DNA of 64,000 nt from Betaproteobacteria bacterium (GTDB lineage Bacteria > Pseudomonadota > Gammaproteobacteria > Burkholderiales > Sulfuricellaceae). Of this stretch, positions 1 through 64,000 are shown in pieces. Positions within the stretch are counted from its first letter, which is position 1; every line of letters begins with the position of its first letter. Location: the NCBI GenBank assembly GCA_021373185.1, contig JAJFTF010000031.1, positions 62,001 to 126,000 on the forward strand, given 5' to 3'. Made by a program: the position numbers and the translations under genes. Under the pieces are notes generated by a model. It worked only from the letters and a program-made list of their open reading frames with translations, searched no databases and had not been told where the DNA came from.

Positions 1-497
1 GGGCGATTCTGACCAATAACTCAGAACTTGCGCGCCATGCCAAGCACCTGACTACCACTGCTAAGCTGCCGCATGCGTGGGAATACCGGCACGACGAAAT
101 TGGTTACAATTACCGCCTGCCAAACCTGAACGCGGCCTTGGGCTGCGCACAGTTGGAGCAATTGCCCATGATGCTTGTTGCAAAAAGGGCTTTGTTTGAG
201 CGTTACCAAGCGGCCTTTGCGCCAGTGGCGGGCGTTAAATTGATGGCGGAGCCCGAGCAATGTCAAAGTAATTATTGGTTGCAGACACTGTTGCTGGACG
301 CTGAACAAGCGAATCAGCGCGACTCTATATTAAAGGTCACCAATGACGCTGGTTTCATGACTCGCCCCGCCTGGATTCTGATGCACGAGTTAACGCCGTT
401 CAAAGATTGTCCGCGCATGGATCTGGCTGGTGCACAATCGTTGTCGCAGCGTTTGATTAATATTCCGAGCAGTTCTAGTTTAATATGGCAAAATTAA
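1..497 (+). CDS. legC: LegC-type PLP aminotransferase, 3' end
   Basis: This is the last ~164 residues of a DegT/DnrJ/EryC1-family aminotransferase; the open frame runs in from the left edge (codons begin at base 3), so the catalytic lysine lies outside. The visible part has the family's GYNYRLPNLNAALG segment, which packs the PLP site, and the usual C-terminal domain. In legionaminic acid pathways LegC puts the 4-amino group on a UDP-4-keto-6-deoxy sugar. The assignment to LegC rather than another DegT enzyme rests on the neighbouring NeuB and NeuC homologues. The stop overlaps the next start by 13 bp. Confidence 0.8.
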   Translation, partial: AILTNNSELARHAKHLTTTAKLPHAWEYRHDEIGYNYRLPNLNAALGCAQLEQLPMMLVAKRALFERYQAAFAPVAGVKLMAEPEQCQSNYWLQTLLLDAEQANQRDSILKVTNDAGFMTRPAWILMHELTPFKDCPRMDLAGAQSLSQRLINIPSSSSLIWQN

Positions 498-1378
498 AAA
501 TTGGTTATTTTGCAGATGGCCCTTGGTCTCATCAAGCGTTGGCTAACTTGCTTTCAGACGAAACATTGCAAGTTGCTTTTATTTGTGCACGTGACGATAC
601 CCCAGACCTGATCCTAAAAGCCAAAGCTGCCGAAAGTGGTCTGGATTTCATTACGCATCCAAAAATCAACTCAGAAGAGTTTCTGGGCTGGATGAGCGGT
701 TACGAGTGCGATCTGTTCGTATCAATGTCATTCAATCAAATTTTTCGCAATGAGCTTATAAATCTACCCCGACTAAAAGCTATTAATTGTCATGCGGGCA
801 AGCTTCCATTTTACCGTGGGCGTAACATTCTTAACTGGGCGCTTATTAATGACGAAAAAGAGTTCGGGATAACGGTTCATTATGTTGATGAAGGCATAGA
901 TACCGGAGATATAATTGTACAAAAATGTTACCCGATTACAGATAAAGATGATTACGCTACATTGTTGGAGTGTGCATATGAGGGATGCGCAACTAATCTT
1001 TATGACGCAATTAAAGCTATTCAAAAAAATGATGTAATGCCTATCGCACAAAAAACTATTCATCCGATGGGGCTTTATTGTTCTGCCAGAATAGAAGGTG
1101 ATGAGCGGCTTGAATGGAACCAACAATCGCGCGATATCTTTAATTTCGTGAGGGCTCTTTGTCGTCCAGGACCAGAAGCGAGAACATTTCTTTGTCACAA
1201 AGAAATTAAAATCAACAGAGTTCAATATTTGCCAGATGCACCTAATTACAAAGGCATTCCAGGCGCTGTTGTGGGTGTTGAATCCGAGGCGTTTTTCGTA
1301 AAAACCGCAGATAGTTATATTAGGGTCACAGAATGGGACGGATATGCAAGGCCTCGCATAGGAGATCGTCTCAAATGA
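485..1378 (+). CDS. sugar N-formyltransferase (first of two)
   Basis: A 297-residue formyltransferase of the methionyl-tRNA/ArnA/VioF fold. The N10-formyl-THF catalytic triad is intact: N101, H103 and D139, with the 36-residue H-to-D spacing seen in Fmt and ArnA. An RGRNILNWAL segment and a Formyl_trans_C-like tail (RALCRPGPEA) follow. Gene position between an aminotransferase and NeuB argues for a sugar amine acceptor, not initiator tRNA. It likely formylates an amino group on the nonulosonic acid or its precursor. The stop and next start share ATGA at 1375-1378. Confidence 0.85.
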   Translation: MAKLKIGYFADGPWSHQALANLLSDETLQVAFICARDDTPDLILKAKAAESGLDFITHPKINSEEFLGWMSGYECDLFVSMSFNQIFRNELINLPRLKAINCHAGKLPFYRGRNILNWALINDEKEFGITVHYVDEGIDTGDIIVQKCYPITDKDDYATLLECAYEGCATNLYDAIKAIQKNDVMPIAQKTIHPMGLYCSARIEGDERLEWNQQSRDIFNFVRALCRPGPEARTFLCHKEIKINRVQYLPDAPNYKGIPGAVVGVESEAFFVKTADSYIRVTEWDGYARPRIGDRLK

Positions 1379-2376
1379 GAACACTCATCATTGCTGAAGC
1401 TGGCGTTAACCATAATGGCGACCTTGGGTTAGCTAAGCAGTTGATCGATGCGGCAGTTGAAGCGGGGGCGGATCTCGTCAAGTTCCAAACTTTTAGTGCC
1501 AATCGTCAGGTCACGCGCACCGCCCAAAAGGCGGACTACCAGATCCAGACCACAGATAGCAATGAATCCCAGCACGAAATGCTTCGCCGGCTGGAACTCA
1601 GCACTGAGATGCACAATGAGCTCATTGTGCACTGTGCAGCGCGCAACATTGGTTTTTTTTCCACCGGATTTGATATTGAGAGTGTTGATCTGCTGGTGAG
1701 CCTCGGTCAAGATCGTTTCAAGATTCCTTCCGGCGAGATCACCAACCTGCCGTACCTGCGCCATATCGGTCGACTTGGCAAAGCCGTCATACTTTCCACC
1801 GGCATGGCGACGCTGGGCGAGATTGAGGCGGCAATCGACGTGCTCGAGCAGGCCGGTACGCCGCGTGCCAACATTACAGTGCTGCATTGCACCACCGAAT
1901 ACCCTACACCCATGGCAGAAGTAAACCTGCGCGCCATGCAGAGCATTCATGCGGCCTTTGGCGTAGCGGTAGGTTATTCCGACCATACGCCCGGCATCGA
2001 GGTGGCGATTGCTGCGGTGGCGCTGGGCGCTTCCGTCATCGAGAAGCACTTTACCCTGGACCGCAACCTGCCAGGCCCCGACCACAAAGCCAGCCTTGAG
2101 CCAGAAGATCTCAAGGCCATGGTCGCAGCCATTCGCAACATTGAAATCGCGTTGGGTGACGGCATCAAGCGCCTTACCCCAAGCGAAGCCAGGAACAAAC
2201 CGGTTGTCCGTAAATCACTGGTGGCCAGCCAAACAATTAAAGCGGGTGAGGTCTTCAGCGCACAGAACATTACCGCTAAGCGACCCGGAACGGGCATCTC
2301 CCCAATGCGCTGGGATGAAGTCATTGTCCGCACTGCGCCTCGTGATTTTGCGGCAGATGAGTTGGTCGAACTATGA
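1375..2376 (+). CDS. legI: NeuB-family nonulosonic acid synthase (LegI-like)
   Basis: A 333-residue NeuB homologue that condenses PEP with a 6-carbon amino sugar to form a 9-carbon acid. Motifs: AEAGVNHNGD (8-17), KFQTF (36-40), GYSDHTPG, and the EKHFTLDRNLPGPDHKAS metal/substrate segment; a C-terminal SAF (antifreeze-like) domain covers about the last 60 residues. The ATG at 1375 is preferred over an upstream frame start at 1333 because it has AGGAGAT just upstream and the ATGA overlap. With LegG next door, N,N'-diacetyllegionaminate synthase is the best reading; a sialic acid synthase is the alternative. Confidence 0.9.
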   Translation: MRTLIIAEAGVNHNGDLGLAKQLIDAAVEAGADLVKFQTFSANRQVTRTAQKADYQIQTTDSNESQHEMLRRLELSTEMHNELIVHCAARNIGFFSTGFDIESVDLLVSLGQDRFKIPSGEITNLPYLRHIGRLGKAVILSTGMATLGEIEAAIDVLEQAGTPRANITVLHCTTEYPTPMAEVNLRAMQSIHAAFGVAVGYSDHTPGIEVAIAAVALGASVIEKHFTLDRNLPGPDHKASLEPEDLKAMVAAIRNIEIALGDGIKRLTPSEARNKPVVRKSLVASQTIKAGEVFSAQNITAKRPGTGISPMRWDEVIVRTAPRDFAADELVEL

Positions 2377-3542
2377 CCCGCAAGATTTGCGTCATCACTG
2401 GCACCCGCGCCGAATATGGCCTACTGCGCTGGGTTATGCAGGGCATTAAGGACGATCCTGAGCTAACGCTACAGATCATTGTGACCGGTATGCACCTGTC
2501 GCCTGAATTCGGCCTGACCTATCGCGAGATTGAGCAAGATGGGTTTCAGATAGACCGCAAGGTCGAAATGCTGACTAGCTCAGACACGTCCGTGGGCATC
2601 GCCAAATCCATGGGTTTGGGGTTGATTGGTTTTGCCGATGCGTTGAACGAATTGAGTCCGGATTTGATCATTGTACTCGGCGACCGTTTCGAGATTTTTG
2701 CAGCGGTGGCCGCTGCCCTGGTTGCCCGCATACCGATTGCGCACTTGCATGGCGGTGAGGCAACGGAAGGTCTGATTGACGAAGCAATTCGGCATTCGAT
2801 TACAAAGATGTCGCATCTACATTTCGTCGCGGCAGAAGAATACCGCCGGCGCGTGATCCAGTTGGGCGAACAGCCTGAACGTGTTTTTCTAGTGGGTGGC
2901 CTCGGCATTGACAACATCAAACGCCTGAAGCTTCTTGATAGAGTGGAACTTGAGGTTTCGCTTGACTTCAAACTTGGCAAAAAAAACCTGCTGATAACCT
3001 TTCATCCGGTTACGCTTGAAACGGCAACCGCCGCAGACCAGATGGCAGAGTTGTTGGCAGCTTTGGCCGAACTAAAGGATGCACAGCTTATCTTTACTCT
3101 TCCAAACGCCGATACCGATGGTCGGGTTCTAATCGGGATGGTTGAGCAATTCGTTGCCCAGCACCCCAACGCTCGAGCCTACGGCTCCCTTGGACAACTG
3201 CGCTATTTGTCCTGCATTGCCCATGTTGATGGAGTGTTAGGAAACTCTTCCAGCGGCTTGCTAGAAGTTCCAAGTTTTAGGAAAGGGACGATCAATATCG
3301 GCGATCGACAGCGGGGGCGATTACAGGCCGCAAGCGTGATCAATTGCGAGCCGACTCGTCAGGATATTGCAGTTGCCTTGGGAAGGCTTTATGACGCCGC
3401 TTTCCAAGCGAGTTTGAGTCAGGTGTGTAACCCCTACGGGGAGGGTGGGGCAAGTGAAAAAATCATCGCCGCTATTAAATCCACTTCACTTGATAGCGTA
3501 CTTAAAAAACGCTTTTATAATTCTGACAACTTATGCGCATAG
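2373..3542 (+). CDS. legG: UDP-GlcNAc-type hydrolysing 2-epimerase (LegG/NeuC)
   Basis: A 389-residue GT-B-fold hydrolysing epimerase that inverts C2 and releases UDP, giving the NeuB substrate. Visible motifs are TGTRAEYG (9-16), GDRFE (103-107), HLHGGE (124-129), RHSITKMSHLHF (140-151) and GNSSSGLLE (about 290-298), all typical of NeuC/WecB. It overlaps the synthase by 4 bp. Placement beside LegI and a PtmE-like nucleotidyltransferase favours the legionaminic (LegG) over the sialic (NeuC) substrate. Confidence 0.9.
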   Translation: MTRKICVITGTRAEYGLLRWVMQGIKDDPELTLQIIVTGMHLSPEFGLTYREIEQDGFQIDRKVEMLTSSDTSVGIAKSMGLGLIGFADALNELSPDLIIVLGDRFEIFAAVAAALVARIPIAHLHGGEATEGLIDEAIRHSITKMSHLHFVAAEEYRRRVIQLGEQPERVFLVGGLGIDNIKRLKLLDRVELEVSLDFKLGKKNLLITFHPVTLETATAADQMAELLAALAELKDAQLIFTLPNADTDGRVLIGMVEQFVAQHPNARAYGSLGQLRYLSCIAHVDGVLGNSSSGLLEVPSFRKGTINIGDRQRGRLQAASVINCEPTRQDIAVALGRLYDAAFQASLSQVCNPYGEGGASEKIIAAIKSTSLDSVLKKRFYNSDNLCA

Positions 3543-4414
3543 TATTTATTGGTACGGTTGAGTTTTCTTTGCACGCGTTAGAGTGCCTGCTGGCCATGAA
3601 TGCGGAAATTGTGGGGGTGTGTACTTTACAAGAATCCAAATTCAACGCCGACCATGTTGATCTTAGTGCTGTTAGTGCCGCGCATGGAATCCCTTGGCTT
3701 TATGTGGAAGATGTCAATTCAGAGGAAACCTTGGGTTGGATTCAGGATAAATCACCAGATGTCATCTTTTGCTTTGGTTGGCCAAGATTGCTAAAACAAG
3801 ACCTGTTAAGATTAACGCCTTTGGGTGTTATTGGTTTCCATCCGACGGCATTGCCCGCCAACCGCGGTCGGCATCCGCTAATTTGGACATTGGTCTTGGG
3901 GCTTGAGAAAACGGCGTCTACGTTTTTCTTCATGGATGCAGAGGCCGATAGTGGTGATATTCTTTCCCAGCGCGAAATTATCATTGATCATGAAGATGAT
4001 GCCCGAATTCTTTATAATAAAACGATAAAATCCGCGTTAGAACAAATTGAAGAATTTGTTCCCCAACTCGCCGCAGGAGCGTTTCAGCGGCGCAAGCAGG
4101 ATCGGCTGCTTGCAAATACATGGCGCAAGCGGGGCCACGCAGATGGGGAAATTGATTGGCGCATGTCTGCGCATTCAATTCATAATTTGGTGCGTGGGTT
4201 AGCCAAGCCATATATTGGAGCTCATTTCATTGTGGACGGGCAAGAAATCAAAGTTTGGAAAACTGTGGTGGTTAGAGATGTTCCCAGTAATATAGAGCCT
4301 GGTAAAGTGCTAAACCAAACTGGTTCCAACTTTGTTATAAAATGCGGCGAAGATGCGATTTGTCTTTTGAATACGGAGCCATTATTTGAACCAATTGTTG
4401 GTGGCTACCTATGA
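3533..4414 (+). CDS. formyltransferase-family protein (second copy, Asn replaced)
   Basis: A 293-residue formyltransferase-like protein. The segment GFHPTALPANRGRHPLIW (101-118) keeps H103, and D139 follows with the normal spacing, but the catalytic Asn of the triad is G101. The C-terminal domain is recognisable (GEIDWRMSAHSIHNLVRGLA). It overlaps LegG by 10 bp and the deacetylase by 4 bp, so it is made with them. It is a paralogue of the gene at 485 rather than a tandem copy, as sequence similarity is low. It either formylates by a modified active site or binds folate or sugar without the same chemistry. Confidence 0.8.
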   Translation: MRIVFIGTVEFSLHALECLLAMNAEIVGVCTLQESKFNADHVDLSAVSAAHGIPWLYVEDVNSEETLGWIQDKSPDVIFCFGWPRLLKQDLLRLTPLGVIGFHPTALPANRGRHPLIWTLVLGLEKTASTFFFMDAEADSGDILSQREIIIDHEDDARILYNKTIKSALEQIEEFVPQLAAGAFQRRKQDRLLANTWRKRGHADGEIDWRMSAHSIHNLVRGLAKPYIGAHFIVDGQEIKVWKTVVVRDVPSNIEPGKVLNQTGSNFVIKCGEDAICLLNTEPLFEPIVGGYL

Positions 4415-5073
4415 AAACCATAGTTATTGCCCCTCACCCGGACGACGAAGTTCTTGGCGTTGGTGGAACACTCCTGCGGCGCAAAGCCGAAGGCGCAAAA
4501 GTGGCTTGGCTGATTGTGACTGCTATCTCGGTTGAATATGGCTGGCGTGTGGAGAAAGTAACGCAACGGTCAGACGAGATCAAGCGGATTACGGAATTGT
4601 TTGGTTTTGATGATGTGTTTGCTCTCAATTTCCCGGCCACTCGGCTTGACCAAGTGCCGATGAGTGATTTGGTTGCCGGGGTTTCAGATGCCTTCAGGAT
4701 ATTTGAACCGGAAGAAGTATTTGTGCCCCATCCATCGGATGTTCACACTGATCACCGGATTGTGTTCGATGCGGTTTCAAGCTGTACGAAATGGTTTCGT
4801 TATCCCTCGGTTAAACGCGTTCTGGCCTATGAAACAATTTCTGAAACAGATTTCGGCTTGGGTGCCGATCGGGGCTTTCGTCCAAATGTGTTCGTCAATA
4901 TTGAGCCATTCCTTAACAATAAATTGCGGGCAATGGACATTTACGCATCAGAGCTTGGGGCATTCCCGTTCCCTCGCAGTCATGAGGCAATTCGGGCGCT
5001 TGCCACGCTACGTGGCGCGACATCAGGTTTTAAAGCCGCTGAGGCATTTGAGTTGTTGCGGGAAAGGGCGTAG
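4411..5073 (+). CDS. PIG-L/LmbE-family N-deacetylase
   Basis: A 220-residue zinc-dependent de-N-acetylase. Metal-binding motifs are PHPDDE (8-13) and HPSDVHTDH (107-115). The family removes N-acetyl groups from GlcNAc-linked and similar substrates. Sitting between two formyltransferase genes and a nucleotidyltransferase, it may free an amine that is then formylated; this is inference. The start ATG overlaps the previous stop (ATGA at 4411). Confidence 0.88.
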   Translation: MKTIVIAPHPDDEVLGVGGTLLRRKAEGAKVAWLIVTAISVEYGWRVEKVTQRSDEIKRITELFGFDDVFALNFPATRLDQVPMSDLVAGVSDAFRIFEPEEVFVPHPSDVHTDHRIVFDAVSSCTKWFRYPSVKRVLAYETISETDFGLGADRGFRPNVFVNIEPFLNNKLRAMDIYASELGAFPFPRSHEAIRALATLRGATSGFKAAEAFELLRERA

Positions 5074-5088
5074 CCAGGAAGGTCAGTG

Positions 5089-6156
5089 ATGATTGCCACG
5101 AATAGTAACTCTTTGTCCGAAGACCGCTGGCGCCAAGCGATCCTCCCCGCTAATGCCACCATACAACAGGCTATCCACAACCTGGATGCAGTCGCCATTC
5201 AGATTGCGTTAGTGGTGTCAAATGATGATATCTTGCTCGGAACCATTACTGATGGTGATATCCGGCGTGGGTTGCTGCGTGGTTTGGATATCAACAGTTC
5301 AATCGAAGGTATTATTCATCGCGACCCATTGGTTGTTCCACCGAAGTTGGGGCGTGACACAGTACTTCAGCTTATGCAGGCCAATCAGATTCACCAGTTG
5401 CCGGTGGTTGACGAAAGCCGGCGTGTGTTGGGGCTTCATCTGTGGGGTGAGCTAGTTGCCCCGCGACGGCACCAAAATACTATGGTCATTATGGCGGGCG
5501 GTCAAGGTACTCGCTTGCGCCCTTATACTGAGAATTGCCCGAAGCCCCTTTTAAAAATAGGTGGTAAGCCAATGCTGGAACATATTATCGAGCGTTCGCG
5601 GGCGGAAGGTTTCCAGCATTTCATAATAGCTATCCACTATCTTGGCCACATGATCGAAGACTATTTCGGCGATGGCAGCCGCTGGCAGGTTAAAATCGAC
5701 TATCTACGTGAAAATGCACCTTTGGGAACCGCCGGTGCAATCAGTTTGCTTCACTCGCGACCAGAAATGCCATTTTTGGTTTCCAATGGTGATGTGCTAA
5801 CGGATATTCGCTATGGTGAACTGCTCGATTTTCACTGTTACCATAATGCTGCGGCTACTATGGCTGTGCGTCTCCACGAGTGGCAGCACCCTTTTGGTGT
5901 TGTGCGCACCAAGGGTGTGGACATTATTGGCTTTGAAGAAAAACCCATCGCTCGTAGCCATATTAATGCGGGAATCTATGTGTTGGAACCCGGCGTGCTT
6001 GAGGCGCTGGAAGACGGTGAGCACTGTGATATGCCAACATTATTCGGCCGTCTGCAAGAGCGAGGTCAACGTACTATTGTTTACCCAATGCACGAGCCCT
6101 GGTTGGATGTGGGGCATAAAGAAGAATTTGAAATGGCAAATTTACTTTCCTTATAA
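5089..6156 (+). CDS. ptmE: CBS-domain sugar-phosphate nucleotidyltransferase (PtmE-like)
   Basis: A 355-residue protein with two N-terminal CBS repeats (about 10-125) fused to an NTP_transferase domain that starts at residue 132 with MAGGQGTRLRPYT and the KP of CPKPLLKIGG. This architecture matches Campylobacter PtmE, which makes GDP-glucosamine for legionaminic acid. The ATG at 5089 sits 6 nt after AGGAAGG; a GTG one codon upstream is also possible. It explains where the GDP-linked precursor of the Leg route would come from. Confidence 0.85.
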   Translation: MIATNSNSLSEDRWRQAILPANATIQQAIHNLDAVAIQIALVVSNDDILLGTITDGDIRRGLLRGLDINSSIEGIIHRDPLVVPPKLGRDTVLQLMQANQIHQLPVVDESRRVLGLHLWGELVAPRRHQNTMVIMAGGQGTRLRPYTENCPKPLLKIGGKPMLEHIIERSRAEGFQHFIIAIHYLGHMIEDYFGDGSRWQVKIDYLRENAPLGTAGAISLLHSRPEMPFLVSNGDVLTDIRYGELLDFHCYHNAAATMAVRLHEWQHPFGVVRTKGVDIIGFEEKPIARSHINAGIYVLEPGVLEALEDGEHCDMPTLFGRLQERGQRTIVYPMHEPWLDVGHKEEFEMANLLSL

Positions 6157-6217
6157 GCCAACGGAAAAAGATGATTACAAGTGAGTGAAAAAATGGATAT
6201 TCTACGTAGGTTAAAAT

Positions 6218-7210
6218 ATGCAAAAACATAGAGCTGCTGTTATCGGTCTTGGTCAGGCGGGGTCACGGTTTGATGAGGAGCCGCGAGGAAGCGTATGGTC
6301 GCATGTTGGTGCATATCTTGCGTTAAAAGAACGGTATGAATTAGTGGGAGGGGTTGATGTTGATCGGGGAAATTTGGAGGCATTTGCAAAAAGATGCCCG
6401 TCAATTTCCAAATATTTATCCGTGAGTGAACTAATGGGCAGTGAACGCCCTGACGTTGTGAGCATTGCAACCCCCTCTGGAGTGCGGGTTGAGGTGATCG
6501 ATGAGTTGCTAAATAAGTTTCCGCCCAAACTTGTCATTTGCGAAAAGCCGCTTGCTACAGACATTAGCGCTAGGCAACGACTTGTGGATCAATGTAAGAA
6601 AAAAAATGTAATTTTGCTTGTTCATTATAATCGTCGGTATAACCCAGTTTATCAGGCAATGTTCAAAGCTATTAGCGAAGGGCTGATCGGTGATGTGACA
6701 AGTATTACCATTCGCTGTCCGAATCGTCTGTGGAGCATAGGGTCGCACGCGTTTGACTTACTGTTTTACTTGAGCGGCGAGCTTCCCTTGAGTTGGCGGG
6801 CCTTGCCTTTACCTGGCCTAGAGGATGGTGAGCCGGCGGTAGATTTTATTTGCACTTTCCCATCAGGACGCGTCGGAAGAGTGTCTATCCAGGGGGGAAA
6901 GAACATTCTGATTTTTGAGGCCGATGTAATTGGAACTAAAGGGCGCCTTACTGTTGTTGATAATGGAGCCAAGCTAACACATATTCCTTTTAGGAGGTCG
7001 CGCCAATATCAGGGATATTGGGTTCAGGGGCGAGCGCGTAGGATAACGGGCGCAGTCAAAGGCGATTCCACGTTTATTTCCATCGTGCGCGAAGCGGCAG
7101 ATATATTGGACAACGGACGGTACCCAACTTGCACCGGGGAAATGGCATTGCAATCTGAGCTGATATTGGATCAGCTAAATCTTGAGGCGAAGGGAATCGT
7201 GCATGAATAA
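6218..7210 (+). CDS. Gfo/Idh/MocA-family oxidoreductase
   Basis: A 330-residue NAD(P)-dependent sugar oxidoreductase. It has the N-terminal Rossmann motif GLGQAG (10-15), the family EKP motif (109-111), and a C-terminal alpha/beta domain. Members oxidise a sugar hydroxyl, often at C3, before transamination. The aminotransferase that overlaps its 3' end is the natural partner. The same two-gene order recurs at 26050-28298. PtmF-type oxidation in legionaminic acid assembly is possible but not shown. Confidence 0.85.
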   Translation: MQKHRAAVIGLGQAGSRFDEEPRGSVWSHVGAYLALKERYELVGGVDVDRGNLEAFAKRCPSISKYLSVSELMGSERPDVVSIATPSGVRVEVIDELLNKFPPKLVICEKPLATDISARQRLVDQCKKKNVILLVHYNRRYNPVYQAMFKAISEGLIGDVTSITIRCPNRLWSIGSHAFDLLFYLSGELPLSWRALPLPGLEDGEPAVDFICTFPSGRVGRVSIQGGKNILIFEADVIGTKGRLTVVDNGAKLTHIPFRRSRQYQGYWVQGRARRITGAVKGDSTFISIVREAADILDNGRYPTCTGEMALQSELILDQLNLEAKGIVHE

Positions 7211-8603
7211 GCAAATACCAGCCATTCTCGGTGGTAGCCCCACTCGAACGCGACCATTTTTTGTTGGTCCGATGGTGGATGAAGATGAAGAGCGGTATGT
7301 GCTCGATGCTATCCGGGAGCATAATTTTTCCCGTTATATTGGGGCGTATTCGCCCGACATCGAAATGACGCTTCGCATGACCAGCGAAGATGCGGCAAAA
7401 ATAAATGCACCTTGGCATTTTTTGGGTGGGCCTGGAGTGAGAAGTTTTGCTGCAGAATTTGCAAATAAAATGGGAGTGGATTACGCAATTCCCGTTAACT
7501 CGGCAACATCAGGGCTTTCGGTTGCCTTGGCTGCTTGCGGGGTCGGAGCAGGGGACGAGGTTATAGTCCCTGGGCTGTCATTTGGCGCAACAGGCGCGGC
7601 AGTTTTACTGTTTAACTCGATCCCGGTATTTGTAGATGTGGATCCTCAAACATTTTGCATTGCTCCGGGAGAAATAGAGAAAGCCATTACAGAAAAAACT
7701 AAAGCGATTTTGGTTGTGCATTTGCTCGGTAATGTTTGTGATATGGCCGCAATAATGGATATTGCACGCCGCCACCGCTTGAGTGTGATTGAAGATTGCG
7801 CTCAGGCGCCGGGGGCAAAGTGGCGTGAAAAATTTGTCGGATCCATAGGCGATGCAGGGGTGTTTAGCTTCCAGCAATCTAAGAACATTATGACTGGCGA
7901 GGGAGGAATGATTATTACCAACGACCCTGAAGTCGCTCGCAAGTGCCGCCTAATTTCCAATCACGGTGAGATGGTAATGCAGGACTCAAATACCGATGAT
8001 GAGTTGGTGAATGTAGTGGGTTGCAATTTTCGCTTGCCAGAACTCTGTGCCGCGCTAGGTCGGGCGCAACTTAAAAAACTAGATAGAGTCAATGCTTGGC
8101 GTAATGGGAATGCCCAGTTTTTAATTGATGAAATTGGGAAGATTCCCGGTTTCACGCCACCCTATGTTGATCAGGATGTAGAGTGGGTTTGCCATGTGCT
8201 GTCGTTTCTTTATGACGAGAGCGTAGTGGGCATCCCTAGGGAAGTATTCGTTGCGGCATTAAGGGCAGAGGGGATTCCCGTTGGCACGGGCTATGTAAGA
8301 GGTATGTATGAAGCCCCTATTTTTTTGCGTCGAATAGCATTTGGTCGTGGAGGATCCCCGTGGACTGATGGCAACTCACCAAGTGCCGTGACTTATTCTA
8401 AAGATCAGTGCCCCGTTATCTCTAAGCTGATCAATGAGCAATTCATTTGGTTCTATCACATAGCTCATCCATCAACGGCAGAGGATATGCTGGACATCGT
8501 TAATGCCATAAGAAAACTGGTCGCTGCCATTCCGTTGCTAATTGAACATCAAAAGGAAATAATGAATGCTGGCGATACCCAAAAAAGTCAGGGGAGGCTG
8601 TAA
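7203..8603 (+). CDS. DegT/DnrJ/EryC1-family aminotransferase
   Basis: A 466-residue PLP enzyme, longer than the usual ~380 residues. The Schiff-base lysine is K227 in FSFQQSKNIMTGEGG, and EDCAQAPGAKW precedes it. The ATG at 7203 is chosen because it overlaps the oxidoreductase stop; a TTG at 7182 is less likely. It most likely aminates the keto sugar produced by the preceding gene. It ends immediately before the cytidylyltransferase. Confidence 0.87.
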   Translation: MNKQIPAILGGSPTRTRPFFVGPMVDEDEERYVLDAIREHNFSRYIGAYSPDIEMTLRMTSEDAAKINAPWHFLGGPGVRSFAAEFANKMGVDYAIPVNSATSGLSVALAACGVGAGDEVIVPGLSFGATGAAVLLFNSIPVFVDVDPQTFCIAPGEIEKAITEKTKAILVVHLLGNVCDMAAIMDIARRHRLSVIEDCAQAPGAKWREKFVGSIGDAGVFSFQQSKNIMTGEGGMIITNDPEVARKCRLISNHGEMVMQDSNTDDELVNVVGCNFRLPELCAALGRAQLKKLDRVNAWRNGNAQFLIDEIGKIPGFTPPYVDQDVEWVCHVLSFLYDESVVGIPREVFVAALRAEGIPVGTGYVRGMYEAPIFLRRIAFGRGGSPWTDGNSPSAVTYSKDQCPVISKLINEQFIWFYHIAHPSTAEDMLDIVNAIRKLVAAIPLLIEHQKEIMNAGDTQKSQGRL

Positions 8604-9314
8604 ATGAAATATAAAAATGTAGTTGCCGTTATTCATGCCAGGGGTGGGTCAGTTCGAGTGCCTATGAAAAATATCAGGCTATTACATGGTAAGCCGCTGA
8701 TTGTCTGGACTATTGAGGCCGCGATAAACAGTAATTGTGGGCGCGTGATTGTATCGACAGATCATGATGAAATAGCCGAAATTTCAAAAAAAGCTGGCGC
8801 TGATGTGCCATTTCGGCGGCCACCTGATATTTCAAAAGATGTGGCATCCGAGCTTGTTACCCAACATGCGATCTCGTTTCATGAGAATGAGCTAGGGGAA
8901 AAGGTCGATATTGCCGTGACCATCCAACCGACAACTCCATTTTTGACGGCAGATGATATAAATGGCTGTGTGGATATGTTAATGGCAGATAACAACCTTG
9001 AGTCGTGCTTTACCGCTGGGCCGGTACACCAGCGCCCAGAATGGATGTTTCATCGAGATGAAAATGGACATGCAAAGAAATATATTGCAGGGTTGTTGCA
9101 AGGTGATATGGGTATTAGTCAATTATTGCCGCCTCTCTGGCACCCCAATGGGGGTGCTTATGCAACACGGAGACAAACATTGTTTGGTCAGAATGTCCTA
9201 ATTGGCGAGTCTTGTGGAATTCAAAAGATGACTGATATGGCGTCGGTTGATATTGATAATGAAATAGATTTTGTAATCGCTGAAGCGGTGGCAAAAAAAC
9301 TTGGGTTATCTTGA
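8604..9314 (+). CDS. legF: CMP-nonulosonate cytidylyltransferase (NeuA/LegF type)
   Basis: A 236-residue acylneuraminate cytidylyltransferase. The N-terminal HARGGSVRVPMKNIR segment is the CTP-binding signature (usually RxGSKRxPxKN), and VTIQPTTPFLTADD is the family's second motif. It would load the finished acid onto CMP for transfer, closing the region A pathway. The start follows the previous stop directly (TAAATG), with GGGGAGG upstream. Confidence 0.88.
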   Translation: MKYKNVVAVIHARGGSVRVPMKNIRLLHGKPLIVWTIEAAINSNCGRVIVSTDHDEIAEISKKAGADVPFRRPPDISKDVASELVTQHAISFHENELGEKVDIAVTIQPTTPFLTADDINGCVDMLMADNNLESCFTAGPVHQRPEWMFHRDENGHAKKYIAGLLQGDMGISQLLPPLWHPNGGAYATRRQTLFGQNVLIGESCGIQKMTDMASVDIDNEIDFVIAEAVAKKLGLS

Positions 9315-9339
9315 TTTTTTATTTTTAAGGAGTGAAGAA

Positions 9340-9522
9340 ATGGCAAATGTATTGAAAGGCAACTATACGTTAAATAATCCCGTTGTCATTGAGCAGGACA
9401 AGGATGTTACTCCGGAGCAGCTGTTCGAGAAAGAAGCATTAAAGCGATTGGGTGGTAGTATTGCTTTTGTGGCAAAGCAGAAAGTAATGTGGGATACCCC
9501 GGAAGAAAAAGAAAATAAATAA
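9340..9522 (+). CDS. 60-residue protein of unknown function
   Basis: A small ORF with a strong ribosome-binding site (AAGGAG, 7 nt before the ATG). The product is soluble and charged, with no membrane segment or signal peptide. Its middle, TPEQLFEKEALKRLGG, looks like an amphipathic helix, and the tail is Glu/Lys-rich. I do not recognise the family. It lies 25 bp after the cytidylyltransferase and before a structured element and a DUF115 gene. The RBS and protein-like composition make it a credible gene; role unknown. Confidence 0.65.
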   Translation: MANVLKGNYTLNNPVVIEQDKDVTPEQLFEKEALKRLGGSIAFVAKQKVMWDTPEEKENK

Positions 9523-9539
9523 ATGTCGATCATAAGGTC

Positions 9540-9664
9540 TAAACCACCGGCTTTAGCCTCGCGCTGTCTTGTTGTTTTGCGCGTTTAGCCAAGTGCGCTT
9601 TGACGACTTTAGTTGTCTGCACCTTGGCTGCGCTAACCTACCCGCTTTAGCGGGCGGTAGTTTA
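9540..9664. repeat. structured inverted-repeat element (REP/MITE-like)
   Basis: About 125 bp bounded by imperfect inverted ends: TAAACCACCGGCTTTAGCC on the left and GCTTTAGCGGGCGGTAGTTTA on the right. Each end can fold by itself (for example CCCGC-TTTA-GCGGG). The centre forms a long hairpin: AGCCAAG-TGC (9587-9596) pairs with GCA-C-CTTGGCT (9619-9629), with an inner GACGAC/GTTGTC stem. It could be a REP/BIME pair, an IS200/IS605-derived MITE, or a transcript-level structure between the small gene and DUF115. Confidence 0.6.
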
Positions 9665-9726
9665 ATATTTTATGGGTAAGTGTATTTATTCAAAATAAAT
9701 ACTAGCCAATTTTGCGGAGATTGACA

Positions 9727-10755
9727 GTGCAAAGTGATGGGGAAATCGGGTTAAAGTTGGTCGACGGCATGGCTGCCATCACCCTCGATAGAATTGGTAA
9801 AGAGGGTGTTGAAAACGCCGAAAAAAATCAAAGGTATATCGATAAGGGAAAAAGTCTACGAAATCTTCGTGGCAATTCACTGGATAAGTCGGATTGCGCG
9901 GTTGTTATTGCTGCAGGCCCGAGTCTCCATCGGGTGAATGTCGCTACTCAATTAAAGTCTTATCGGTTTGATGGGGCTATTGTGGCTACAGAGAGCGCCA
10001 TGCGCTATTGCCTGAAGCAAGGAATCATTCCCGATCTGGTGGTTTCGCTGGATCCTCATGCTAAGAGAATCGTGCGGTGGTTTGGGGATCCTGATTTAAC
10101 GGTTGAAGACCTTAAGCAAGATGATTATTTTTCTCGTCAAGATATGGACCAAGCTTTTTCCGACGAGTTGCGAGCAAATGATGAAATGCTAGAATTGTTG
10201 GATAAACATGGCAAGAATATTCGAATTGCGCTAGCCACATCGGCTTCGGATGCTGTAGTAAAGCGTAGTCTCGAAGTTGGAATGGATGTTTATTGGTGGA
10301 ATCCAATGTATGACGATCCTAGTACCCCAAATAGTGTGACTATGAGTTTGTATAAAAAGAACGCTTTGCCGTGCCTAAACGCTGGGGGAAATGTAGGGGC
10401 GGCCTGCTGGATGATGGCGCATGGGGTACTTGGAAAGCGACATGTGGCCGTCACGGGCATGGATTTTTCATATTATGCGGATACGCCTCATAAAAATACA
10501 CAGTATTACTATGAGGCGATAGCGTTAGTTGGGGAAGAAAATCTAGAAAAATTTTTTATAAAAATTTTCAATCCTCATTTGAATCAATGGTTTTACACTG
10601 ATCCGGCATACATGTGGTATCGGAACATCTTTTTGGAAATGGCGGCTGATGCTGAGTGCACTACTTATAATTGCACAGAAGGTGGAATACTTTTTGGCGA
10701 AAATATTAATTTTGTTAAATTGAAAGAGTTTTTAGTGGGAGAGGCGTGCCGATAA
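9727..10755 (+). CDS. DUF115 / Maf-like (MptE-like) protein
   Basis: A 342-residue DUF115-family protein. The core signature is CAVVIAAGPSLHR with the downstream DGAIVATESAMRYC and PDLVVSLDPH stretch. A second conserved part, CWMMAHGVLGKRHVAVTGMDFSY, is split here as CWMMAHG and VAVTGMDFSY. The family includes motility-associated factors that transfer Pse or Leg to flagellin, and archaeal pterin pyrophosphokinases. Region A makes it plausible that this one handles a nonulosonic acid. A GTG start at 9727 with GCGGAGA upstream is chosen; a TTG at 9712 also fits. Confidence 0.8.
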   Translation: MQSDGEIGLKLVDGMAAITLDRIGKEGVENAEKNQRYIDKGKSLRNLRGNSLDKSDCAVVIAAGPSLHRVNVATQLKSYRFDGAIVATESAMRYCLKQGIIPDLVVSLDPHAKRIVRWFGDPDLTVEDLKQDDYFSRQDMDQAFSDELRANDEMLELLDKHGKNIRIALATSASDAVVKRSLEVGMDVYWWNPMYDDPSTPNSVTMSLYKKNALPCLNAGGNVGAACWMMAHGVLGKRHVAVTGMDFSYYADTPHKNTQYYYEAIALVGEENLEKFFIKIFNPHLNQWFYTDPAYMWYRNIFLEMAADAECTTYNCTEGGILFGENINFVKLKEFLVGEACR

Positions 10756-10839
10756 ATTTAGCAATAATTCCTAGGTTCTTTCTCAGAAATAGTCGTTTTT
10801 GTTTGAAACAATCTCGCTAGCATGAAATAAAGTCGGAGT

Positions 10840-10858
10840 GCAGCCGCAGATCGGCTGC
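10840..10858. other. 7-bp hairpin in intergenic spacer
   Basis: GCAGCCG-CAGAT-CGGCTGC is a perfect 7-bp stem in the 154-bp spacer after the DUF115 gene. It is followed by CAGGCCTAATATTTTC, a poor T-tract, so it is at best a weak terminator. Confidence 0.35.
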
Positions 10859-10909
10859 CAGGCCTAATATTTTCTTGACGCCGATGGGCAAACCATAAAG
10901 GGGAAAATA

Positions 10910-11770
10910 ATGACATCAGCGGCAGATGATGGAATTAAGTGTATTTATTGTAAATGCACTGAGTTTACGGAAGACCAAAATTTGGGGTCGAGATGGGCCA
11001 AATGTAGGAATTGCGGTGTTTCTCAACCTGTTGAGTGTAAAGATATATCGATTCGGGGGGAAATGCTCTATAGTCATTATGAGAAATATTTAGGCGAGGG
11101 GTTGGCGAGCCGGTTTCCAAAAATTGAGGGGGCGGATGAGGTCGCCTTCATCAGGCAGCATATTGAAGGCCCGTTGGATATGAAGATCATTGATCTTGGA
11201 ACGGCTGCCGGAGATTTTTTACCCTCCTTGAGAGAGTTGGGGCACGATATTATGGGGATTGATAAGTTTCGTCCTTATGCCGCATATGGAGAAAAACACG
11301 CTCTCCCGATCCATCACACGAGCATAGAAGAACTTTTGGAAGAAGGCTCTGCTAATTCTGTGGATTTGATTTCCATAAGAGAGGCGATTTATTACGTGGA
11401 TGACCTAAAATTGTTCTTTGAAAATGTCAAAAAATTACTCAAGCCAGGAGGCCATCTGTACATAAAAACAGGTGTTGCGGATAGCTTTTACTACAGATTC
11501 ATGAGAGGTGATGCTCATAAAAGGGTTGGAGAATTTGCGACATTGATGCTGGATCCTCAGGTGTTGAAGGGCATCCTTGTAAAGGAGGGTTTTTCTGTCG
11601 TGGCGGTACGTAAAATTGGATTAAACAGCAATATCGTTGTTTTTGGGTACGATCTGGCAAGGGGTAATGCATTTGTAAGATTTTGTGGAAAATGTATAAA
11701 CGCAGTTTTTAGAAAGTTAACCGTAATTACTAATACCGCAGATAGAGTTTGTATCTTGGCACGCATTTAA
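10910..11770 (+). CDS. zinc-ribbon SAM-dependent methyltransferase
   Basis: A 286-residue class I methyltransferase. An N-terminal zinc ribbon is suggested by C11, C14, C32 and C35; the SAM-binding loop is IIDLGTAAGDF, and LKPGGHLYIKTG is the strand after motif III. This arrangement occurs in sugar and small-molecule C/O-methyltransferases of polysaccharide loci. The start follows AAAGGGGAAAATA. It stands alone, with spacers of 154 and 222 bp, and is AT-rich. Substrate unknown. Confidence 0.8.
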   Translation: MTSAADDGIKCIYCKCTEFTEDQNLGSRWAKCRNCGVSQPVECKDISIRGEMLYSHYEKYLGEGLASRFPKIEGADEVAFIRQHIEGPLDMKIIDLGTAAGDFLPSLRELGHDIMGIDKFRPYAAYGEKHALPIHHTSIEELLEEGSANSVDLISIREAIYYVDDLKLFFENVKKLLKPGGHLYIKTGVADSFYYRFMRGDAHKRVGEFATLMLDPQVLKGILVKEGFSVVAVRKIGLNSNIVVFGYDLARGNAFVRFCGKCINAVFRKLTVITNTADRVCILARI

Positions 11771-11992
11771 CACAAGCCATGAGATGGATGGCGTCATTTT
11801 CTCCATAATAGAGAATAGGCAGATAAAGTCACATATTGAAACGGCACACCTAGTGTAAGTAGCCCTTCCTTCGAAAGCCGGAAATCGGATGTTTCGCTCA
11901 AGCTGAATCTCAAGTCATGTTTCTCTAGAGTGATTAATTTAAAAACGCACAACTTTCCTACTAAGCGCTCACAATAAAAGGTTGTTTAAGTC

Positions 11993-13561
11993 ATGGCAAA
12001 TATACTTTTCATTAATCCGGTAATACGTGAGCAAGATCTTCCGCGACATGTTCCATATGGAATTGCTTTGCTGGCGGCTATTTGTATTGAGAAAGGGCAT
12101 CAAGTACAGGTTTTTGACCAAAATGCATGGCGAGCGGGGGATGACACTGTTAGGCAGGTGCTTATGGCGGACAAATGGGACGTCATCGGATTAGGGGGAA
12201 TTACAACTGCATATGGTTCAATAAAAAACATTGTTAAATTGGCACGGGAGTGCAGTCCGTCATCGCTAATTATCCTTGGGGGAGGAATTTTGACCTCCCT
12301 TTCTCGAGAAATGATGGGTTTTTTGCCGGAGGTAGATGTTGGGGCTTTAGGTGAAGGTTTTGTAACGCTTCCAGAAATACTGGATATGGTCGATACTGGG
12401 AAGCGAGAGTGGTGGAAAATTGATGGCACTATCTCGCGGGGGGAGGGGGGCGAACTGATTCTTTCCAAACAAAGAGGGTTGATCCAGAATTTGGATTCTC
12501 TCCCATATCCTGCTTGGGATCTATTCCCTTTGGAGGAGATATATTTTCCAAACAGTTCCGCTGCTTTTTCGGTTGAAGGGATGACGTCGAAACGACGGTT
12601 GGATCTCAATATGAGCTATGGGTGTTCCCTTATTTGCCGCTACTGTTACCATTTGGGAATAGCGGGAGATATGCGCTATGAGACTGAAGAAAATGGCAAG
12701 GTCAATGTCCAGTTTGATATGCCAGGAAAATATGACAGAGTAATTCGATATCATAGCCCAGAATATGTTGTTAATCTGGTGAAATACGCATATGACAAGT
12801 ATCAAATTGATTTTATATCCTTTTTGGATGAAAACTTGATGACTATGGATGCTTACTCCAAGCGCACATGGCTGAAGGATATCTGTCGCCTTTGGGGCGA
12901 GGCCGGGCTTGTGCCTACATGTGTGCGGGAAGGAAAGCCCCATGACGAAAATTGTCGAGGGGTACATTGGGGCGGAACAAGTCATGCCTCACTCACAAAT
13001 CTAGAAATTATGAAAGTAATGCGGGCAGCAGGGTGTACGTATTTGAATTATGGCTATGAGTCATTTTCATCGAATATACTAAAGTCTATAGGCAAAGGGG
13101 CTACACCAGAAAACAATGTACGCAGTTTTTTTTGGACTTTGGAAGCGGGCATTCGGCCAATTCCAAATCAAATGCTTGGTTTTCCGCTGGATGATTTTCA
13201 GTCACTGCGGGATAGTATGGACGCATGGAAGAGGCTTGGTATTGTGGTCAAGCCGCACTTCACAACACCTTACCCGGGTTGTGAGTGGTTCACCCAATAT
13301 CGTAATCGCATTCTCGACCAATATGACAATGATTTAGAAGCGTTCATTCTGGATTTGGGGGATGCCACAAAAATAACAGCCATCATTTCAGAAAACTTCA
13401 ATGCTGTAGAATTGTTGGGGTTAAGAGAGTTAATGATGAGTTTTGACTATAAGCGTATTGACGATTACGAAAAAATTTGGCGTGAGGCTCATCATATCTC
13501 TGAGGGGGCGCCTTCAACAGTGTGTAAAAATAAAACAAACGCAGTTACGAAAAAAACGTGA
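11993..13561 (+). CDS. B12-binding-domain radical SAM protein
   Basis: A 522-residue enzyme. The N-terminal ~150 residues have a cobalamin-binding-type Rossmann fold (FDQNAW, VIGLGGITTAYG, LIILGGGILTS), and the 4Fe-4S motif CxxxCxxC is C211, C215, C218. Such proteins methylate unactivated carbons or rearrange substrates. No classical His of the B12 lower-ligand motif is evident, as in many of this class. The 222-bp upstream gap holds no gene I can see. The gene partly overlaps the frame of the next protein. Substrate unknown. Confidence 0.85.
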   Translation: MANILFINPVIREQDLPRHVPYGIALLAAICIEKGHQVQVFDQNAWRAGDDTVRQVLMADKWDVIGLGGITTAYGSIKNIVKLARECSPSSLIILGGGILTSLSREMMGFLPEVDVGALGEGFVTLPEILDMVDTGKREWWKIDGTISRGEGGELILSKQRGLIQNLDSLPYPAWDLFPLEEIYFPNSSAAFSVEGMTSKRRLDLNMSYGCSLICRYCYHLGIAGDMRYETEENGKVNVQFDMPGKYDRVIRYHSPEYVVNLVKYAYDKYQIDFISFLDENLMTMDAYSKRTWLKDICRLWGEAGLVPTCVREGKPHDENCRGVHWGGTSHASLTNLEIMKVMRAAGCTYLNYGYESFSSNILKSIGKGATPENNVRSFFWTLEAGIRPIPNQMLGFPLDDFQSLRDSMDAWKRLGIVVKPHFTTPYPGCEWFTQYRNRILDQYDNDLEAFILDLGDATKITAIISENFNAVELLGLRELMMSFDYKRIDDYEKIWREAHHISEGAPSTVCKNKTNAVTKKT

Positions 13562-13613
13562 TGGAGATTCAGTTGTTCGTTTGTTTTCTCGATGGCTACA
13601 AAAAATAAACCCC

Positions 13614-14879
13614 ATGATTTTTAAAGAACTTAAAAGAGTTGTTTTCACGTTACTAAGTATTGTCTGTCACAAAAATACTAAATTCTTGTTTTGCGTGCCC
13701 AAAAAGGCTGAAGTCCTGATTCTAGACCCGGTTGACGAAAGTCGCATTAAAGCCGCTCTTCTTGGGGGTGTTAATTATGCAACTTTGGATACTAGATATG
13801 GACATGAAAAACTTAAGTTTAGAATATATCTCTCTCCCAAAATAATCTATTTTTCCTTGTGTATGCTAATAAAGGGGCGGCATCCTTGGACTTCTTATTG
13901 TTACGCAATAATCCGTTGCATTTCCCCCAAGGTGGTAATTGATAATATGCATTTACCATTTATGCTGCCACTCGCTCAAGAAATGCCCAACATCCGGTTT
14001 TTCGTAATTTCAAACGGCTTTTGGAATGATGTTTTGGATAGGGTTGTAATCAAGTCTTTCTACACTTATTCTTTAAAGGCAATGTTTCAACGATGCCCTC
14101 AAAGGGTTTCTAATTTCCATGTTTTCAATTTTGGTAAAAAAGATAGCGATCTTTTCAGGCAGTGCGGACTTGATGAGAGGTCAACGGGTATACATTATCA
14201 TGACGTAGGTTCGTTATTTGGAGACTACATGAGGGCAATGATGCGCGGTAGTGTTAATGTGAACGATTACGATATTGTTTTTGTTTCCCAATGCGATGGA
14301 GATGCCATAACAGGGAGCCAAGAAATCCAGAAAAAATTAGTAGAAAATACACGCTTGGCTATTTCTAATTTGAATAAATACATAGTTGAAAAAAACAAAC
14401 GGTGCTTGATTCTCTTGCGAGGGCAGCCCAAATTAGAGCGTAGTGAAATTGCATTTTACCAATCACTTTTTGATGAATCTGCTCAAGTTGAGTTTCATAG
14501 AAATGATAATTTGTTTGCCGTTTATGAAGGGTTAACCAGAGCCCCTGTGATCATAAGCTTATTCTCGACAACCGGGTTTGAAGCAATGTCTTGGGGGAAA
14601 AAGGTGCTTTTTTGTTTATATGGGTTCACTAAGATATACAAAATCTCATCGGATAAATACGAGACAGATACGGAAATGTTGAAATGGTCCCTTGAAACTG
14701 CAGAATATAGTACATTTCAAAAAAAACTTGACGATCTTTTTAAAATGAAGATGTCAGATTATCTTTCGCAGAATGCTGAAGTTGTCGATTACATTATTTC
14801 CGGAAGAAGCGAAAAACCTGCTCATATTTATATAAGGGACGTAATTCTCTCTGAGTTAGGCCAAGCCCCGTTACATTAA
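13614..14879 (+). CDS. putative surface-polysaccharide transferase, GT-B-like
   Basis: About 421 residues from ATG 13614; the frame is open further upstream to 13443, overlapping the radical SAM gene, and no start has a good ribosome-binding site. The C-terminal part (IISLFSTTGFEAMSWGKKVLF) resembles the nucleotide-sugar-binding half of GT-B-like polysaccharide transferases such as the LIC12162 type and CDP-glycerol transferases. AT-rich, with no membrane span. Function inferred only from fold-like motif and neighbours. Confidence 0.6.
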   Translation: MIFKELKRVVFTLLSIVCHKNTKFLFCVPKKAEVLILDPVDESRIKAALLGGVNYATLDTRYGHEKLKFRIYLSPKIIYFSLCMLIKGRHPWTSYCYAIIRCISPKVVIDNMHLPFMLPLAQEMPNIRFFVISNGFWNDVLDRVVIKSFYTYSLKAMFQRCPQRVSNFHVFNFGKKDSDLFRQCGLDERSTGIHYHDVGSLFGDYMRAMMRGSVNVNDYDIVFVSQCDGDAITGSQEIQKKLVENTRLAISNLNKYIVEKNKRCLILLRGQPKLERSEIAFYQSLFDESAQVEFHRNDNLFAVYEGLTRAPVIISLFSTTGFEAMSWGKKVLFCLYGFTKIYKISSDKYETDTEMLKWSLETAEYSTFQKKLDDLFKMKMSDYLSQNAEVVDYIISGRSEKPAHIYIRDVILSELGQAPLH

Positions 14880-15239
14880 TGTTTTTAAGGTTTATAGGTG
14901 ATCTTTATGGGTGACTGGAACCATTCACCAACCAAAGCGTGTTTGATTGGTTAAAAGTGGCTAAGGATGCAGGTTTTCGAGATATTTTAGTGAATCCCAA
15001 TGGGTTAGTGATGAATAAAATAAGGTAATCCCCCAGTCGGGGATAACTTAATCACGTGGTGCATCATTATAGAATAATGGCTTACGTGACTTTGTTTCAG
15101 TCTGAACGTCAGTCGCACAAAAGAGTTGACTGCCAAACCTGGCAACATTACGCGAGTGAGATAATGGAATTCGATGCTGGAAATACACGTTTTAAAGCAT
15201 TGCTCGACCAACTTTTACCTAAATCAGTGAACCATAATT
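14880..15239 (+). pseudogene. remnant of a radical SAM gene
   Basis: This 360-bp stretch has no intact gene. From 14915 to 15028 one frame reads LEPFTNQSVFDWLKVAKDAG and on to a stop, passing ILVNPNGLV; this matches the part of radical SAM proteins after the GGEP motif up to the TNG motif. A stop lies just upstream, so the N-terminal half with its cysteines is gone. A second open stretch (15056-15250) contains RVDCQTWQHYASEIMEF and may be the decayed 3' end of the same or another gene. It marks an old recombination edge before PseB. Confidence 0.5.
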
Positions 15240-16238
15240 ATGCTCAGTAATTCATCTATCCTCATCACCGGCGGCACCGGTTCCTTTGGTCACACCTTCG
15301 TGCCTATGACGTTGGCCAAATATAACCCGCACCGACTAGTCATCTATTCCCGCGATGAAATGAAACAATGGGAAATGGCCAAGCTTTATGGCAACGACGA
15401 GCGAGTGCGTTTTTTCATCGGAGATGTGCGCGACAAAGATCGCCTCGCACGTGCACTCAACGGTATTGATTATGTTGTTCACGCGGCTGCCACCAAGATC
15501 GTGCCTACGGCAGAATACAACCCTTTCGAGTGCGTGAAAACCAATGTGATTGGCGCCATGAACCTCATTGATGCCTGTATTGATCAAGGGGTTAAACGTG
15601 TGATAGCTCTTTCGACCGACAAGGCCAGCAGTCCGGCGAATCTGTATGGCGCGACCAAGCTGACTTCGGATAAGCTTTTTATCGCGGGCAATTCTTACTC
15701 GGGTAGTAACGATACTCGTTTTGCTGTCGTTCGTTACGGCAATGTCATGGGTTCGCGTGGTTCGGTGATCCCGTTCTTCTTGACACTCGCCGACAGGGGG
15801 GCGTTACCGATTACTGATGATCGCATGACTCGCTTCATGATCACCTTGGAACAAGGTGTTGACCTTGTCTGGCATGCCTTCGAGGACATGGTCGGCGGCG
15901 AGATTTATGTGAAAAAGATCCCTTCCATGAAGGTGCCCGATATTGCCCGAGCAGTTGCGCCCGATGCGGGTCATGAGATCGTTGGTATTCGTCCAGGTGA
16001 AAAGCTTCACGAACAGATGATTGGTCCCGAGGATGCTCTGCACACCTACGAGTACGCCGAGCACTACAAAATCCTGCCAGCAATCCATAACTGGAGCCAT
16101 GATCCTAAACGTATCAATGACGGTAAGCTGGTATCTCCTGATTTCACCTATTGCTCGGATAACAACTCCGACTGGATGAGCATCGATACGTTGCGAGCAT
16201 GGATTGATCGGAACCGTGAAAAAATCGGTAAGATTTAA
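15240..16238 (+). CDS. pseB: UDP-GlcNAc 4,6-dehydratase (inverting), PseB
   Basis: A 332-residue soluble FlaA1/PseB-type SDR that makes UDP-4-keto-6-deoxy-L-AltNAc from UDP-GlcNAc. Motifs: TGGTGSFG (10-17), VYSRDEMKQ-like IYSRDEMKQWEM, STDKASSPANLYGATK with Y136 and K140, and VRYGNVMGSRGSVIPFF. This is the committed step of pseudaminic acid synthesis. No PseC (DegT) follows directly; a class III aminotransferase domain is found two genes on. Confidence 0.93.
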   Translation: MLSNSSILITGGTGSFGHTFVPMTLAKYNPHRLVIYSRDEMKQWEMAKLYGNDERVRFFIGDVRDKDRLARALNGIDYVVHAAATKIVPTAEYNPFECVKTNVIGAMNLIDACIDQGVKRVIALSTDKASSPANLYGATKLTSDKLFIAGNSYSGSNDTRFAVVRYGNVMGSRGSVIPFFLTLADRGALPITDDRMTRFMITLEQGVDLVWHAFEDMVGGEIYVKKIPSMKVPDIARAVAPDAGHEIVGIRPGEKLHEQMIGPEDALHTYEYAEHYKILPAIHNWSHDPKRINDGKLVSPDFTYCSDNNSDWMSIDTLRAWIDRNREKIGKI

Positions 16239-17123
16239 GTGAATGCACCTAATTCTGCCAAAATCGCTCTTGGCACTGTTCAATTTGGGCTACCTTATGG
16301 CATCGCAAATCAAGTAGGCCAGATCACACGATTGGAAGCAAAGGCGATGCTGCAGTTGGCTGCAGCCAGTGGCATTGACACGCTAGATACTGCAATAGCC
16401 TATGGTGAAAGTGAAATCTGTCTGGGTGAGATAGGCACACAAGGCTTCAGGTTGGTGAGTAAATTGCCAGCCGTGCCAGAGGGTTGTGCTGACATTGGCG
16501 GTTGGGTTCAAGATCAGGTTGCAGCATCACTTGACCGACTTGGCGTAACTTTTATGTACGGCTTGCTGCTGCATCACTCGGAGCAATTGCTTAGCCCGAG
16601 CGGAAAGGCGCTTTATCGGGCTTTGCAGGGTGTGAAAGAAAGCGGGCAGGTGCAAAAGGTGGGCGTTTCCATCTATGCGCCCAGCGAACTGGAAGCGATA
16701 GTCAAACTGTTTCATCTCGATCTGGTGCAAGCACCGTTCAACCTTGTTGATCGTCGCCTACACACAACTGGTTGGCTACGGCGCCTGAAGGATGACGGTG
16801 TTGAAATACATACCCGCTCTGCCTTTTTGCAGGGCTTGCTGTTGATGCCGCAAACAGCCATGCCGTCCAAATTTTCGCCGTGGGGGGATTTGTGGGACAG
16901 ATGGCACAAATGGCTTTCTGGCCATGATGTATCCGCTGTCCAGGCTTGCCTGGCATTTCCTCTTGCCTTTCCGGAGATTGACCGTGTTGTCGTTGGCGCA
17001 GACAGCGTGAGCCAATTGACGCAAATTATTGGCGCTGCAAACAGCACCACGCAAATATTTTTTCCTGATTTGCAATGCGAAGAAGAAAATCTGATTAACC
17101 CATCCCGCTGGTCCTTACTATGA
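16239..17123 (+). CDS. aldo/keto reductase
   Basis: A 294-residue AKR with the catalytic tetrad D50, Y55, K75 and H112 or H113 visible (DTAIAYGES, SKLPAV, LLHHSE). GTG start directly after the PseB stop. AKRs of this kind recur in Pse-like and spore-coat sugar loci, where they probably reduce a keto or aldehyde sugar intermediate. It overlaps the next start by 4 bp. Confidence 0.88.
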   Translation: MNAPNSAKIALGTVQFGLPYGIANQVGQITRLEAKAMLQLAAASGIDTLDTAIAYGESEICLGEIGTQGFRLVSKLPAVPEGCADIGGWVQDQVAASLDRLGVTFMYGLLLHHSEQLLSPSGKALYRALQGVKESGQVQKVGVSIYAPSELEAIVKLFHLDLVQAPFNLVDRRLHTTGWLRRLKDDGVEIHTRSAFLQGLLLMPQTAMPSKFSPWGDLWDRWHKWLSGHDVSAVQACLAFPLAFPEIDRVVVGADSVSQLTQIIGAANSTTQIFFPDLQCEEENLINPSRWSLL

Positions 17124-19147
17124 AAATAGTTGTGCTCGTTCAGGCCCGCATGGGCTCCATTCGTCTACCTAATAAGGTGATGAAGCCGATCATGGGCATC
17201 CCCATGATTGAATTGTTGCTATCACGCCTGTCGCGAGCAAAAGAGGTGAATCAAATCGTCGTTGCCACTTCGATTGATGAGCGTAATCAACCGCTGGTCG
17301 ATCATGTTCGCAAGTTGGGTTACGCTTGTGAACAAGGGAGTGAAAATGATGTCCTTGACCGCTATGTGCAAGCCGCTCGGGCGCATCAGGCGGATGTGGT
17401 GGTGCGCATCACTGGCGACTGCCCACTGGTTGATCCCGATCTGGTTGATGAGTGCATCCGGCGATTCAAGGTATTGGATATAGATTACCTTTGCAATAAT
17501 TACCCACCCACTTACCCAGACGGACTGGATATTGAGGTATGCACCTTACAAGCACTAGAGCAAGCCAGCAAGGAAACTGCTAAGCCCTTTGACCGTGAGC
17601 ATGTCACGCCCTATCTTCGCGAATCGGGACGGTTCAAGGTCACCTCTATGCAGCATAGTCAGGATCTGTCTGCATTGCGCTGGACGGTCGACGAACCCGC
17701 CGATTTTGCCGTGATTGAGAAAGTTTTTCAGCATTTCCACCCGCGTACCGATTTCACCTGGGGTGATGTGCTTAACTTGCAATGCCAGCAGCCAGAAATT
17801 TTTAGCATCAACCAGAAGATCATTCGTAATGAGGGCGCGACCATGGGTACTGGGCAGAAACTCTGGAAGCGCGCCAAACAAGTCATCCCCGGCGGCAATA
17901 TGCTGCTGTCCAAGCGCGCCGAGATGTTTCTACCCGACCAGTGGCCCGCCTACTTCAGCAAGGCCAAAGGCTGCAAGGTGTGGGATCTGGATGGCAAAGA
18001 ATACATCGACATGACCATCATGGGTATTGGCACAAACACCTTGGGTTATGGCCACCCGGAAGTGGATGATGCTGTGCGACAAACGATTGATGCTGGCAAT
18101 ATGTCTACTTTCAACTGCCCGGAAGAGGTCTACTTGGCCGAAAAGCTAATTGAACTCCACCCGTGGGCGGACATGGCGCGACTTGCCCGCTCAGGCGGCG
18201 AGGCTAACGCCATCGCGATTCGTATCGCACGCGCTGCTTCAGGAAAAGACAAAGTGGCCATTTGTGGCTACCATGGTTGGCACGACTGGTATTTGTCCGC
18301 CAATCTCGGTGACGAAAAAGGCCTTGATGGCCACTTGTTGCCGGGCCTCGAACCCAAAGGCGTCCCCAGAAATCTGCGTGGCACAGTGTTCCCTTTCAAC
18401 TACAATAATTTTGCCGAATTGGAGGCGCTGGTCAATGCACACGACATTGGCGTGATCAAGATGGAAGTGGTTCGTAACAAAGGCCCCGAGGACAACTTCC
18501 TGCACAAGGTCAGGAAGCTTGCAACGGACCGCGGCATCGTGTTGATTTTTGACGAATGTACTTCGGGCTTCCGCCAGACTTTTGGCGGGCTGCACAAGAT
18601 GTATGGTGTGGAGCCGGATATGGCCATGTTTGGCAAGGCACTGGGTAATGGTTACGGCATTACCGCTACCATCGGCAAGCGCGAAGTCATGGAGGCGGCG
18701 CAAACCACTTTTATTAGCAGTACCTTCTGGACCGAGCGTATTGGCCCGACTGCCGCACTCAAAACACTGGAAGTGATGGAACGACTAAAGTCTTGGGATG
18801 CGATCACTCAGACCGGCATGAACATCCGTCAAGGCTGGCAACTACTCGCTGACAAGCACAGTCTTGAGATTGACCACTGGGGCTTACCGGCGCTAACAGG
18901 GTTTTCTTTCCTAAGCCCCAATGCTCTAGCTTACAAGACACTCATTACGCAAGAAATGCTCGCTAAGGGCTACTTGGCAGGTAACAGTGTGTACGCTTGC
19001 ACTGAGCATACTTCAGAGATTGTAGAGGGATTTTTTGCGGCGCTAGATCCGATATTCGCGCTGATCAAAGAATGCGAAGAGGGCCGGGATCTGACGTCCC
19101 TCCTTAAAGGTCCAGTGTGTCATGGTGGATTTAAACGGTTGAACTGA
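17120..19147 (+). CDS. SpsF-type cytidylyltransferase fused to class III aminotransferase
   Basis: A 675-residue two-domain protein. Residues 1-~240 are an SpsF-like cytidylyltransferase (QARMGSIRLPNKV; VVRITGDCPLVDP). Residues 242-675 are a glutamate-1-semialdehyde-aminotransferase-like class III PLP enzyme with the lysine K506 in FGKALGNG and the FDECTSGFR motif. The two are normally separate genes. An internal ATG at 17843, preceded by GAGGG at 17831, could also make the aminotransferase alone. The fusion couples amination and CMP activation in one chain, perhaps replacing PseC. It overlaps both neighbours. Confidence 0.88.
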   Translation: MKIVVLVQARMGSIRLPNKVMKPIMGIPMIELLLSRLSRAKEVNQIVVATSIDERNQPLVDHVRKLGYACEQGSENDVLDRYVQAARAHQADVVVRITGDCPLVDPDLVDECIRRFKVLDIDYLCNNYPPTYPDGLDIEVCTLQALEQASKETAKPFDREHVTPYLRESGRFKVTSMQHSQDLSALRWTVDEPADFAVIEKVFQHFHPRTDFTWGDVLNLQCQQPEIFSINQKIIRNEGATMGTGQKLWKRAKQVIPGGNMLLSKRAEMFLPDQWPAYFSKAKGCKVWDLDGKEYIDMTIMGIGTNTLGYGHPEVDDAVRQTIDAGNMSTFNCPEEVYLAEKLIELHPWADMARLARSGGEANAIAIRIARAASGKDKVAICGYHGWHDWYLSANLGDEKGLDGHLLPGLEPKGVPRNLRGTVFPFNYNNFAELEALVNAHDIGVIKMEVVRNKGPEDNFLHKVRKLATDRGIVLIFDECTSGFRQTFGGLHKMYGVEPDMAMFGKALGNGYGITATIGKREVMEAAQTTFISSTFWTERIGPTAALKTLEVMERLKSWDAITQTGMNIRQGWQLLADKHSLEIDHWGLPALTGFSFLSPNALAYKTLITQEMLAKGYLAGNSVYACTEHTSEIVEGFFAALDPIFALIKECEEGRDLTSLLKGPVCHGGFKRLN

Positions 19148-20022
19148 TGGAAACCATTCTGGTCACAGGCGCAACAGGTTTATTGGGCAGCAGCCTGGTT
19201 CCGATTATAAACCAACGCGGGCACACAGTGAAAACCCATGCTCGCTCTGGTGATGTTGATTACCATGGCGATCTTTCGATTCCGGAAGTTGCATTTAAGT
19301 TGTTGGATAAAATCAAACCAGAAGCAATAGTCAACCTAGTCGGATTGACGAACGTAGATCGTTGTGAAGCGTTGCCTAATCAAGCATACCTGGCGAATGT
19401 CCGTACCGTAGAGAATATTGTTAGCTGGATAAAACAAGAAAAAGCATCCTGTCATTTAGTGCATGTATCGACCGATCAAGTCTATGATGAAAATGGTGCG
19501 CACGCTGAAGATCAAGTTACTTTGACGAATTACTATGCCTTTTCTAAATATGCGGGAGAATTGGCTGCGGCGAAAGTGCCAAGCACCATCCTTAGAACCA
19601 ATTTCTTTGGCCGCAGTCGTTGTGCCAAAAGAGTAAGCCTGACTGACTGGCTCTATCACTCTCTCTTAAATGGTGACGAAATTCAAGTATTTGATGATGT
19701 GCTGTTCAGTCCTCTTTCCATGACAACTCTCTCGGAGATGATCGAGTTGGTCATCCGGAAGAAACCTGTTGGTGTGTTCAACCTGGGTTCTTATGTGGGG
19801 ATGAGCAAGGCCGACTTTGCCTTTGCTTTTGCTGAGGAACTGGATTTCCCTACCCGCACAATGATTCGCACCACAACCGACAAGGTGACGTTTCTCAAGA
19901 CCTACCGCCCGAAAAATATGCGGATGGACAGCTTAAAGTTTGAAAATATACTTGGTGTTAAACTGCCAATTTTAAGAGATGAAATCAGACAAGTTGCGAG
20001 GGAATACCGTGAAGTCATCTAA
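19147..20022 (+). CDS. RmlD-like sugar-nucleotide reductase (SDR)
   Basis: A 291-residue extended SDR. TGATGLLG (7-14) binds NAD(P)H, HVSTDQVYD holds the catalytic Thr/Ser and YYAFSKYAGE the Tyr and Lys. Closest in pattern to dTDP-4-dehydrorhamnose reductase, though no RmlA-C is nearby, so it probably reduces a keto group on a different sugar. It starts on the last base of the fusion gene's stop and overlaps NeuB by 14 bp. Confidence 0.85.
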   Translation: METILVTGATGLLGSSLVPIINQRGHTVKTHARSGDVDYHGDLSIPEVAFKLLDKIKPEAIVNLVGLTNVDRCEALPNQAYLANVRTVENIVSWIKQEKASCHLVHVSTDQVYDENGAHAEDQVTLTNYYAFSKYAGELAAAKVPSTILRTNFFGRSRCAKRVSLTDWLYHSLLNGDEIQVFDDVLFSPLSMTTLSEMIELVIRKKPVGVFNLGSYVGMSKADFAFAFAEELDFPTRTMIRTTTDKVTFLKTYRPKNMRMDSLKFENILGVKLPILRDEIRQVAREYREVI

Positions 20023-21088
20023 CCCTATTTTGGAAATCCAAGGGAAAAAAATTGGTCGCGACTACCCGGTCTATTTTATTGCGGATATTGCGGCCAATCA
20101 TGATGGCGATCTTGAACGAGCCAAAGCGCTGATCTACCTAGCTGCGGAGGCGGGAGCGGACGCGGCAAAATTCCAACATTTCAAAGCAGAAACGATTGTT
20201 AGTGATCAAGGGTTCAGAACCCTGGGCAGTCAGAAATCCCACCAAGAGACTTGGAAAAAGTCTGTATTCGAGGTCTATAAAGATGCCAGCGTCAGTTTAG
20301 ATTGGACTGAAGCGCTAAGAGAGACCTGCAAAAAGGCGGGCATGGCTTTCTTTACCAGTCCTTATGCCATAGATATTGTTGACTCCATTGATCCCTATGT
20401 GCCTGCTTACAAGATCGGCTCCGGTGACATCACATGGATTGAGATGATTGAATATATTGCCTCAAAGAAAAAGCCTTACATCATGGCGACGGGTGCATCC
20501 ACGATGGAAGATGTCCATCGTGCGGTATCTGCGGCGCTAGCAATTAATCCCATGCTTTGTTTGATGCAGTGCAACACCAATTACACGGCTAGTTTAGAGA
20601 ACTTTAAATACATTCAACTTAATGTGCTAAGAGTTTATCGCGAGATGTATCCAGATATGGTACTAGGCTTGAGTGACCACACGCCTGGCCATGCAACCGT
20701 ACTTGGTGCCGTGGCATTGGGCTCGAGGATAATTGAAAAACATTTTACGGATGATGTAAAGCGTACTGGCCCAGATCATGCATTTTCAATGGATCCAATA
20801 ACTTGGCGCGACATGGTTGACCGTACGCGCGAATTGGAAAATGCGCTAGGTGTTGGCATAAAGCGTATTGAAGATAATGAAAAGGAGACGGTTGTCTTGC
20901 AGCGGCGCGCCATTCGTATGGGGGTCAATACAACTACTGGAAGTATATTAACTCGCGATCATCTGACTGTTTTGCGGCCATGCCCATCGGATGGGCTGCC
21001 TCCTTATCTGATGGGAGAGTTGGTTGGGAAGCGTATTAGGCGAGATATCAGTGCAGGGGAGCATCTACGATGGCTCGATCTCGAGTAG
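20009..21088 (+). CDS. second NeuB-family synthase (PseI/SpsE-like)
   Basis: A 359-residue NeuB homologue. The N-terminal motif is ADIAANHDGD (25-34), with Asp in place of the usual Asn of NHNG; LSDHTPGHA and EKHFTDD..GPDHAFS are present, and a C-terminal SAF domain ends the chain. GTG 20009, with GAGGGA upstream, is the likely start. Together with PseB it suggests a pseudaminic-type or altered nonulosonic acid, distinct from the one built in region A. The product identity is inferred. Confidence 0.87.
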   Translation: MKSSNPILEIQGKKIGRDYPVYFIADIAANHDGDLERAKALIYLAAEAGADAAKFQHFKAETIVSDQGFRTLGSQKSHQETWKKSVFEVYKDASVSLDWTEALRETCKKAGMAFFTSPYAIDIVDSIDPYVPAYKIGSGDITWIEMIEYIASKKKPYIMATGASTMEDVHRAVSAALAINPMLCLMQCNTNYTASLENFKYIQLNVLRVYREMYPDMVLGLSDHTPGHATVLGAVALGSRIIEKHFTDDVKRTGPDHAFSMDPITWRDMVDRTRELENALGVGIKRIEDNEKETVVLQRRAIRMGVNTTTGSILTRDHLTVLRPCPSDGLPPYLMGELVGKRIRRDISAGEHLRWLDLE

Positions 21089-21717
21089 GCATTGTCATCC
21101 CCGCTTTTAACGAATCAGAAACAATCGTAGGTATTGTTGAAGCAGCGGGAATATACGGTGTGCCAATTGTTGTTGATGACGGATCAACAGATGCCACTGC
21201 GGAACTGGCTTTGTGCGGCGGTGCGGTTGTTGTCGCCCATGGGAAAAATTGTGGCTATGACGCTGCGCTAAATTCTGGCTTTAAAAAGGCCGCTGAGCTG
21301 GGTAGTGAGATAATTGTTACAGTAGATGCAGACGGCCAGCATGATCCATTGCTCATCCAAAAATTCATTGATGCTATTGATGCTGGCGCCGATATTGTTG
21401 TCGGCATTCGTAGTCGGCGGCAGCGGTTTGCAGAGCACCTGTTTGCGGGGTATACCAATCTTCGTTTTGGGATTAAAGATCCATTGTGTGGAATGAAGGC
21501 ATATCGCATAAAAGTTTATAAGGCATTGGGGCACTTTGATTCGCACGGCTTAATCGGTACAGAATTGATGGTCTTCGCAGCAAAGAAGGGTTTTCGACTC
21601 AGTCAGATATCGTTTGATGTGCGGGAGAGAGATGGGCTGTCGAGATTTGGACAAATGCTTACAGGGAATTATAAAATAATCCGTGCAATGATGATCTCGA
21701 TTTGGCGTGTGAAATGA
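21070..21717 (+). CDS. family 2 glycosyltransferase (DPM1-like)
   Basis: A 215-residue GT-A enzyme: VIPAFNESETI, VDDGSTDAT and VDADGQHDP (the DxD region) are clear. No C-terminal membrane helices, so it is like dolichyl-phosphate-mannose synthase core enzymes or a cytosolic GT2. It overlaps the synthase by 19 bp and closes region C's tight cluster. Donor unknown. Confidence 0.88.
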   Translation: MARSRVGIVIPAFNESETIVGIVEAAGIYGVPIVVDDGSTDATAELALCGGAVVVAHGKNCGYDAALNSGFKKAAELGSEIIVTVDADGQHDPLLIQKFIDAIDAGADIVVGIRSRRQRFAEHLFAGYTNLRFGIKDPLCGMKAYRIKVYKALGHFDSHGLIGTELMVFAAKKGFRLSQISFDVRERDGLSRFGQMLTGNYKIIRAMMISIWRVK

Positions 21718-21957
21718 GTGCTCTCAGTAAGTTGAATAATGAATATTTGTGCTATGTACACCATGAGACAGGCGTTTTGATAATTGAAGTATATTAGATT
21801 ACATAGAAAATTTACAATATCAAACCGCCATTAATCTGAGCAAAAATACTTTTTCGGTTACGTACTGTGCAGGTGAAATCGTTCAAAATAGGCTGCTAGC
21901 AAAGAGTTAAGCGGATATTAGAAAAACATAGGGAAGGTCGGTACTGCGGAGAGCAAT

Positions 21958-22833
21958 ATGGATAAAGACAGTAAAAAATTAAATGCGTTTGAAGTGTTTG
22001 GGAAAAGAGCGAAAAATTACCATTTTGAATATGATGGGCAGGATATTGCCAAAATTTATCCAGAGCACAAGTTCAGATTAAATATTGTTCTTGAAACTCT
22101 TAAACAAATTCAACCCAACAAAATATTAGATGTTGGCTGCGGAAGTGGGGAGCCACTTCGTGAATTTCTCTCTAATGGGTTTGATGCTTATGGCTTTGAT
22201 TATTCAGAAGAAATGGTTGCGCAGGCTAAAAAAACATTGAGCATTGCAGGGTTTGGCCCGGATCGTGTATCTAGAAATAATATGGAGTGCCTAACGGAGC
22301 TAAAACAAAGCCCCTTTGACGCAATTGTCGCACTTGGTTCTCTTTATTACAGCAGAAATATAAACAAAACCATCTGCGACTTGTCGAACAATTTGCCGAT
22401 TGGTGGGCATTTTATATTTAGCTTGAGAAATGAGTTGTTCTCTCTTTTTAGTCAGAATAGATATTCACTTGAATTTATGATGTCGAAGCTAATCCCTACG
22501 AAAAAACTATCGGAAGGTCTAAAAGAAAGGCTGAAAATTTTTTATGGGCAAAGATTCAACGAGGGGTCAATGCCTCGAAAATTTGATACGGTGGATGATC
22601 TTAATATATTTTCTGAATATCACAATCCATTGACAGTAGAAAAAGAAATCTTAATGCCGCACGGTATGAAATTGGTAAATATTTATTATTATCATTATCA
22701 TGCGCTACCTCCCTTTTTTGAGCATACCGACACAGTCGAATTCAGGGAGTTGAGCATCAACCTTGAAGATCCCAAGGACTGGAGGGGAATGTTTATGTGT
22801 TCGGCTTTTGTGGTTCATGCTGAAAAAATATGA
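21958..22833 (+). CDS. SAM-dependent methyltransferase
   Basis: A 291-residue class I methyltransferase with the SAM loop ILDVGCGSGEPLREF and YGFDYSEEMV. Spacers of 240 and 235 bp on either side, with no recognised genes, and high AT content suggest it came in separately. CGGAGAGCAAT precedes the ATG. Probably a sugar O- or N-methyltransferase. Confidence 0.82.
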   Translation: MDKDSKKLNAFEVFGKRAKNYHFEYDGQDIAKIYPEHKFRLNIVLETLKQIQPNKILDVGCGSGEPLREFLSNGFDAYGFDYSEEMVAQAKKTLSIAGFGPDRVSRNNMECLTELKQSPFDAIVALGSLYYSRNINKTICDLSNNLPIGGHFIFSLRNELFSLFSQNRYSLEFMMSKLIPTKKLSEGLKERLKIFYGQRFNEGSMPRKFDTVDDLNIFSEYHNPLTVEKEILMPHGMKLVNIYYYHYHALPPFFEHTDTVEFRELSINLEDPKDWRGMFMCSAFVVHAEKI

Positions 22834-23068
22834 AGGTCTAATTTGGATTGGAAGTTGTTGGGTGGTTAATTCTTTAAATTGGGTTGAAAATTGGTAGTCG
22901 GTAGATCGAATGCGGTTCTAAGAGCTGAGAGCAAACTCAGCCGCTGATTCCTTTCTGCGCAACTGATTTTTTATACATCCTGTATCTCAGCTGTCAGACG
23001 TAATTAACTGGGGTAAATCCCAGGCTCTGCAGGGTGGGCACTTAATTAAAAGTCGGCCATTAGCTTAT

Positions 23069-24370
23069 ATGGAAAACCACAAAATAATCGGTGAACGGCT
23101 GCATTCTTGGGCAACAGACCTTTGGCCTATTAATCGTAGCCTCACTGGCGCGGGTATACGTAAAACACTCGACTACTTGGGAGATCTGCTCCCCGGTCTC
23201 ACCGTCCATGAAGTCCCTTCTGGCACACTGGCCTATGATTGGACAGTCCCTGCTGAATGGTCGATACGCGATGCCTACATCGCTGATGAAGAGGGCAATC
23301 GTGTCATTGATTTTCAGAAGAATAATTTGCACGTAATTGGCTATTCAGACCCTGTCGACCAGTGGATGGAGCTTGGCGAGTTAGACAAACATCTCTATTC
23401 ATTGCCTGACCAGCCCACGGCGATTCCATATATCACGTCTTACTATGCGAGGCGATGGGGGTTTTGTTTGTCCTATAATCAGCGGCAGACACTAAAATCA
23501 GGGCGCTACCACGTTGTGATTGATTCAGAACTAAAATCTGGTGTGTTGAATTACGCTGAGTTAATTCTTCGTGGCGAAACTTCTGAGGAAGTATTCTTAT
23601 CTACTTATGTTTGCCACCCCTCAATGGCCAACAACGAGCTGTCTGGACCAGTCGTTACTACAGGATTGGCACAGTGGCTTCAAGGCCTTGAAAAACGCCG
23701 CTATACTTACCGAATTGTATTCATCCCTGAAACCATCGGCTCTATAGTTTATCTGAGTAAGAATTTTGAGCATTTGAAGCGACATGTAATTGCGGGTTTT
23801 AACATTACCTGTATTGGTGATGATCGCTGTTATTCCTATTTGCCCTCACGGTCGGGCAATAGTTTGTCTGATTTAGTAGCCCAACACGTTTTGCAAAATA
23901 CAGACCCTGATTTTAAGCGCTACACTTGGCTGGATCGGGGTAGTGATGAGCGGCAGTATTGTGCGCCGGGGGTTGATCTGCCGATCGCGACCATCATGCG
24001 CAGCAAGTATAGTGAGTACCCTGAATATCACACCTCGCTGGATGATCTCAATCTGGTTACGCCTGCTGGTTTAGAAGGTGGCTTCACAGCGCTTCGCCGG
24101 GCAATCGAAATTATAGAACAGAATGCTTACCTTAATATCAAGGTACTTTGCGAACCCCAACTTGGGAAGCGTGGGTTGTACCCAACTCTCAGTACCAAAG
24201 ATTCAGGCGATCAGGTACGGGCGATGATGGATATGATTTCCTACTGTGATGGCACCCGAACGCTTTTGGAAATTGCCAGTCTTATTGAAGAGCCGTTCTG
24301 GGAGTTGCTGCCGGTAGTAGAAAAGTTAGTGGAATACGGGTTGCTTGAGCGGAAATATGTCGTGTTTTAA
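23069..24370 (+). CDS. DUF4910 aminopeptidase-like protein
   Basis: A 433-residue protein of the DUF4910/DUF2172 family, which is related to M28 zinc peptidases. The motif CHPSMANNELSGP (H183, N188, E190) and the later EYPEYHTSLDD segment look like metal and catalytic residues. The last ~55 residues form a winged-helix-like tail (YCDGTRTLLEIASLI). Homologues are common in O-antigen and flagellin-glycosylation loci, where the role is unknown; deacylation or amide cleavage of an N-substituted sugar is a reasonable guess. Confidence 0.85.
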   Translation: MENHKIIGERLHSWATDLWPINRSLTGAGIRKTLDYLGDLLPGLTVHEVPSGTLAYDWTVPAEWSIRDAYIADEEGNRVIDFQKNNLHVIGYSDPVDQWMELGELDKHLYSLPDQPTAIPYITSYYARRWGFCLSYNQRQTLKSGRYHVVIDSELKSGVLNYAELILRGETSEEVFLSTYVCHPSMANNELSGPVVTTGLAQWLQGLEKRRYTYRIVFIPETIGSIVYLSKNFEHLKRHVIAGFNITCIGDDRCYSYLPSRSGNSLSDLVAQHVLQNTDPDFKRYTWLDRGSDERQYCAPGVDLPIATIMRSKYSEYPEYHTSLDDLNLVTPAGLEGGFTALRRAIEIIEQNAYLNIKVLCEPQLGKRGLYPTLSTKDSGDQVRAMMDMISYCDGTRTLLEIASLIEEPFWELLPVVEKLVEYGLLERKYVVF

Positions 24371-24403
24371 GCATTTAGGCCGCATAGAAAGGTGGATTTT
24401 GGC

Positions 24404-25138
24404 ATGAAAATAATCGCAACCATTGAGGCCCGTATGACATCAAGCCGGCTACCCGGCAAGGTATTACTTCAGGCGGCGGGCCAGCCCATGTTGGAACATC
24501 TCGTCAATCGACTTCGTGCAGTACCCTCGTTGGACGGGATTGTTTTGGCCACGACAGTGAATGTAACCGATGACGTGCTAGAAGAGTTTTCACGGCACGT
24601 TGGGATTGGCTGTTATCGGGGTAGTGAGGACGATGTGATGATGCGAGTTATTGGCGCCGCTGAGTCAGTCGGCGCGGATGTTGTTGTCGAGATTACAGGT
24701 GATTGTCCGATTATTGATCCGCAAATTGTGGAGCAAACAATTCGGATGTTTAAGGCTCACCAGGCTGACTATGTAAGTAATGCCCAAATAAGGAGTTATC
24801 CTGACGGCATGGACACGCAGGTATTTCGTCTGGCTACACTCCGGCGCTCGGCTGAGTTGACAGATGAAGCGCTTGATCATGAACATGTTACGCTGCATAT
24901 ACGGAACCATCCTGAAATATTTTCGCACGTGCATTTAGTCGCGCCGCCTGAAATTCATTGGCCTGAACTAGGATTGACACTTGATGAGTTGAAAGACTAT
25001 GAGTTGTTAAAAAAGGTCATCGAGCATTTTGAGCCCGCTGATTCGTTATTCAGTTGCTTGGATGTTGTCCGGTTGCTCCGTCAGAGACCAGATTGGGTTG
25101 CAATCAATCAGGCCGTTGTGCGTAAGGGGGCTACATGA
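24404..25138 (+). CDS. SpsF-type cytidylyltransferase
   Basis: A 244-residue protein with EARMTSSRLPGKVL, VVVEITGDCPIIDP and DHEHVTLHIR, the same signatures as the N-terminal half of the fusion at 17120. Family members activate unusual acids with CMP in spore-coat and surface-glycan pathways. ATG 24404 is chosen (AGAAAGG upstream); a GTG at 24392 adds four residues. Confidence 0.85.
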   Translation: MKIIATIEARMTSSRLPGKVLLQAAGQPMLEHLVNRLRAVPSLDGIVLATTVNVTDDVLEEFSRHVGIGCYRGSEDDVMMRVIGAAESVGADVVVEITGDCPIIDPQIVEQTIRMFKAHQADYVSNAQIRSYPDGMDTQVFRLATLRRSAELTDEALDHEHVTLHIRNHPEIFSHVHLVAPPEIHWPELGLTLDELKDYELLKKVIEHFEPADSLFSCLDVVRLLRQRPDWVAINQAVVRKGAT

Positions 25139-25151
25139 GTAATGGTACAGA

Positions 25152-26057
25152 ATGATCGCGATTGTTAGTCACGACGCCGGTGGCGCCGAAATTCTGAGTA
25201 GTTGGTTGCGCAGGTGCGAGGAACCATATTGCCTAGTACTTGATGGCCCAGCAAAAGATATATTTCAGCGCAAGATTGGTGTTTCTCTGTCTATTCCTTT
25301 GTCTGAAGCGATCAAGCAGAGTGATTGGGTGTTGTGTGGCACCAGTTGGCAATCCAATCTGGAGCGGCAAGCGATAGCACGGGCTAAAGCGGCTGGAAAG
25401 AGGTCCGTGGCATTTCTGGATCATTGGGTTTATTACGAAGTGAGGTTTCAGGATCAAGGCGTTGCTGTGTATCCAGATGAACTATGGGTCGGGGATATGG
25501 AGGCTAAAAGAATTGCTCAAACAGCCTTTCCTGGGCTGCCAATTGTGTTGAAGTCAAATCCCTATTTTGAGGATTTGCAGATAGAGTTCGAAAAAATTAA
25601 AATTTCACCGCTTAATTCAAAGCAATGTTCTGTTCTCTATGTTTGTGAGCCAATCCGTGAGCATGCGCTTCTTCAGCACGGTGACGAGCGTTATTGGGGG
25701 TACACAGAAGAGGATGCCTTGCGTTTTTTTGTAAAAAACATAAATGTGATCGGCTGCACAGTAAGCAAAATAAAGATTCGGCCGCATCCTTCGGAGAGTA
25801 AAACCAAATACGATTGGATTGGGTGGTCTACCTCCTTAACGATTGAAATCGGAGGCGATAAAACGCTGTTGGAAGAAACAGCAGAAGCTGATGTGGTGGT
25901 GGGGTGTGAATCCATGGCGATGGTGGTGGGCTTGCTGGCAAAAAAGAGAGTGATCAGTTCGATTCCTCCAGGAGGTAAGTCGTGTAGTCTTCCCCAACCA
26001 GAAATAGAACATTTGCAACTTCTGCTCAAAGACTATCAGAGGTCGCCGCATGTCTGA
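25152..26057 (+). CDS. unknown GT-B-like surface glycan protein
   Basis: A 301-residue protein with no confident family match. The C-terminal half has IRPHPSES and a run ADVVVGCESMAMVVGLLAKK that looks like the donor-binding end of GT-B enzymes or polysialyltransferase-like proteins. The N-terminus (MIAIVSHDAGGAEIL) is Rossmann-like. It overlaps the next gene by 8 bp. PseG, the UDP-sugar hydrolase of Pse synthesis, was considered but its motifs are absent. Confidence 0.55.
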   Translation: MIAIVSHDAGGAEILSSWLRRCEEPYCLVLDGPAKDIFQRKIGVSLSIPLSEAIKQSDWVLCGTSWQSNLERQAIARAKAAGKRSVAFLDHWVYYEVRFQDQGVAVYPDELWVGDMEAKRIAQTAFPGLPIVLKSNPYFEDLQIEFEKIKISPLNSKQCSVLYVCEPIREHALLQHGDERYWGYTEEDALRFFVKNINVIGCTVSKIKIRPHPSESKTKYDWIGWSTSLTIEIGGDKTLLEETAEADVVVGCESMAMVVGLLAKKRVISSIPPGGKSCSLPQPEIEHLQLLLKDYQRSPHV

Positions 26058-27015
26058 AAAATGCCTCATCATTGGACTCGGCCAAATTGGGATGGGCTAC
26101 GATCTGGAACTTGACCCGACTAAGGCCGTGTACAGTCATGCGCGGGCTTTCTCACTTCATCCGGCATTCGAACTCTTGGGGGCGGTTGATCCATCGGCAT
26201 CACAGAGGGCTCTTTTTGAGGGCCATTACAGTCGGCCCACTTATCCCGATACAGAAAGCGCATTGAAAGCAGAAATGCCTACTGTTGTGGTGATAGCGTC
26301 ACCGACAGTGAAGCACAGCGAGGTGCTAAGCACTGTGCTGTCACATTCAAAACCCAAGGTAGTCCTTTGTGAAAAGCCTTTGACCTATGACTTGGCAGAG
26401 GCGCGCAAGATGGTTGAAGCTTGCGAAAACGCGGGGGTCAAGCTCTTCGTTAATTACATGCGCAGGGCTGATCCCGGAGCGATAGAGATAAAAAAACGTA
26501 TAGAATCCATGGCAATTGCCGCGCCAATCAAAGGTGTTGCTTGGTATTCGAAAGGGTTTTTGCACAATGGCTCACATTTTTTTAACCTGCTCGAGTTTTG
26601 GCTTGGCGCATTTGTGAAAGCCACAGTGCTGAACCCAGGGCGCTTTTGGGATAATCAAGATCCGGAGCCGGATGTTCATGTTGATTTTGAGCGTGGCAAA
26701 GTGGTTTTCCAGGCGGCATGGGAAGAGGCCTTCTCGCACTACACGCTGGAATTACTCAGCCCATCGGGTCGTTTAAGGTATGACCAGGGAGGCGAATACA
26801 TTGCTTGGCAATCAACGCATTCTGACCCCAATTTTTCAGGCTACAAGATATTGCAGGCAGTGCCTGAAATAATCGCCAACGGCATGAACCAGTATCAGTG
26901 GCATGTTGCAGATCAACTCGCTGCTGCCCTTGCCGTCAAGCCGAATAGCTTATGTACTGGTCGGCAGGCGCTGGCAACTCTTTACGCAATGCATCAAATA
27001 ATTAACCAGAGATGA
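26050..27015 (+). CDS. Gfo/Idh/MocA-family oxidoreductase (second copy)
   Basis: A 321-residue relative of the gene at 6218. GLGQIGMGYD gives the Rossmann loop and LCEKPLTYDLAEA the family EKP motif. As in region A, the 3' end overlaps a DegT aminotransferase (ATGA at 27012). Likely oxidises a sugar for amination by that enzyme. Confidence 0.85.
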   Translation: MSEKCLIIGLGQIGMGYDLELDPTKAVYSHARAFSLHPAFELLGAVDPSASQRALFEGHYSRPTYPDTESALKAEMPTVVVIASPTVKHSEVLSTVLSHSKPKVVLCEKPLTYDLAEARKMVEACENAGVKLFVNYMRRADPGAIEIKKRIESMAIAAPIKGVAWYSKGFLHNGSHFFNLLEFWLGAFVKATVLNPGRFWDNQDPEPDVHVDFERGKVVFQAAWEEAFSHYTLELLSPSGRLRYDQGGEYIAWQSTHSDPNFSGYKILQAVPEIIANGMNQYQWHVADQLAAALAVKPNSLCTGRQALATLYAMHQIINQR

Positions 27016-28298
27016 TTATGATTACAGAAAAGTTGGCGCTGCACGGTGGCCCCAAAACCATCGCCAAGCCATTCAAACGCTACAATCCTATCGGCAAAGA
27101 AGAGGTTGATGCGGCAAAAGCAGTTGTTGAATCGGGTGTGCTTTCCAAGTTCCTTGGTTGTTGGGAACCAGACTTCTATGGTGGCCCCAAGGTGCAAGAG
27201 TTTGAGCGAGCATGTGAGAAATTTTTTGGTGTTAAGCACGTGGTTACGGTTAATTCATGGACGTCGGGCCTGATCGCTGCAGTAGGTGCCATCGGCATTG
27301 AGCCGGGGGATGAGGTCATCGTCACTCCATGGACCATGTGCGCGAGTGCCACCGCTATCCTTCATTGGAATGCGATACCTGTTTTTGCCGATATTGAGCC
27401 AGAGACCTTCAATCTTGACCTAAAATCTGTCGAGGCTAACATCACGCCCTATACTAAGGCGATCATGGCCGTAGATATCTTTGGGCATTCCTGCGACATT
27501 GATGCCTTAATGGAAATTGCTGTGCGTCACAACCTCAAGGTCATCACTGATACCGCTCAAGCTCCCGGCACATTCAATCAGGGGCGGGTAACGGGAACTC
27601 TTGCTCATGTGGGCGGATACAGTCTCAATTACCATAAGCACATACATACGGGCGAGGGTGGGATTCTTGTTACCAATGATGATGACATTTTCGATCGCTT
27701 GCAGCTTATTCGCAATCATGCTGAAGCCGTGGTTGCCGATAAGGGGGTTGGCAATTTAACCAACATGGTTGGGCATAACTTCCGGTTGGGTGAGATTGAG
27801 TCCGCTATTGGTATTGAGCAGCTAAAGAAACTCAAGGGATTTGTGGAGGGCCGGCAGCGTGCCGCCCAACGGCTTACAGACGGATTGAGGGGGTTGTCAG
27901 GGCTTCGCACGCCAGTTGTTAAGCCTGGCTGTACCCACGCTTACTATATGTATCCGATGATACTGGATGTTGATCGGCTAGGCGTCTCACGGGAGAAAAT
28001 CCACTCCGCCATGGAGGCGGAGGGCGTGACGGGACTCGCTCAGGGCTATGCCAATGTGCATTTGTTACCGATGTATCAAAAAAAGGTTGCTTATGGATCA
28101 AATGGTTTTCCTTGGACTTCAGACATTTGTCATCGGGATGTGAGTTATGCAAAGGGTATCTGCCCGGTCGCAGAAGAACTACATGACAAAACCTATCTTG
28201 GTTTCGAGATGTGTCTTCATGAGTTGGAAAATGAGGATGTAGACCTAATTGTGGCGGCGTTTAAAAAGGTTTGGAGCAAAATAGGGAGTGAATTATGA
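27012..28298 (+). CDS. DegT/DnrJ/EryC1-family aminotransferase (second pair)
   Basis: A 428-residue PLP aminotransferase. K209 in YSLNYHKHIHTGEGG is the Schiff-base lysine, and DTAQAPG and GHNFRLGEIESAIG are present. It shares the N-terminal LHGGP...KPF layout with the 7203 enzyme. The ATG at 27018 is an alternative start. Followed by an acetyltransferase, so oxidation, amination and N-acetylation may run in order. Confidence 0.87.
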   Translation: MIMITEKLALHGGPKTIAKPFKRYNPIGKEEVDAAKAVVESGVLSKFLGCWEPDFYGGPKVQEFERACEKFFGVKHVVTVNSWTSGLIAAVGAIGIEPGDEVIVTPWTMCASATAILHWNAIPVFADIEPETFNLDLKSVEANITPYTKAIMAVDIFGHSCDIDALMEIAVRHNLKVITDTAQAPGTFNQGRVTGTLAHVGGYSLNYHKHIHTGEGGILVTNDDDIFDRLQLIRNHAEAVVADKGVGNLTNMVGHNFRLGEIESAIGIEQLKKLKGFVEGRQRAAQRLTDGLRGLSGLRTPVVKPGCTHAYYMYPMILDVDRLGVSREKIHSAMEAEGVTGLAQGYANVHLLPMYQKKVAYGSNGFPWTSDICHRDVSYAKGICPVAEELHDKTYLGFEMCLHELENEDVDLIVAAFKKVWSKIGSEL

Positions 28299-28861
28299 TC
28301 ACTGAACTAACAACAGACTACTATGTTCGGCCTTTAGATGAAAATGATCTAGATGGCCCGTACCCAGCTTGGTTTAATGATCTTGGTGTATGTCGCTATA
28401 ATTCACATGCTAAATTTTTTAAAACTAGAGCATTCTTTGCTAATTATGTGAATCAGCTTAACACGGAAGACCGTGTGGTCTGGGCTATATGTCATTCAAC
28501 AGATGGGCATATAGGCAATGTCAGCCTTCAAGATATTTGCTTGATTAATCGAACAGCAGAGTTTGCCATATTGATAGGAGACCAGCGTCATTGGGGTAAG
28601 GGTATTGGGCTTGCCGCAGGTAAAAAAATCGTTCACCACGCTTTTTTTAGATTAAATATCGAGCGAATTTATTGCGGAACTGCTTCGATAAATGAAGGGA
28701 TGAAGAGACTGGCGCGGGCTATGGGAATGACACTGGAAGGTACTCGGCGCCAGCATTTCTATCTCGAGGGTTCCCGAGTCGATCTGTTGGAGTATGGAAT
28801 GTTGCGGAATGAGATTAGCTTAGATGCAGAGGGATATGTCTCTTTAAAGGGGTCAGCATGA
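28295..28861 (+). CDS. GNAT N-acetyltransferase (PseH-like)
   Basis: A 188-residue GNAT of the RimJ/RimL/PseH type. The acetyl-CoA loop is RHWGKGIG (98-105), preceded by the EFAILIGD strand. In Pse synthesis PseH acetylates the new 4-amino group; position right after an aminotransferase supports the same chemistry here. 4-bp overlaps on both sides. Confidence 0.82.
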   Translation: MITELTTDYYVRPLDENDLDGPYPAWFNDLGVCRYNSHAKFFKTRAFFANYVNQLNTEDRVVWAICHSTDGHIGNVSLQDICLINRTAEFAILIGDQRHWGKGIGLAAGKKIVHHAFFRLNIERIYCGTASINEGMKRLARAMGMTLEGTRRQHFYLEGSRVDLLEYGMLRNEISLDAEGYVSLKGSA

Positions 28862-30090
28862 GCGCAAACTATAATTCATCATACGCGCCAATGTCGAGCA
28901 TTAGATATTGCGTTCGCTGCTGTGTGCCAGCAACTCAGGAGGGCGTCCAATTTGATGAAATGGGTGTTTGTACCGCATGCAGATCTTCCGAAGAGAAAAT
29001 GCATATTGATTGGAGTGCGCGCGAAAAACAACTTAGAGTCATTCTGGATGAAGCGAAAGCCAAGGCTGGCAACGGTTATGATTGCATATTACCAATCTCG
29101 GGGGGGAAAGATAGTTTTTTTCAGGCACATGTATTAACAAAGGTTTATGGGCTAAAACCCCTGGCTGTAACTTTTAGCCACAACTGGTTTTCGGAAACGG
29201 GGTTTTATAATTTGCAGCGATGCTTGGAAGTCTTTGAATTAGATCATCTGCAGTTTACGCCAGCCAGGGGGTTGGTAAACAGACTGGCAAAAAAATCCCT
29301 AGACGCAATTGGCGACACGTGTTGGCATTGCCATTCCGGTGTCGGTGCATTTCCTATTCAGGTGGCAACAAGATTTAAAATACCTCTGCTGGTATGGGGG
29401 GAGTCGCTTTCAGAAAATGACGGCAGAGCCACCTATCAATGCCCCACAACCCAATTCGATAGGGATCATTTCACAAAGGTTTCTGCAAGACTTACCGCCG
29501 ATGAAATGGTTGGCGATGATCTTTCGGCTAAGGACCTTTATCCATTTGCGTTGCCAAGTTACGAAGAAATTGATGATACAGGTGTTTGGGGCATCCATCT
29601 CGGGGATTATATTTTTTGGGACGACGAGCGCCAGACAGAGTGGATCCGTAATGTATATGGCTGGAGAGAGACGGAAATGGAAGGCGCCTATAAAGGATAC
29701 AAAAGTGCTGAATGCATCATGGCGGGCATGCATGACTTTACCTGCTATCTAAAACGAGGGTTTGGCCGTGCTACTTGGCAGGCTGCAGTTGATGTGCGAA
29801 ATGGACTTTTGACTAGAAAAGAGGGGTTTGATCTAGTTCGGAAGCATGATCCGGAACGCCCGGAGGCACTAGATTATTATCTTAAAATAACGGGTCTAAC
29901 TGAGTCAGAATTTTTCGCTGTAATGAAAGAAAAAAAGTTGGCGGAACTTCAAGGAGTCGACCTTCCGGTAAACAAGAAGTTGCAACCTAACGCCGAGCGG
30001 ATATTGCCTTTTGTGGAGCAGATCATTGAAAAGCACCTTCACCTTCCAGATGTCCGTATCGCACGTGATCAGGAGAAGTTAAGTAAATGA
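28858..30090 (+). CDS. pseA: N-acetyl sugar amidotransferase (PseA/WbpG type)
   Basis: A 410-residue PP-loop ATP pyrophosphatase. SGGKDS (81-86) is the ATP loop; C18, C21, C38 and C41 may bind zinc. The family turns an acetamido group into acetamidino, as PseA does for Pse5Ac7Am and WbpG for a mannuronic acid derivative. WbpG needs HisH/HisF-like partners for ammonia, and none is in the window; an amidase gene overlaps the 3' end by 4 bp instead. Confidence 0.87.
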   Translation: MSANYNSSYAPMSSIRYCVRCCVPATQEGVQFDEMGVCTACRSSEEKMHIDWSAREKQLRVILDEAKAKAGNGYDCILPISGGKDSFFQAHVLTKVYGLKPLAVTFSHNWFSETGFYNLQRCLEVFELDHLQFTPARGLVNRLAKKSLDAIGDTCWHCHSGVGAFPIQVATRFKIPLLVWGESLSENDGRATYQCPTTQFDRDHFTKVSARLTADEMVGDDLSAKDLYPFALPSYEEIDDTGVWGIHLGDYIFWDDERQTEWIRNVYGWRETEMEGAYKGYKSAECIMAGMHDFTCYLKRGFGRATWQAAVDVRNGLLTRKEGFDLVRKHDPERPEALDYYLKITGLTESEFFAVMKEKKLAELQGVDLPVNKKLQPNAERILPFVEQIIEKHLHLPDVRIARDQEKLSK

Positions 30091-31424
30091 GTCAATCGAT
30101 CTTTCTCGAGAAATCAATACCTGAAATTGTTCAACTGCTAAAAACGCATGAATTGTCTACGAACGACCTGATTCGTGTTTGCGAGAGGGTTGTTCAAGAA
30201 AATGAAGATAAAATTAAGGCATGGGTACGGTTTAATCCAAATGAGAAGATATATGGCTTGGCCAGTCCCGATATCGCTCCTCTTTACGGTATTCCCTTCG
30301 GTATTAAAGATATATTTAATACGTCAGCGTTTCCAACCCAAATGGGCTCTCCAATTTGGGAGGGATTTACGCCTGGAAACAATGCCCGCATAGTTGATTC
30401 GTTAATTTGGGCTGGTGCCATTCCCGTGGGGAAGACGGTTACAGCCGAGTTCGCCGTCCATGCGCTAAATGAAACACGCAACCCCCATGACCCTACCAGA
30501 ACACCGGGTACATCATCCAGTGGCTCCGCCGCCGCCGTGGCATGTGGCATGGTTCCATTTGCACTTGGGTCGCAGACCGCAGGGTCGATAGTACGACCAG
30601 CGAGCTTTTGTGGTGTCTGGGGTATGAAGCCTACCTTCGGCATGCTCCCACGGACTGGCGTACTAAAAACCACTGATTCGCTCGATACGCTGGGTTTTCT
30701 GGCGGCGCATGCAACGAGTCTGAGGAAAATTTTGGATGTTACGAGGGTTACGGGCCCAAATTATCCCTTTGTTTATAAAAATGTTGATAGTGCTGGTAGT
30801 TATCCGAAGTCAAAAAACAGGACTTGGAGGGTCGGCTTTGTTAAGACACACATTTGGCACAATGCTGAGGATTATGCTCAGAAAGCTATCCTTGATTTAG
30901 TTGGAAAGATATCTCGCACTGATAACTTTGAAGTCGAGGAAATAATTTGGCCCAATTCTTTGCATGAGGCACATCGGGTCCATTCTGTTATCTACACGAA
31001 ATCACTGGCTTACTACTTCAAGAATGAGGCGGCGCACTCTTCCAAGATTTCACCGGTAATGCTTAAAATGATGCAGGAGGGCGAGGGCATAAGCATCGAC
31101 GAATACCACTCGGCATTAAGGCAACAAGAGTACATGATTGATGAAATAGATCGGATTTTTAGCGATTATGATTTTGTGGTTAGTTTGGGTACCGGTAGTT
31201 CTGCGCCACTCAGAGGCGTAGAAGAATTGCCCGACCCATCCTTAATTTGGACGCTCGGTCATGTCCCTTCTGTTGCGGCACCGCTGTTCCGATGCCCTGA
31301 TGGACTGCCTTTTGGCGCGCAATTTGTTGCACGTCGCTGGAGTGATTACAAGTTGCTCCAAGGTATTGAGGAATTAGTGGCTGCGGGCATTCTTCCTGTC
31401 GGAAGCCAGATCATCAAAGTATGA
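30087..31424 (+). CDS. amidase-signature hydrolase
   Basis: A 445-residue amidase (GatA/AtzF family). The Ser-cisSer-Lys triad can be placed at K74 (FGIKDIFN), S143 (GTSSSGSAAA) and S167 (QTAGSIVRPAS), with the normal 24-residue gap between the serines. No such enzyme belongs to a standard nonulosonic pathway. Tight coupling to the PP-loop amidotransferase suggests it feeds ammonia to it or trims an amide on the same sugar; both are inference. Confidence 0.85.
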   Translation: MSQSIFLEKSIPEIVQLLKTHELSTNDLIRVCERVVQENEDKIKAWVRFNPNEKIYGLASPDIAPLYGIPFGIKDIFNTSAFPTQMGSPIWEGFTPGNNARIVDSLIWAGAIPVGKTVTAEFAVHALNETRNPHDPTRTPGTSSSGSAAAVACGMVPFALGSQTAGSIVRPASFCGVWGMKPTFGMLPRTGVLKTTDSLDTLGFLAAHATSLRKILDVTRVTGPNYPFVYKNVDSAGSYPKSKNRTWRVGFVKTHIWHNAEDYAQKAILDLVGKISRTDNFEVEEIIWPNSLHEAHRVHSVIYTKSLAYYFKNEAAHSSKISPVMLKMMQEGEGISIDEYHSALRQQEYMIDEIDRIFSDYDFVVSLGTGSSAPLRGVEELPDPSLIWTLGHVPSVAAPLFRCPDGLPFGAQFVARRWSDYKLLQGIEELVAAGILPVGSQIIKV

Positions 31425-33220
31425 TCTCACGGCAGATGAAGCTGCTGGTTATGACAGCACTTGAAGATACATGGGGAGATTGTGAGCCAGTTATTTTCTT
31501 GGGCGAGTGGTGTAAACGTTATGAACTGCGTGATGTCTGGTCAAAGAGGCGTGGCGAAACCGTCAAATTTCATTGGGATGACAGGGCGAAACTCAGGCGA
31601 GATTATGATTGCCTTGCCGCGCTTCACCAGTCTCTTCTTGGCAGTCTGACACAGTCTTTGAATGAATTACATCGAGTCGACTATAGCGCTCGCTATTGGC
31701 AAATTTTACTTGACCCCTGGTTGATGACCTATCTCAGCGCCATCTTTGATCGCTGGGAATGCTTGCGAATTGCATTTGAAGAAAATAATAATATTGGTGT
31801 TATTTGGTTGGATGGCATTGAATCTTCGCTGGCCCCCTTTTCATATGCTGAGTTCATCGATGCCGTAGCATATTCAGATGAATGGAATCAGTGCATTTAT
31901 CAGAGAATCATCAAGAGTGAATACTCAAGCAAGTGTTCGATTCAGTCAAGGCTACCTTTTGTACGGCGGGAGAATGACAGGTTCGGTGCTGTAGCTATGC
32001 AGCGTCAAAGTATTATCCGCAAAGCAATATCGTTCGGGGATCGTATCTTAGGTAGAATTTTTACAAATTATGACGTTATTTTTGTAGGTGCTACCTTTAA
32101 GTGGCCGGCGCTTATTAGGTTGAACATGGCTCTCGGCCAGGTTCCCAGGTTTTTTCTCGAAGAATTTCATCCGGTTTCGCGTTTGCCTGGCTTGTCTGCA
32201 TCAGGGGTATGTGACAGAGCCGATTTACGCCCCGACTTTCAGCCAAAATCAAGGTTTGAGGAGTTCATTAAATATTGGATTATTCATGATCTTCCTCGTT
32301 GCTTAGTTGAGGACTATGCGGCTATGCGGAACCGGGCAACCCATATGGCAATTAGCACGAAAGCGATTGCTACTGGCAGTAGTCACTGGGTTGATGCTTT
32401 TGTAAAAATGTGGGTTGCCGAGCAAGTGAATAAGGGTGTGAAACTGGTCATTTTAGAACATGGAGGATCGTTGCCGCCCTATAAGGAGCTTTTCGATTTT
32501 GAGGCCGATATCGCTGACATTAGAGTTAGTTGGTTTCTACCTTATCACCTTAAGCATGTGCGATTGCCGCCACCCAAGATTGTTGGGAGATACACCAACT
32601 GGCCTTCTGTATTTCGTAGATTGATTGGCCGAAAGAAATATTGTTCTTTCATCGGGAACGAATGCCCAAGATGGGCGTTTCGCGCACATTTCTATCCGAT
32701 GGCATATCAATGGTCCACTTCATTCAATATGACTCTCTTGTTATACGGTGGGCTCAGTGAGGAGGTTAAGGAATGGTTTCGGGTCAAGCCGTATCCCTCG
32801 CAGGGGTGGAATACTAGGCAGCGTTTCATGGATATTTTGGGCTTTGATAAGATATTTTCAGAAAAATCACTGGATCACGTTTATTCAGCATCGAAAGTGA
32901 TTGTGTGTTCTTATCCAGAAACAACGTTTTCTGAAGCGATGGCCTCAGGTGTCCCGACCATATTAATATACCCAGAGCACCTCTATGAATTAAACCCTGT
33001 CGCATTGCCGCTACTCGAAAGCCTCAAAGCCGCGAAGATTGTCTTTCACGATCCCATGGCCGCCGCCGCGCATCTTAATGCTATCTGGGCGGATCCCAGT
33101 GCGTGGTGGGGTAGCCCAGCGGTACTTCATGCCCGATCCGAATTCCATCGGCAAGCATTGGGTACAGACCGTAAGTGGTTGAAGAAATGGGTTGCATTCC
33201 TTCGAGGTGTAGTCGCTTAA
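31421..33220 (+). CDS. LIC12162-family putative transferase
   Basis: A 599-residue protein whose first ~120 residues match the LIC12162 pattern: FLGEWC, HWDDRAKLRRDY, and SARYWQILLDPWLMTY. The C-terminal half (VCSYPETTFSEAMASGVPTIL) resembles a GT-B donor site. These proteins sit in leptospiral and other surface-glycan loci with nonulosonic acid genes. Transfer of the cassette's CMP-sugar is the obvious hypothesis. Cytosolic, with no membrane helix. Confidence 0.75.
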   Translation: MISRQMKLLVMTALEDTWGDCEPVIFLGEWCKRYELRDVWSKRRGETVKFHWDDRAKLRRDYDCLAALHQSLLGSLTQSLNELHRVDYSARYWQILLDPWLMTYLSAIFDRWECLRIAFEENNNIGVIWLDGIESSLAPFSYAEFIDAVAYSDEWNQCIYQRIIKSEYSSKCSIQSRLPFVRRENDRFGAVAMQRQSIIRKAISFGDRILGRIFTNYDVIFVGATFKWPALIRLNMALGQVPRFFLEEFHPVSRLPGLSASGVCDRADLRPDFQPKSRFEEFIKYWIIHDLPRCLVEDYAAMRNRATHMAISTKAIATGSSHWVDAFVKMWVAEQVNKGVKLVILEHGGSLPPYKELFDFEADIADIRVSWFLPYHLKHVRLPPPKIVGRYTNWPSVFRRLIGRKKYCSFIGNECPRWAFRAHFYPMAYQWSTSFNMTLLLYGGLSEEVKEWFRVKPYPSQGWNTRQRFMDILGFDKIFSEKSLDHVYSASKVIVCSYPETTFSEAMASGVPTILIYPEHLYELNPVALPLLESLKAAKIVFHDPMAAAAHLNAIWADPSAWWGSPAVLHARSEFHRQALGTDRKWLKKWVAFLRGVVA

Positions 33221-33339
33221 GCGACAGGCAAAGTGCCTATCAAAGCTTGGCAAGATCGGCGTGCCGTTTCATGAGGGGCAGGTGCAGGCAGCAGGCGATT
33301 TTGATATCCTGTCGGGCAGGCTTATTTTGAACGCAATAT

Positions 33340-33358
33340 TGATACTGTTACAGTATCA
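33340..33358. promoter_or_regulatory. 19-bp perfect dyad upstream of region E
   Basis: TGATACTG-TTA-CAGTATCA has 8-bp perfect arms and lies 40 bp before the first gene of region E. No T-tract follows, so an operator is likelier than a terminator. No regulator gene is visible in the window. Confidence 0.4.
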
Positions 33359-33397
33359 TTCATGATGTTTTTTGAATAATTAATTGAAGAGGCGCTT

Positions 33398-34381
33398 ATG
33401 CCCAAGGCTCTGATCACTACTGTCCCCTTTGGCGACAAAAACCGGCTTCCGCTTGAGCTGCTCGAAGCCGCTGGCATTGAATATCTAATTAACCCTCTCG
33501 GACGTAAGCTTAAGGAAGATGAACTGGCTGAGATGGTGACAGATTTTGATGTGCTGATCGCGGGAACCGAGCCGATAACAGACAAAGTGATGGGTCGCGC
33601 CAGTCAACTAAAATTGATCTCTCGTGTCGGTATTGGGCTGGATAGTGTGGATCTGCTGGCCGCCGAGCGGCGCGGCATCCAGGTAAGTTATACGCCGGAT
33701 GCTCCCGCACCAGCGGTGGCTGAATTGACAGTCGGGTTCATGCTCACCCTATTGCGCTCCGTGCATGTCGCCAACGCTCAAATGCACCGTGGTGAATGGC
33801 ATCGCCACTTCGGGCGCCGCATCCCCGAAGTAACTATCGGCATCATCGGCACAGGGCGGATCGGCGGACGAGTGCTTCGTCGTCTTGCCGGGTTTGGTAC
33901 TCCGCGTATCCTGGTTAACGATATTCATCCGGATCAAACGATAGCTCCCGAGCTCAAGCTTGAGTGGGTCGGCAAGGAAGAAATTTACCGTCACGCCGAT
34001 GTCATCAGCTTGCATGTGCCGCTGACTGTTCATACCAAAAATATGATTCGGCGCGAGCATCTCCTGCAGATGAAGCCGGATGCGATAATCATTAACACCT
34101 CGCGCGGGGGGGTCATCAATGAACATGATTTGGCCGAAGTTCTTAATGCCGGCCATTTGAGCGGTGCGGCTATCGATGTGTTCGAGCAGGAACCCTATGC
34201 TGGCGAACTTGCTCAGATTGATCGTTGCCTGCTCACTTCGCATATGGGTTCCATGTCCGTTGACTGTCGTACACGCATGGAGATTGAGGCCACCGAAGAA
34301 GCGGTGAGGCTCTTGACGGGGCAAGCCCTGCAAGGACTCGTGCCGCCTGAAGAATACGAAGTACAAAGGCAGGGGTTGTAG
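33398..34381 (+). CDS. D-2-hydroxyacid dehydrogenase (PGDH-like)
   Basis: A 327-residue NAD-dependent dehydrogenase. GIIGTGRIGG is the coenzyme loop; the catalytic residues are R236 (NTSRGG), E265 (VFEQEP) and H282 (LTSHMGS). It lacks an ACT regulatory domain, unlike many SerA proteins. In this setting it may supply or reduce a 2-keto acid that becomes part of a CMP-linked sugar acid. AGAGGCGCTT precedes the ATG. Confidence 0.88.
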   Translation: MPKALITTVPFGDKNRLPLELLEAAGIEYLINPLGRKLKEDELAEMVTDFDVLIAGTEPITDKVMGRASQLKLISRVGIGLDSVDLLAAERRGIQVSYTPDAPAPAVAELTVGFMLTLLRSVHVANAQMHRGEWHRHFGRRIPEVTIGIIGTGRIGGRVLRRLAGFGTPRILVNDIHPDQTIAPELKLEWVGKEEIYRHADVISLHVPLTVHTKNMIRREHLLQMKPDAIIINTSRGGVINEHDLAEVLNAGHLSGAAIDVFEQEPYAGELAQIDRCLLTSHMGSMSVDCRTRMEIEATEEAVRLLTGQALQGLVPPEEYEVQRQGL

Positions 34382-34522
34382 CGACACATAGCCGCGAGTC
34401 TTACTCGCCCCTCGTTGCCCGGCTGACCGCTTCATTACTCAAAGCAGGAGCGACGCCGCTTATATTTGATAGTGTTTTAAAGAACCATCCGGAATTGCTC
34501 GGATAGTTACCAGGAGAAAAAA

Positions 34523-35290
34523 TTGACTGTTTGCGCCCTGATGATTGGTCGTGCCGGGAGTGTCGGCTTCCCCGGAAAAAATATTTACCCGGTTCTGGGC
34601 CGGCCGCTAGCGGCATATCCTTTGATGGCGGCGCACGCTTCCCGCTATGTGGACAGATTTTTTGTTTCGACCGATTCGCCAGAAATTATGGAAATTGGTC
34701 GCCGATTCGGTGCCGAACTGATTGATCGCCCAGCAGAATTGGCCACTAAAGCAGCCTTGGGCGAGGATGTTTTTGTCCATGGTTATCGGGAAATTGTTAA
34801 ACGACTTGCCGCCAAGGGTGAATCGGTGGAGTTGATGGTGCTACTTTTTGCCAACGGCGCAACCGTTACTGGAGCATTAATCGACGAAGGAATTGAGGCG
34901 CTAAGGAAAGATGTCGCACTGGATTCAGCCGTCACTACTTCTGTGTACAACATGTGGAGTCCGTTGCGTGCCCGCCGGTTGGGGGAAGATGGATGTCTTC
35001 ATCCTTTTGTGCCGTTTGAAACATTTGGCGACCCTGCAACTTTAAATTGTGACAGGGACTCTCAAGGAGATGTGTGTTTTGCAGATATGGGACTTTCCAT
35101 TGTGCGCCCTCATTGTCTTGAAAATCTGAAGGATGGCCTGCTTCCGCAAAAATGGATGGGGCGGCGCATTTATCCAATTAAATCGTGGGGGGGATGTGAT
35201 GTAGATTATGAATGGCAGCTACCTTCTGTTGAATACTGGCTACGCAAGCACGGATTCGAAGATGCGGAACCAGGTGAATTCACATTATGA
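34523..35290 (+). CDS. CMP-sugar cytidylyltransferase (NeuA/KdsB-like)
   Basis: A 255-residue acylneuraminate-type cytidylyltransferase. The MIGRAGSVGFPGKNIYPVLG region is a variant of the CTP-binding motif. A TTG start 6 nt after CAGGAG is chosen; the next in-frame ATG at 34541 would cut into the motif. It shows that region E, like A, makes a CMP-linked sugar. It overlaps the radical SAM gene by 4 bp. Confidence 0.83.
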   Translation: MTVCALMIGRAGSVGFPGKNIYPVLGRPLAAYPLMAAHASRYVDRFFVSTDSPEIMEIGRRFGAELIDRPAELATKAALGEDVFVHGYREIVKRLAAKGESVELMVLLFANGATVTGALIDEGIEALRKDVALDSAVTTSVYNMWSPLRARRLGEDGCLHPFVPFETFGDPATLNCDRDSQGDVCFADMGLSIVRPHCLENLKDGLLPQKWMGRRIYPIKSWGGCDVDYEWQLPSVEYWLRKHGFEDAEPGEFTL

Positions 35291-36447
35291 CCACTGAGGA
35301 TAATTCCATATACCGCAAGCACAACAGTTTTGTCGATTTACGTCCCCGGCATGGTGCGCTTCATGAGACAGTAATCGCACGTGTTGAGGCGTTGCGGGAC
35401 GAGCCACGGCGCGGCGATGGCATGTCTGATGCCTACCGGCGTATTCTTGATTTTGCTCTGCGAGATATTCTGACATGTGAGGAAGCGCACACGCCCTGCC
35501 TGCGGTTGACCCCCAATGTCATTGAGGAAATAAACACCCTTACGGGTAATGAACTTCCCCGATATCTCGTACACCGATATCGGTATGAGATATATCCTCA
35601 GCAGGCAGAGTTGGACGACTACCCTCCCTACCTCCAGATAGAGCCAAGTTCCATCTGTAATTACCGGTGCGTGTTCTGCTTTGAAAGCGACAAAACCTTT
35701 ACACGGCGCTCGGCTGGTTTTATGGGACATATGTCGCTGGACCTTTTTCAACGCATAATCGATGAAATTCACGGAAAAATTGAATTTCTATCACTAGCTT
35801 CGCGTGGTGAACCGTTATTGTGTCCAGATATTGAAAAGATGCTTGCCTATACACGGGGAAAATTTCTCAATCTTAAGATGAATACCAATGCTTCTTTACT
35901 GGATGAGCGTAAATGCCATGCCATACTTCAGGGCGGAGTAAAAACACTGGTATTTTCAGCAGATGCGGCATCCGAGCCACTCTACAGTCAGCTCCGGGTG
36001 AGAGGAAAATTGGATAAGGTACTGGCTAATATCGAGCAATTTCAGAATATTCGTGTCACCCAGTATCCTGATGCCAATATAATTACTCGGGTATCGGGGG
36101 TCAAGATGTCCGACCAGCAAAATCTGGATGAGATGGAGAATTTATGGGGCAACCTGGTTGACCAAGTGGCATTCGTCAATTACAACCCTTGGGAAGATAC
36201 TTACCATAGCCCGGTTAACGGGGTGTCGCAGCCCTGTTCAGACCTTTGGCGGCGCATGTTTGTCTGGTGGGACGGCAAGGTAAACCCTTGCGACGTGGAT
36301 TATAAATCGACACTTGCCGTTGGCAATTTCGGCTCTGACAGTCTTGGAAGAATATGGCGCTCGGTGGAATATGATGCTTTGCGCGAAATGCATTTAACCA
36401 ATAGGCGCCAGAATAAAGAGCCGTGCCGACGGTGTAGCGTGGTTTGA
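35287..36447 (+). CDS. radical SAM/SPASM-type enzyme
   Basis: A 386-residue radical SAM protein: the cluster cysteines are C124, C128 and C131, SRGEPLL is the GGEP motif and MNTNASLL the TNG motif. The C-terminal part has several Cys (VNPCDVDY, EPCRRCSV) that fit a SPASM or twitch auxiliary cluster. Such enzymes epimerise, dehydrate or oxidise their substrate. Lying between a cytidylyltransferase and an SDR, it likely acts on the sugar or its precursor. Confidence 0.85.
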   Translation: MTTEDNSIYRKHNSFVDLRPRHGALHETVIARVEALRDEPRRGDGMSDAYRRILDFALRDILTCEEAHTPCLRLTPNVIEEINTLTGNELPRYLVHRYRYEIYPQQAELDDYPPYLQIEPSSICNYRCVFCFESDKTFTRRSAGFMGHMSLDLFQRIIDEIHGKIEFLSLASRGEPLLCPDIEKMLAYTRGKFLNLKMNTNASLLDERKCHAILQGGVKTLVFSADAASEPLYSQLRVRGKLDKVLANIEQFQNIRVTQYPDANIITRVSGVKMSDQQNLDEMENLWGNLVDQVAFVNYNPWEDTYHSPVNGVSQPCSDLWRRMFVWWDGKVNPCDVDYKSTLAVGNFGSDSLGRIWRSVEYDALREMHLTNRRQNKEPCRRCSVV

Positions 36448-36452
36448 TTTAT

Positions 36453-37193
36453 ATGGGCCAGAAACAGAACATTCTTGTTGTGGGGGCATCGGGAGCAATC
36501 GGCTCTGCGCTTGTCCGGCAACTAGCGGATACAGATGTCTGTATCGGATTGCATTATTGTCATAATCACGAGAAGGCGGAATTACTAAAAAAGGAAATTG
36601 CGTCTGCTGGTTGCGAGGGTGTATTGCTACCGTCTCCCCTTGATTCGTGGCCAGCTTGCGTTGATTTTGCTGAGGTGGTGACTCAAAAATTTGGTACGGT
36701 ACATGCTCTTGCTCTTTGCGGCGGAAAGCTTGATTGGGTGTCCTGGCCACAACTCAATGAATCAAATTGGCAGGATATACTTTTCCAACATTGTGTTGCT
36801 CCATTTACTATTGTTCAAAAACTGGTGCCATCGATGCTTGCCGCACATGGAGGCAAAGTCGTTTATCTTAGTTCCATTTCCCCGAAATATGGCGGCTCTG
36901 TTAATACACTGCATTATGCGGCTGCGAAAGCGGCGCTCGAAACCGCTATGTATGGATTGTCACGGCAGCTTTGCAAGGATGGGATTCGGATCAATGGTGT
37001 TCGTGCTGGCTTCGTGGATTCACCTTTGCAGCGGGAGGGCAGGAGTGATGAGGATATATCCGAGCGGGTTGCCAAAATCCCACTTGGCCGACCGGGAAAG
37101 CCGGAAGAAATTGCTTCCGCGATGGCTTATTTGTTGACGGATCAGGCCAGTTTTATTCAGGGTGAAATTATTACGGTGGCTGGTGGCGATTAA
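36453..37193 (+). CDS. classical SDR oxidoreductase
   Basis: A 246-residue FabG-type SDR. GASGAIGSA binds NAD(P); the catalytic Ser is in VYLSSIS and Tyr/Lys in HYAAAKAALE; the C-terminal SFIQGEIITVAGG is typical. A TTG start at 36444 would overlap the upstream stop; ATG 36453 is preferred. Probably reduces or oxidises the radical SAM product. Confidence 0.85.
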   Translation: MGQKQNILVVGASGAIGSALVRQLADTDVCIGLHYCHNHEKAELLKKEIASAGCEGVLLPSPLDSWPACVDFAEVVTQKFGTVHALALCGGKLDWVSWPQLNESNWQDILFQHCVAPFTIVQKLVPSMLAAHGGKVVYLSSISPKYGGSVNTLHYAAAKAALETAMYGLSRQLCKDGIRINGVRAGFVDSPLQREGRSDEDISERVAKIPLGRPGKPEEIASAMAYLLTDQASFIQGEIITVAGGD

Positions 37194-37232
37194 ATTGAGC
37201 AAGTTGAGATATTATTCTTGGATTTTAAGAAA

Positions 37233-38063
37233 ATGAACATAAAGCAAAAGATTTTCGACCTGGTTTCGTTTCCTGTTTTGTTGATTCTTAACAGGGCAAT
37301 CCGGCCATCGGTAAGATTAGTTGAAAAATTGCACCCAATTTATACCGTAATAATGGGGAAAAATATTATCAAGTATGAATGTACAAGTTTGATAACTCTT
37401 TGGCGCGCAAAAACGCTACTTACCAAGGAACCCGACACTATTGAATGGATTGATTCGTTTGGTAGCGGCGACATCTTATACGACATAGGTGCAAATGTTG
37501 GAATGTACTCAATTTATGCGGCATCTAAGAACATTAAGGTAATCGCATTTGAGCCGGAGTCACAAAATTATGCGCAGCTCAATAGAAATATTTATCTGAA
37601 TCAATTTCAAGATCACATCATGGCACTAAACTTAGCAGTTGGAAAAAATAGTGCTATCGATTATTTGTTCTTGTCAGAATTTACGGTTGGCGGCGCAATA
37701 AATAACTTGGGAAGTTCAACAGACTATAATCATAAAGAAATGAAGTCCGTATTTAAGCAGGGAGTTATGTCATTTTCTCTGGATAACTTGATAGAGAAAT
37801 ATAATCTCCCTGTTCCCAGCCATTTAAAAATTGATGTTGACGGATTGGAATCGGAAATTATTTGTGGTGCGAAAAACACCTTAAATCATGCGGGGCTAAA
37901 AAGCATCTTGATTGAGCTAAATGAAAACCTTTCAGAAGATTCTGGCGTTGTTGAGATACTGCAAAAGAATGGATTTTCTTTAAAAGGAAAGTACCATGCG
38001 CCAATGTTTGATTTTACGGAGTATAAAGACATTTATAATTATATTTTTGTTAGATCGCATTAA
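37233..38063 (+). CDS. FkbM-family methyltransferase
   Basis: A 276-residue FkbM-type O-methyltransferase: LYDIGANVGMYSIYAA and VIAFEPESQNYAQL, then LKIDVDGLESEII. The gene is clearly AT-richer than its neighbours, hinting at a separate origin. ATG 37233 chosen over a TTG at 37218. A sugar hydroxyl is the likely acceptor. Confidence 0.83.
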   Translation: MNIKQKIFDLVSFPVLLILNRAIRPSVRLVEKLHPIYTVIMGKNIIKYECTSLITLWRAKTLLTKEPDTIEWIDSFGSGDILYDIGANVGMYSIYAASKNIKVIAFEPESQNYAQLNRNIYLNQFQDHIMALNLAVGKNSAIDYLFLSEFTVGGAINNLGSSTDYNHKEMKSVFKQGVMSFSLDNLIEKYNLPVPSHLKIDVDGLESEIICGAKNTLNHAGLKSILIELNENLSEDSGVVEILQKNGFSLKGKYHAPMFDFTEYKDIYNYIFVRSH

Positions 38064-38066
38064 TTA

Positions 38067-39605
38067 ATGCGCATCCTTCTTTTCTACCCGAACCTTTACG
38101 GCATGAATACCTTGCCGCCAGCAATGGGATTGTTCACAGCCATCCTGCGGCAGCGCGGCCATGAGGTGGAACTTTTTGATACGACGATCTATGAAAATTT
38201 GTCCGCAGTTGATGCGGATAAGCAAAAATCCGAAAACCTTAACGCCCGCCCTTTTGACGATACGCTTCTCAAACAACATGCGCGAACCACCAATGCAGTA
38301 GAGGATTTTAAAGGAGTAATTACCCGCTTTTCGCCGCATGTCATTGCGATGTCATGCACCGAGGATATGTATCCGTTGGGGGTGGATCTGCTGAAGACAT
38401 TGGGGGCAAATAGGCCGCCTGTGATAGTAGGCGGCGTTTTTCCTACCTTTGCTCCTGAGCTGGCGGTGCAACTTTCCGGTGGAACTATAGATTATGTGTT
38501 GTGTGGCGAGGGTGAGGAAACATTGCCTGATCTGTGTGAGCGACTGGGAAAGAGCGCGGATGTTTCTTCGATCAACGGGCTATACGCCATCATCGCCGGG
38601 AAGGAGATCAAGAACCCTTTGCCGCGCCCGGTAAATGTGGGCAGTCTGCCACTACCGGATTTCAGTTTGTTCGATGAGAGCCGTTTCTATCGGCCAATGC
38701 AGGGAAAGTTGCGTCGCATGATACCTGTGCAGACTATCCGCGGTTGTCCATACACCTGTGGATATTGCAATTCTCCTTCACAGATAGAAATATATAAATC
38801 GGAAAACAGTCGATTTTTTCGTTCTCAGAAAATTGAACTGGTGCGGCTCGAAATCGAACATGCAGTAAAGGCTTACCAGGCAGATTCCATCTATTTTTGG
38901 GCGGATACGTTTCTTGCTTGGAACGCTAGGGAATTTGACGAATTTTGTGAAATGTATGCGGACTACAAGTTGCCATTCTGGATACAGACTCGCCCTGAAA
39001 CTGTGACAGAGTATAAGTTTAAAAAATTGGCGGATATCGGTTTGCTTCGTGTGGCTTTTGGCGTGGAGCATGGCAATGAAGAGTTTCGCCAGCGATTGCT
39101 TGGGCGCAAAGTTAAAAATGATGTGATGATCAGTCAACTTGACTTGGTAAATTCGCTGGGAATACCAATTAGTGTTAACAATATCATTGGTTTTCCGACA
39201 GAGACGCGAGAGTTGGCGTTTGATACCATAGAATTAAATCGTCATTTCAAGTCTGACGGAGTAAATGCATATAGTTACACGCCATTTCACGGGACACCGC
39301 TACGTAAGTTGTCAGAAGAATTGGGGTATGTAAATAAAGGAGAGCTGGCTCGTTGCATTTCTCAACCCACGATGATTTCCATGCCACATTTTACCAAAGA
39401 GGAAATTGAGGGGGTGCGGCGCTGCTTTGTGCTTTATGTAAAAATGCCGAAAGAACGCTGGCCAGAAATACGGAAAGCGGAAGCCCTAACGCCGAAGGGC
39501 GACCAGATATTTCGCAAACTTAAAGATGAATGTTTGGAAAAATATATGCATTACGGCGACTATGTAAAAGAAGATGATATTGAAAAAGTGGAATTTGCGA
39601 AATAA
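38067..39605 (+). CDS. B12-binding-domain radical SAM protein
   Basis: A 512-residue enzyme with an N-terminal B12-binding-type domain (1-~150: FYPNLYGMNTLPPAMG, VIVGGVFPTFAPEL) and the cluster motif C227, C231, C234 (GCPYTCGYC). A long C-terminal region follows. Second cobalamin-type radical SAM in the window (see 11993), but little alike outside the core. Candidate C-methyltransferase or ring-altering enzyme for a novel sugar. Confidence 0.85.
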   Translation: MRILLFYPNLYGMNTLPPAMGLFTAILRQRGHEVELFDTTIYENLSAVDADKQKSENLNARPFDDTLLKQHARTTNAVEDFKGVITRFSPHVIAMSCTEDMYPLGVDLLKTLGANRPPVIVGGVFPTFAPELAVQLSGGTIDYVLCGEGEETLPDLCERLGKSADVSSINGLYAIIAGKEIKNPLPRPVNVGSLPLPDFSLFDESRFYRPMQGKLRRMIPVQTIRGCPYTCGYCNSPSQIEIYKSENSRFFRSQKIELVRLEIEHAVKAYQADSIYFWADTFLAWNAREFDEFCEMYADYKLPFWIQTRPETVTEYKFKKLADIGLLRVAFGVEHGNEEFRQRLLGRKVKNDVMISQLDLVNSLGIPISVNNIIGFPTETRELAFDTIELNRHFKSDGVNAYSYTPFHGTPLRKLSEELGYVNKGELARCISQPTMISMPHFTKEEIEGVRRCFVLYVKMPKERWPEIRKAEALTPKGDQIFRKLKDECLEKYMHYGDYVKEDDIEKVEFAK

Positions 39606-39608
39606 ATC

Positions 39609-40538
39609 ATGACAGCAATGGTCATTGTGTTCGGTGGAAGTGGTTTCCTGGGAAGTCATGTGGCGGATGCCTTGTCCGATGCGGGCTATCGCGTAAAAAT
39701 TTTTGATCGGGAACGCTCTCCCTACGTGCGCCCGGATCAAGAAATGATTATTGGCGACATCATGAACCTGGATGATGTTGTCAGCGCTTCCAGCGATTGT
39801 AAATATGTTTACAATTTTGCAGGGATTGCTGATATCAACGATGCCAAGAACCGTCCGGTGGATACGGCCAGAATCAATGTGCTTGGCAATGTGCACGTTC
39901 TGGAAGGCGCTCGCATCAATCAAGCTGAGCGGTTTGTCTTTGCCAGTAGCCTGTATGTATATTCTGAATCAGGTTCCTTTTACCGCGCCAGCAAGCAGGC
40001 TGCGGAGCGTTTTGTGGAAAGTTACCATGAAAGATATGATTTGCCATATACCATCCTTCGTTATGGGTCTCTCTATGGCCGTCGAGCTGATGGGCGTAAT
40101 GGCATTTACCGGTTAATCCGGGACGCTTTGGAAAAGAAAGAGATTACTTATTTGGGAAGCAAGGCGGCAATGCGTGAATACATTCATGCCCTTGATGCTG
40201 CAAAGCTGAGCGTACAAATCCTCGGGGCAGAATATGCAAACCGTCATATTGTGTTATCCGGGCAGGAACGTATGTCGGTGGAAAATTTTATGCGTATGAT
40301 CAGCGAAATGATCCCTGGCGGTGTGAAGTTGAGTTTTCAGGGTAAGGTTGATGACGGGCATTACATCATGACTCCTTATGGCTTTCATCCCAAGGTAGGG
40401 CACAAGCTGGTATCGAATGATTACGTGGATTTGGGACAAGGCTTGCTGGATTGCATGGCCGAAATACATGAGCAGATGCATAAAAGTGAACATGCAGACG
40501 GAGACTGGCTTGTGGCTGACAATGAGGCTAAAAGTTGA
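39609..40538 (+). CDS. NAD-dependent epimerase/dehydratase (extended SDR)
   Basis: A 309-residue SDR: FGGSGFLGSH for the coenzyme, FASSLYVYS, then FYRASKQAAER with Tyr and Lys. GalE-like outline; the sugar is unknown. Overlaps the HAD gene at its stop (TTGA). Confidence 0.83.
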   Translation: MTAMVIVFGGSGFLGSHVADALSDAGYRVKIFDRERSPYVRPDQEMIIGDIMNLDDVVSASSDCKYVYNFAGIADINDAKNRPVDTARINVLGNVHVLEGARINQAERFVFASSLYVYSESGSFYRASKQAAERFVESYHERYDLPYTILRYGSLYGRRADGRNGIYRLIRDALEKKEITYLGSKAAMREYIHALDAAKLSVQILGAEYANRHIVLSGQERMSVENFMRMISEMIPGGVKLSFQGKVDDGHYIMTPYGFHPKVGHKLVSNDYVDLGQGLLDCMAEIHEQMHKSEHADGDWLVADNEAKS

Positions 40539-41179
40539 TCAGGTTTGATGCGATTGTTTTTGACTTTGATGGTGTTCTGGTCGAGTCAGTTAATGTAAAA
40601 ACCCAAGCTTTTGCTGCGCTGTACTCTGGTTACGGCGACTTTATTGTGGAGCAGGTTGTTGCGTTTCATTTGGCAAATGGCGGGCTGTCACGTTTCGAAA
40701 AATTCCGTTATTTTCATAATAAATTGCTTGGGCTTCCTCTCTCTCTTGAGGAAGAAAATAGGTTGGCAGCCGATTTTAATGCGCGTGTCGAAGCTGCGGT
40801 GATCGCCGCTCCTTGGGTAGACGGGGCTGAGGAATTTCTAGCTAAATATTATACAAACATTCCTTTATTTGTGGCTTCCGGTACACCGGAAGAAGAATTG
40901 AAACGTATTTTGGAAAAACGGCATATCTCGCATTATTTCCGTGCGGTCTTTGGCTCACCCGCAAAGAAAGGTGCGATTCTGCGCGGCATTCTGGAAAATG
41001 GTGGTTACCGACCGGAAAAAATGCTGATGATTGGAGATTCTCTGCTGGATATGGAAGGTGCTAAGGAGGCGGGCGCTTGCTTTCTGGGGAGATTGGCACA
41101 GCCAGATAATGGGTTTCCGCCAGATGTGCCAACATTGCCCGATATGATTGGGTTGCAGAAATTTGTCCATGAGAATTAA
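40535..41179 (+). CDS. HAD-family sugar phosphatase
   Basis: A 214-residue HAD hydrolase; nucleophile D10 and acid D12 in VFDFDGVLVES, and motif IV in MLMIGDSLLDMEGA. A TTG start at 40535 overlaps the previous stop. In KDO and related pathways a HAD phosphatase dephosphorylates the acid before CMP activation, which fits the cytidylyltransferase at 34523. Confidence 0.85.
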   Translation: MIRFDAIVFDFDGVLVESVNVKTQAFAALYSGYGDFIVEQVVAFHLANGGLSRFEKFRYFHNKLLGLPLSLEEENRLAADFNARVEAAVIAAPWVDGAEEFLAKYYTNIPLFVASGTPEEELKRILEKRHISHYFRAVFGSPAKKGAILRGILENGGYRPEKMLMIGDSLLDMEGAKEAGACFLGRLAQPDNGFPPDVPTLPDMIGLQKFVHEN

Positions 41180-42986
41180 CATTACAACACCCGAGTGTGT
41201 GGGTAAGTTGGAAGTGATGAAATGTGGCTGGATTTATGCGGACGATAATCTGGAAGTATTCCGCCTGACAATGGATGTCTTGGGGAAATCTCATCTCTTG
41301 GTATCGGCCGAAACTTTTCAGCGATGTGCCCTAGACCTTCAAGCGCCGTTTGTACGCTGGGTGGACGAATGTATGAGTACAGTTTCCCGCCGTTATTGGC
41401 TTGCAACACCCTTAAGTAAAAATCCTTTCGAAAGCCATTTGTTCTTGCACTTGGTCTGGTTGTTTTTGGTAGGCCAAATTGCCAAGCAGGGAAAGAATGA
41501 AATCATTGTCGTGACAAGGTCGCACGGGCTGGCTATAGCTTTGGGCGAGTTGTGTCTTATCCATAGCTGGGAGTGTAAACGTTATGGTAAAACTGGTTCG
41601 ATATTTTCTCATTGGCGCCATAATTTAATTGCGCTGACAAAATGGCTTGGCAAACTACTGCTGCTAGTTTACAGGGTGGCTGTGGCAAAATTTATTTTCA
41701 CGAAAGAGTATGTGGCGACAAAAATGGCCACAACAGAACTGTTGCTCGAAACCTATATTCTTGAGGGCGATTTGGGTGAGGATAACAGATGTAAAGACCG
41801 TTATTTCCCCGGGTTAATGGCGTATTACCAAGCTCAGGGGATCAAGGCAGGTTATTTTCCACATCTTTACCATATTTCTTTCATGCATATTTGGAAAACT
41901 TATTCTGCCATGAAGCAAAATGAGGTTGTTTTTGTGCCGTTTGAGGTTTTTATTACTTTCCGTGACATGGCGCTAGCAGCTTGGACTAGTATGCGTTTTG
42001 GCCTGTCATTTCGCCTGCAAACGCCACTGTTATTTCAAGGTGCACCGGTGAGTTCGCTGGTTCGGGCTGAATGCTTTACATCTGGGTTGCGTGGAGTTGT
42101 GCCTTTTATTCTTGCATGCGCGCCACGCCGTATGGCGGAGGTGGGGGTGAGGCCAAAATGGTTTATTGATTGGTTCGAGAACCAGACCCTTGATAAGGGT
42201 GTTGTTATGGGTTTCAAGGAAGGTTTGCCCGAATGCCACACGATTGCGGTACGACAATATGTGCCTTTGAGCAATTTTCTCTCATTGCTTTCTTCATCTG
42301 GAGAGGTCAAGGCTGGTGTCGCTCCAACTGAGAACTGGGTTTGTGGAGATGCGCTTAAGCCGATACTTTCCCGTTTTGATATGGTAGGCAAATACTCCGT
42401 GGTGCCCGCGTTGCGATATTCCTATATTCATCAATCCGCTCCAGCTACTATGGTGGGCGATGTGCTGTTGGTGTTGTTGACACATTCTATGGAAGAGTCG
42501 ATGGCTATTCTAGATTGTGTAACGCCGCTTTGTCGAGAGAAGGGAATAGGTGTTTCCCGTTTAATTATTAAAACCCATCCGGCGATGAACTTTATGCAGT
42601 TCCGGCAAAAGGCGGAACTGCGGTTTCCTTCCTTGAGAATGAATGGTATTGAATGGGCAGATGTCAAAATTGACGAGCTTTTTCCTCTTGCAAAAGTGGT
42701 TGTAACCTCTGGTTCCAGTTCAGCGGTAGAAGCGATATGTCGTGGAATACCAGTAGTTCTAGTTGGGCGCCATGCGGGGTTGAATTTTAATCCGCTGGAG
42801 GAAGTTGATTCGAGAATGTGGATCATTGTGTACACCCCGAGCGATCTCAGAAAAGCAATCGTCCATCGGTATTGCGAAGAACGGCTGTCAATCACAGAAC
42901 GTTTTGCCATCGCCGAAAATACGCGGAAAGCTTTTTTCATGGGGTCAGGAAACGATGAGATGCGCCGTTTTTTGCCAACAAAATAA
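41169..42986 (+). CDS. large surface-carbohydrate transferase-like protein
   Basis: A 605-residue cytosolic protein without an assured family. The C-terminal part reads VVTSGSSSAVEAICRGIPVV, a GT-B-type donor region like that of the 31421 protein, and the N-terminal third is rich in aromatic residues. It may belong to the LIC13510 or a related surface-carbohydrate family. ATG 41169 chosen over a TTG at 41148. As in region D, it closes a cassette and is the likely transferase. Confidence 0.6.
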   Translation: MRINITTPECVGKLEVMKCGWIYADDNLEVFRLTMDVLGKSHLLVSAETFQRCALDLQAPFVRWVDECMSTVSRRYWLATPLSKNPFESHLFLHLVWLFLVGQIAKQGKNEIIVVTRSHGLAIALGELCLIHSWECKRYGKTGSIFSHWRHNLIALTKWLGKLLLLVYRVAVAKFIFTKEYVATKMATTELLLETYILEGDLGEDNRCKDRYFPGLMAYYQAQGIKAGYFPHLYHISFMHIWKTYSAMKQNEVVFVPFEVFITFRDMALAAWTSMRFGLSFRLQTPLLFQGAPVSSLVRAECFTSGLRGVVPFILACAPRRMAEVGVRPKWFIDWFENQTLDKGVVMGFKEGLPECHTIAVRQYVPLSNFLSLLSSSGEVKAGVAPTENWVCGDALKPILSRFDMVGKYSVVPALRYSYIHQSAPATMVGDVLLVLLTHSMEESMAILDCVTPLCREKGIGVSRLIIKTHPAMNFMQFRQKAELRFPSLRMNGIEWADVKIDELFPLAKVVVTSGSSSAVEAICRGIPVVLVGRHAGLNFNPLEEVDSRMWIIVYTPSDLRKAIVHRYCEERLSITERFAIAENTRKAFFMGSGNDEMRRFLPTK

Positions 42987-43070
42987 AAACGGAGAGGCTT
43001 ACTATAAAGTCTTGCTCTCTGGGCGGAGAGTTGGCTGGCAAAGGGTTTGGAATTTTTAGGACATTATTTG

Positions 43071-44168
43071 ATGGCATTCCAGAATGCATTTTATGGTAAG
43101 ACCGTTCTTATTACCGGCCACACCGGCTTCAAAGGCGCATGGCTCACCGCATGGCTCAAACAACTTGGTGCCAAAGTAACGGGCATTGCCCTAGATCCAC
43201 CCACCGACCCATCTCATTTTGCTGTTACGCAACTGGCAAATGGCATGGTCGATCTTCGTATCGACATTCGGGATCGGATGGCTTTAGAGGGGGCATTTGT
43301 TTCTGCTCAACCCGATTTCGTGTTCCACCTCGCTGCACAGGCATTAGTGCGACGTTCGTATGATGAACCCATTGAAACTTGGCAGACCAATGTGCTGGGT
43401 ACCCTGCACGTGCTTGAAGCCTTGCGCAAACTGGACAAACCCTGTGCGGCAGTGATCATCACCAGTGACAAATGTTATGATAATGTGGAGTGGGTTTGGG
43501 GTTACCGTGAGACTGATGCTATGGGTGGTCCCGATCCATATAGCGCATCCAAAGGCGCGGCGGAGTTGGCCATTCGCTCTCATATCAAGTCGTATTTCCC
43601 CAAAGCAACGAGCAAGGTACGTATTGCTTCGGCACGGGCGGGAAATGTGATCGGCGGGGGTGATTGGGCGGCAGACCGTATCGTGCCAGATTGCGTGAAG
43701 GCGTGGTCAATCAATAATGCTGTAGAACTGCGCAATCCGTACTCCACCCGGCCTTGGCAGCATGTACTTGAGCCGCTGAGCGGCTATCTGAGTCTTGCCA
43801 TTGCCTTGTCGCAGCGTTCTGAATTACATGGCGAGCCGTTTAATTTCGGGCCGCCTGCGCAACAAGATCACAGCGTTCTAGAGTTGGTACAGCAGATGGC
43901 TCTGCATTGGGACAAGGTGCGTTGGCAGGATGTGTCACAGTCGACAGCAGGACCATACGAGTCCGGTTTGCTCAAACTCAACTGCGACAAGGCGCTATAC
44001 TATTTGCGTTGGCACGCAGTGATGGGCTTTAAAGATACCGTGCGTATGACCGCAGAATGGTATCGTGCATATTATCAACAGCCAACGCAGATTGCGGCTA
44101 CAACTCAATCACAAATTGAGGCATATATGGTGTTTGCTAAGCAACAAGGATTGGTGTGGGCAGAATAA
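43071..44168 (+). CDS. rfbG: CDP-glucose 4,6-dehydratase
   Basis: A 365-residue extended SDR: ITGHTGFKGAWL for NAD, TSDKCYDN and the YSASKGAAE catalytic Tyr/Lys, plus RPWQHVLEPLSGYL. Converts CDP-glucose to CDP-4-keto-6-deoxyglucose. ATG 43071 follows a 84-bp spacer. RfbF, its substrate-making partner, is two genes on. Confidence 0.93.
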   Translation: MAFQNAFYGKTVLITGHTGFKGAWLTAWLKQLGAKVTGIALDPPTDPSHFAVTQLANGMVDLRIDIRDRMALEGAFVSAQPDFVFHLAAQALVRRSYDEPIETWQTNVLGTLHVLEALRKLDKPCAAVIITSDKCYDNVEWVWGYRETDAMGGPDPYSASKGAAELAIRSHIKSYFPKATSKVRIASARAGNVIGGGDWAADRIVPDCVKAWSINNAVELRNPYSTRPWQHVLEPLSGYLSLAIALSQRSELHGEPFNFGPPAQQDHSVLELVQQMALHWDKVRWQDVSQSTAGPYESGLLKLNCDKALYYLRWHAVMGFKDTVRMTAEWYRAYYQQPTQIAATTQSQIEAYMVFAKQQGLVWAE

Positions 44169-44584
44169 GTTTAAACGATATTTTGATTACGCCGCTAGAG
44201 CGTATCGCGACAACGGGTGGGAATGTGTTGCACGCCATGAAGCAGACTGATGCGGGCTATGCTGGTTTTGGCGAGGCCTATTTTTCCTGGGTGGCTGTCG
44301 GTGCGGTCAAGGCTTGGAAGCGTCACACACGGATGACGATGAATGTCGTCGTACCCGTAGGGAAGGTGCAGTTTGTGTTCTGTTTGGATGGCGCCGATGA
44401 ATTTCGAGTTGAGGAGATTGGTGTTTGTCGTTACGTACGTCTATCCGTGCCGCCAGGCGTCTGGTTCGGCTTCCAAGGGTTGGCCGCGCCTCAAAGTCTG
44501 GTGTTGAACGTCGCCAACATCCCCCATGATCCCAATGAGGTTGAGCGTCTTGCGCTATCAGAAATTAAATATGGTTGGGGCTAG
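44156..44584 (+). CDS. 3,5-epimerase-like cupin (RmlC family)
   Basis: A 142-residue cupin like dTDP-4-dehydrorhamnose 3,5-epimerase, shorter than RmlC (~180). AWKRHTRMTMNVVVPVGKVQ carries the family's basic/His segment. GTG start overlapping RfbG. It probably epimerises the CDP-4-keto sugar to the L-series. Confidence 0.75.
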   Translation: MGRISLNDILITPLERIATTGGNVLHAMKQTDAGYAGFGEAYFSWVAVGAVKAWKRHTRMTMNVVVPVGKVQFVFCLDGADEFRVEEIGVCRYVRLSVPPGVWFGFQGLAAPQSLVLNVANIPHDPNEVERLALSEIKYGWG

Positions 44585-44587
44585 GCT

Positions 44588-45349
44588 ATGAAGGTCATCT
44601 TACTTGCCGGTGGTTTCGGCACACGTCTGGCCGAATACACCGATATCATTCCAAAACCGATGGTGCCGGTCGGTGGTAAGCCGATCCTTTGGCACATTAT
44701 GCAGACCTATGCCCACTTTGGGCACAAGGATTTTTATGTCGCATTGGGTTACAAGGCCGAGGTGATCAAGGAATATTTCCTCAATTACCGTGCGCTTAAT
44801 GCCGATTTTACGGTGGATCTTGCATCGGGTGGCGTCACGCCGCACCAGGTCGATTCTGTGGATTGGCGAGTGACCTTGGTCAATACGGGTGACGCTTCAA
44901 TGACTGGTGGTCGTGTCAAGCGTATGCGGTCATTTGTTGGCGATGAGACTTGCATGCTGACCTATGGTGATGGAGTGGCAGATATTGATCTAGATGCGTT
45001 ACTGGCTTTCCATCGCAGCCACGGTAAGATAGTCACTGTGTCTGCTGTTCGACCTGCCGCCCGTTTTGGTGAGTTGGAACTGGAGGATGGGCGTGTAGCC
45101 AATTTCCAGGAAAAGCCCCAGTTGCATGAGGGGTGGATCAATGGCGGTTATTTTGTGATTGAGCCAGCGTTCTTCGATTTGATCGCGGGTGATAGCACTC
45201 TGTTGGAGCGAGAACCTTTGGAACAAGCTACCCAAGCAGGTGAGTTGATGGCGTACCGCCATGATGGTTTTTGGCATTGCATGGACACCAAGCGTGACCA
45301 TGAGTTACTGGAATCACTATGGGCTAAGGGCGCGCCTTGGGCTGTTTAG
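44588..45349 (+). CDS. rfbF: glucose-1-phosphate cytidylyltransferase
   Basis: A 253-residue nucleotidyltransferase: LAGGFGTRLAEYT and the KP of IPKPMVPVGGKPILWHIM-type RfbF proteins. It makes CDP-glucose for RfbG. No RfbH (3-dehydratase) is in the window, so the 3-OH should be kept in the end product. Confidence 0.93.
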   Translation: MKVILLAGGFGTRLAEYTDIIPKPMVPVGGKPILWHIMQTYAHFGHKDFYVALGYKAEVIKEYFLNYRALNADFTVDLASGGVTPHQVDSVDWRVTLVNTGDASMTGGRVKRMRSFVGDETCMLTYGDGVADIDLDALLAFHRSHGKIVTVSAVRPAARFGELELEDGRVANFQEKPQLHEGWINGGYFVIEPAFFDLIAGDSTLLEREPLEQATQAGELMAYRHDGFWHCMDTKRDHELLESLWAKGAPWAV

Positions 45350-45358
45350 ATTAAATTC

Positions 45359-46303
45359 ATGCGCATACTAATTAGCGGTGGGTTGGGTTTTGTCGGTGGC
45401 CGGGTTGCTTTGTATTTGCAACAGGCTGGGCATCAAATCATTCTCGGTTCACGCAAAGCCAAGTGTCCACCCGATTGGTTGCCCCAAGCGGAAGTGGCGC
45501 AAATTAATTGGGGGGACGGCCAGGCGTTAGAACACAGTTGTAGTGGGGTTGATGTGGTGATTCAAGCGGCGGGAATGAATGCGCAGGATTGTGGCGCTGA
45601 CCCAGTTGCTGCACTGGAATTTAACGGACTGGCGACCGCGCGTTTGCTTACTTCCGCAGTTCGTGCGGGTGTGCAGCGCTTTATCTATTTATCCACGGCC
45701 CATGTGTATGCTAGTCCGCTCATTGGCATCATTACAGAAGACACCTGTCCGCGCAATTTGCATCCTTATGCCGCTAGTCATTTTGCAGGTGAGAATGCTG
45801 TATTGGGTGCTGGCCAGTGTGGGCAAATTGAAGGCATTGTGTTGCGTCTTTCCAATGCCTTTGGTGTGCCTGTGCACGCCGATGTAAATTGTTGGACGCT
45901 GCTTGTAAATGATCTTTGTCGCCAAGCGGTGCAGACTCGTAAGTTGGTATTGCATACGAGCGGGCTTCAGCAAAGAGATTTCATCACACTGACGGATGTC
46001 GAGCGAGCAGTGGAGCATCTACTCGGGCTGCGCCAGGCAGATTGCGGGGATGGGGTGTTCAATCTTGGCGGAGATAACCCGATTTCGGTATGGGATATGG
46101 CGCAGAAGATTGCCAGTCGGAGCCAAATGATTTTAGGTTATCTGCCAGCTATAGAACGGCCCGTGCCGCAATCCGGCGAGAAGGTGGATGCCCTGAATTA
46201 CAGCTCCAGCAAACTTCAGAAGACAGGTTTTGTTTTGAAGGGTGATTTGGACGAGGAGATTGATAGAACCCTTCTGGCTTGCGGGCAGGGGTGGGGGCGC
46301 TAG
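45359..46303 (+). CDS. CDP-4-keto sugar reductase-like SDR
   Basis: A 314-residue SDR that follows RfbF by 9 bp. GGLGFVGG binds the coenzyme, and YLSTAHVYASP holds the Ser/Thr. The catalytic pair reads Y137-x3-H141 (PYAASHFAGE), so the usual Lys is His. Likely finishes the CDP-6-deoxyhexose. Confidence 0.8.
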   Translation: MRILISGGLGFVGGRVALYLQQAGHQIILGSRKAKCPPDWLPQAEVAQINWGDGQALEHSCSGVDVVIQAAGMNAQDCGADPVAALEFNGLATARLLTSAVRAGVQRFIYLSTAHVYASPLIGIITEDTCPRNLHPYAASHFAGENAVLGAGQCGQIEGIVLRLSNAFGVPVHADVNCWTLLVNDLCRQAVQTRKLVLHTSGLQQRDFITLTDVERAVEHLLGLRQADCGDGVFNLGGDNPISVWDMAQKIASRSQMILGYLPAIERPVPQSGEKVDALNYSSSKLQKTGFVLKGDLDEEIDRTLLACGQGWGR

Positions 46304-46307
46304 GCGG

Positions 46308-47222
46308 ATGATGTCGCAGGAAAATCAAGTGCCATTCCCCCGGGTGTCAGTGTTGATGACTATCTATAATGCGGCGCCTTACCTTCGAGCCGCCATTGAT
46401 AGCCTCATCGGCCAGTCATTTCATGACTGGGAATTGATCGCCGTGGAGAATGGCTCAACGGATACCTCATTGTCTGTTCTGAAGAGTTATTTAGATTCCA
46501 GGGTGAAGGTATTCCCATTAGAAAAAAATATAGGTCGAACGCCCGCACTTCGTTTTGCTTTTGATCAAGCGCAGGGTGATTACATTGCAATTTTGGATGC
46601 AGACGATATTTCATCGCCGGATCGATTGGTTCGACAAGTAGAGTTTTTGGATCGACACACTGATGTGGCTCTCGTGGGAGCATGGGCGCACTACATAGAC
46701 GAACATGGCAAAGTATTTGATGAATTTGAACCTCCTGTGGATCAAGAAGAGCTACAGGATTGTTTGGGATGGATCAATCCCATTGTGCATTCCTCTGCTA
46801 TGTATCGACGGCAATTGGCCCAAGAGGCTGGGGGATACCCCCCAAACTTTGTGTGGGCACAAGACTTTGGTTTAACGCTGGCGCTGGCTCAGCGTGCCAA
46901 GATTGCCATGATTGACGATTATCTTTGTCAGATAAGAGTGTTGGCTGCTAGCATGACCAGATCCAAAAAATATCAAGTCCTCGTCGCTGAAGAGACAAAA
47001 ATGCTGTTTCAGCGGGCGGCGGATTTGCTTGAATTAAGTGCCAAGGGGTGCCGATTAAATCGCCGCGCCATTGCAATCGCCGAGATCAGGCTTGGGATCG
47101 CTACTTTAAGAAATGACTTAATTTTAGCGGGCGTGAAAATGGTTTTACGTGGATTTATTTCATCCCCGTCTGCTCTTTGGGGTAATGGCCCAGTGCGTCG
47201 ATTTTTTGGGGCAAAATACTGA
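46308..47222 (+). CDS. family 2 glycosyltransferase
   Basis: A 304-residue GT2: VSVLMTIYNAAPYLR, VENGSTDTS and ILDADDISSP. Cytosolic; it may have a short C-terminal amphipathic part. The start ATG 46308 follows the upstream stop by 4 bp. Likely transfers a sugar of the repeat unit, possibly the CDP-derived one. Confidence 0.87.
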   Translation: MMSQENQVPFPRVSVLMTIYNAAPYLRAAIDSLIGQSFHDWELIAVENGSTDTSLSVLKSYLDSRVKVFPLEKNIGRTPALRFAFDQAQGDYIAILDADDISSPDRLVRQVEFLDRHTDVALVGAWAHYIDEHGKVFDEFEPPVDQEELQDCLGWINPIVHSSAMYRRQLAQEAGGYPPNFVWAQDFGLTLALAQRAKIAMIDDYLCQIRVLAASMTRSKKYQVLVAEETKMLFQRAADLLELSAKGCRLNRRAIAIAEIRLGIATLRNDLILAGVKMVLRGFISSPSALWGNGPVRRFFGAKY

Positions 47223-47269
47223 ATGGGCATATTTAAGTCCTACATTCTGGATTCGGCGAGTAAATCGAT

Positions 47270-48226
47270 ATGCTAGTTGCGGTCACTGGCGGAACTGGAT
47301 TCATTGGAAAAAAATTGGTTACACGCCTTGTCGGGCAAGGCGATACAGTTCGGCTATTAACACGCCGTTCAACGACGTCCGAAAAATCTTCTTTGCTGGA
47401 GATGCATGAGTGTGACCTGGTCGCGGTGGGAGTTAATGAGCTCTCGTCAATGCTAGAAGGAGTGGATGTTCTTTATCATTGTGCGGGACAATTGACCAAC
47501 ACAAGCGTCATGCGGGAATTGCATGTCAATGCCACCCGTAAATTGGCAGAGGCGGCTTCTGGCCGAATTAAGCACTGGGTTCAGCTTAGCAGTGTAGGCG
47601 TATATGGCCCTGTGTCGGAGGGGAGCGTAACAGAAGAGACTCCGTTAAGTCCCGTTGGGGATTATGAGATTACCAAAACAGAGTCGGATCGAATTGTGGT
47701 TGAGGCGGCTAACCGGGGAGCCTTCAGCTATTCGATTTTGCGCCCATCAAATGTGTTTGGTGCCGACATGAGTAACCAGTCCCTGTTCGGGATGGTTGAT
47801 ATGATTAATAAAGGGCTGTTTTTCTTTATCGGGAAGCCTGGTGCATCGGCGAATTATATTCATGTCGATAACGTGGTCGAAGGCCTGATACGCTGTGGAA
47901 CAATACCGGCAGCTAAGGGTAGGGTCTACAATCTTTCCGATTACTGCGATCTGGAACTGTTTGTTTCTTATATTTGCCGTGCATTGGGCAAGGACTCACC
48001 CCAATTGCGCCTGCCATTACAACCGGCGCGCTGGCTGGCAAAGCTGGCTGCCATTGTTCCCGTTTTCCCGCTGACAGCGTCGAGGGTAAACGCCTTGACC
48101 AATCGTAGCCGCTATTCCACTCTACGCATTGAAAAGGAGCTTGGATATGTTGCGACTGTCACTTTGGAAGCGGGGATGCAAGAGATGGTCGCCGCATGGA
48201 AAATGACGCGTCAGCACGCAAGTTAG
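47270..48226 (+). CDS. NAD-dependent epimerase/reductase (SDR)
   Basis: A 318-residue SDR: VTGGTGFIGKKL, VQLSSVGVYGP and YEITKTESDR. The C-terminal part resembles reductases of 4-keto sugars. No neighbour fixes the substrate. Confidence 0.83.
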   Translation: MLVAVTGGTGFIGKKLVTRLVGQGDTVRLLTRRSTTSEKSSLLEMHECDLVAVGVNELSSMLEGVDVLYHCAGQLTNTSVMRELHVNATRKLAEAASGRIKHWVQLSSVGVYGPVSEGSVTEETPLSPVGDYEITKTESDRIVVEAANRGAFSYSILRPSNVFGADMSNQSLFGMVDMINKGLFFFIGKPGASANYIHVDNVVEGLIRCGTIPAAKGRVYNLSDYCDLELFVSYICRALGKDSPQLRLPLQPARWLAKLAAIVPVFPLTASRVNALTNRSRYSTLRIEKELGYVATVTLEAGMQEMVAAWKMTRQHAS

Positions 48227-48236
48227 CGGATCGATA

Positions 48237-49406
48237 ATGCGTATTTGTCGCGTAACCACGGTCCCGTTTTTCCTCCTCCATCATTTGCACGACCAAATCC
48301 AGGCGGCCATCGGAGCCGGGAACGAGGTGATTCTTGTTTCCAGCAACGATCCGGATGCAGCAAAGCTGGAAGCCATATTTGCCGCAAAATTTCATGCCAT
48401 AGAAATTCCGCGAAAGATTTCTCTTTACGCGGACTTACTTGCGCTTATCCGGTTGTACCGTTTTTTTCGCGTATCTAATTTCGACATTGTTCACTCGGCC
48501 ACGCCCAAGGCCGGACTGCTATGCGCAATAGCCGGATTGTGGGCGGGTGTCCCGGTCAGGCTGCATACCTTTACCGGGCAACCCTGGGCAAATCTGCGCG
48601 GTACTGTGAGATGGGTCGCCAAGCTGTGCGATTGGCTGATCGTGAAACTCAATACCCGCTGTTACACCGACAGCGTGTCGCAACGCGCATTTCTGGCGGC
48701 GGAAGGCATTGCCAGTGAGGGCAGGCTGGTCGTCCTCGGCGCGGGTTCGCTGGCAGGCGTGGATTTGCAGAAATTTGATTCAGCTCGCTTTGACAAAAAA
48801 GCCATAAAGGACGAATTGAACCTTCCTGAAGAAACGAAGGTGATTGCATTTGTCGGGCGAGTGACAAGGGATAAAGGGGTCGTGGAACTGATTACCGCTT
48901 TTGAACAATTGCGATCAAGCGGAATGAATGTTTGTTTATTGCTGGTCGGCCCTTTCGAGCCGGAACGGGATCCCCTGCCGGAGCCGATCGTTCGGGAGTT
49001 GCTCGGCAACCCACATGTACGGGTGATTGGCTATGCCCAGAACCCGGAAAAATATCTGGCCGTTGCCGATTTGCTTTGCCTGCCGAGTTATCGGGAAGGC
49101 TTTGGCAACGTGGTCATCGAGGCGGCGGCGATGGGTGTACCCGCCGTGGCGACACAAATTGTCGGCCTCTGCGATTCGGTGGCAGATGGCGTCACGGGCA
49201 TTCTGGTGGCGCCAAGGGATGCCGAGGCCTTGGTCGGCGCATTGGACACTCTGCTAACGGATGACGGCAAAAGGGTTAAAATGGCAAACGAGGCCAAGGC
49301 AAGGGCGACAAGGCTGTTTGATTCGAAGGTGGTCAACGCGCTGATGCTGGATGAATACAAAAGTTTGACCGGGGATCGGGAGCATGGGCGGCTCACCCGG
49401 AAATGA
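48237..49406 (+). CDS. family 4 glycosyltransferase
   Basis: A 389-residue GT-B enzyme: FVGRVTRDKGVVELI and the EGFGNVVIEAAAMGVPAVAT donor motif. Ends 37 bp before the SDR's preferred start. GC content rises here, marking the start of block G. Closest to GTs that add the second residue in WbpM-type O-antigen clusters. Confidence 0.88.
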   Translation: MRICRVTTVPFFLLHHLHDQIQAAIGAGNEVILVSSNDPDAAKLEAIFAAKFHAIEIPRKISLYADLLALIRLYRFFRVSNFDIVHSATPKAGLLCAIAGLWAGVPVRLHTFTGQPWANLRGTVRWVAKLCDWLIVKLNTRCYTDSVSQRAFLAAEGIASEGRLVVLGAGSLAGVDLQKFDSARFDKKAIKDELNLPEETKVIAFVGRVTRDKGVVELITAFEQLRSSGMNVCLLLVGPFEPERDPLPEPIVRELLGNPHVRVIGYAQNPEKYLAVADLLCLPSYREGFGNVVIEAAAMGVPAVATQIVGLCDSVADGVTGILVAPRDAEALVGALDTLLTDDGKRVKMANEAKARATRLFDSKVVNALMLDEYKSLTGDREHGRLTRK

Positions 49407-49443
49407 GCATTTCCGATTTTATCAGGCTGGGTTTGCGCGCGTT

Positions 49444-50406
49444 ATGACGAATGTTTTAGTAACAGGTTCCAGCGGTTTTATCGGGAAGGGACTGTGTGCA
49501 TCGCTGAGCTTGGCCGGATACGGCGTGATTAGGGCTGTCCGGCAATTGCGCGACATGGAGGCGCAACGCGGGGATGGCGGCCAGTGCGTGGCAGTCGGCA
49601 ACATCGGGCCGGACACGGATTGGAGCCAAGCCTTGGCGGGGGCCGATACCGTCTTTCACCTTGCAGCGCGTGTGCATGTCATGAAGGAGCGGGCCTCCGA
49701 CCCGCTGGCGGCGTTTCGAGCCGTAAATGTGGCGGGAACGGAAAATCTGGCGCGTTCGGCAGCAAAATATGGCGTAAAACGACTGGTTTATTTGAGTTCC
49801 ATCAAGGTGAACGGGGAGTCGACAACGCGAGACGCTTTCACCGAAAGCGATGCGCCGCACCCCCAGGATGCCTATGCAATTTCAAAGTGGGAGGCGGAGC
49901 AAAAGTTGCATGAGATTACGGCGGAAACCGGGCTGGAGATCGTCGTTATCCGTCCGCCGCTGGTTTATGGGGCGGGTGTGGGCGGCAACTTCATCCGCCT
50001 TCTGCAAGGAATTGATCGTGGAATTCCCCTTCCTTTTGCATCTGTAAGGAATCGGCGCAGCCTGGTTTTTCTCGGCAACTTGATCGACGCATTGGTTGTG
50101 TGTGCGACTCATCCCGCTGCTGCGGGGAAGACGTACCTGATTAGCGATGGCGAGAATGTTTCGACACCCGAACTGATAGAGCGTGTTGCCGTTGCATTGG
50201 GGCGACCGGCACGATTGTTTCCTGTCCATGCTGGGCTGATGCGGCTTGCCGGGGCCGTTTTCGGCAAATCTGCCGCAGTCGAGCGGCTGTTGAGCTCGCT
50301 CGCAGTGGACAATGCCGCGATTCGCCGCGAACTGGGTTGGGTTCCGCCTTATTCGATGGCGCAGGGTCTGGCGGAAACGGCGAATTGGTATAAGGCGGGG
50401 TCATAA
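49444..50406 (+). CDS. wbpV: WbpV-like NAD-dependent reductase/epimerase
   Basis: A 320-residue SDR: VTGSSGFIGKGL, YLSSIKVNGE and DAYAISKWEAE with Tyr and Lys. Between a GT4 and the WbpL/WbpM-type genes, the order seen in Pseudomonas-type clusters that make UDP-QuiNAc or UDP-FucNAc. It would reduce the WbpM product. ATG 49444 is preferred; a farther ATG at 49384 overlaps the GT. Confidence 0.8.
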   Translation: MTNVLVTGSSGFIGKGLCASLSLAGYGVIRAVRQLRDMEAQRGDGGQCVAVGNIGPDTDWSQALAGADTVFHLAARVHVMKERASDPLAAFRAVNVAGTENLARSAAKYGVKRLVYLSSIKVNGESTTRDAFTESDAPHPQDAYAISKWEAEQKLHEITAETGLEIVVIRPPLVYGAGVGGNFIRLLQGIDRGIPLPFASVRNRRSLVFLGNLIDALVVCATHPAAAGKTYLISDGENVSTPELIERVAVALGRPARLFPVHAGLMRLAGAVFGKSAAVERLLSSLAVDNAAIRRELGWVPPYSMAQGLAETANWYKAGS

Positions 50407-50408
50407 AG

Positions 50409-50990
50409 ATGCGGCGACCGGAATACCGAGGAAAACGGACTTTGGATGTGCTGTTTGCTGTGGCGGCGTTGATGCTGGCTTGGGTGTTGATGCTATCGTT
50501 GGCGCTACTGGTAAAATTGACGTCGCCAGGGCCGGTTTTTTACTGGTCGAATCGTGTCGGGCGAGAAAACCGCATTTTTCGCATGCCAAAATTCCGCACC
50601 ATGCGCCTGGATACGCCCGCCGTGGCAACCCATTTGCTTAACGGGCCGGAGCAATATCTGACCCCGGTCGGCGGCTTTTTGCGCAGAACCAGCCTGGATG
50701 AGTTGCCCCAGATATGGAGTATCCTGACGGGCAAGATGAGCCTGGTCGGCCCGCGACCGGCATTGTTCAATCAGGATGACCTGGTTGCCCAGCGCACGGA
50801 AGTCGGGGTGCACCATCTTGTTCCGGGGCTTACCGGGTGGGCGCAGATAAATGGTCGGGATGAGCTGCCTATTCCACGGAAGGTGCAGCTGGATGTGGAG
50901 TATCTGCAGAACATTTCGTTATTTCTGGATTTAAAGATTATTTTTCTTACTTTCGTTAAAGTGCTGAAGCGCGACGGTGTTTCCCATTGA
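50409..50990 (+). CDS. initiating phosphosugar transferase (PglC/WbpL-like)
   Basis: A 193-residue bacterial sugar transferase of the small monotopic type. One N-terminal hydrophobic helix (about 12-36), the D97-E98 catalytic dyad in TSLDELPQIW, and MSLVGPRPAL. It moves a sugar-1-phosphate, likely QuiNAc or FucNAc, to undecaprenyl phosphate at the inner membrane. Confidence 0.9.
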   Translation: MRRPEYRGKRTLDVLFAVAALMLAWVLMLSLALLVKLTSPGPVFYWSNRVGRENRIFRMPKFRTMRLDTPAVATHLLNGPEQYLTPVGGFLRRTSLDELPQIWSILTGKMSLVGPRPALFNQDDLVAQRTEVGVHHLVPGLTGWAQINGRDELPIPRKVQLDVEYLQNISLFLDLKIIFLTFVKVLKRDGVSH

Positions 50991-50999
50991 ATTTATGCC

Positions 51000-52841
51000 A
51001 TGCCTATGAAGTTTATTAAATACGACCCCAGGGTTCTGCTGGCATTCGGCCACGATACGGTTGCCACTGTCATCGCCTGGTATTTCGCTTATTTACTGCG
51101 GTTCAATTTCGAGATTCCTGGCGATTTTTCTCGGGGAATGATCGCAACGCTGGCCTGGGTCGTGCCCTTGCAGGCGGCTGTGTTCTGGCGTTTTGGCTTG
51201 TATCGCGGCATCTGGCGCTATGCCAGCCTGCCGGATCTTCAGCGCATCCTGGTTGCGGTAGGGGTCGCTTCCCTGTTGATACCCCTGATTATTTTAATGC
51301 TGCGCATACCAGTGGTAGTGCCGCGCTCGGTGCTGGTGCTCGACCCGATATTGCTGATATTGATGATGGGCGGCAGCCGTCTGCTGTACCGAGCATGGAA
51401 AGAGCATCGAATTTACGGATTGCTGAACCGGCAGGGCGATCCAGTATTGGTGTTGGGTGCAGGTGACGCGGCGGTCAGCCTGGTCAAGGATCTGGGTCGC
51501 AGCCAGGAATGGAGGGTGGTCGGCTTGCTTGATGATAATTCAAGCAAGCATGACCGCATGTTGCATGGTATCCGAGTCTTGGGCACGCTGGATGAATTGC
51601 CGGCTTTTGCCAATAAACTGGGCGTGAAACACGCAATTATTGCCTTGCCATCGGCGTCTCATTCCGTTCGTCGTCGCGCGGCGCAACTGTGCAGTGAAGC
51701 CGGGATCAAGGCGCTGACCGTGCCCGCTTTCGATGATTTAATGAATGGCAAAGTCACCGTTTCGCAGGTCAGAAATGTGGAGCTGGACGACTTGCTCGGC
51801 CGAGACCCGGTCAACCTGGACGCGGATGGTTTGCAAGGCCAGTTGACGGGGCGGGTTGTCATGGTTACCGGTGCGGGCGGTTCGATCGGTTCTGAATTAT
51901 GCCGCCAGATTGCCCGATTCCGACCGGAATTGCTGCTGTTGTTCGAGCTGAACGAATTCGCCCTTTACCAGATGGAACAGGAGTTCGTTTCACGCTTTCC
52001 CGATATCCGGATTGCCTGCGCGATTGGCGATGTCAAGGATGGCGCCAGACTCGATCAAATCCTTGGCGCTTACCGGCCGGCGGTGATCTTTCATGCGGCA
52101 GCCTACAAGCATGTGCCGCTGATGGAGCGTGAAAACACCTGGCAGGCAATCCGGAATAATGTTCTTGGCACTTATACTATCGGGTTGGCCGCGAAAAAAC
52201 ATGGCGCGGAAAAATTTATCCTGATCTCCACCGACAAGGCGGTTAATCCCACGAACGTGATGGGCGCCAGCAAGCGGCTTGCAGAAATGGTCTGCCAGGG
52301 ATTACAGAGCGAGGATGCCACGCGCTTTGCGATGGTGCGTTTCGGCAACGTGCTGGGCAGCACGGGCAGCGTGATTCCGAAGTTCAAGGAACAGATTGCA
52401 CAGGGCGGGCCGGTGACGGTCACCCATCCAGACATCATCCGCTATTTCATGTCTATCCCCGAGGCGGCGCAACTGGTGTTGCAGGCCGGCTTGATGAGCG
52501 TCGGCGGCGAGATCTTTGTGATGGATATGGGTGAGCCGATCAGAATTGCGGATCTGGCAAAAGAGATGATCCGCCTTTCCGGGTTTGGCGAAGATGAAAT
52601 AAAGATCGCGTACAGCGGGTTGCGTCCCGGTGAAAAATTGTATGAAGAACTGCTCGCCGACGATGAACATACGATGCTGACGCCGCATGCGAAATTGCGT
52701 ATTGCCAAAGCGCGAAAGGTCGATAAGGAATGGCTTGGCGCGCTAATCGCGGATATTGAGCGGCAGGGACCGATTGGCGATGAAGCGGCGAGAAGTTTTG
52801 TTTCTCGCTGGGTTCCCGAGTACCGGCCAAGCCCAGCTTGA
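51000..52841 (+). CDS. wbpM: membrane UDP-GlcNAc 4,6-dehydratase (WbpM/CapD)
   Basis: A 613-residue WbpM/PglF-type enzyme. About four N-terminal membrane helices (~15-120), a CoA-binding-like middle domain, then VTGAGGSIGSELCRQI and the NVMGASKRLAE catalytic Met/Lys site of this class. It makes UDP-4-keto-6-deoxy-GlcNAc. Together with the two preceding genes it forms the initiation unit. Confidence 0.93.
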   Translation: MPMKFIKYDPRVLLAFGHDTVATVIAWYFAYLLRFNFEIPGDFSRGMIATLAWVVPLQAAVFWRFGLYRGIWRYASLPDLQRILVAVGVASLLIPLIILMLRIPVVVPRSVLVLDPILLILMMGGSRLLYRAWKEHRIYGLLNRQGDPVLVLGAGDAAVSLVKDLGRSQEWRVVGLLDDNSSKHDRMLHGIRVLGTLDELPAFANKLGVKHAIIALPSASHSVRRRAAQLCSEAGIKALTVPAFDDLMNGKVTVSQVRNVELDDLLGRDPVNLDADGLQGQLTGRVVMVTGAGGSIGSELCRQIARFRPELLLLFELNEFALYQMEQEFVSRFPDIRIACAIGDVKDGARLDQILGAYRPAVIFHAAAYKHVPLMERENTWQAIRNNVLGTYTIGLAAKKHGAEKFILISTDKAVNPTNVMGASKRLAEMVCQGLQSEDATRFAMVRFGNVLGSTGSVIPKFKEQIAQGGPVTVTHPDIIRYFMSIPEAAQLVLQAGLMSVGGEIFVMDMGEPIRIADLAKEMIRLSGFGEDEIKIAYSGLRPGEKLYEELLADDEHTMLTPHAKLRIAKARKVDKEWLGALIADIERQGPIGDEAARSFVSRWVPEYRPSPA

Positions 52842-52890
52842 TTTGTTGCGGCTATTTTTTTATTAAATATTGTGTTTCAGGAAACTAATT

Positions 52891-53469
52891 ATGGGGTTGT
52901 TTGATACGCCGGATTTCAGGAAGAGCTTTGTTGAAAAACATAAAAATCATAAGGTGATTGATCTCGGCTGCGGGCCGAGCAAATTTCCCGGATCTATCGG
53001 TGTGGATTTCATAAAGAGTCCCTGCGTGGATATCGTTCACAACCTGAATCAATATCCCTACCCGATTGAGCCGGGAATCGACGCGGTATTCATGAATCAC
53101 GTGATCGAACACGTCGAGGATATTCCCCGAACCATACGGGAAGTCCATCGCCTTCTTGCGCCCGGCGGCGAACTCTGGATCGCCACGCCGCACTTTACCG
53201 ACAGTTCGTCCTATATCGACCCGACCCATAAATACCATCTTGGTCTGCGGAGTTTCATGCAGTTTTGCGCACCCCGCAGCGACATGTTCGTGATGGAATT
53301 GGCTTATGTCGTTCTGAAAGGGCGCTGGAAGAATCTGGGGTACGAAAAGTACATCAATACCCGGCCTTCAAAGAACGAGATTTCCCGGCGGGCAAGAATA
53401 TGGGAAGACCGTTACAGTTTCACGCGCCGTGGCGCCGAGATGTTCTTCATCCTCAAGAAAACCGGCTAA
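52891..53469 (+). CDS. SAM-dependent methyltransferase (Methyltransf_11 type)
   Basis: A 192-residue methyltransferase: VIDLGCGPSKFPGSIGVD, MNHVIEHVEDIPR and TPHFTDSSSYIDPTHKYHL. The same pattern appears in the protein at 62557. ATG 52891 has AGGAAA upstream; the GTG at 52870 is less likely. Its 3' end overlaps the convergent GT9 gene by 4 bp. Confidence 0.85.
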   Translation: MGLFDTPDFRKSFVEKHKNHKVIDLGCGPSKFPGSIGVDFIKSPCVDIVHNLNQYPYPIEPGIDAVFMNHVIEHVEDIPRTIREVHRLLAPGGELWIATPHFTDSSSYIDPTHKYHLGLRSFMQFCAPRSDMFVMELAYVVLKGRWKNLGYEKYINTRPSKNEISRRARIWEDRYSFTRRGAEMFFILKKTG

Positions 53470-54413
53470 ATAAGTGTTTCCCAAACACGCAGGATGTCAT
53501 CCGGCGCGATGTCCGCCACGCAGCGAGACTCCGGCTGGATATAACGGCTGCGCGGTGTAAACGGGCGCCAGGCGTTAGGGTCGGAATTTCCGAATAATCC
53601 AATGGTCGGTTTGCCAAGTGCGGCAGCGATATGCATCAGGCCGCCATCGGGCATGATGGCACTGTCGCAGCGTGCAAGCAGGTCGATATTTTCGGCAATA
53701 CTTAACGCATCAAAAAAGGTTATTTTTTTACCGCCAACAGCACGTTTCAATTCTTCTGCAAACAGCGTGTCGGCGGTATGAGCGGTGTTTATGCGGTTTT
53801 CAGGAACAGATGTCAGCGCGATCTCAGCACCGGGTAGGCGGCCATGTATGCCATCAATAATTGCGATTATTTGCTGTAGAGAAGGGCGGTTGCTTTCTTT
53901 TCTTGCGCTGACATGAATGCAAGCCGCGAAACGTGGTTTTGCGGGATCGGGTTGGTATTTTAATCTGGCCGCGGGCAAGGTGGAAAAATCGGTGACGCCG
54001 AATAAACCGCCAAGCCTTTCGGCGATATGCAAACTCCCCTTTTGTTCTGTCAGGCATTGCCGGTAGGCTAATTTGTAAATTAACCCGGTATCAGCGTAAC
54101 CTCGCGCGTTGTTGATACAGAGCAGGCGGTAAGCCAAGCGTTTGTCTGCGGAAGGACTGAGGGCGATGGCTATGTCTGGTTTCCACAAACGAGCTTGCAA
54201 TATGGCACGCCATTCATTTTTAGTAGTTGCATCGAATTTGTTGTAACTAAGCACTTGGCTTACATCGGGGAGCATGTCTCCAATATGTGCTGCCAAATTG
54301 TTGGTGACGAGGCGAATTTCCGCCTCGGGGTGCTGCGCCTTGAACCATTGTATCGCCGGTGTGGCGAGAACCAGATCGCCAATGTTCAGTCTATGGTACA
54401 GAAGTACTCGCAT
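53466..54413 (-). CDS. GT9 heptosyltransferase-family protein
   Basis: A 315-residue ADP-heptose:LPS heptosyltransferase family (WaaF/WaaC fold). RLNIGDLVLATPAI near the start and MPDGGLMHIAAALGKPTIG near the end are the donor/acceptor signature. Start MRVLLYH at 54413; further M at 54473 would run into the next gene. LPS core assembly in the cytosol. Confidence 0.87.
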   Translation of the reverse strand: MRVLLYHRLNIGDLVLATPAIQWFKAQHPEAEIRLVTNNLAAHIGDMLPDVSQVLSYNKFDATTKNEWRAILQARLWKPDIAIALSPSADKRLAYRLLCINNARGYADTGLIYKLAYRQCLTEQKGSLHIAERLGGLFGVTDFSTLPAARLKYQPDPAKPRFAACIHVSARKESNRPSLQQIIAIIDGIHGRLPGAEIALTSVPENRINTAHTADTLFAEELKRAVGGKKITFFDALSIAENIDLLARCDSAIMPDGGLMHIAAALGKPTIGLFGNSDPNAWRPFTPRSRYIQPESRCVADIAPDDILRVWETLI

Positions 54414-54482
54414 CGTATTATTCAATCCTCTGTCGGTGGCAAACAGCATCCCTTGTTGCCAGCATCGTTTCAAGAGCCCCTG

Positions 54483-55538
54483 TCAGCTCAGCAGTTTTTC
54501 TACCCCATTGCATGTTTCTTCTACGCTGATATCTTTAGCGTCCAGGCTTTGTGGCTGGAGCAGGACATAGGGCACTTTCCAGGGGTGCCATCGCATGCTT
54601 TCCGATTTGCCAAAAAAGCACAGAATGGGTTTGCCCAAGCCGGCTGCCAAATGCATTGCGCCTCCATCGCTACAAACAACCACTTGGGTTAGCGACAACC
54701 CTGCGATCAGTTGGCCCAGTTCATGGGTCGGATAGGCGAGAACCGGGATATCCGGCAGAGCGTCAATAATTTCCTTTGCTTTGGCGTCGTCGCCGGGGTG
54801 CATGGGGTTGGTCTCGGCACCCGGCGACCAGAACAGGATAAATGCGGCGTTATGGGTTTGATGCAGTTTTCTGATGAGTGCCACAAAATGACTGGTGGGC
54901 CAGCGCTGGCTGGGTTTGCGCGCGCTGATATGGATGCCTAGCCGAAAAGCGTCAGGGGGCCACTGCTGTTGATCGATCAGTTGCTGTACTGTTGAAATTT
55001 TCGCCGGGTTGGCAACGATTTGCAAACTGGGTGGCGGCGACTCGATGCCTATGGCGGCGAGCAGGCGAAAAGTGTCTTCCACTTCGTGGATGGGTTTGGG
55101 AACGGGGTGATAGGGCATGCCGATGTCGATATGCCGGATGCCCCGTTTCCCTTCCTGAATGAAGCCGACGATATGTTTCGGTTTGAGCATTCGGGTAAAC
55201 CATAGCATGCGCTCCTGAAATGCGGGCCCAGCCAGGATCACATAATCGAATCGTTGTCGGCGAAGCTGGAGCAACAGGCGCAATCTGTCCCAATAAACAC
55301 CGGGAATGGTTTTACCGCTTGGGCGATGTTTTGCTTTGGTGTAGACGAATACCTCGTTGATATCCGGATTGTTTTCGAGGGCGGACGAGGTGTAACTGTT
55401 GACCAATGCGCAAATGCAAGCATCCGGGTAATGTTCGCGCAGAGCGCGAAATACCGGGGTGGTGCAGACCAGGTCGCCGATGTTGTCGCGGCGGATGACC
55501 AGGAATTTGAGCGCGGGCGGGTTGGGGGTTGCGTTCAT
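54483..55538 (-). CDS. GT9 heptosyltransferase-family protein
   Basis: A 351-residue GT9: RDNIGDLVCTTPVFRAL, ISARKPSQRW and CSDGGAMHLAAGLGKPIL. Paralogue of the genes at 53466, 57604 and 61417. Adjacent to the ligase gene. Confidence 0.87.
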   Translation of the reverse strand: MNATPNPPALKFLVIRRDNIGDLVCTTPVFRALREHYPDACICALVNSYTSSALENNPDINEVFVYTKAKHRPSGKTIPGVYWDRLRLLLQLRRQRFDYVILAGPAFQERMLWFTRMLKPKHIVGFIQEGKRGIRHIDIGMPYHPVPKPIHEVEDTFRLLAAIGIESPPPSLQIVANPAKISTVQQLIDQQQWPPDAFRLGIHISARKPSQRWPTSHFVALIRKLHQTHNAAFILFWSPGAETNPMHPGDDAKAKEIIDALPDIPVLAYPTHELGQLIAGLSLTQVVVCSDGGAMHLAAGLGKPILCFFGKSESMRWHPWKVPYVLLQPQSLDAKDISVEETCNGVEKLLS

Positions 55539-55553
55539 GGCGAACAGTATGGG

Positions 55554-56780
55554 TTATGCAGCAGCGGAGGATTTCCTCGATTTAAGGAAGGAGAGCCACA
55601 TACCCAGCAACATCGTGCTCAGGATGGCATGTTCATGATGGAGTGTGGTATTCACCAGACCGATGCTTACGGTAACAAAAAATGCACTGAAGCTGCCCCC
55701 CCAAAGCGCCCATGCCAGGTCTTCATCATCCGCCTTTGGAAGAAAGCGGATTAACCAGAGAAACCATGCCAGGAGGATGCCAAGCAGGATGCCGGTGCCG
55801 ATCAATCCACGTTCCGCCAGCGAAGTAATATACAGGCTGTGCGCGTGTGACGAGCCGGCATATTCGGATGCCACATAAACGTTCCCGGCCTCTTCCTGCC
55901 AGGCTTTGACTTTGTCGAAGCTGATTTGGTTGTAATTGTGCATGCCGACCCCAAAAATGGGATATTTATGCCAAGCAACTAGTGCCATATTCCAGATTAA
56001 ATTTCGGTTCGATAGTATTATTCCCGATTGTGTGAGGGACTCCTGTTTTTGTACGACCGCAACTTGACCTAGATATGCGCTTCCCACCAACAATGTTGTT
56101 GTGGCAAGTAACACGACAAGAGGAAATTTGGAGCGCCTAAGCCAGGCGAGACCTAAAATTAATGCAGCTAGTAGGCTAATCCCTACGGCAGCACGGCTAT
56201 CGGAAATGAAAATGGAAACGGCAAAGAGTAGGGAAAGTCCCGCCCCGAGTGTTCGTAAACCGATATGGCATTTTTCCCAAAACGCTAGAACAAGGGAAAT
56301 AAGTGCGCCAAAGCTGATCGCAAGATAGATGGCGCTATGGTTGACATGCCCAACGGAATTAAGCTCAAGAGCATGTTCAGTGTGCGTGATAAACAGACTC
56401 CACAGGGCATAGATAAGCGCAATTAAAGTTGAAAATGCGATAGCAATAAGTAGCCAACGAAATTCAATTCGGTTATAGCCGCTGCGTTTGATGGCCCATA
56501 AAATTGATGCGTATCGTAGGATGTCATTCGCTCCACCCCATTCGCTATTATGTAACCCGGAAAAGGCAGAAATAAAGTAGCTGGAAAGAATCCAGATGGC
56601 GATTAGGCTGTCCCATAAATCCCAAGCCCCCCCCCAGTCTTTCGTACGGAAGTGGTTCGTGACCCAAACACCAATAAAGATAGCCCAAAAAATGTTTTTT
56701 GGGGCTTCCAGTAAAGGGACAAAGATAATGAGGCCAACTAATAGGAAGAATTCAAATGGATTGCTGAGCCTCGTATTCAT
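55554..56780 (-). CDS. waaL: O-antigen ligase / Wzy_C-family membrane protein
   Basis: A 408-residue integral membrane protein of 10 or more hydrophobic segments. A Wzy_C-type core with GVGMHNYNQ and the large periplasmic loop (about 285-330) where catalytic Arg/His of WaaL usually lie. Joins O-antigen or other glycan to lipid A-core in the periplasm. A polymerase (Wzy) cannot be excluded. Its promoter may share the palindromic -10 at 56831. Confidence 0.78.
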   Translation of the reverse strand: MNTRLSNPFEFFLLVGLIIFVPLLEAPKNIFWAIFIGVWVTNHFRTKDWGGAWDLWDSLIAIWILSSYFISAFSGLHNSEWGGANDILRYASILWAIKRSGYNRIEFRWLLIAIAFSTLIALIYALWSLFITHTEHALELNSVGHVNHSAIYLAISFGALISLVLAFWEKCHIGLRTLGAGLSLLFAVSIFISDSRAAVGISLLAALILGLAWLRRSKFPLVVLLATTTLLVGSAYLGQVAVVQKQESLTQSGIILSNRNLIWNMALVAWHKYPIFGVGMHNYNQISFDKVKAWQEEAGNVYVASEYAGSSHAHSLYITSLAERGLIGTGILLGILLAWFLWLIRFLPKADDEDLAWALWGGSFSAFFVTVSIGLVNTTLHHEHAILSTMLLGMWLSFLKSRKSSAAA

Positions 56781-56830
56781 CTTCTTCCTTGCGTTGGCAT
56801 CCGTTAAAGGTCATGTTGCGAATGCCGAAC

Positions 56831-56840
56831 ATTATATAAT
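56831..56840. promoter_or_regulatory. palindromic -10 between divergent genes
   Basis: ATTATATAAT is its own complement and offers a TATAAT box on each strand, between waaL (-) and the FkbM gene (+). The -35 match is poor on both strands. The start codons are about 50 bp away on each side. Confidence 0.4.
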
Positions 56841-56886
56841 AGCGTGAGACTAACCCATAATTTGCCCTATTTTAAAGTGAGTAAAG

Positions 56887-57585
56887 ATGAAATTTAACAA
56901 AATAATGAGGAACCTAATTAGGCGTTTCGGGTATGAAATATCCAGAATAGGCAGAATAGATCCGTTAGAGTCATTGATAATTAAAAATCATCATAAAAAT
57001 TATTTTTTCATTCAAATTGGCGCAAATGACGGAAAAAGATTCGACCCTATTTTTGATATTGTAAATGGCTTGAAGTTAAAAGGCATCGCACTTGAGCCTG
57101 TTAAAGAATATTTCTCTGAACTGGAGAGAAACTACCAATCTTTACCCAACGTGAAGTTGGTGAATAAGGCGATTTATAGCAGAAATGGTGAGATTTCTAT
57201 CTTTAGAGCCAGAAAAGATAATGCGTTTCCAGATTGGGTTAACGGAATTGCTTCATTAGACCCGGAGCATTACAGGAAAAGCGGAGTAAAGAAAGATGAC
57301 GTTATTGAGGAGGTGGTTAGCTGTATAACGTTTGAAAAATTAATAAGCGATTTTGGCATCTCGCACATTGACTTGCTGCAAATTGACACGGAGGGGTTTG
57401 ATTATGAAATTATTAAGATGATTGATTTTAATCTTACCAAGCCGGTTATCATTCATTTTGAGCATGGCTTGCCACATAATGTAATGAGTGTGGAGCAGTT
57501 CAAGGAGTGTGTCGGGATACTAATTGATAATGGGTACCGTATCGTCATGAAAAAATATGATTGCATTGCATACTTAGCTTCATAG
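56887..57585 (+). CDS. FkbM-family methyltransferase
   Basis: A 232-residue FkbM methyltransferase: FIQIGANDGKRFDP, GIALEPVKEYFSEL and LLQIDTEGFDYEII. It is strongly AT-rich within a GC-rich setting, suggesting recent acquisition. Divergent from waaL. Confidence 0.83.
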   Translation: MKFNKIMRNLIRRFGYEISRIGRIDPLESLIIKNHHKNYFFIQIGANDGKRFDPIFDIVNGLKLKGIALEPVKEYFSELERNYQSLPNVKLVNKAIYSRNGEISIFRARKDNAFPDWVNGIASLDPEHYRKSGVKKDDVIEEVVSCITFEKLISDFGISHIDLLQIDTEGFDYEIIKMIDFNLTKPVIIHFEHGLPHNVMSVEQFKECVGILIDNGYRIVMKKYDCIAYLAS

Positions 57586-57603
57586 CTTGAGCGATTCGAT
57601 CCT

Positions 57604-58626
57604 ATGAAAATTCTAATCATTAAGCGAGATAAAATCGGTGATTTGCTTTTGACCACGCCAATGTTGCGGCATCTGCGCCACTCGCTTCCCAATGCAGAAA
57701 TTCATTTACTGGCAAACGATTATAATGCTTGGGTTGTTCAGAATAATCAGGATATTGACCGGTTATGGATCTACGATCGGGTAAAGGTTGGAAAAACGCT
57801 TCGAATAGCTGCCGCGTTCAAGCTTGTCTGGTTGGAATTTAAATTGCGCCTGGAGCGTTTCGATGTTGCGCTTGTCGCGGGAGGTGATGATTCTGCACGT
57901 GCAATCAAACGCGCCTTGCACATTAGAGCGAAGCGCACGATCGCATATTGCGCAGGAGGTAATCCCCTGAAATCCAAGGTAAGCGATCCGCTGCTGGTTG
58001 TTCCTGATATGCACGAAGTGGATCGCATGCTCGCCCAGTTGGTTCCACTGGGTATCCCCGCGCCGGAGAAACAACTTTATCCTTCTTATTCGCTTCCAAC
58101 AGCCTGCCAGAATTTTGCGCTTGAATGGTTGCGTGAACGAGGCTTGTCGCCCCAAAAGTATATCGTGCTGGGCTTGGGTGCCCGACGTGCCAAGAAACAA
58201 CCGACCACTGAACAGGTTCTTGCCTGGAGTCGTTACTTCAAGGAGCAATGGGGATTTGATACGGTTTTCATGTGGACGCCGGGTAAATCCGACAATCCAC
58301 TTTATCCCGGCGACGACGAGGTGGCCCAACCGGTGCTTGATGCCGAATCTCCTTGTATCCACCCATTTCGCGGCGCTTTGATGCCGGCACTGGGATTGAT
58401 TTGGAGCGCGAAAGTCTCCATTTTCCCGGATAGCGGACTTATGCATTTTGCTGCCGCAAGCCCGGGAGGGGTACTTGGCCTATTTGCGGAAACAGATGTG
58501 TCGCCATCACCAGCACAATGGGGGCCAAAGGGGGCGAGGGTGGATTATCTAGAAGCTCGGCAAAGCGTCGCTGAATTGGCTGATGATGTTATTTTTTCAA
58601 AAATAGCCAAGTTGATGGCAAATTAG
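57604..58626 (+). CDS. GT9 heptosyltransferase-family protein
   Basis: A 340-residue GT9: KRDKIGDLLLTTPMLRHL and FPDSGLMHFAAASPGG. Follows FkbM by 18 bp and is convergent with the DUF4254 gene (8-bp gap). Confidence 0.87.
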   Translation: MKILIIKRDKIGDLLLTTPMLRHLRHSLPNAEIHLLANDYNAWVVQNNQDIDRLWIYDRVKVGKTLRIAAAFKLVWLEFKLRLERFDVALVAGGDDSARAIKRALHIRAKRTIAYCAGGNPLKSKVSDPLLVVPDMHEVDRMLAQLVPLGIPAPEKQLYPSYSLPTACQNFALEWLRERGLSPQKYIVLGLGARRAKKQPTTEQVLAWSRYFKEQWGFDTVFMWTPGKSDNPLYPGDDEVAQPVLDAESPCIHPFRGALMPALGLIWSAKVSIFPDSGLMHFAAASPGGVLGLFAETDVSPSPAQWGPKGARVDYLEARQSVAELADDVIFSKIAKLMAN

Positions 58627-58634
58627 AGCGCCTT

Positions 58635-59231
58635 CTATTTGGAGTATAGACAGGGGTTCAACGCAGGGTCGTTGTACATTTTGAACTGCCGGTAGATCTT
58701 GAATTTAGCCCGCCCGCAAGCTGTTTCCCTAAGCAACGTGTCTAGGCAATGCTGGAGGTCAGTACGCTGTTCGATGAGCCGGTTGAGCTTTTGCTGGCAG
58801 GTTTCAATATGGGTTTGTTCCACATCGGTGCGGTGCGTTTGCAGGCGCATGTGAAAAATCTTGAGACTGACGATGGACAGGCGGTCGATCATCGATCCCG
58901 CGGTTTCGCTGTTGAGCAATGCATCCGGGCTGGCGGTCGTATGGGCCAACCGCTGTAGCAGCAAGTCATCAATGTTCTCGATGGCGTCGTTGCGCCTCTG
59001 ATTGTAGCCATCTATCGCCCGCTTATTGGCGGCGATTTCGCCGTCCGCAACATTCTTGCGGCGCGCCAGATCCTCTTCGTTCCAGAGAAGGTTGTTGTAA
59101 CGGTGGTTCAGTTCGATGAATTTCCAAACGCCCTGATCAAATTCGGCAGATGCGCTCTTTCCCCAATCTGGAATACTTAGTTTCGAGTCATGAAATGAAC
59201 TGATTTTGTTTGCCGGGATGTCTGAAAACAT
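58635..59231 (-). CDS. DUF4254 protein
   Basis: A 198-residue DUF4254 protein. The family signature IELNHRYNNLLWNEEDLARR starts at about residue 40, and the rest is mostly helical with possible coiled coil. Found next to LPS core glycosyltransferases in many proteobacteria, function unknown. M at 59231 is chosen; an upstream frame start at 59312 would overlap the next gene. Confidence 0.75.
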   Translation of the reverse strand: MFSDIPANKISSFHDSKLSIPDWGKSASAEFDQGVWKFIELNHRYNNLLWNEEDLARRKNVADGEIAANKRAIDGYNQRRNDAIENIDDLLLQRLAHTTASPDALLNSETAGSMIDRLSIVSLKIFHMRLQTHRTDVEQTHIETCQQKLNRLIEQRTDLQHCLDTLLRETACGRAKFKIYRQFKMYNDPALNPCLYSK

Positions 59232-59277
59232 ATTGGTTATATCTAAAGTGGTTAAGTGGTTTTTCTGAAAACAGGCG

Positions 59278-60486
59278 TTATGTTGTCGGCATCGATAATG
59301 CTGGCGTCTCAAGCCTCGGGCTTTTCCCGGTTGCCATGGTCAGGGCTATATCAATTCTGGAGGAAAATGCTTCAAATGAAAAGAAATCCAGGAATGTCTT
59401 CTCTTTCAATGGATCAGGAAAGTTTTGAGATGTAACAAGTCTGGTGAGAAGCTGTTCAAAATCGCGCCCGTTGTCCTGGCGCGGGTCAGTGTACAGAAAG
59501 CCGGTTGCGCCATCCTTGACGATTTCATTGAAAGGCCGGGCATTTGTCGCCAGCACCGGCGTTCCACAGAATTGCGCTTCCAGGATGTTCAGCCCCATCG
59601 CTTCCCGTTCGGGCAGGCCGGCGAGCAGGAAATCCATGGAATGGTAAACCTGGTTCATGTCGGTTTGCGGCCCCCAGAAGCGGACTTGCCGTTTAATCGG
59701 CGCCAGGTTTTTCTTGAGTTTGCTAATGGATGAGTAGCCGACACCACCGCCAAAAATTTCTATATTGATTTGCGGAAATTTGCCAATGATCGGGCTGAGG
59801 ATCTCGAACAGGGCGGGAAATTGTTTGGCTGCTGCAATGCGGGATACGACCCCCAGGGTGATTCCTTCTTTCCGTTTAAAGTGTCGTGTTGGCTTGATTG
59901 CCCAGAATAGCGGATAAATGAGGCGCAACAGGCGATCCCGCAATTTCCGCTTATCCCAATCATAGGCCGGGATGGCCGCGAGCGGCTGGCCGGCTGTTTT
60001 CTTGAGGCGGTCTAAATCCGCCATCCCATACAAAGGCTCGGGAAAGTAATGGTGAATGCCGGCGGCTTCCAAGGTGTCGATGACGTGGCGGGATACCGGG
60101 AAGATGAGCTGGTAGACGCGGTAGACTTCCCCGTTGCCGCCATAAACCGGGTGGTGAATGATTCCGGTCAGGATGTGTTGTTGTTTCAGCCGGTCGGCCA
60201 GATGTCCGGAAAGCGAGGTGTGGGTAACGATCAGGCTGCGTTGTGCCGGCAAATGATCCAGCATCTCGTCCTTGTGCCTTAACGCCACCAGCTTCACGCC
60301 TAGCAAGTCCATGTCATGCCAGAAAGCCGCTTTCTCATTGACGTAGAGCGTGGTTTTCCATCCTTTGGCCAGCAGCGCCTTGCTGAAAAAAAGAGTATAG
60401 ATTTCCGCGCCGCCCAGAGAGGTGGACATGTTGACCTGATAGCAGGTTTTGTTCTCGCCAGGGGATAAGGTCGGATTGATGTTCAT
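59278..60486 (-). CDS. family 4 glycosyltransferase (WaaG-like)
   Basis: A 402-residue GT-B enzyme: TSLGGAEIYTLFFSKAL, GVVSRIAAAKQFP and EAMGLNILEAQFCGTPVLAT. The order suggests an LPS core hexosyltransferase. It reads toward DUF4254. Confidence 0.85.
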   Translation of the reverse strand: MNINPTLSPGENKTCYQVNMSTSLGGAEIYTLFFSKALLAKGWKTTLYVNEKAAFWHDMDLLGVKLVALRHKDEMLDHLPAQRSLIVTHTSLSGHLADRLKQQHILTGIIHHPVYGGNGEVYRVYQLIFPVSRHVIDTLEAAGIHHYFPEPLYGMADLDRLKKTAGQPLAAIPAYDWDKRKLRDRLLRLIYPLFWAIKPTRHFKRKEGITLGVVSRIAAAKQFPALFEILSPIIGKFPQINIEIFGGGVGYSSISKLKKNLAPIKRQVRFWGPQTDMNQVYHSMDFLLAGLPEREAMGLNILEAQFCGTPVLATNARPFNEIVKDGATGFLYTDPRQDNGRDFEQLLTRLVTSQNFPDPLKEKTFLDFFSFEAFSSRIDIALTMATGKSPRLETPALSMPTT

Positions 60487-60506
60487 GCCGATGAGTGCTT
60501 TCCCGC

Positions 60507-61415
60507 TTAAGTCTTGTTCAACTCGTTCAGCACTTCCTCAGTGCTGAAAACATAGTGGGGTTCTTCTTTGGGCAGCGTCAAATAGGCGCTTACCTCGACC
60601 CACACCATGAACAGGTTTAATCGCAGGGCGAAATGGGCCAATTTTTTCCGGAATCTGGAAATCCGGTATTCCAAGGGCAGGTGCTTGTATTGAAAATAGG
60701 ACATATTCCGACCGGCAATAAATCGCTTCTTCCATTTCCACTCTTTTTTGGTGGTGACGCTGTTGTCATGGGTCACCGTCGATTTTCCGACATACCAGTT
60801 CTGGTATCCCTGGCGCCATGCGCTCAGGGACAGATCGATATCTTCCCCATAATAAATCTTGAATTCATCGGCAAACCCGCCGAGCTGGAAAAACAGCTCG
60901 CGCTCGCACAGCAGGGCGGCGCCGCAGCCCCATAGCACCTTGTGATTGGCTTCCGGGTCCTTGTTGGATTTGTTCTTGCTTTGTGCCCGGATTTCGCCGG
61001 GTACCAGCGTGCCGGAGGTCAGGGATTCAATCAGGTTGTCTTTTTTGCGCAAAATGCGCGGCACCACGGAAAATATCTTTTCTTCGGACAATTTGTCGAT
61101 CAGCGGTTGCAGGCGAAAGCCTTCGGTCAGGGCGACATCGTTGTTGAGGAAGAAGACGAATTTTCCGCCGGCGTTTCTCGCGCCATTGTTGCAGTTGCTG
61201 CCGAAGCCGCGCTCATCGGGATTAACCAGAAAACGAACGTTCGGCAGATTCAGGGCGGCAACGAACGCGCCGGAACCATCCTTGCTGTGGTCATCCGTAA
61301 CAATGATTTCAAAATTGTCGGGCGCTTCTTTTTCCAGAACCTTGTAGTTGGCTTCAAGGTGCTCCTTGAGCAGCTTGATCCCGTTGTAGTTGGGGATAAT
61401 GACGGAAAGCAGCAT
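60507..61415 (-). CDS. family 2 glycosyltransferase
   Basis: A 302-residue GT2: SVIIPNYNGIKLL, TDDHSKDGSG and FFLNNDVALTEG. A C-terminal hydrophobic part may bind the membrane. It separates from the GT9 start by one base. Confidence 0.86.
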   Translation of the reverse strand: MLLSVIIPNYNGIKLLKEHLEANYKVLEKEAPDNFEIIVTDDHSKDGSGAFVAALNLPNVRFLVNPDERGFGSNCNNGARNAGGKFVFFLNNDVALTEGFRLQPLIDKLSEEKIFSVVPRILRKKDNLIESLTSGTLVPGEIRAQSKNKSNKDPEANHKVLWGCGAALLCERELFFQLGGFADEFKIYYGEDIDLSLSAWRQGYQNWYVGKSTVTHDNSVTTKKEWKWKKRFIAGRNMSYFQYKHLPLEYRISRFRKKLAHFALRLNLFMVWVEVSAYLTLPKEEPHYVFSTEEVLNELNKT

Positions 61416-61416
61416 G

Positions 61417-62550
61417 TTATTGGCCTGGATGGTTGGGTTGCGTAGAAGGGGTTAATAGCTCATCGATCACGGTTGTTACCTCGTTCAACGAGATCGCGCG
61501 CATGCACTCTGGCGTTTCGCATTCCTTGGTACCACGGCCGCAACGCTGCACCCAGCCAATCTCGCGCCGGAAAAATTTGTGTTGGTTTCGGCAGGAGACG
61601 TCGGCAACGATGGCGCGATAAGGTGAGTTGCGCCAGAATTCGCCGGCGCCGCAAAGCATCGGCGAGCCGGGCCCGAATAACGTGACGGTCGGCGTGCCAA
61701 CGATGCGGCCAAGGTGGGCGGCGCCGGTGTCCGGGCATACCAGCAGTTCAGCATGGGCCAGCAGGCTCCACAACTGGGACAGGTCGAGCATTCCGGCAAA
61801 CGAGGGATAATTTTTGCCGGGGTCGATTTCGTCGACAATGCCCTGCTCCCCCGGCCCGCCGCTCCACACCACCTGCAGCCCGCGCGCGGTCAGGAACTCG
61901 GCCAGCGCGCGCCATTTTTCTGCGCCCCATTGCTTGAGCACGGTGCTCGCGCCCACATGCAACACGCAATAAGCCTGTTGCGGCAAGGCGAACGGGGTGA
62001 AGTCCGGCGTCGGCCAGTCCTCCGGCTGGTAAGGTTCTGGCGGCGGGCCAGCGATCAGGCCGGCCGCCATGTCGCCCCACATGCCGGGCGTTTCCGGGTA
62101 GGGGATCAGTCGATCCAGCATCCAGTTTTTGTGCGCTGGGCGGTCGCCTGCAAAGCCGACGACCCAGCGCGCACCCAGCGCGCGCGCCAGCCAGCTATAG
62201 CGGTTGTCGCCGGGGACGATGGCGAGATCGAATCCGCCTGACCGAAGCAGGGCGCGAAGGCTGTCGTGGTTACGCGGATTGTAGGCTATCGCGTTTACGC
62301 CATAGGGGTGTTTCTGGTAGAGCGGCGCCGAGGCCGGGGAGGCCGTAAGCAGGATTTTTGCCGCCGGATAGCGCTCGTGCAGTTTGGCCAGCAGCGGCGT
62401 GAGCAGCAAGGTGTCGCCGAGCATCTGGGGATGATGAGTAACCAGAATGCGCCGCACGTCCTCGGGCGGATGCCGTCGTCCCAACGTGCGCAAGGAATGC
62501 CATAGTGCGGCGACAACGATATGGAAGCGTACCGGGAAGCGGCTGGACAT
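61417..62550 (-). CDS. GT9 heptosyltransferase-family protein
   Basis: A 377-residue GT9: HHPQMLGDTLLLTPLLA and CPDTGAAHLGRIVGTPTVTL. A C-terminal Cys-containing tail (CRNQHKF, RCGRGTKECETPECM) is unusual for this family. GC-rich. Confidence 0.86.
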   Translation of the reverse strand: MSSRFPVRFHIVVAALWHSLRTLGRRHPPEDVRRILVTHHPQMLGDTLLLTPLLAKLHERYPAAKILLTASPASAPLYQKHPYGVNAIAYNPRNHDSLRALLRSGGFDLAIVPGDNRYSWLARALGARWVVGFAGDRPAHKNWMLDRLIPYPETPGMWGDMAAGLIAGPPPEPYQPEDWPTPDFTPFALPQQAYCVLHVGASTVLKQWGAEKWRALAEFLTARGLQVVWSGGPGEQGIVDEIDPGKNYPSFAGMLDLSQLWSLLAHAELLVCPDTGAAHLGRIVGTPTVTLFGPGSPMLCGAGEFWRNSPYRAIVADVSCRNQHKFFRREIGWVQRCGRGTKECETPECMRAISLNEVTTVIDELLTPSTQPNHPGQ

Positions 62551-62556
62551 CGCGGC

Positions 62557-63090
62557 TTATTGCTTTACGACTTGCAGTTCGAAGCGGAGCGTGCTGGCGC
62601 GGAAGATGAAGCAGTAGGTTTTTTCGAAAGCTTCCGGGCTCAGCGAAAAGATCATGCGCCCGATGATTCCCAGCAACCCGCCGCCGAAAGACAAATTCCG
62701 CCGCACAATTTTCACGCCGCTGCCGACATAGTGGCGAACCGACATTTTCTCGAAATGATCGAATGAAAAATAGGAAAGATGATGCAGATGGGTCGGGTCT
62801 TTCCAGGAAGACAGCGAGGTGAAATGCGGGGTGATGATGGTGATTTTTGCGCCGTTGCGCGCCGTGCGCACCAGTTCCGCCATCAGGGCGGGAATGTCCG
62901 GCACGTGCTCGATCAGGTTGTCGAGGTAGAACTCGTCGACCGAACTGTCGCGGAACGGCAGTGAGCGGGAGACGTCGCACAGGACGCCGACCGCCTCGCA
63001 CGGGAAACGATCAACGCCGATAAACCCGTCGAGCCGTTTGTTGCCGCAACCCAGGTTGATCTTGAGGCGGTTGTCCGATGGCGTGGTCAT
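62557..63090 (-). CDS. SAM-dependent methyltransferase
   Basis: A 177-residue methyltransferase: INLGCGNKRLDGFIGVD, DNLIEHVPDIP and TPHFTSLSSWKDPTHLHHL, a near copy in pattern of the 52891 protein. 4-bp overlap with the next gene. Confidence 0.84.
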   Translation of the reverse strand: MTTPSDNRLKINLGCGNKRLDGFIGVDRFPCEAVGVLCDVSRSLPFRDSSVDEFYLDNLIEHVPDIPALMAELVRTARNGAKITIITPHFTSLSSWKDPTHLHHLSYFSFDHFEKMSVRHYVGSGVKIVRRNLSFGGGLLGIIGRMIFSLSPEAFEKTYCFIFRASTLRFELQVVKQ

Positions 63091-64000
63091 TGCTTTATCG
63101 CTTCCCGAAAAATGATTTCCATCTTGTCCAGCATGGCCTCCATGCCGAACTTGGCGCGAGCCCTGAGCAGAGCCGCTTGTCCCAGCTCATGTCTGAGCGC
63201 CTGATCCGCGAGCAGCCGTTCCAGGGCGAGGCGCAGAGGTTCTGCTTGCCTGGGTTCGACAATCAAGCCGGTTTGCTCGTGCTGCACGGCTTCGAGGATG
63301 CTGCCAATCGGGGTGGAGACAATCGGCAGTCCGCACAGCATCGCTTGCAGGATGGCTTGCGGCACGCCTTCATTGGCATAAGACGGCAGCGCGAAAATAT
63401 CCATGGCTTGCAGCCAGGGCAGAACGTCGCGCTGGTTGCCGGGCATGACGACACGTCCCTCCAGCCCCAGCTCCGCAATTTTCTTGTGCAGGGCGTCGCG
63501 TTGCGGCCCATCGCCGATGATCAGCAGGCGGGTCGCAGGGTCTTTTAATCCGGCAAAGGCATCGAGCAGGTAAGTGTGGCCTTTCCAGCTGCGCAGGGTG
63601 GCGACGATGCCGACAATCGGCGCGTCGTGCGGGAGTCCGAGGGCATTTCGCGCCGCCGACTTGTCGCCGGGAACGAAATGCGCGGTATCGATGCCGGTCG
63701 GCACCGAGGTGATCTGTTCCGGCGCATAGCCGTTGCTGTCGATCAGTTGCTGCCTCAGCAACCCACCGGTGGTGGCGATATGCCGGGTCGCCTTCCGGTA
63801 AAGCCAGCGCGTGGTGAAATTGTTCGGGATCGGCGCCGAAATATGGCGGGTTCGCACCAGCGGCGGCGCATGCCGCAACCCCAAGGAAGCCAGCGCCACA
63901 AGCCAGCTATCGGTGGAGCTGTGGGTGTTGATGACGTCCGCCGGATGTTTTTTGAGCCAGCGGCGCATGGCGAGCATGCCGCGCAGGTTTTTGCGGCCGA
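63087..64000 (-). CDS. family 4 glycosyltransferase, 5' end missing
   Basis: At least 303 residues of a GT4 enzyme; the frame stays open to the right edge (GRKNLRGMLAM upstream of the first Met), so the N-terminus is outside the window. Motifs: TGIDTAHFVPGD, GIVATLRSWKGHTYL and ALPSYANEGVPQAILQAM. Likely LPS core or O-antigen GT. Confidence 0.85.
   Translation of the reverse strand, partial: GRKNLRGMLAMRRWLKKHPADVINTHSSTDSWLVALASLGLRHAPPLVRTRHISAPIPNNFTTRWLYRKATRHIATTGGLLRQQLIDSNGYAPEQITSVPTGIDTAHFVPGDKSAARNALGLPHDAPIVGIVATLRSWKGHTYLLDAFAGLKDPATRLLIIGDGPQRDALHKKIAELGLEGRVVMPGNQRDVLPWLQAMDIFALPSYANEGVPQAILQAMLCGLPIVSTPIGSILEAVQHEQTGLIVEPRQAEPLRLALERLLADQALRHELGQAALLRARAKFGMEAMLDKMEIIFREAIKQ

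Follow-up and report, generated by a model that had tools for sequence, protein, structure and literature searches.

A run of nine genes from a Betaproteobacteria bacterium includes a CMP-sugar synthetase and a HAD phosphatase, and raises the question of how the acid to be activated could be made when no aldolase or synthase is encoded among them. The run lies within a window of 64,000 nucleotides, the whole stretch of DNA that was analysed. All nine open reading frames of the original prediction were found where it had placed them, on the forward strand.

Organisation of the nine-gene run

The run opens with HADH (33398–34381; PF02826/PF00389), a D-2-hydroxyacid dehydrogenase of the PGDH/2-ketoaldonate-reductase superfamily. 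There follow a CMP-ulosonate synthetase with a NeuA fold, which forms its own subfamily (34523–35290; PF02348), a radical SAM/SPASM protein that we propose to be a BtrN-like alcohol dehydrogenase (35287–36447; PF04055 and PF13186) and a classical SDR reductase (36444–37193; PF13561). The next two genes encode an FkbM-family methyltransferase, for which optional O-methylation is proposed (37218–38063; above the cut-offs for PF05050 and TIGR01444), and a B12-binding radical SAM protein with a putative optional tailoring role (38067–39605; PF02310 and PF04055). The last three encode EPI, an extended SDR that may be an NAD-dependent sugar-6-phosphate dehydrogenase (39609–40538; PF01370), a HAD phosphatase that may act on a phospho-2-ketoaldonate (40535–41179; PF00702/PF13419) and a LIC13510-like GT-B transferase, a candidate user of the CMP-sugar (41148–42986; weak match to TIGR04326).

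In a Pfam profile search, every open reading frame except the ninth passed the curated cut-offs, giving eight of nine (2-Hacid_dh, CTP_transf_3, Radical_SAM with SPASM, adh_short_C2, Methyltransf_21 (FkbM), B12-binding with Radical_SAM, Epimerase and HAD). The coordinates bear out the predicted tight packing: the synthetase/radical SAM, radical SAM/SDR and EPI/HAD junctions are 4-base overlaps, and the gaps measure 3–24 bases with the exception of the 141 bases between HADH and the synthetase. Promoter and terminator scans gave chance-level results only.

The synthetase and its recurrent partners

The window synthetase scored 42 bits against PF02348 (CTP_transf_3; cut-off 22.6). The structures closest to its predicted (AF2) model were CMP-NeuAc, CMP-Kdn and CMP-Pse synthetases, with Z scores of 25.4 for CMP-NeuAc synthetase (6ifd) and 23.9 for CMP-Kdn synthetase. 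Asp226 and Asp228 were invariant in 54 homologues, which fits the C-terminal metal-binding aspartates of the NeuA-like fold; in place of the NeuA ‘LQPTSP’ loop, the family carries another loop, in which an Asn is invariant. A KdsB identity was rejected (31.3 bits against a cut-off of 234), as was a PseF identity (68.1 bits; TIGR03584 cut-off 205.7), and the KDO-type route was set aside because the synthetase scored so far under the KdsB cut-off. A tblastn search of plasmids returned distant NeuA/PseF relatives only, and nothing matched the window synthetase when E. coli genomes were searched at the DNA level.

Besides the window, the synthetase family was found at 80–82 loci in many phyla, including archaea, and its partners were drawn from one small set throughout; cultured carriers include Planktothricoides sp. 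SR001 and Methanolobus psychrotolerans. Within 8 kb of the synthetase, EPI was present in 53, HADH in 45 and HAD in 35 of the 82 loci (window excluded); for the tailoring families, the counts were 52 for the radical SAM protein and 32 for the SDR. An IolO-like TIM barrel (similar to keto-hexonate epimerases) was found at 10 loci. Recurrence on this scale across the 82 loci goes beyond chance co-occurrence. The homologues are clustered and not scattered, and the cassette appears to be a mobile gene set in very different bacteria and archaea. The original prediction that the cassette is devoted to a CMP-sugar acid and follows none of the Pse, Leg, Neu and Kdo routes is largely supported: the synthetase is not KdsB and its partners recur. 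No published description of such a cassette was found in the literature searched.

Probable oxidation of a second carbon and optional tailoring

The best PDB match of the SPASM enzyme was BtrN (4M7T; E = 8e-11), with the C-terminal cluster domain aligned ungapped. It has the CxxxCxxC motif and one auxiliary cluster, whose cysteine spacing, C-x17-C-x44-C-x2-C, is shared by almost all rSAM1 proteins and the majority of rSAM2 proteins; we take this spacing to match that of BtrN itself. At other loci the SPASM enzyme is exchanged for inositol-dehydrogenase-like (IolG-like, Gfo/Idh) enzymes, and the two types occur together at only one locus (p = 2e-7). A similar exclusion was seen between the SDR and a HisC-like aminotransferase, which never co-occur (0 of 32 and 27 loci, respectively; p = 3e-8). 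On the synthetase tree there were at least eight switches between radical SAM and Gfo/Idh, and at least 14 between SDR and HisC.

The replacement by Gfo/Idh enzymes is consistent with a two-electron oxidation of a secondary alcohol by the SPASM enzyme. Taken with the likeness to BtrN and the exchange of the SDR for a HisC-like enzyme, it suggests that a second carbon is probably oxidised and then either re-reduced or aminated. Two radical SAM enzymes had been taken to suggest carbon-skeleton or methyl chemistry, a reading that finds no support in the BtrN-like features and dehydrogenase replacements of the SPASM enzyme. The gene for the B12 radical SAM enzyme was present in only 26 of the 82 loci and is therefore regarded as an optional tailoring gene. 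The FkbM methyltransferase was found at 10 of the 82, nine of these with rSAM1.

The ninth open reading frame had no Pfam match, and TIGR04326 scored under its cut-off. In its predicted structure, residues 194–612 adopt a GT-B fold (best Z score 14.5, a generic match), and His477-Pro478 was invariant in 15 homologues. The protein is thus a candidate glycosyltransferase, putatively using the CMP-sugar.

A recurrent module with a proposed oxidative role

HADH, EPI and HAD recur together with a lactonase, which is either a curated 6-phosphogluconolactonase or a PF04199 hydrolase. The best solved relatives of HADH were PGDH (1wwk) and, with a lower score, 2-ketogluconate reductase (9m0t); its Rossmann GxGxxG motif and Arg236/Glu265/His282 triad were invariant in 27 of 27 homologues. 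The DxD nucleophile motif of HAD is conserved among its homologues, and 33 of the 35 loci with HAD also hold EPI. When EPI was used as the seed, independently of the synthetase, HADH lay on the same contig in nine of 10 neighbourhoods, HAD in seven and a lactonase in five.

All eight cassette 6-phosphogluconolactonase homologues that were tested scored above the TIGR01198 cut-off of 124.45 (132–213 bits). Such homologues occur at nine of the 82 synthetase loci, where about one would be expected from the PF01182 density of one genome. Nine further loci have a PF04199 protein; each of them also holds EPI and HADH, and the PF04199 gene immediately adjoins HAD or EPI. In the remaining 64 loci there was no lactonase within the sequence stretch covered, some loci ending at contig ends. 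The window's own genome has two PF01182-family genes outside the cassette that are candidate lactonases. The lactonase of the other loci suggests why no synthase would be needed.

EPI itself has catalytic residues Ser113/Tyr125/Lys129 that were invariant in 43 homologues, and it adjoins the lactonase at several loci. Its best scores were to nucleotide-sugar epimerases and dehydratases, and it matched the glucose-6-phosphate dehydrogenase Azf only weakly (21 of 43 members, best 6e-14). The EPI reaction is therefore the weakest link of the route proposed below. The window EPI is not a member of the Azf family NF041293 (34.4 bits; cut-off 400), a result that lowers the case for Azf membership and not that for the proposed analogous reaction.

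A proposed route by oxidation

Gene content, folds, catalytic residues, co-occurrence and replacements were observed, and on this basis we propose, with about even confidence, that the product of the cassette is a CMP-activated 2-ulosonic acid, reached by oxidation rather than by aldol condensation. EPI would oxidise C1 of a sugar-6-phosphate, most likely glucose-6-phosphate, to a phospho-aldonolactone, which a lactonase would open (the 6-phosphogluconolactonase or PF04199 protein in some cassettes; the PF01182 candidates in the window genome). HADH would then oxidise C2 to give a 2-keto-aldonate phosphate, HAD would remove the phosphate, and the NeuA-fold enzyme would use CTP to form a CMP-hex-2-ulosonate. 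The BtrN-like enzyme might next oxidise another hydroxyl, the resulting ketone being re-reduced by the SDR, possibly with inversion of the centre, or aminated in other organisms by the HisC-like enzyme. Methylation and a step by the B12 radical SAM enzyme, both optional, could follow before transfer of the sugar by the GT-B protein. Every substrate, the order of the steps and the product are those that we infer.

Oxidation of a 2-hydroxyacid at C2 is uphill and must be pulled, which counts against an oxidative route. Also counted against it were the 64 of 82 loci without a lactonase, some genomes that have EPI and HADH but yielded no full-length member of the synthetase family, the actinobacterial loci with AroB described below, and locus L012, which has a GAPDH-like enzyme and lacks EPI.

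Alternative sources of the acid

EPI, HADH and HAD could instead make a different building block, such as a nucleotide sugar or a glyceric-acid type substituent, while the synthetase takes an acid from central metabolism and the two are linked only through a shared glycan. The resemblance of EPI to nucleotide-sugar SDRs would fit, as would three genomes (G531, G638 and G622) with EPI and HADH in which no full-length member of the window synthetase family was found. We nevertheless consider this unlikely, as the best-resolved lineage without this synthetase has a KdsB-like CMP-ulosonate synthetase in the same operon.

This second lineage is a genus of the same order as the window genome, and its operon (KdsB-like synthetase, HpcH aldolase, HADH, EPI, HAD and PGL) is arranged identically in all 13 genomes examined. 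No KdtA or LpxC was found in the genus, and no KdsA above the cut-off in its complete genome G035; the KdsB-like synthetase is therefore unlikely to serve ordinary Kdo. The HpcH-type aldolase, which is HpaI/GarL-like and fixed in the operon, would be superfluous for the oxidative route. It would have a role if HADH and HAD converted 3-phosphoglycerate to hydroxypyruvate, which an aldolase of this type, encoded in the cassette or elsewhere, would condense with an aldehyde, yielding a 3-hydroxy ulosonic acid for CMP activation, EPI and the lactonase serving the acceptor. The HADH profile is indeed closest to phosphoglycerate dehydrogenases. However, the families that recur across the 82 synthetase loci did not include an aldolase, and a 6-phosphogluconolactonase beside HADH or HAD would have no obvious role, making this explanation distinctly improbable.

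The predicted absence of an aldolase or synthase holds for the nine-gene interval but not for the window, which has two NeuB-type synthases elsewhere (1333–2376 and 19979–21088), each with its own partners. These could supply an ordinary nonulosonic acid that the cassette merely modifies and activates, as the NeuA fold of the synthetase might suggest. Yet NeuA or SpsF is already encoded with the NeuB blocks themselves, a NeuB-family gene lies within 8 kb in only five of the 82 synthetase loci, and the ‘LQPTSP’ loop is replaced, so that we strongly doubt this source.

A carbasugar or cyclitol route, in which an AroB-like or other cyclase forms a carbocycle that BtrN- or IolG-like enzymes oxidise, as in aminoglycoside synthesis, and that is activated with CTP, would suit these cyclitol-type dehydrogenases and a TIGR04425 AroB-like protein above the cut-off at one actinobacterial locus (three further loci have homologues), but is very improbable, as AroB occurs in only four of the 82 loci, all of one actinobacterial clade that lacks EPI and HAD, and not in the window interval. 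CMP activation together with a B12 radical SAM enzyme is reminiscent of phosphinothricin; a phosphonate route was set aside, no phosphonate gene having been noticed in an analysis that did not extend to PEP mutase. A Klebsiella K38-like pentulosonic acid was a further candidate that was set aside.

Comparison with known systems

To our knowledge, the known CMP-ulosonic acids (Kdo, Neu, Kdn, Leg and Pse) all begin with a PEP condensation. If correct, the oxidative route would add a branch of its own to the acidic surface sugars, would account for the recurrence of this gene set across numerous phyla and would give the BtrN-like radical SAM family in glycan clusters a likely function. More tentatively, and with rather less than even confidence, CMP-activated hex-2-ulosonic and amino-hexulosonic acids could be nucleotide sugars of a widespread class, as yet undescribed, that are made purely by sugar-6-phosphate oxidation. 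Horizontal transfer would have spread the pathway among bacteria and archaea, and it would be fixed as a core part of envelope synthesis in the proteobacterial genus that yielded no LPS genes. With its conserved operon, that genus offers a simple lineage in which to seek the sugar, and the five small soluble enzymes could be tested together in one pot.

The cassette resembles the CMP-Kdo and CMP-nonulosonate (Neu, Leg, Pse and Kdn) systems in its HAD phosphatase, its CMP-ulosonate synthetase of the same fold, its GT-B transferase and its surface-glycan setting. It differs in having no KdsA- or NeuB-type synthase among its nine open reading frames, and in the dehydrogenase, HADH and, at some loci, lactonase that we place upstream of activation. 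The proposed conversion of an aldose phosphate to a phospho-aldonate, followed by C2 oxidation by a D-2-hydroxyacid dehydrogenase, is like that of Epd/PdxB in pyridoxal-phosphate synthesis and SerA/SerB in serine synthesis, and the GAPDH-like enzyme and HADH of L012 parallel Epd and PdxB. Unlike Epd/PdxB, the cassette would end in a CMP-activated acid, and most loci have an SDR and sometimes a lactonase.

BtrN, the radical SAM alcohol dehydrogenase of butirosin, is the nearest solved relative of the SPASM enzyme and presumably shares its auxiliary-cluster cysteine spacing; replaceability by NAD-dependent dehydrogenases and a nearby aminotransferase at many loci add to the likeness. The sequence similarity is distant, however, and the proposed substrate is a sugar acid rather than an aminocyclitol. 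The 6-phosphogluconolactonase copies of other loci score as the pentose phosphate enzyme under TIGR01198, but some loci encode them within glycan clusters, next to HADH, EPI or HAD. Finally, the E. coli K3 capsule is described, where PMC10433991 cites Dengler 1988, as containing 4-deoxy-2-hexulosonic acid; compared by sugar and not by genes, this shows that hex-2-ulosonic acids do occur in bacterial glycans.

The cassette and its surroundings

All nine ORFs of the cassette (33398-42986) were confirmed at the positions and with the family names of the original prediction, and their packing is operon-like. Surface-glycan genes characterize the window as a whole, which includes two distinct NeuB-type blocks (1333-9314 and 15240-21088). 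The former lies in a separate nonulosonate block (1-9314) comprising two formyltransferase-like genes, a PIG-L-like deacetylase, NeuB, a NeuC-like protein and NeuA; in the latter, an apparent fusion of an SpsF-like cytidylyltransferase and a class III aminotransferase (17120-19147) adjoins the second NeuB-type synthase (19979-21088). Directly upstream of the cassette (28858-33220) are a PseA-type amidotransferase, an amidase and a LIC12162 transferase, and directly downstream are CDP-sugar genes (43047-45349). Since CDP-glucose genes (RfbG, FdtA-like, RfbF) also lie beside the CMP synthetase at four loci in unrelated genomes (L012, L061, L062 and L070), a CDP-6-deoxysugar and the CMP-acid may share one glycan.

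The cassette is real and widespread. Its synthetase was not detected in any of the other 149 genomes of closest relatives, and so was probably acquired by horizontal transfer. Sampling the class turned up two full-length homologues (55-58% identity). These were aligned with the window's synthetase and the alignment was used to scan ∼85,000 species genomes, from which we kept the best 80 loci (57-91% identity). Among these, the carriers include Gallionella, Nitrospirae, Nitrospinae, Omnitrophica, Elusimicrobia, Chloroflexi, Pelagibacteraceae, Lachnospiraceae, Actinobacteria, one cyanobacterium, several methanogens and Methanoperedens; one Gallionella locus (L015) is a near-twin of the cassette.

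The original prediction of a new CMP-sugar-acid route had named consistently scattered homologues as the finding that would count against it; instead, the same neighbour families recur around the synthetase in 82 loci (window excluded; within 8 kb; families defined by clustering). The extended SDR (‘epimerase’; EPI) is present in 53/82, the D-2-hydroxyacid dehydrogenase (HADH) in 45 and the HAD phosphatase in 35. Radical SAM proteins occur in 52, as two subtypes (24 and 28) that are never found together, and SDR reductases in 32, HisC-like aminotransferases in 27, B12 radical SAM proteins in 26 and Gfo/Idh dehydrogenases in 16. At four actinobacterial loci (L061, L068, L070 and L075), an AroB-like cyclase (TIGR04425) and an IolG-like dehydrogenase replace EPI, HAD and radical SAM.

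Synthetase and transferase

The AF2 model of the synthetase (mean pLDDT 91) best matches CMP-NeuAc, CMP-Kdn and CMP-Pse synthetases (Z 25.4 to 21.9), with KdsB (Z 19.7) and IspD (Z 19.4) lower. The motif residues Lys19, Asn20, Arg69, Asp226 and Asp228 are invariant, and the loop equivalent to the ‘LQPTSP’ loop of NeuA differs in sequence. Together these features suggest that it is probably a CMP-2-keto-acid synthetase with a specificity of its own. Residues 194-612 of the large protein adopt a GT-B fold (best Z 14.5, a generic match) with an invariant His-Pro, and this protein likely uses the CMP-sugar.

A proposed oxidative route

A 6-phosphogluconolactonase homologue is found in 9/82 synthetase loci, against ∼1 expected if PF01182 genes were spread as densely as in the window's genome (a rough figure that assumes uniform density). 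In L019-L021 it immediately precedes HADH and in L018 it separates the synthetase from EPI; all four homologues tested from synthetase loci passed the curated TIGR01198 cut-off. Nine other loci have a PF04199 hydrolase; each of them also carries EPI and HADH, and the hydrolase gene is an immediate neighbour of HAD or EPI. Because the nearest named family of this hydrolase is arylformamidase, with a score below cut-off, lactonase activity is only a guess here. The two hydrolases co-occur in no locus, although with such small numbers this is not significant (p 0.59). There is no lactonase gene among the cassette ORFs; the window's genome has two PF01182 genes outside the cassette. With EPI as the sole query, ten of 398 genomes of the phylum had EPI, the window's own among them. 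Of ten EPI neighbourhoods (window's excluded), nine had HADH on the same contig, seven had HAD and five had a lactonase candidate. IolO-like proteins, relatives of a keto-hexonate epimerase, occur in ten loci.

The plain reading of this set is a series in which the dehydrogenase would convert a sugar-6-phosphate to a lactone, the lactonase would open this to a phospho-aldonate, HADH would yield a 2-keto-aldonate phosphate and the phosphatase would release the 2-keto-aldonate. The assignment of EPI as the sugar-phosphate dehydrogenase is the weakest step, since its sequence resembles nucleotide-sugar SDRs.

A second lineage bears on this series. In G035, a complete genome from another genus of the same order, the module is part of an operon encoding a KdsB-like protein, an HpcH-HpaI aldolase, HADH, EPI, HAD and a lactonase. 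EPI is present in 24/25 genomes of the genus searched (G035 included) and the order of the six genes is identical in 13/13 examined. Neither KdtA nor LpxC was found in 12 genomes searched, and no KdsA scored over cut-off in G035; all three were found in the window's genome. This proteobacterial genus thus appears to lack LPS and to carry an alternative CMP-ulosonate operon (L108, L153-L164). The KdsB-like synthetase beside the module links it with CMP-ulosonate activation, a link that does not depend on the window's synthetase. A purely oxidative route leaves the aldolase of this lineage unexplained, and its presence favours the main rival, a hydroxypyruvate aldol route.

Proposed redox tailoring

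The SPASM enzyme has BtrN as its best PDB match, with the C-terminal cluster domain aligning gap-free, and nearly all close relatives retain the C-x17-C-x44-C-x2-C pattern. Loci hold either radical SAM or Gfo/Idh dehydrogenase, with both in only one (p 2e-7, kinship ignored). Likewise, SDR and HisC-like enzymes replace each other and never co-occur (p 3e-8, kinship ignored), a count based on clustered families, so that a distant SDR can escape in a HisC locus (e.g. the partial D_SDR-like ORFs upstream in L019). A quick synthetase tree with many weak branches gave at least eight and at least 14 state switches, respectively. Repeated swapping without co-occurrence is what alternatives for one step would show. 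A hydroxyl would be oxidized by the radical SAM enzyme or Gfo/Idh dehydrogenase, and the resulting ketone then reduced (SDR) or aminated (HisC-like).

Predicted product and comparison with known systems

Our best reading remains that CMP-ulosonic acid biosynthesis here follows a new, oxidative variant. The genes, folds, catalytic residues, recurring gene set, lactonase association and replacement of one enzyme by another are direct observations, from which we infer the substrates, step order and product. For the variant's detailed chemistry the chances are about equal either way; a CMP-sugar-acid pathway without a cassette-borne KdsA/NeuB synthase is more probable than that. No description was found in the open-access literature searched, and the pathway is apparently undescribed. 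The product would be a hex-2-ulosonic acid or, at loci with HisC, the corresponding amino analogue.

At L012 (466-5596), GAPDH-like, HAD-like, SDR and FAH-family (AraD1-like, weak) genes surround the synthetase and HADH is divergent. The GAPDH-like enzyme there, with EPI absent, is reminiscent of the Epd/PdxB pair in vitamin B6 synthesis. Hex-2-ulosonic acids themselves are chemically known in glycans, the E. coli K3 antigen being one example (cited as reference 32 in PMC10433991).
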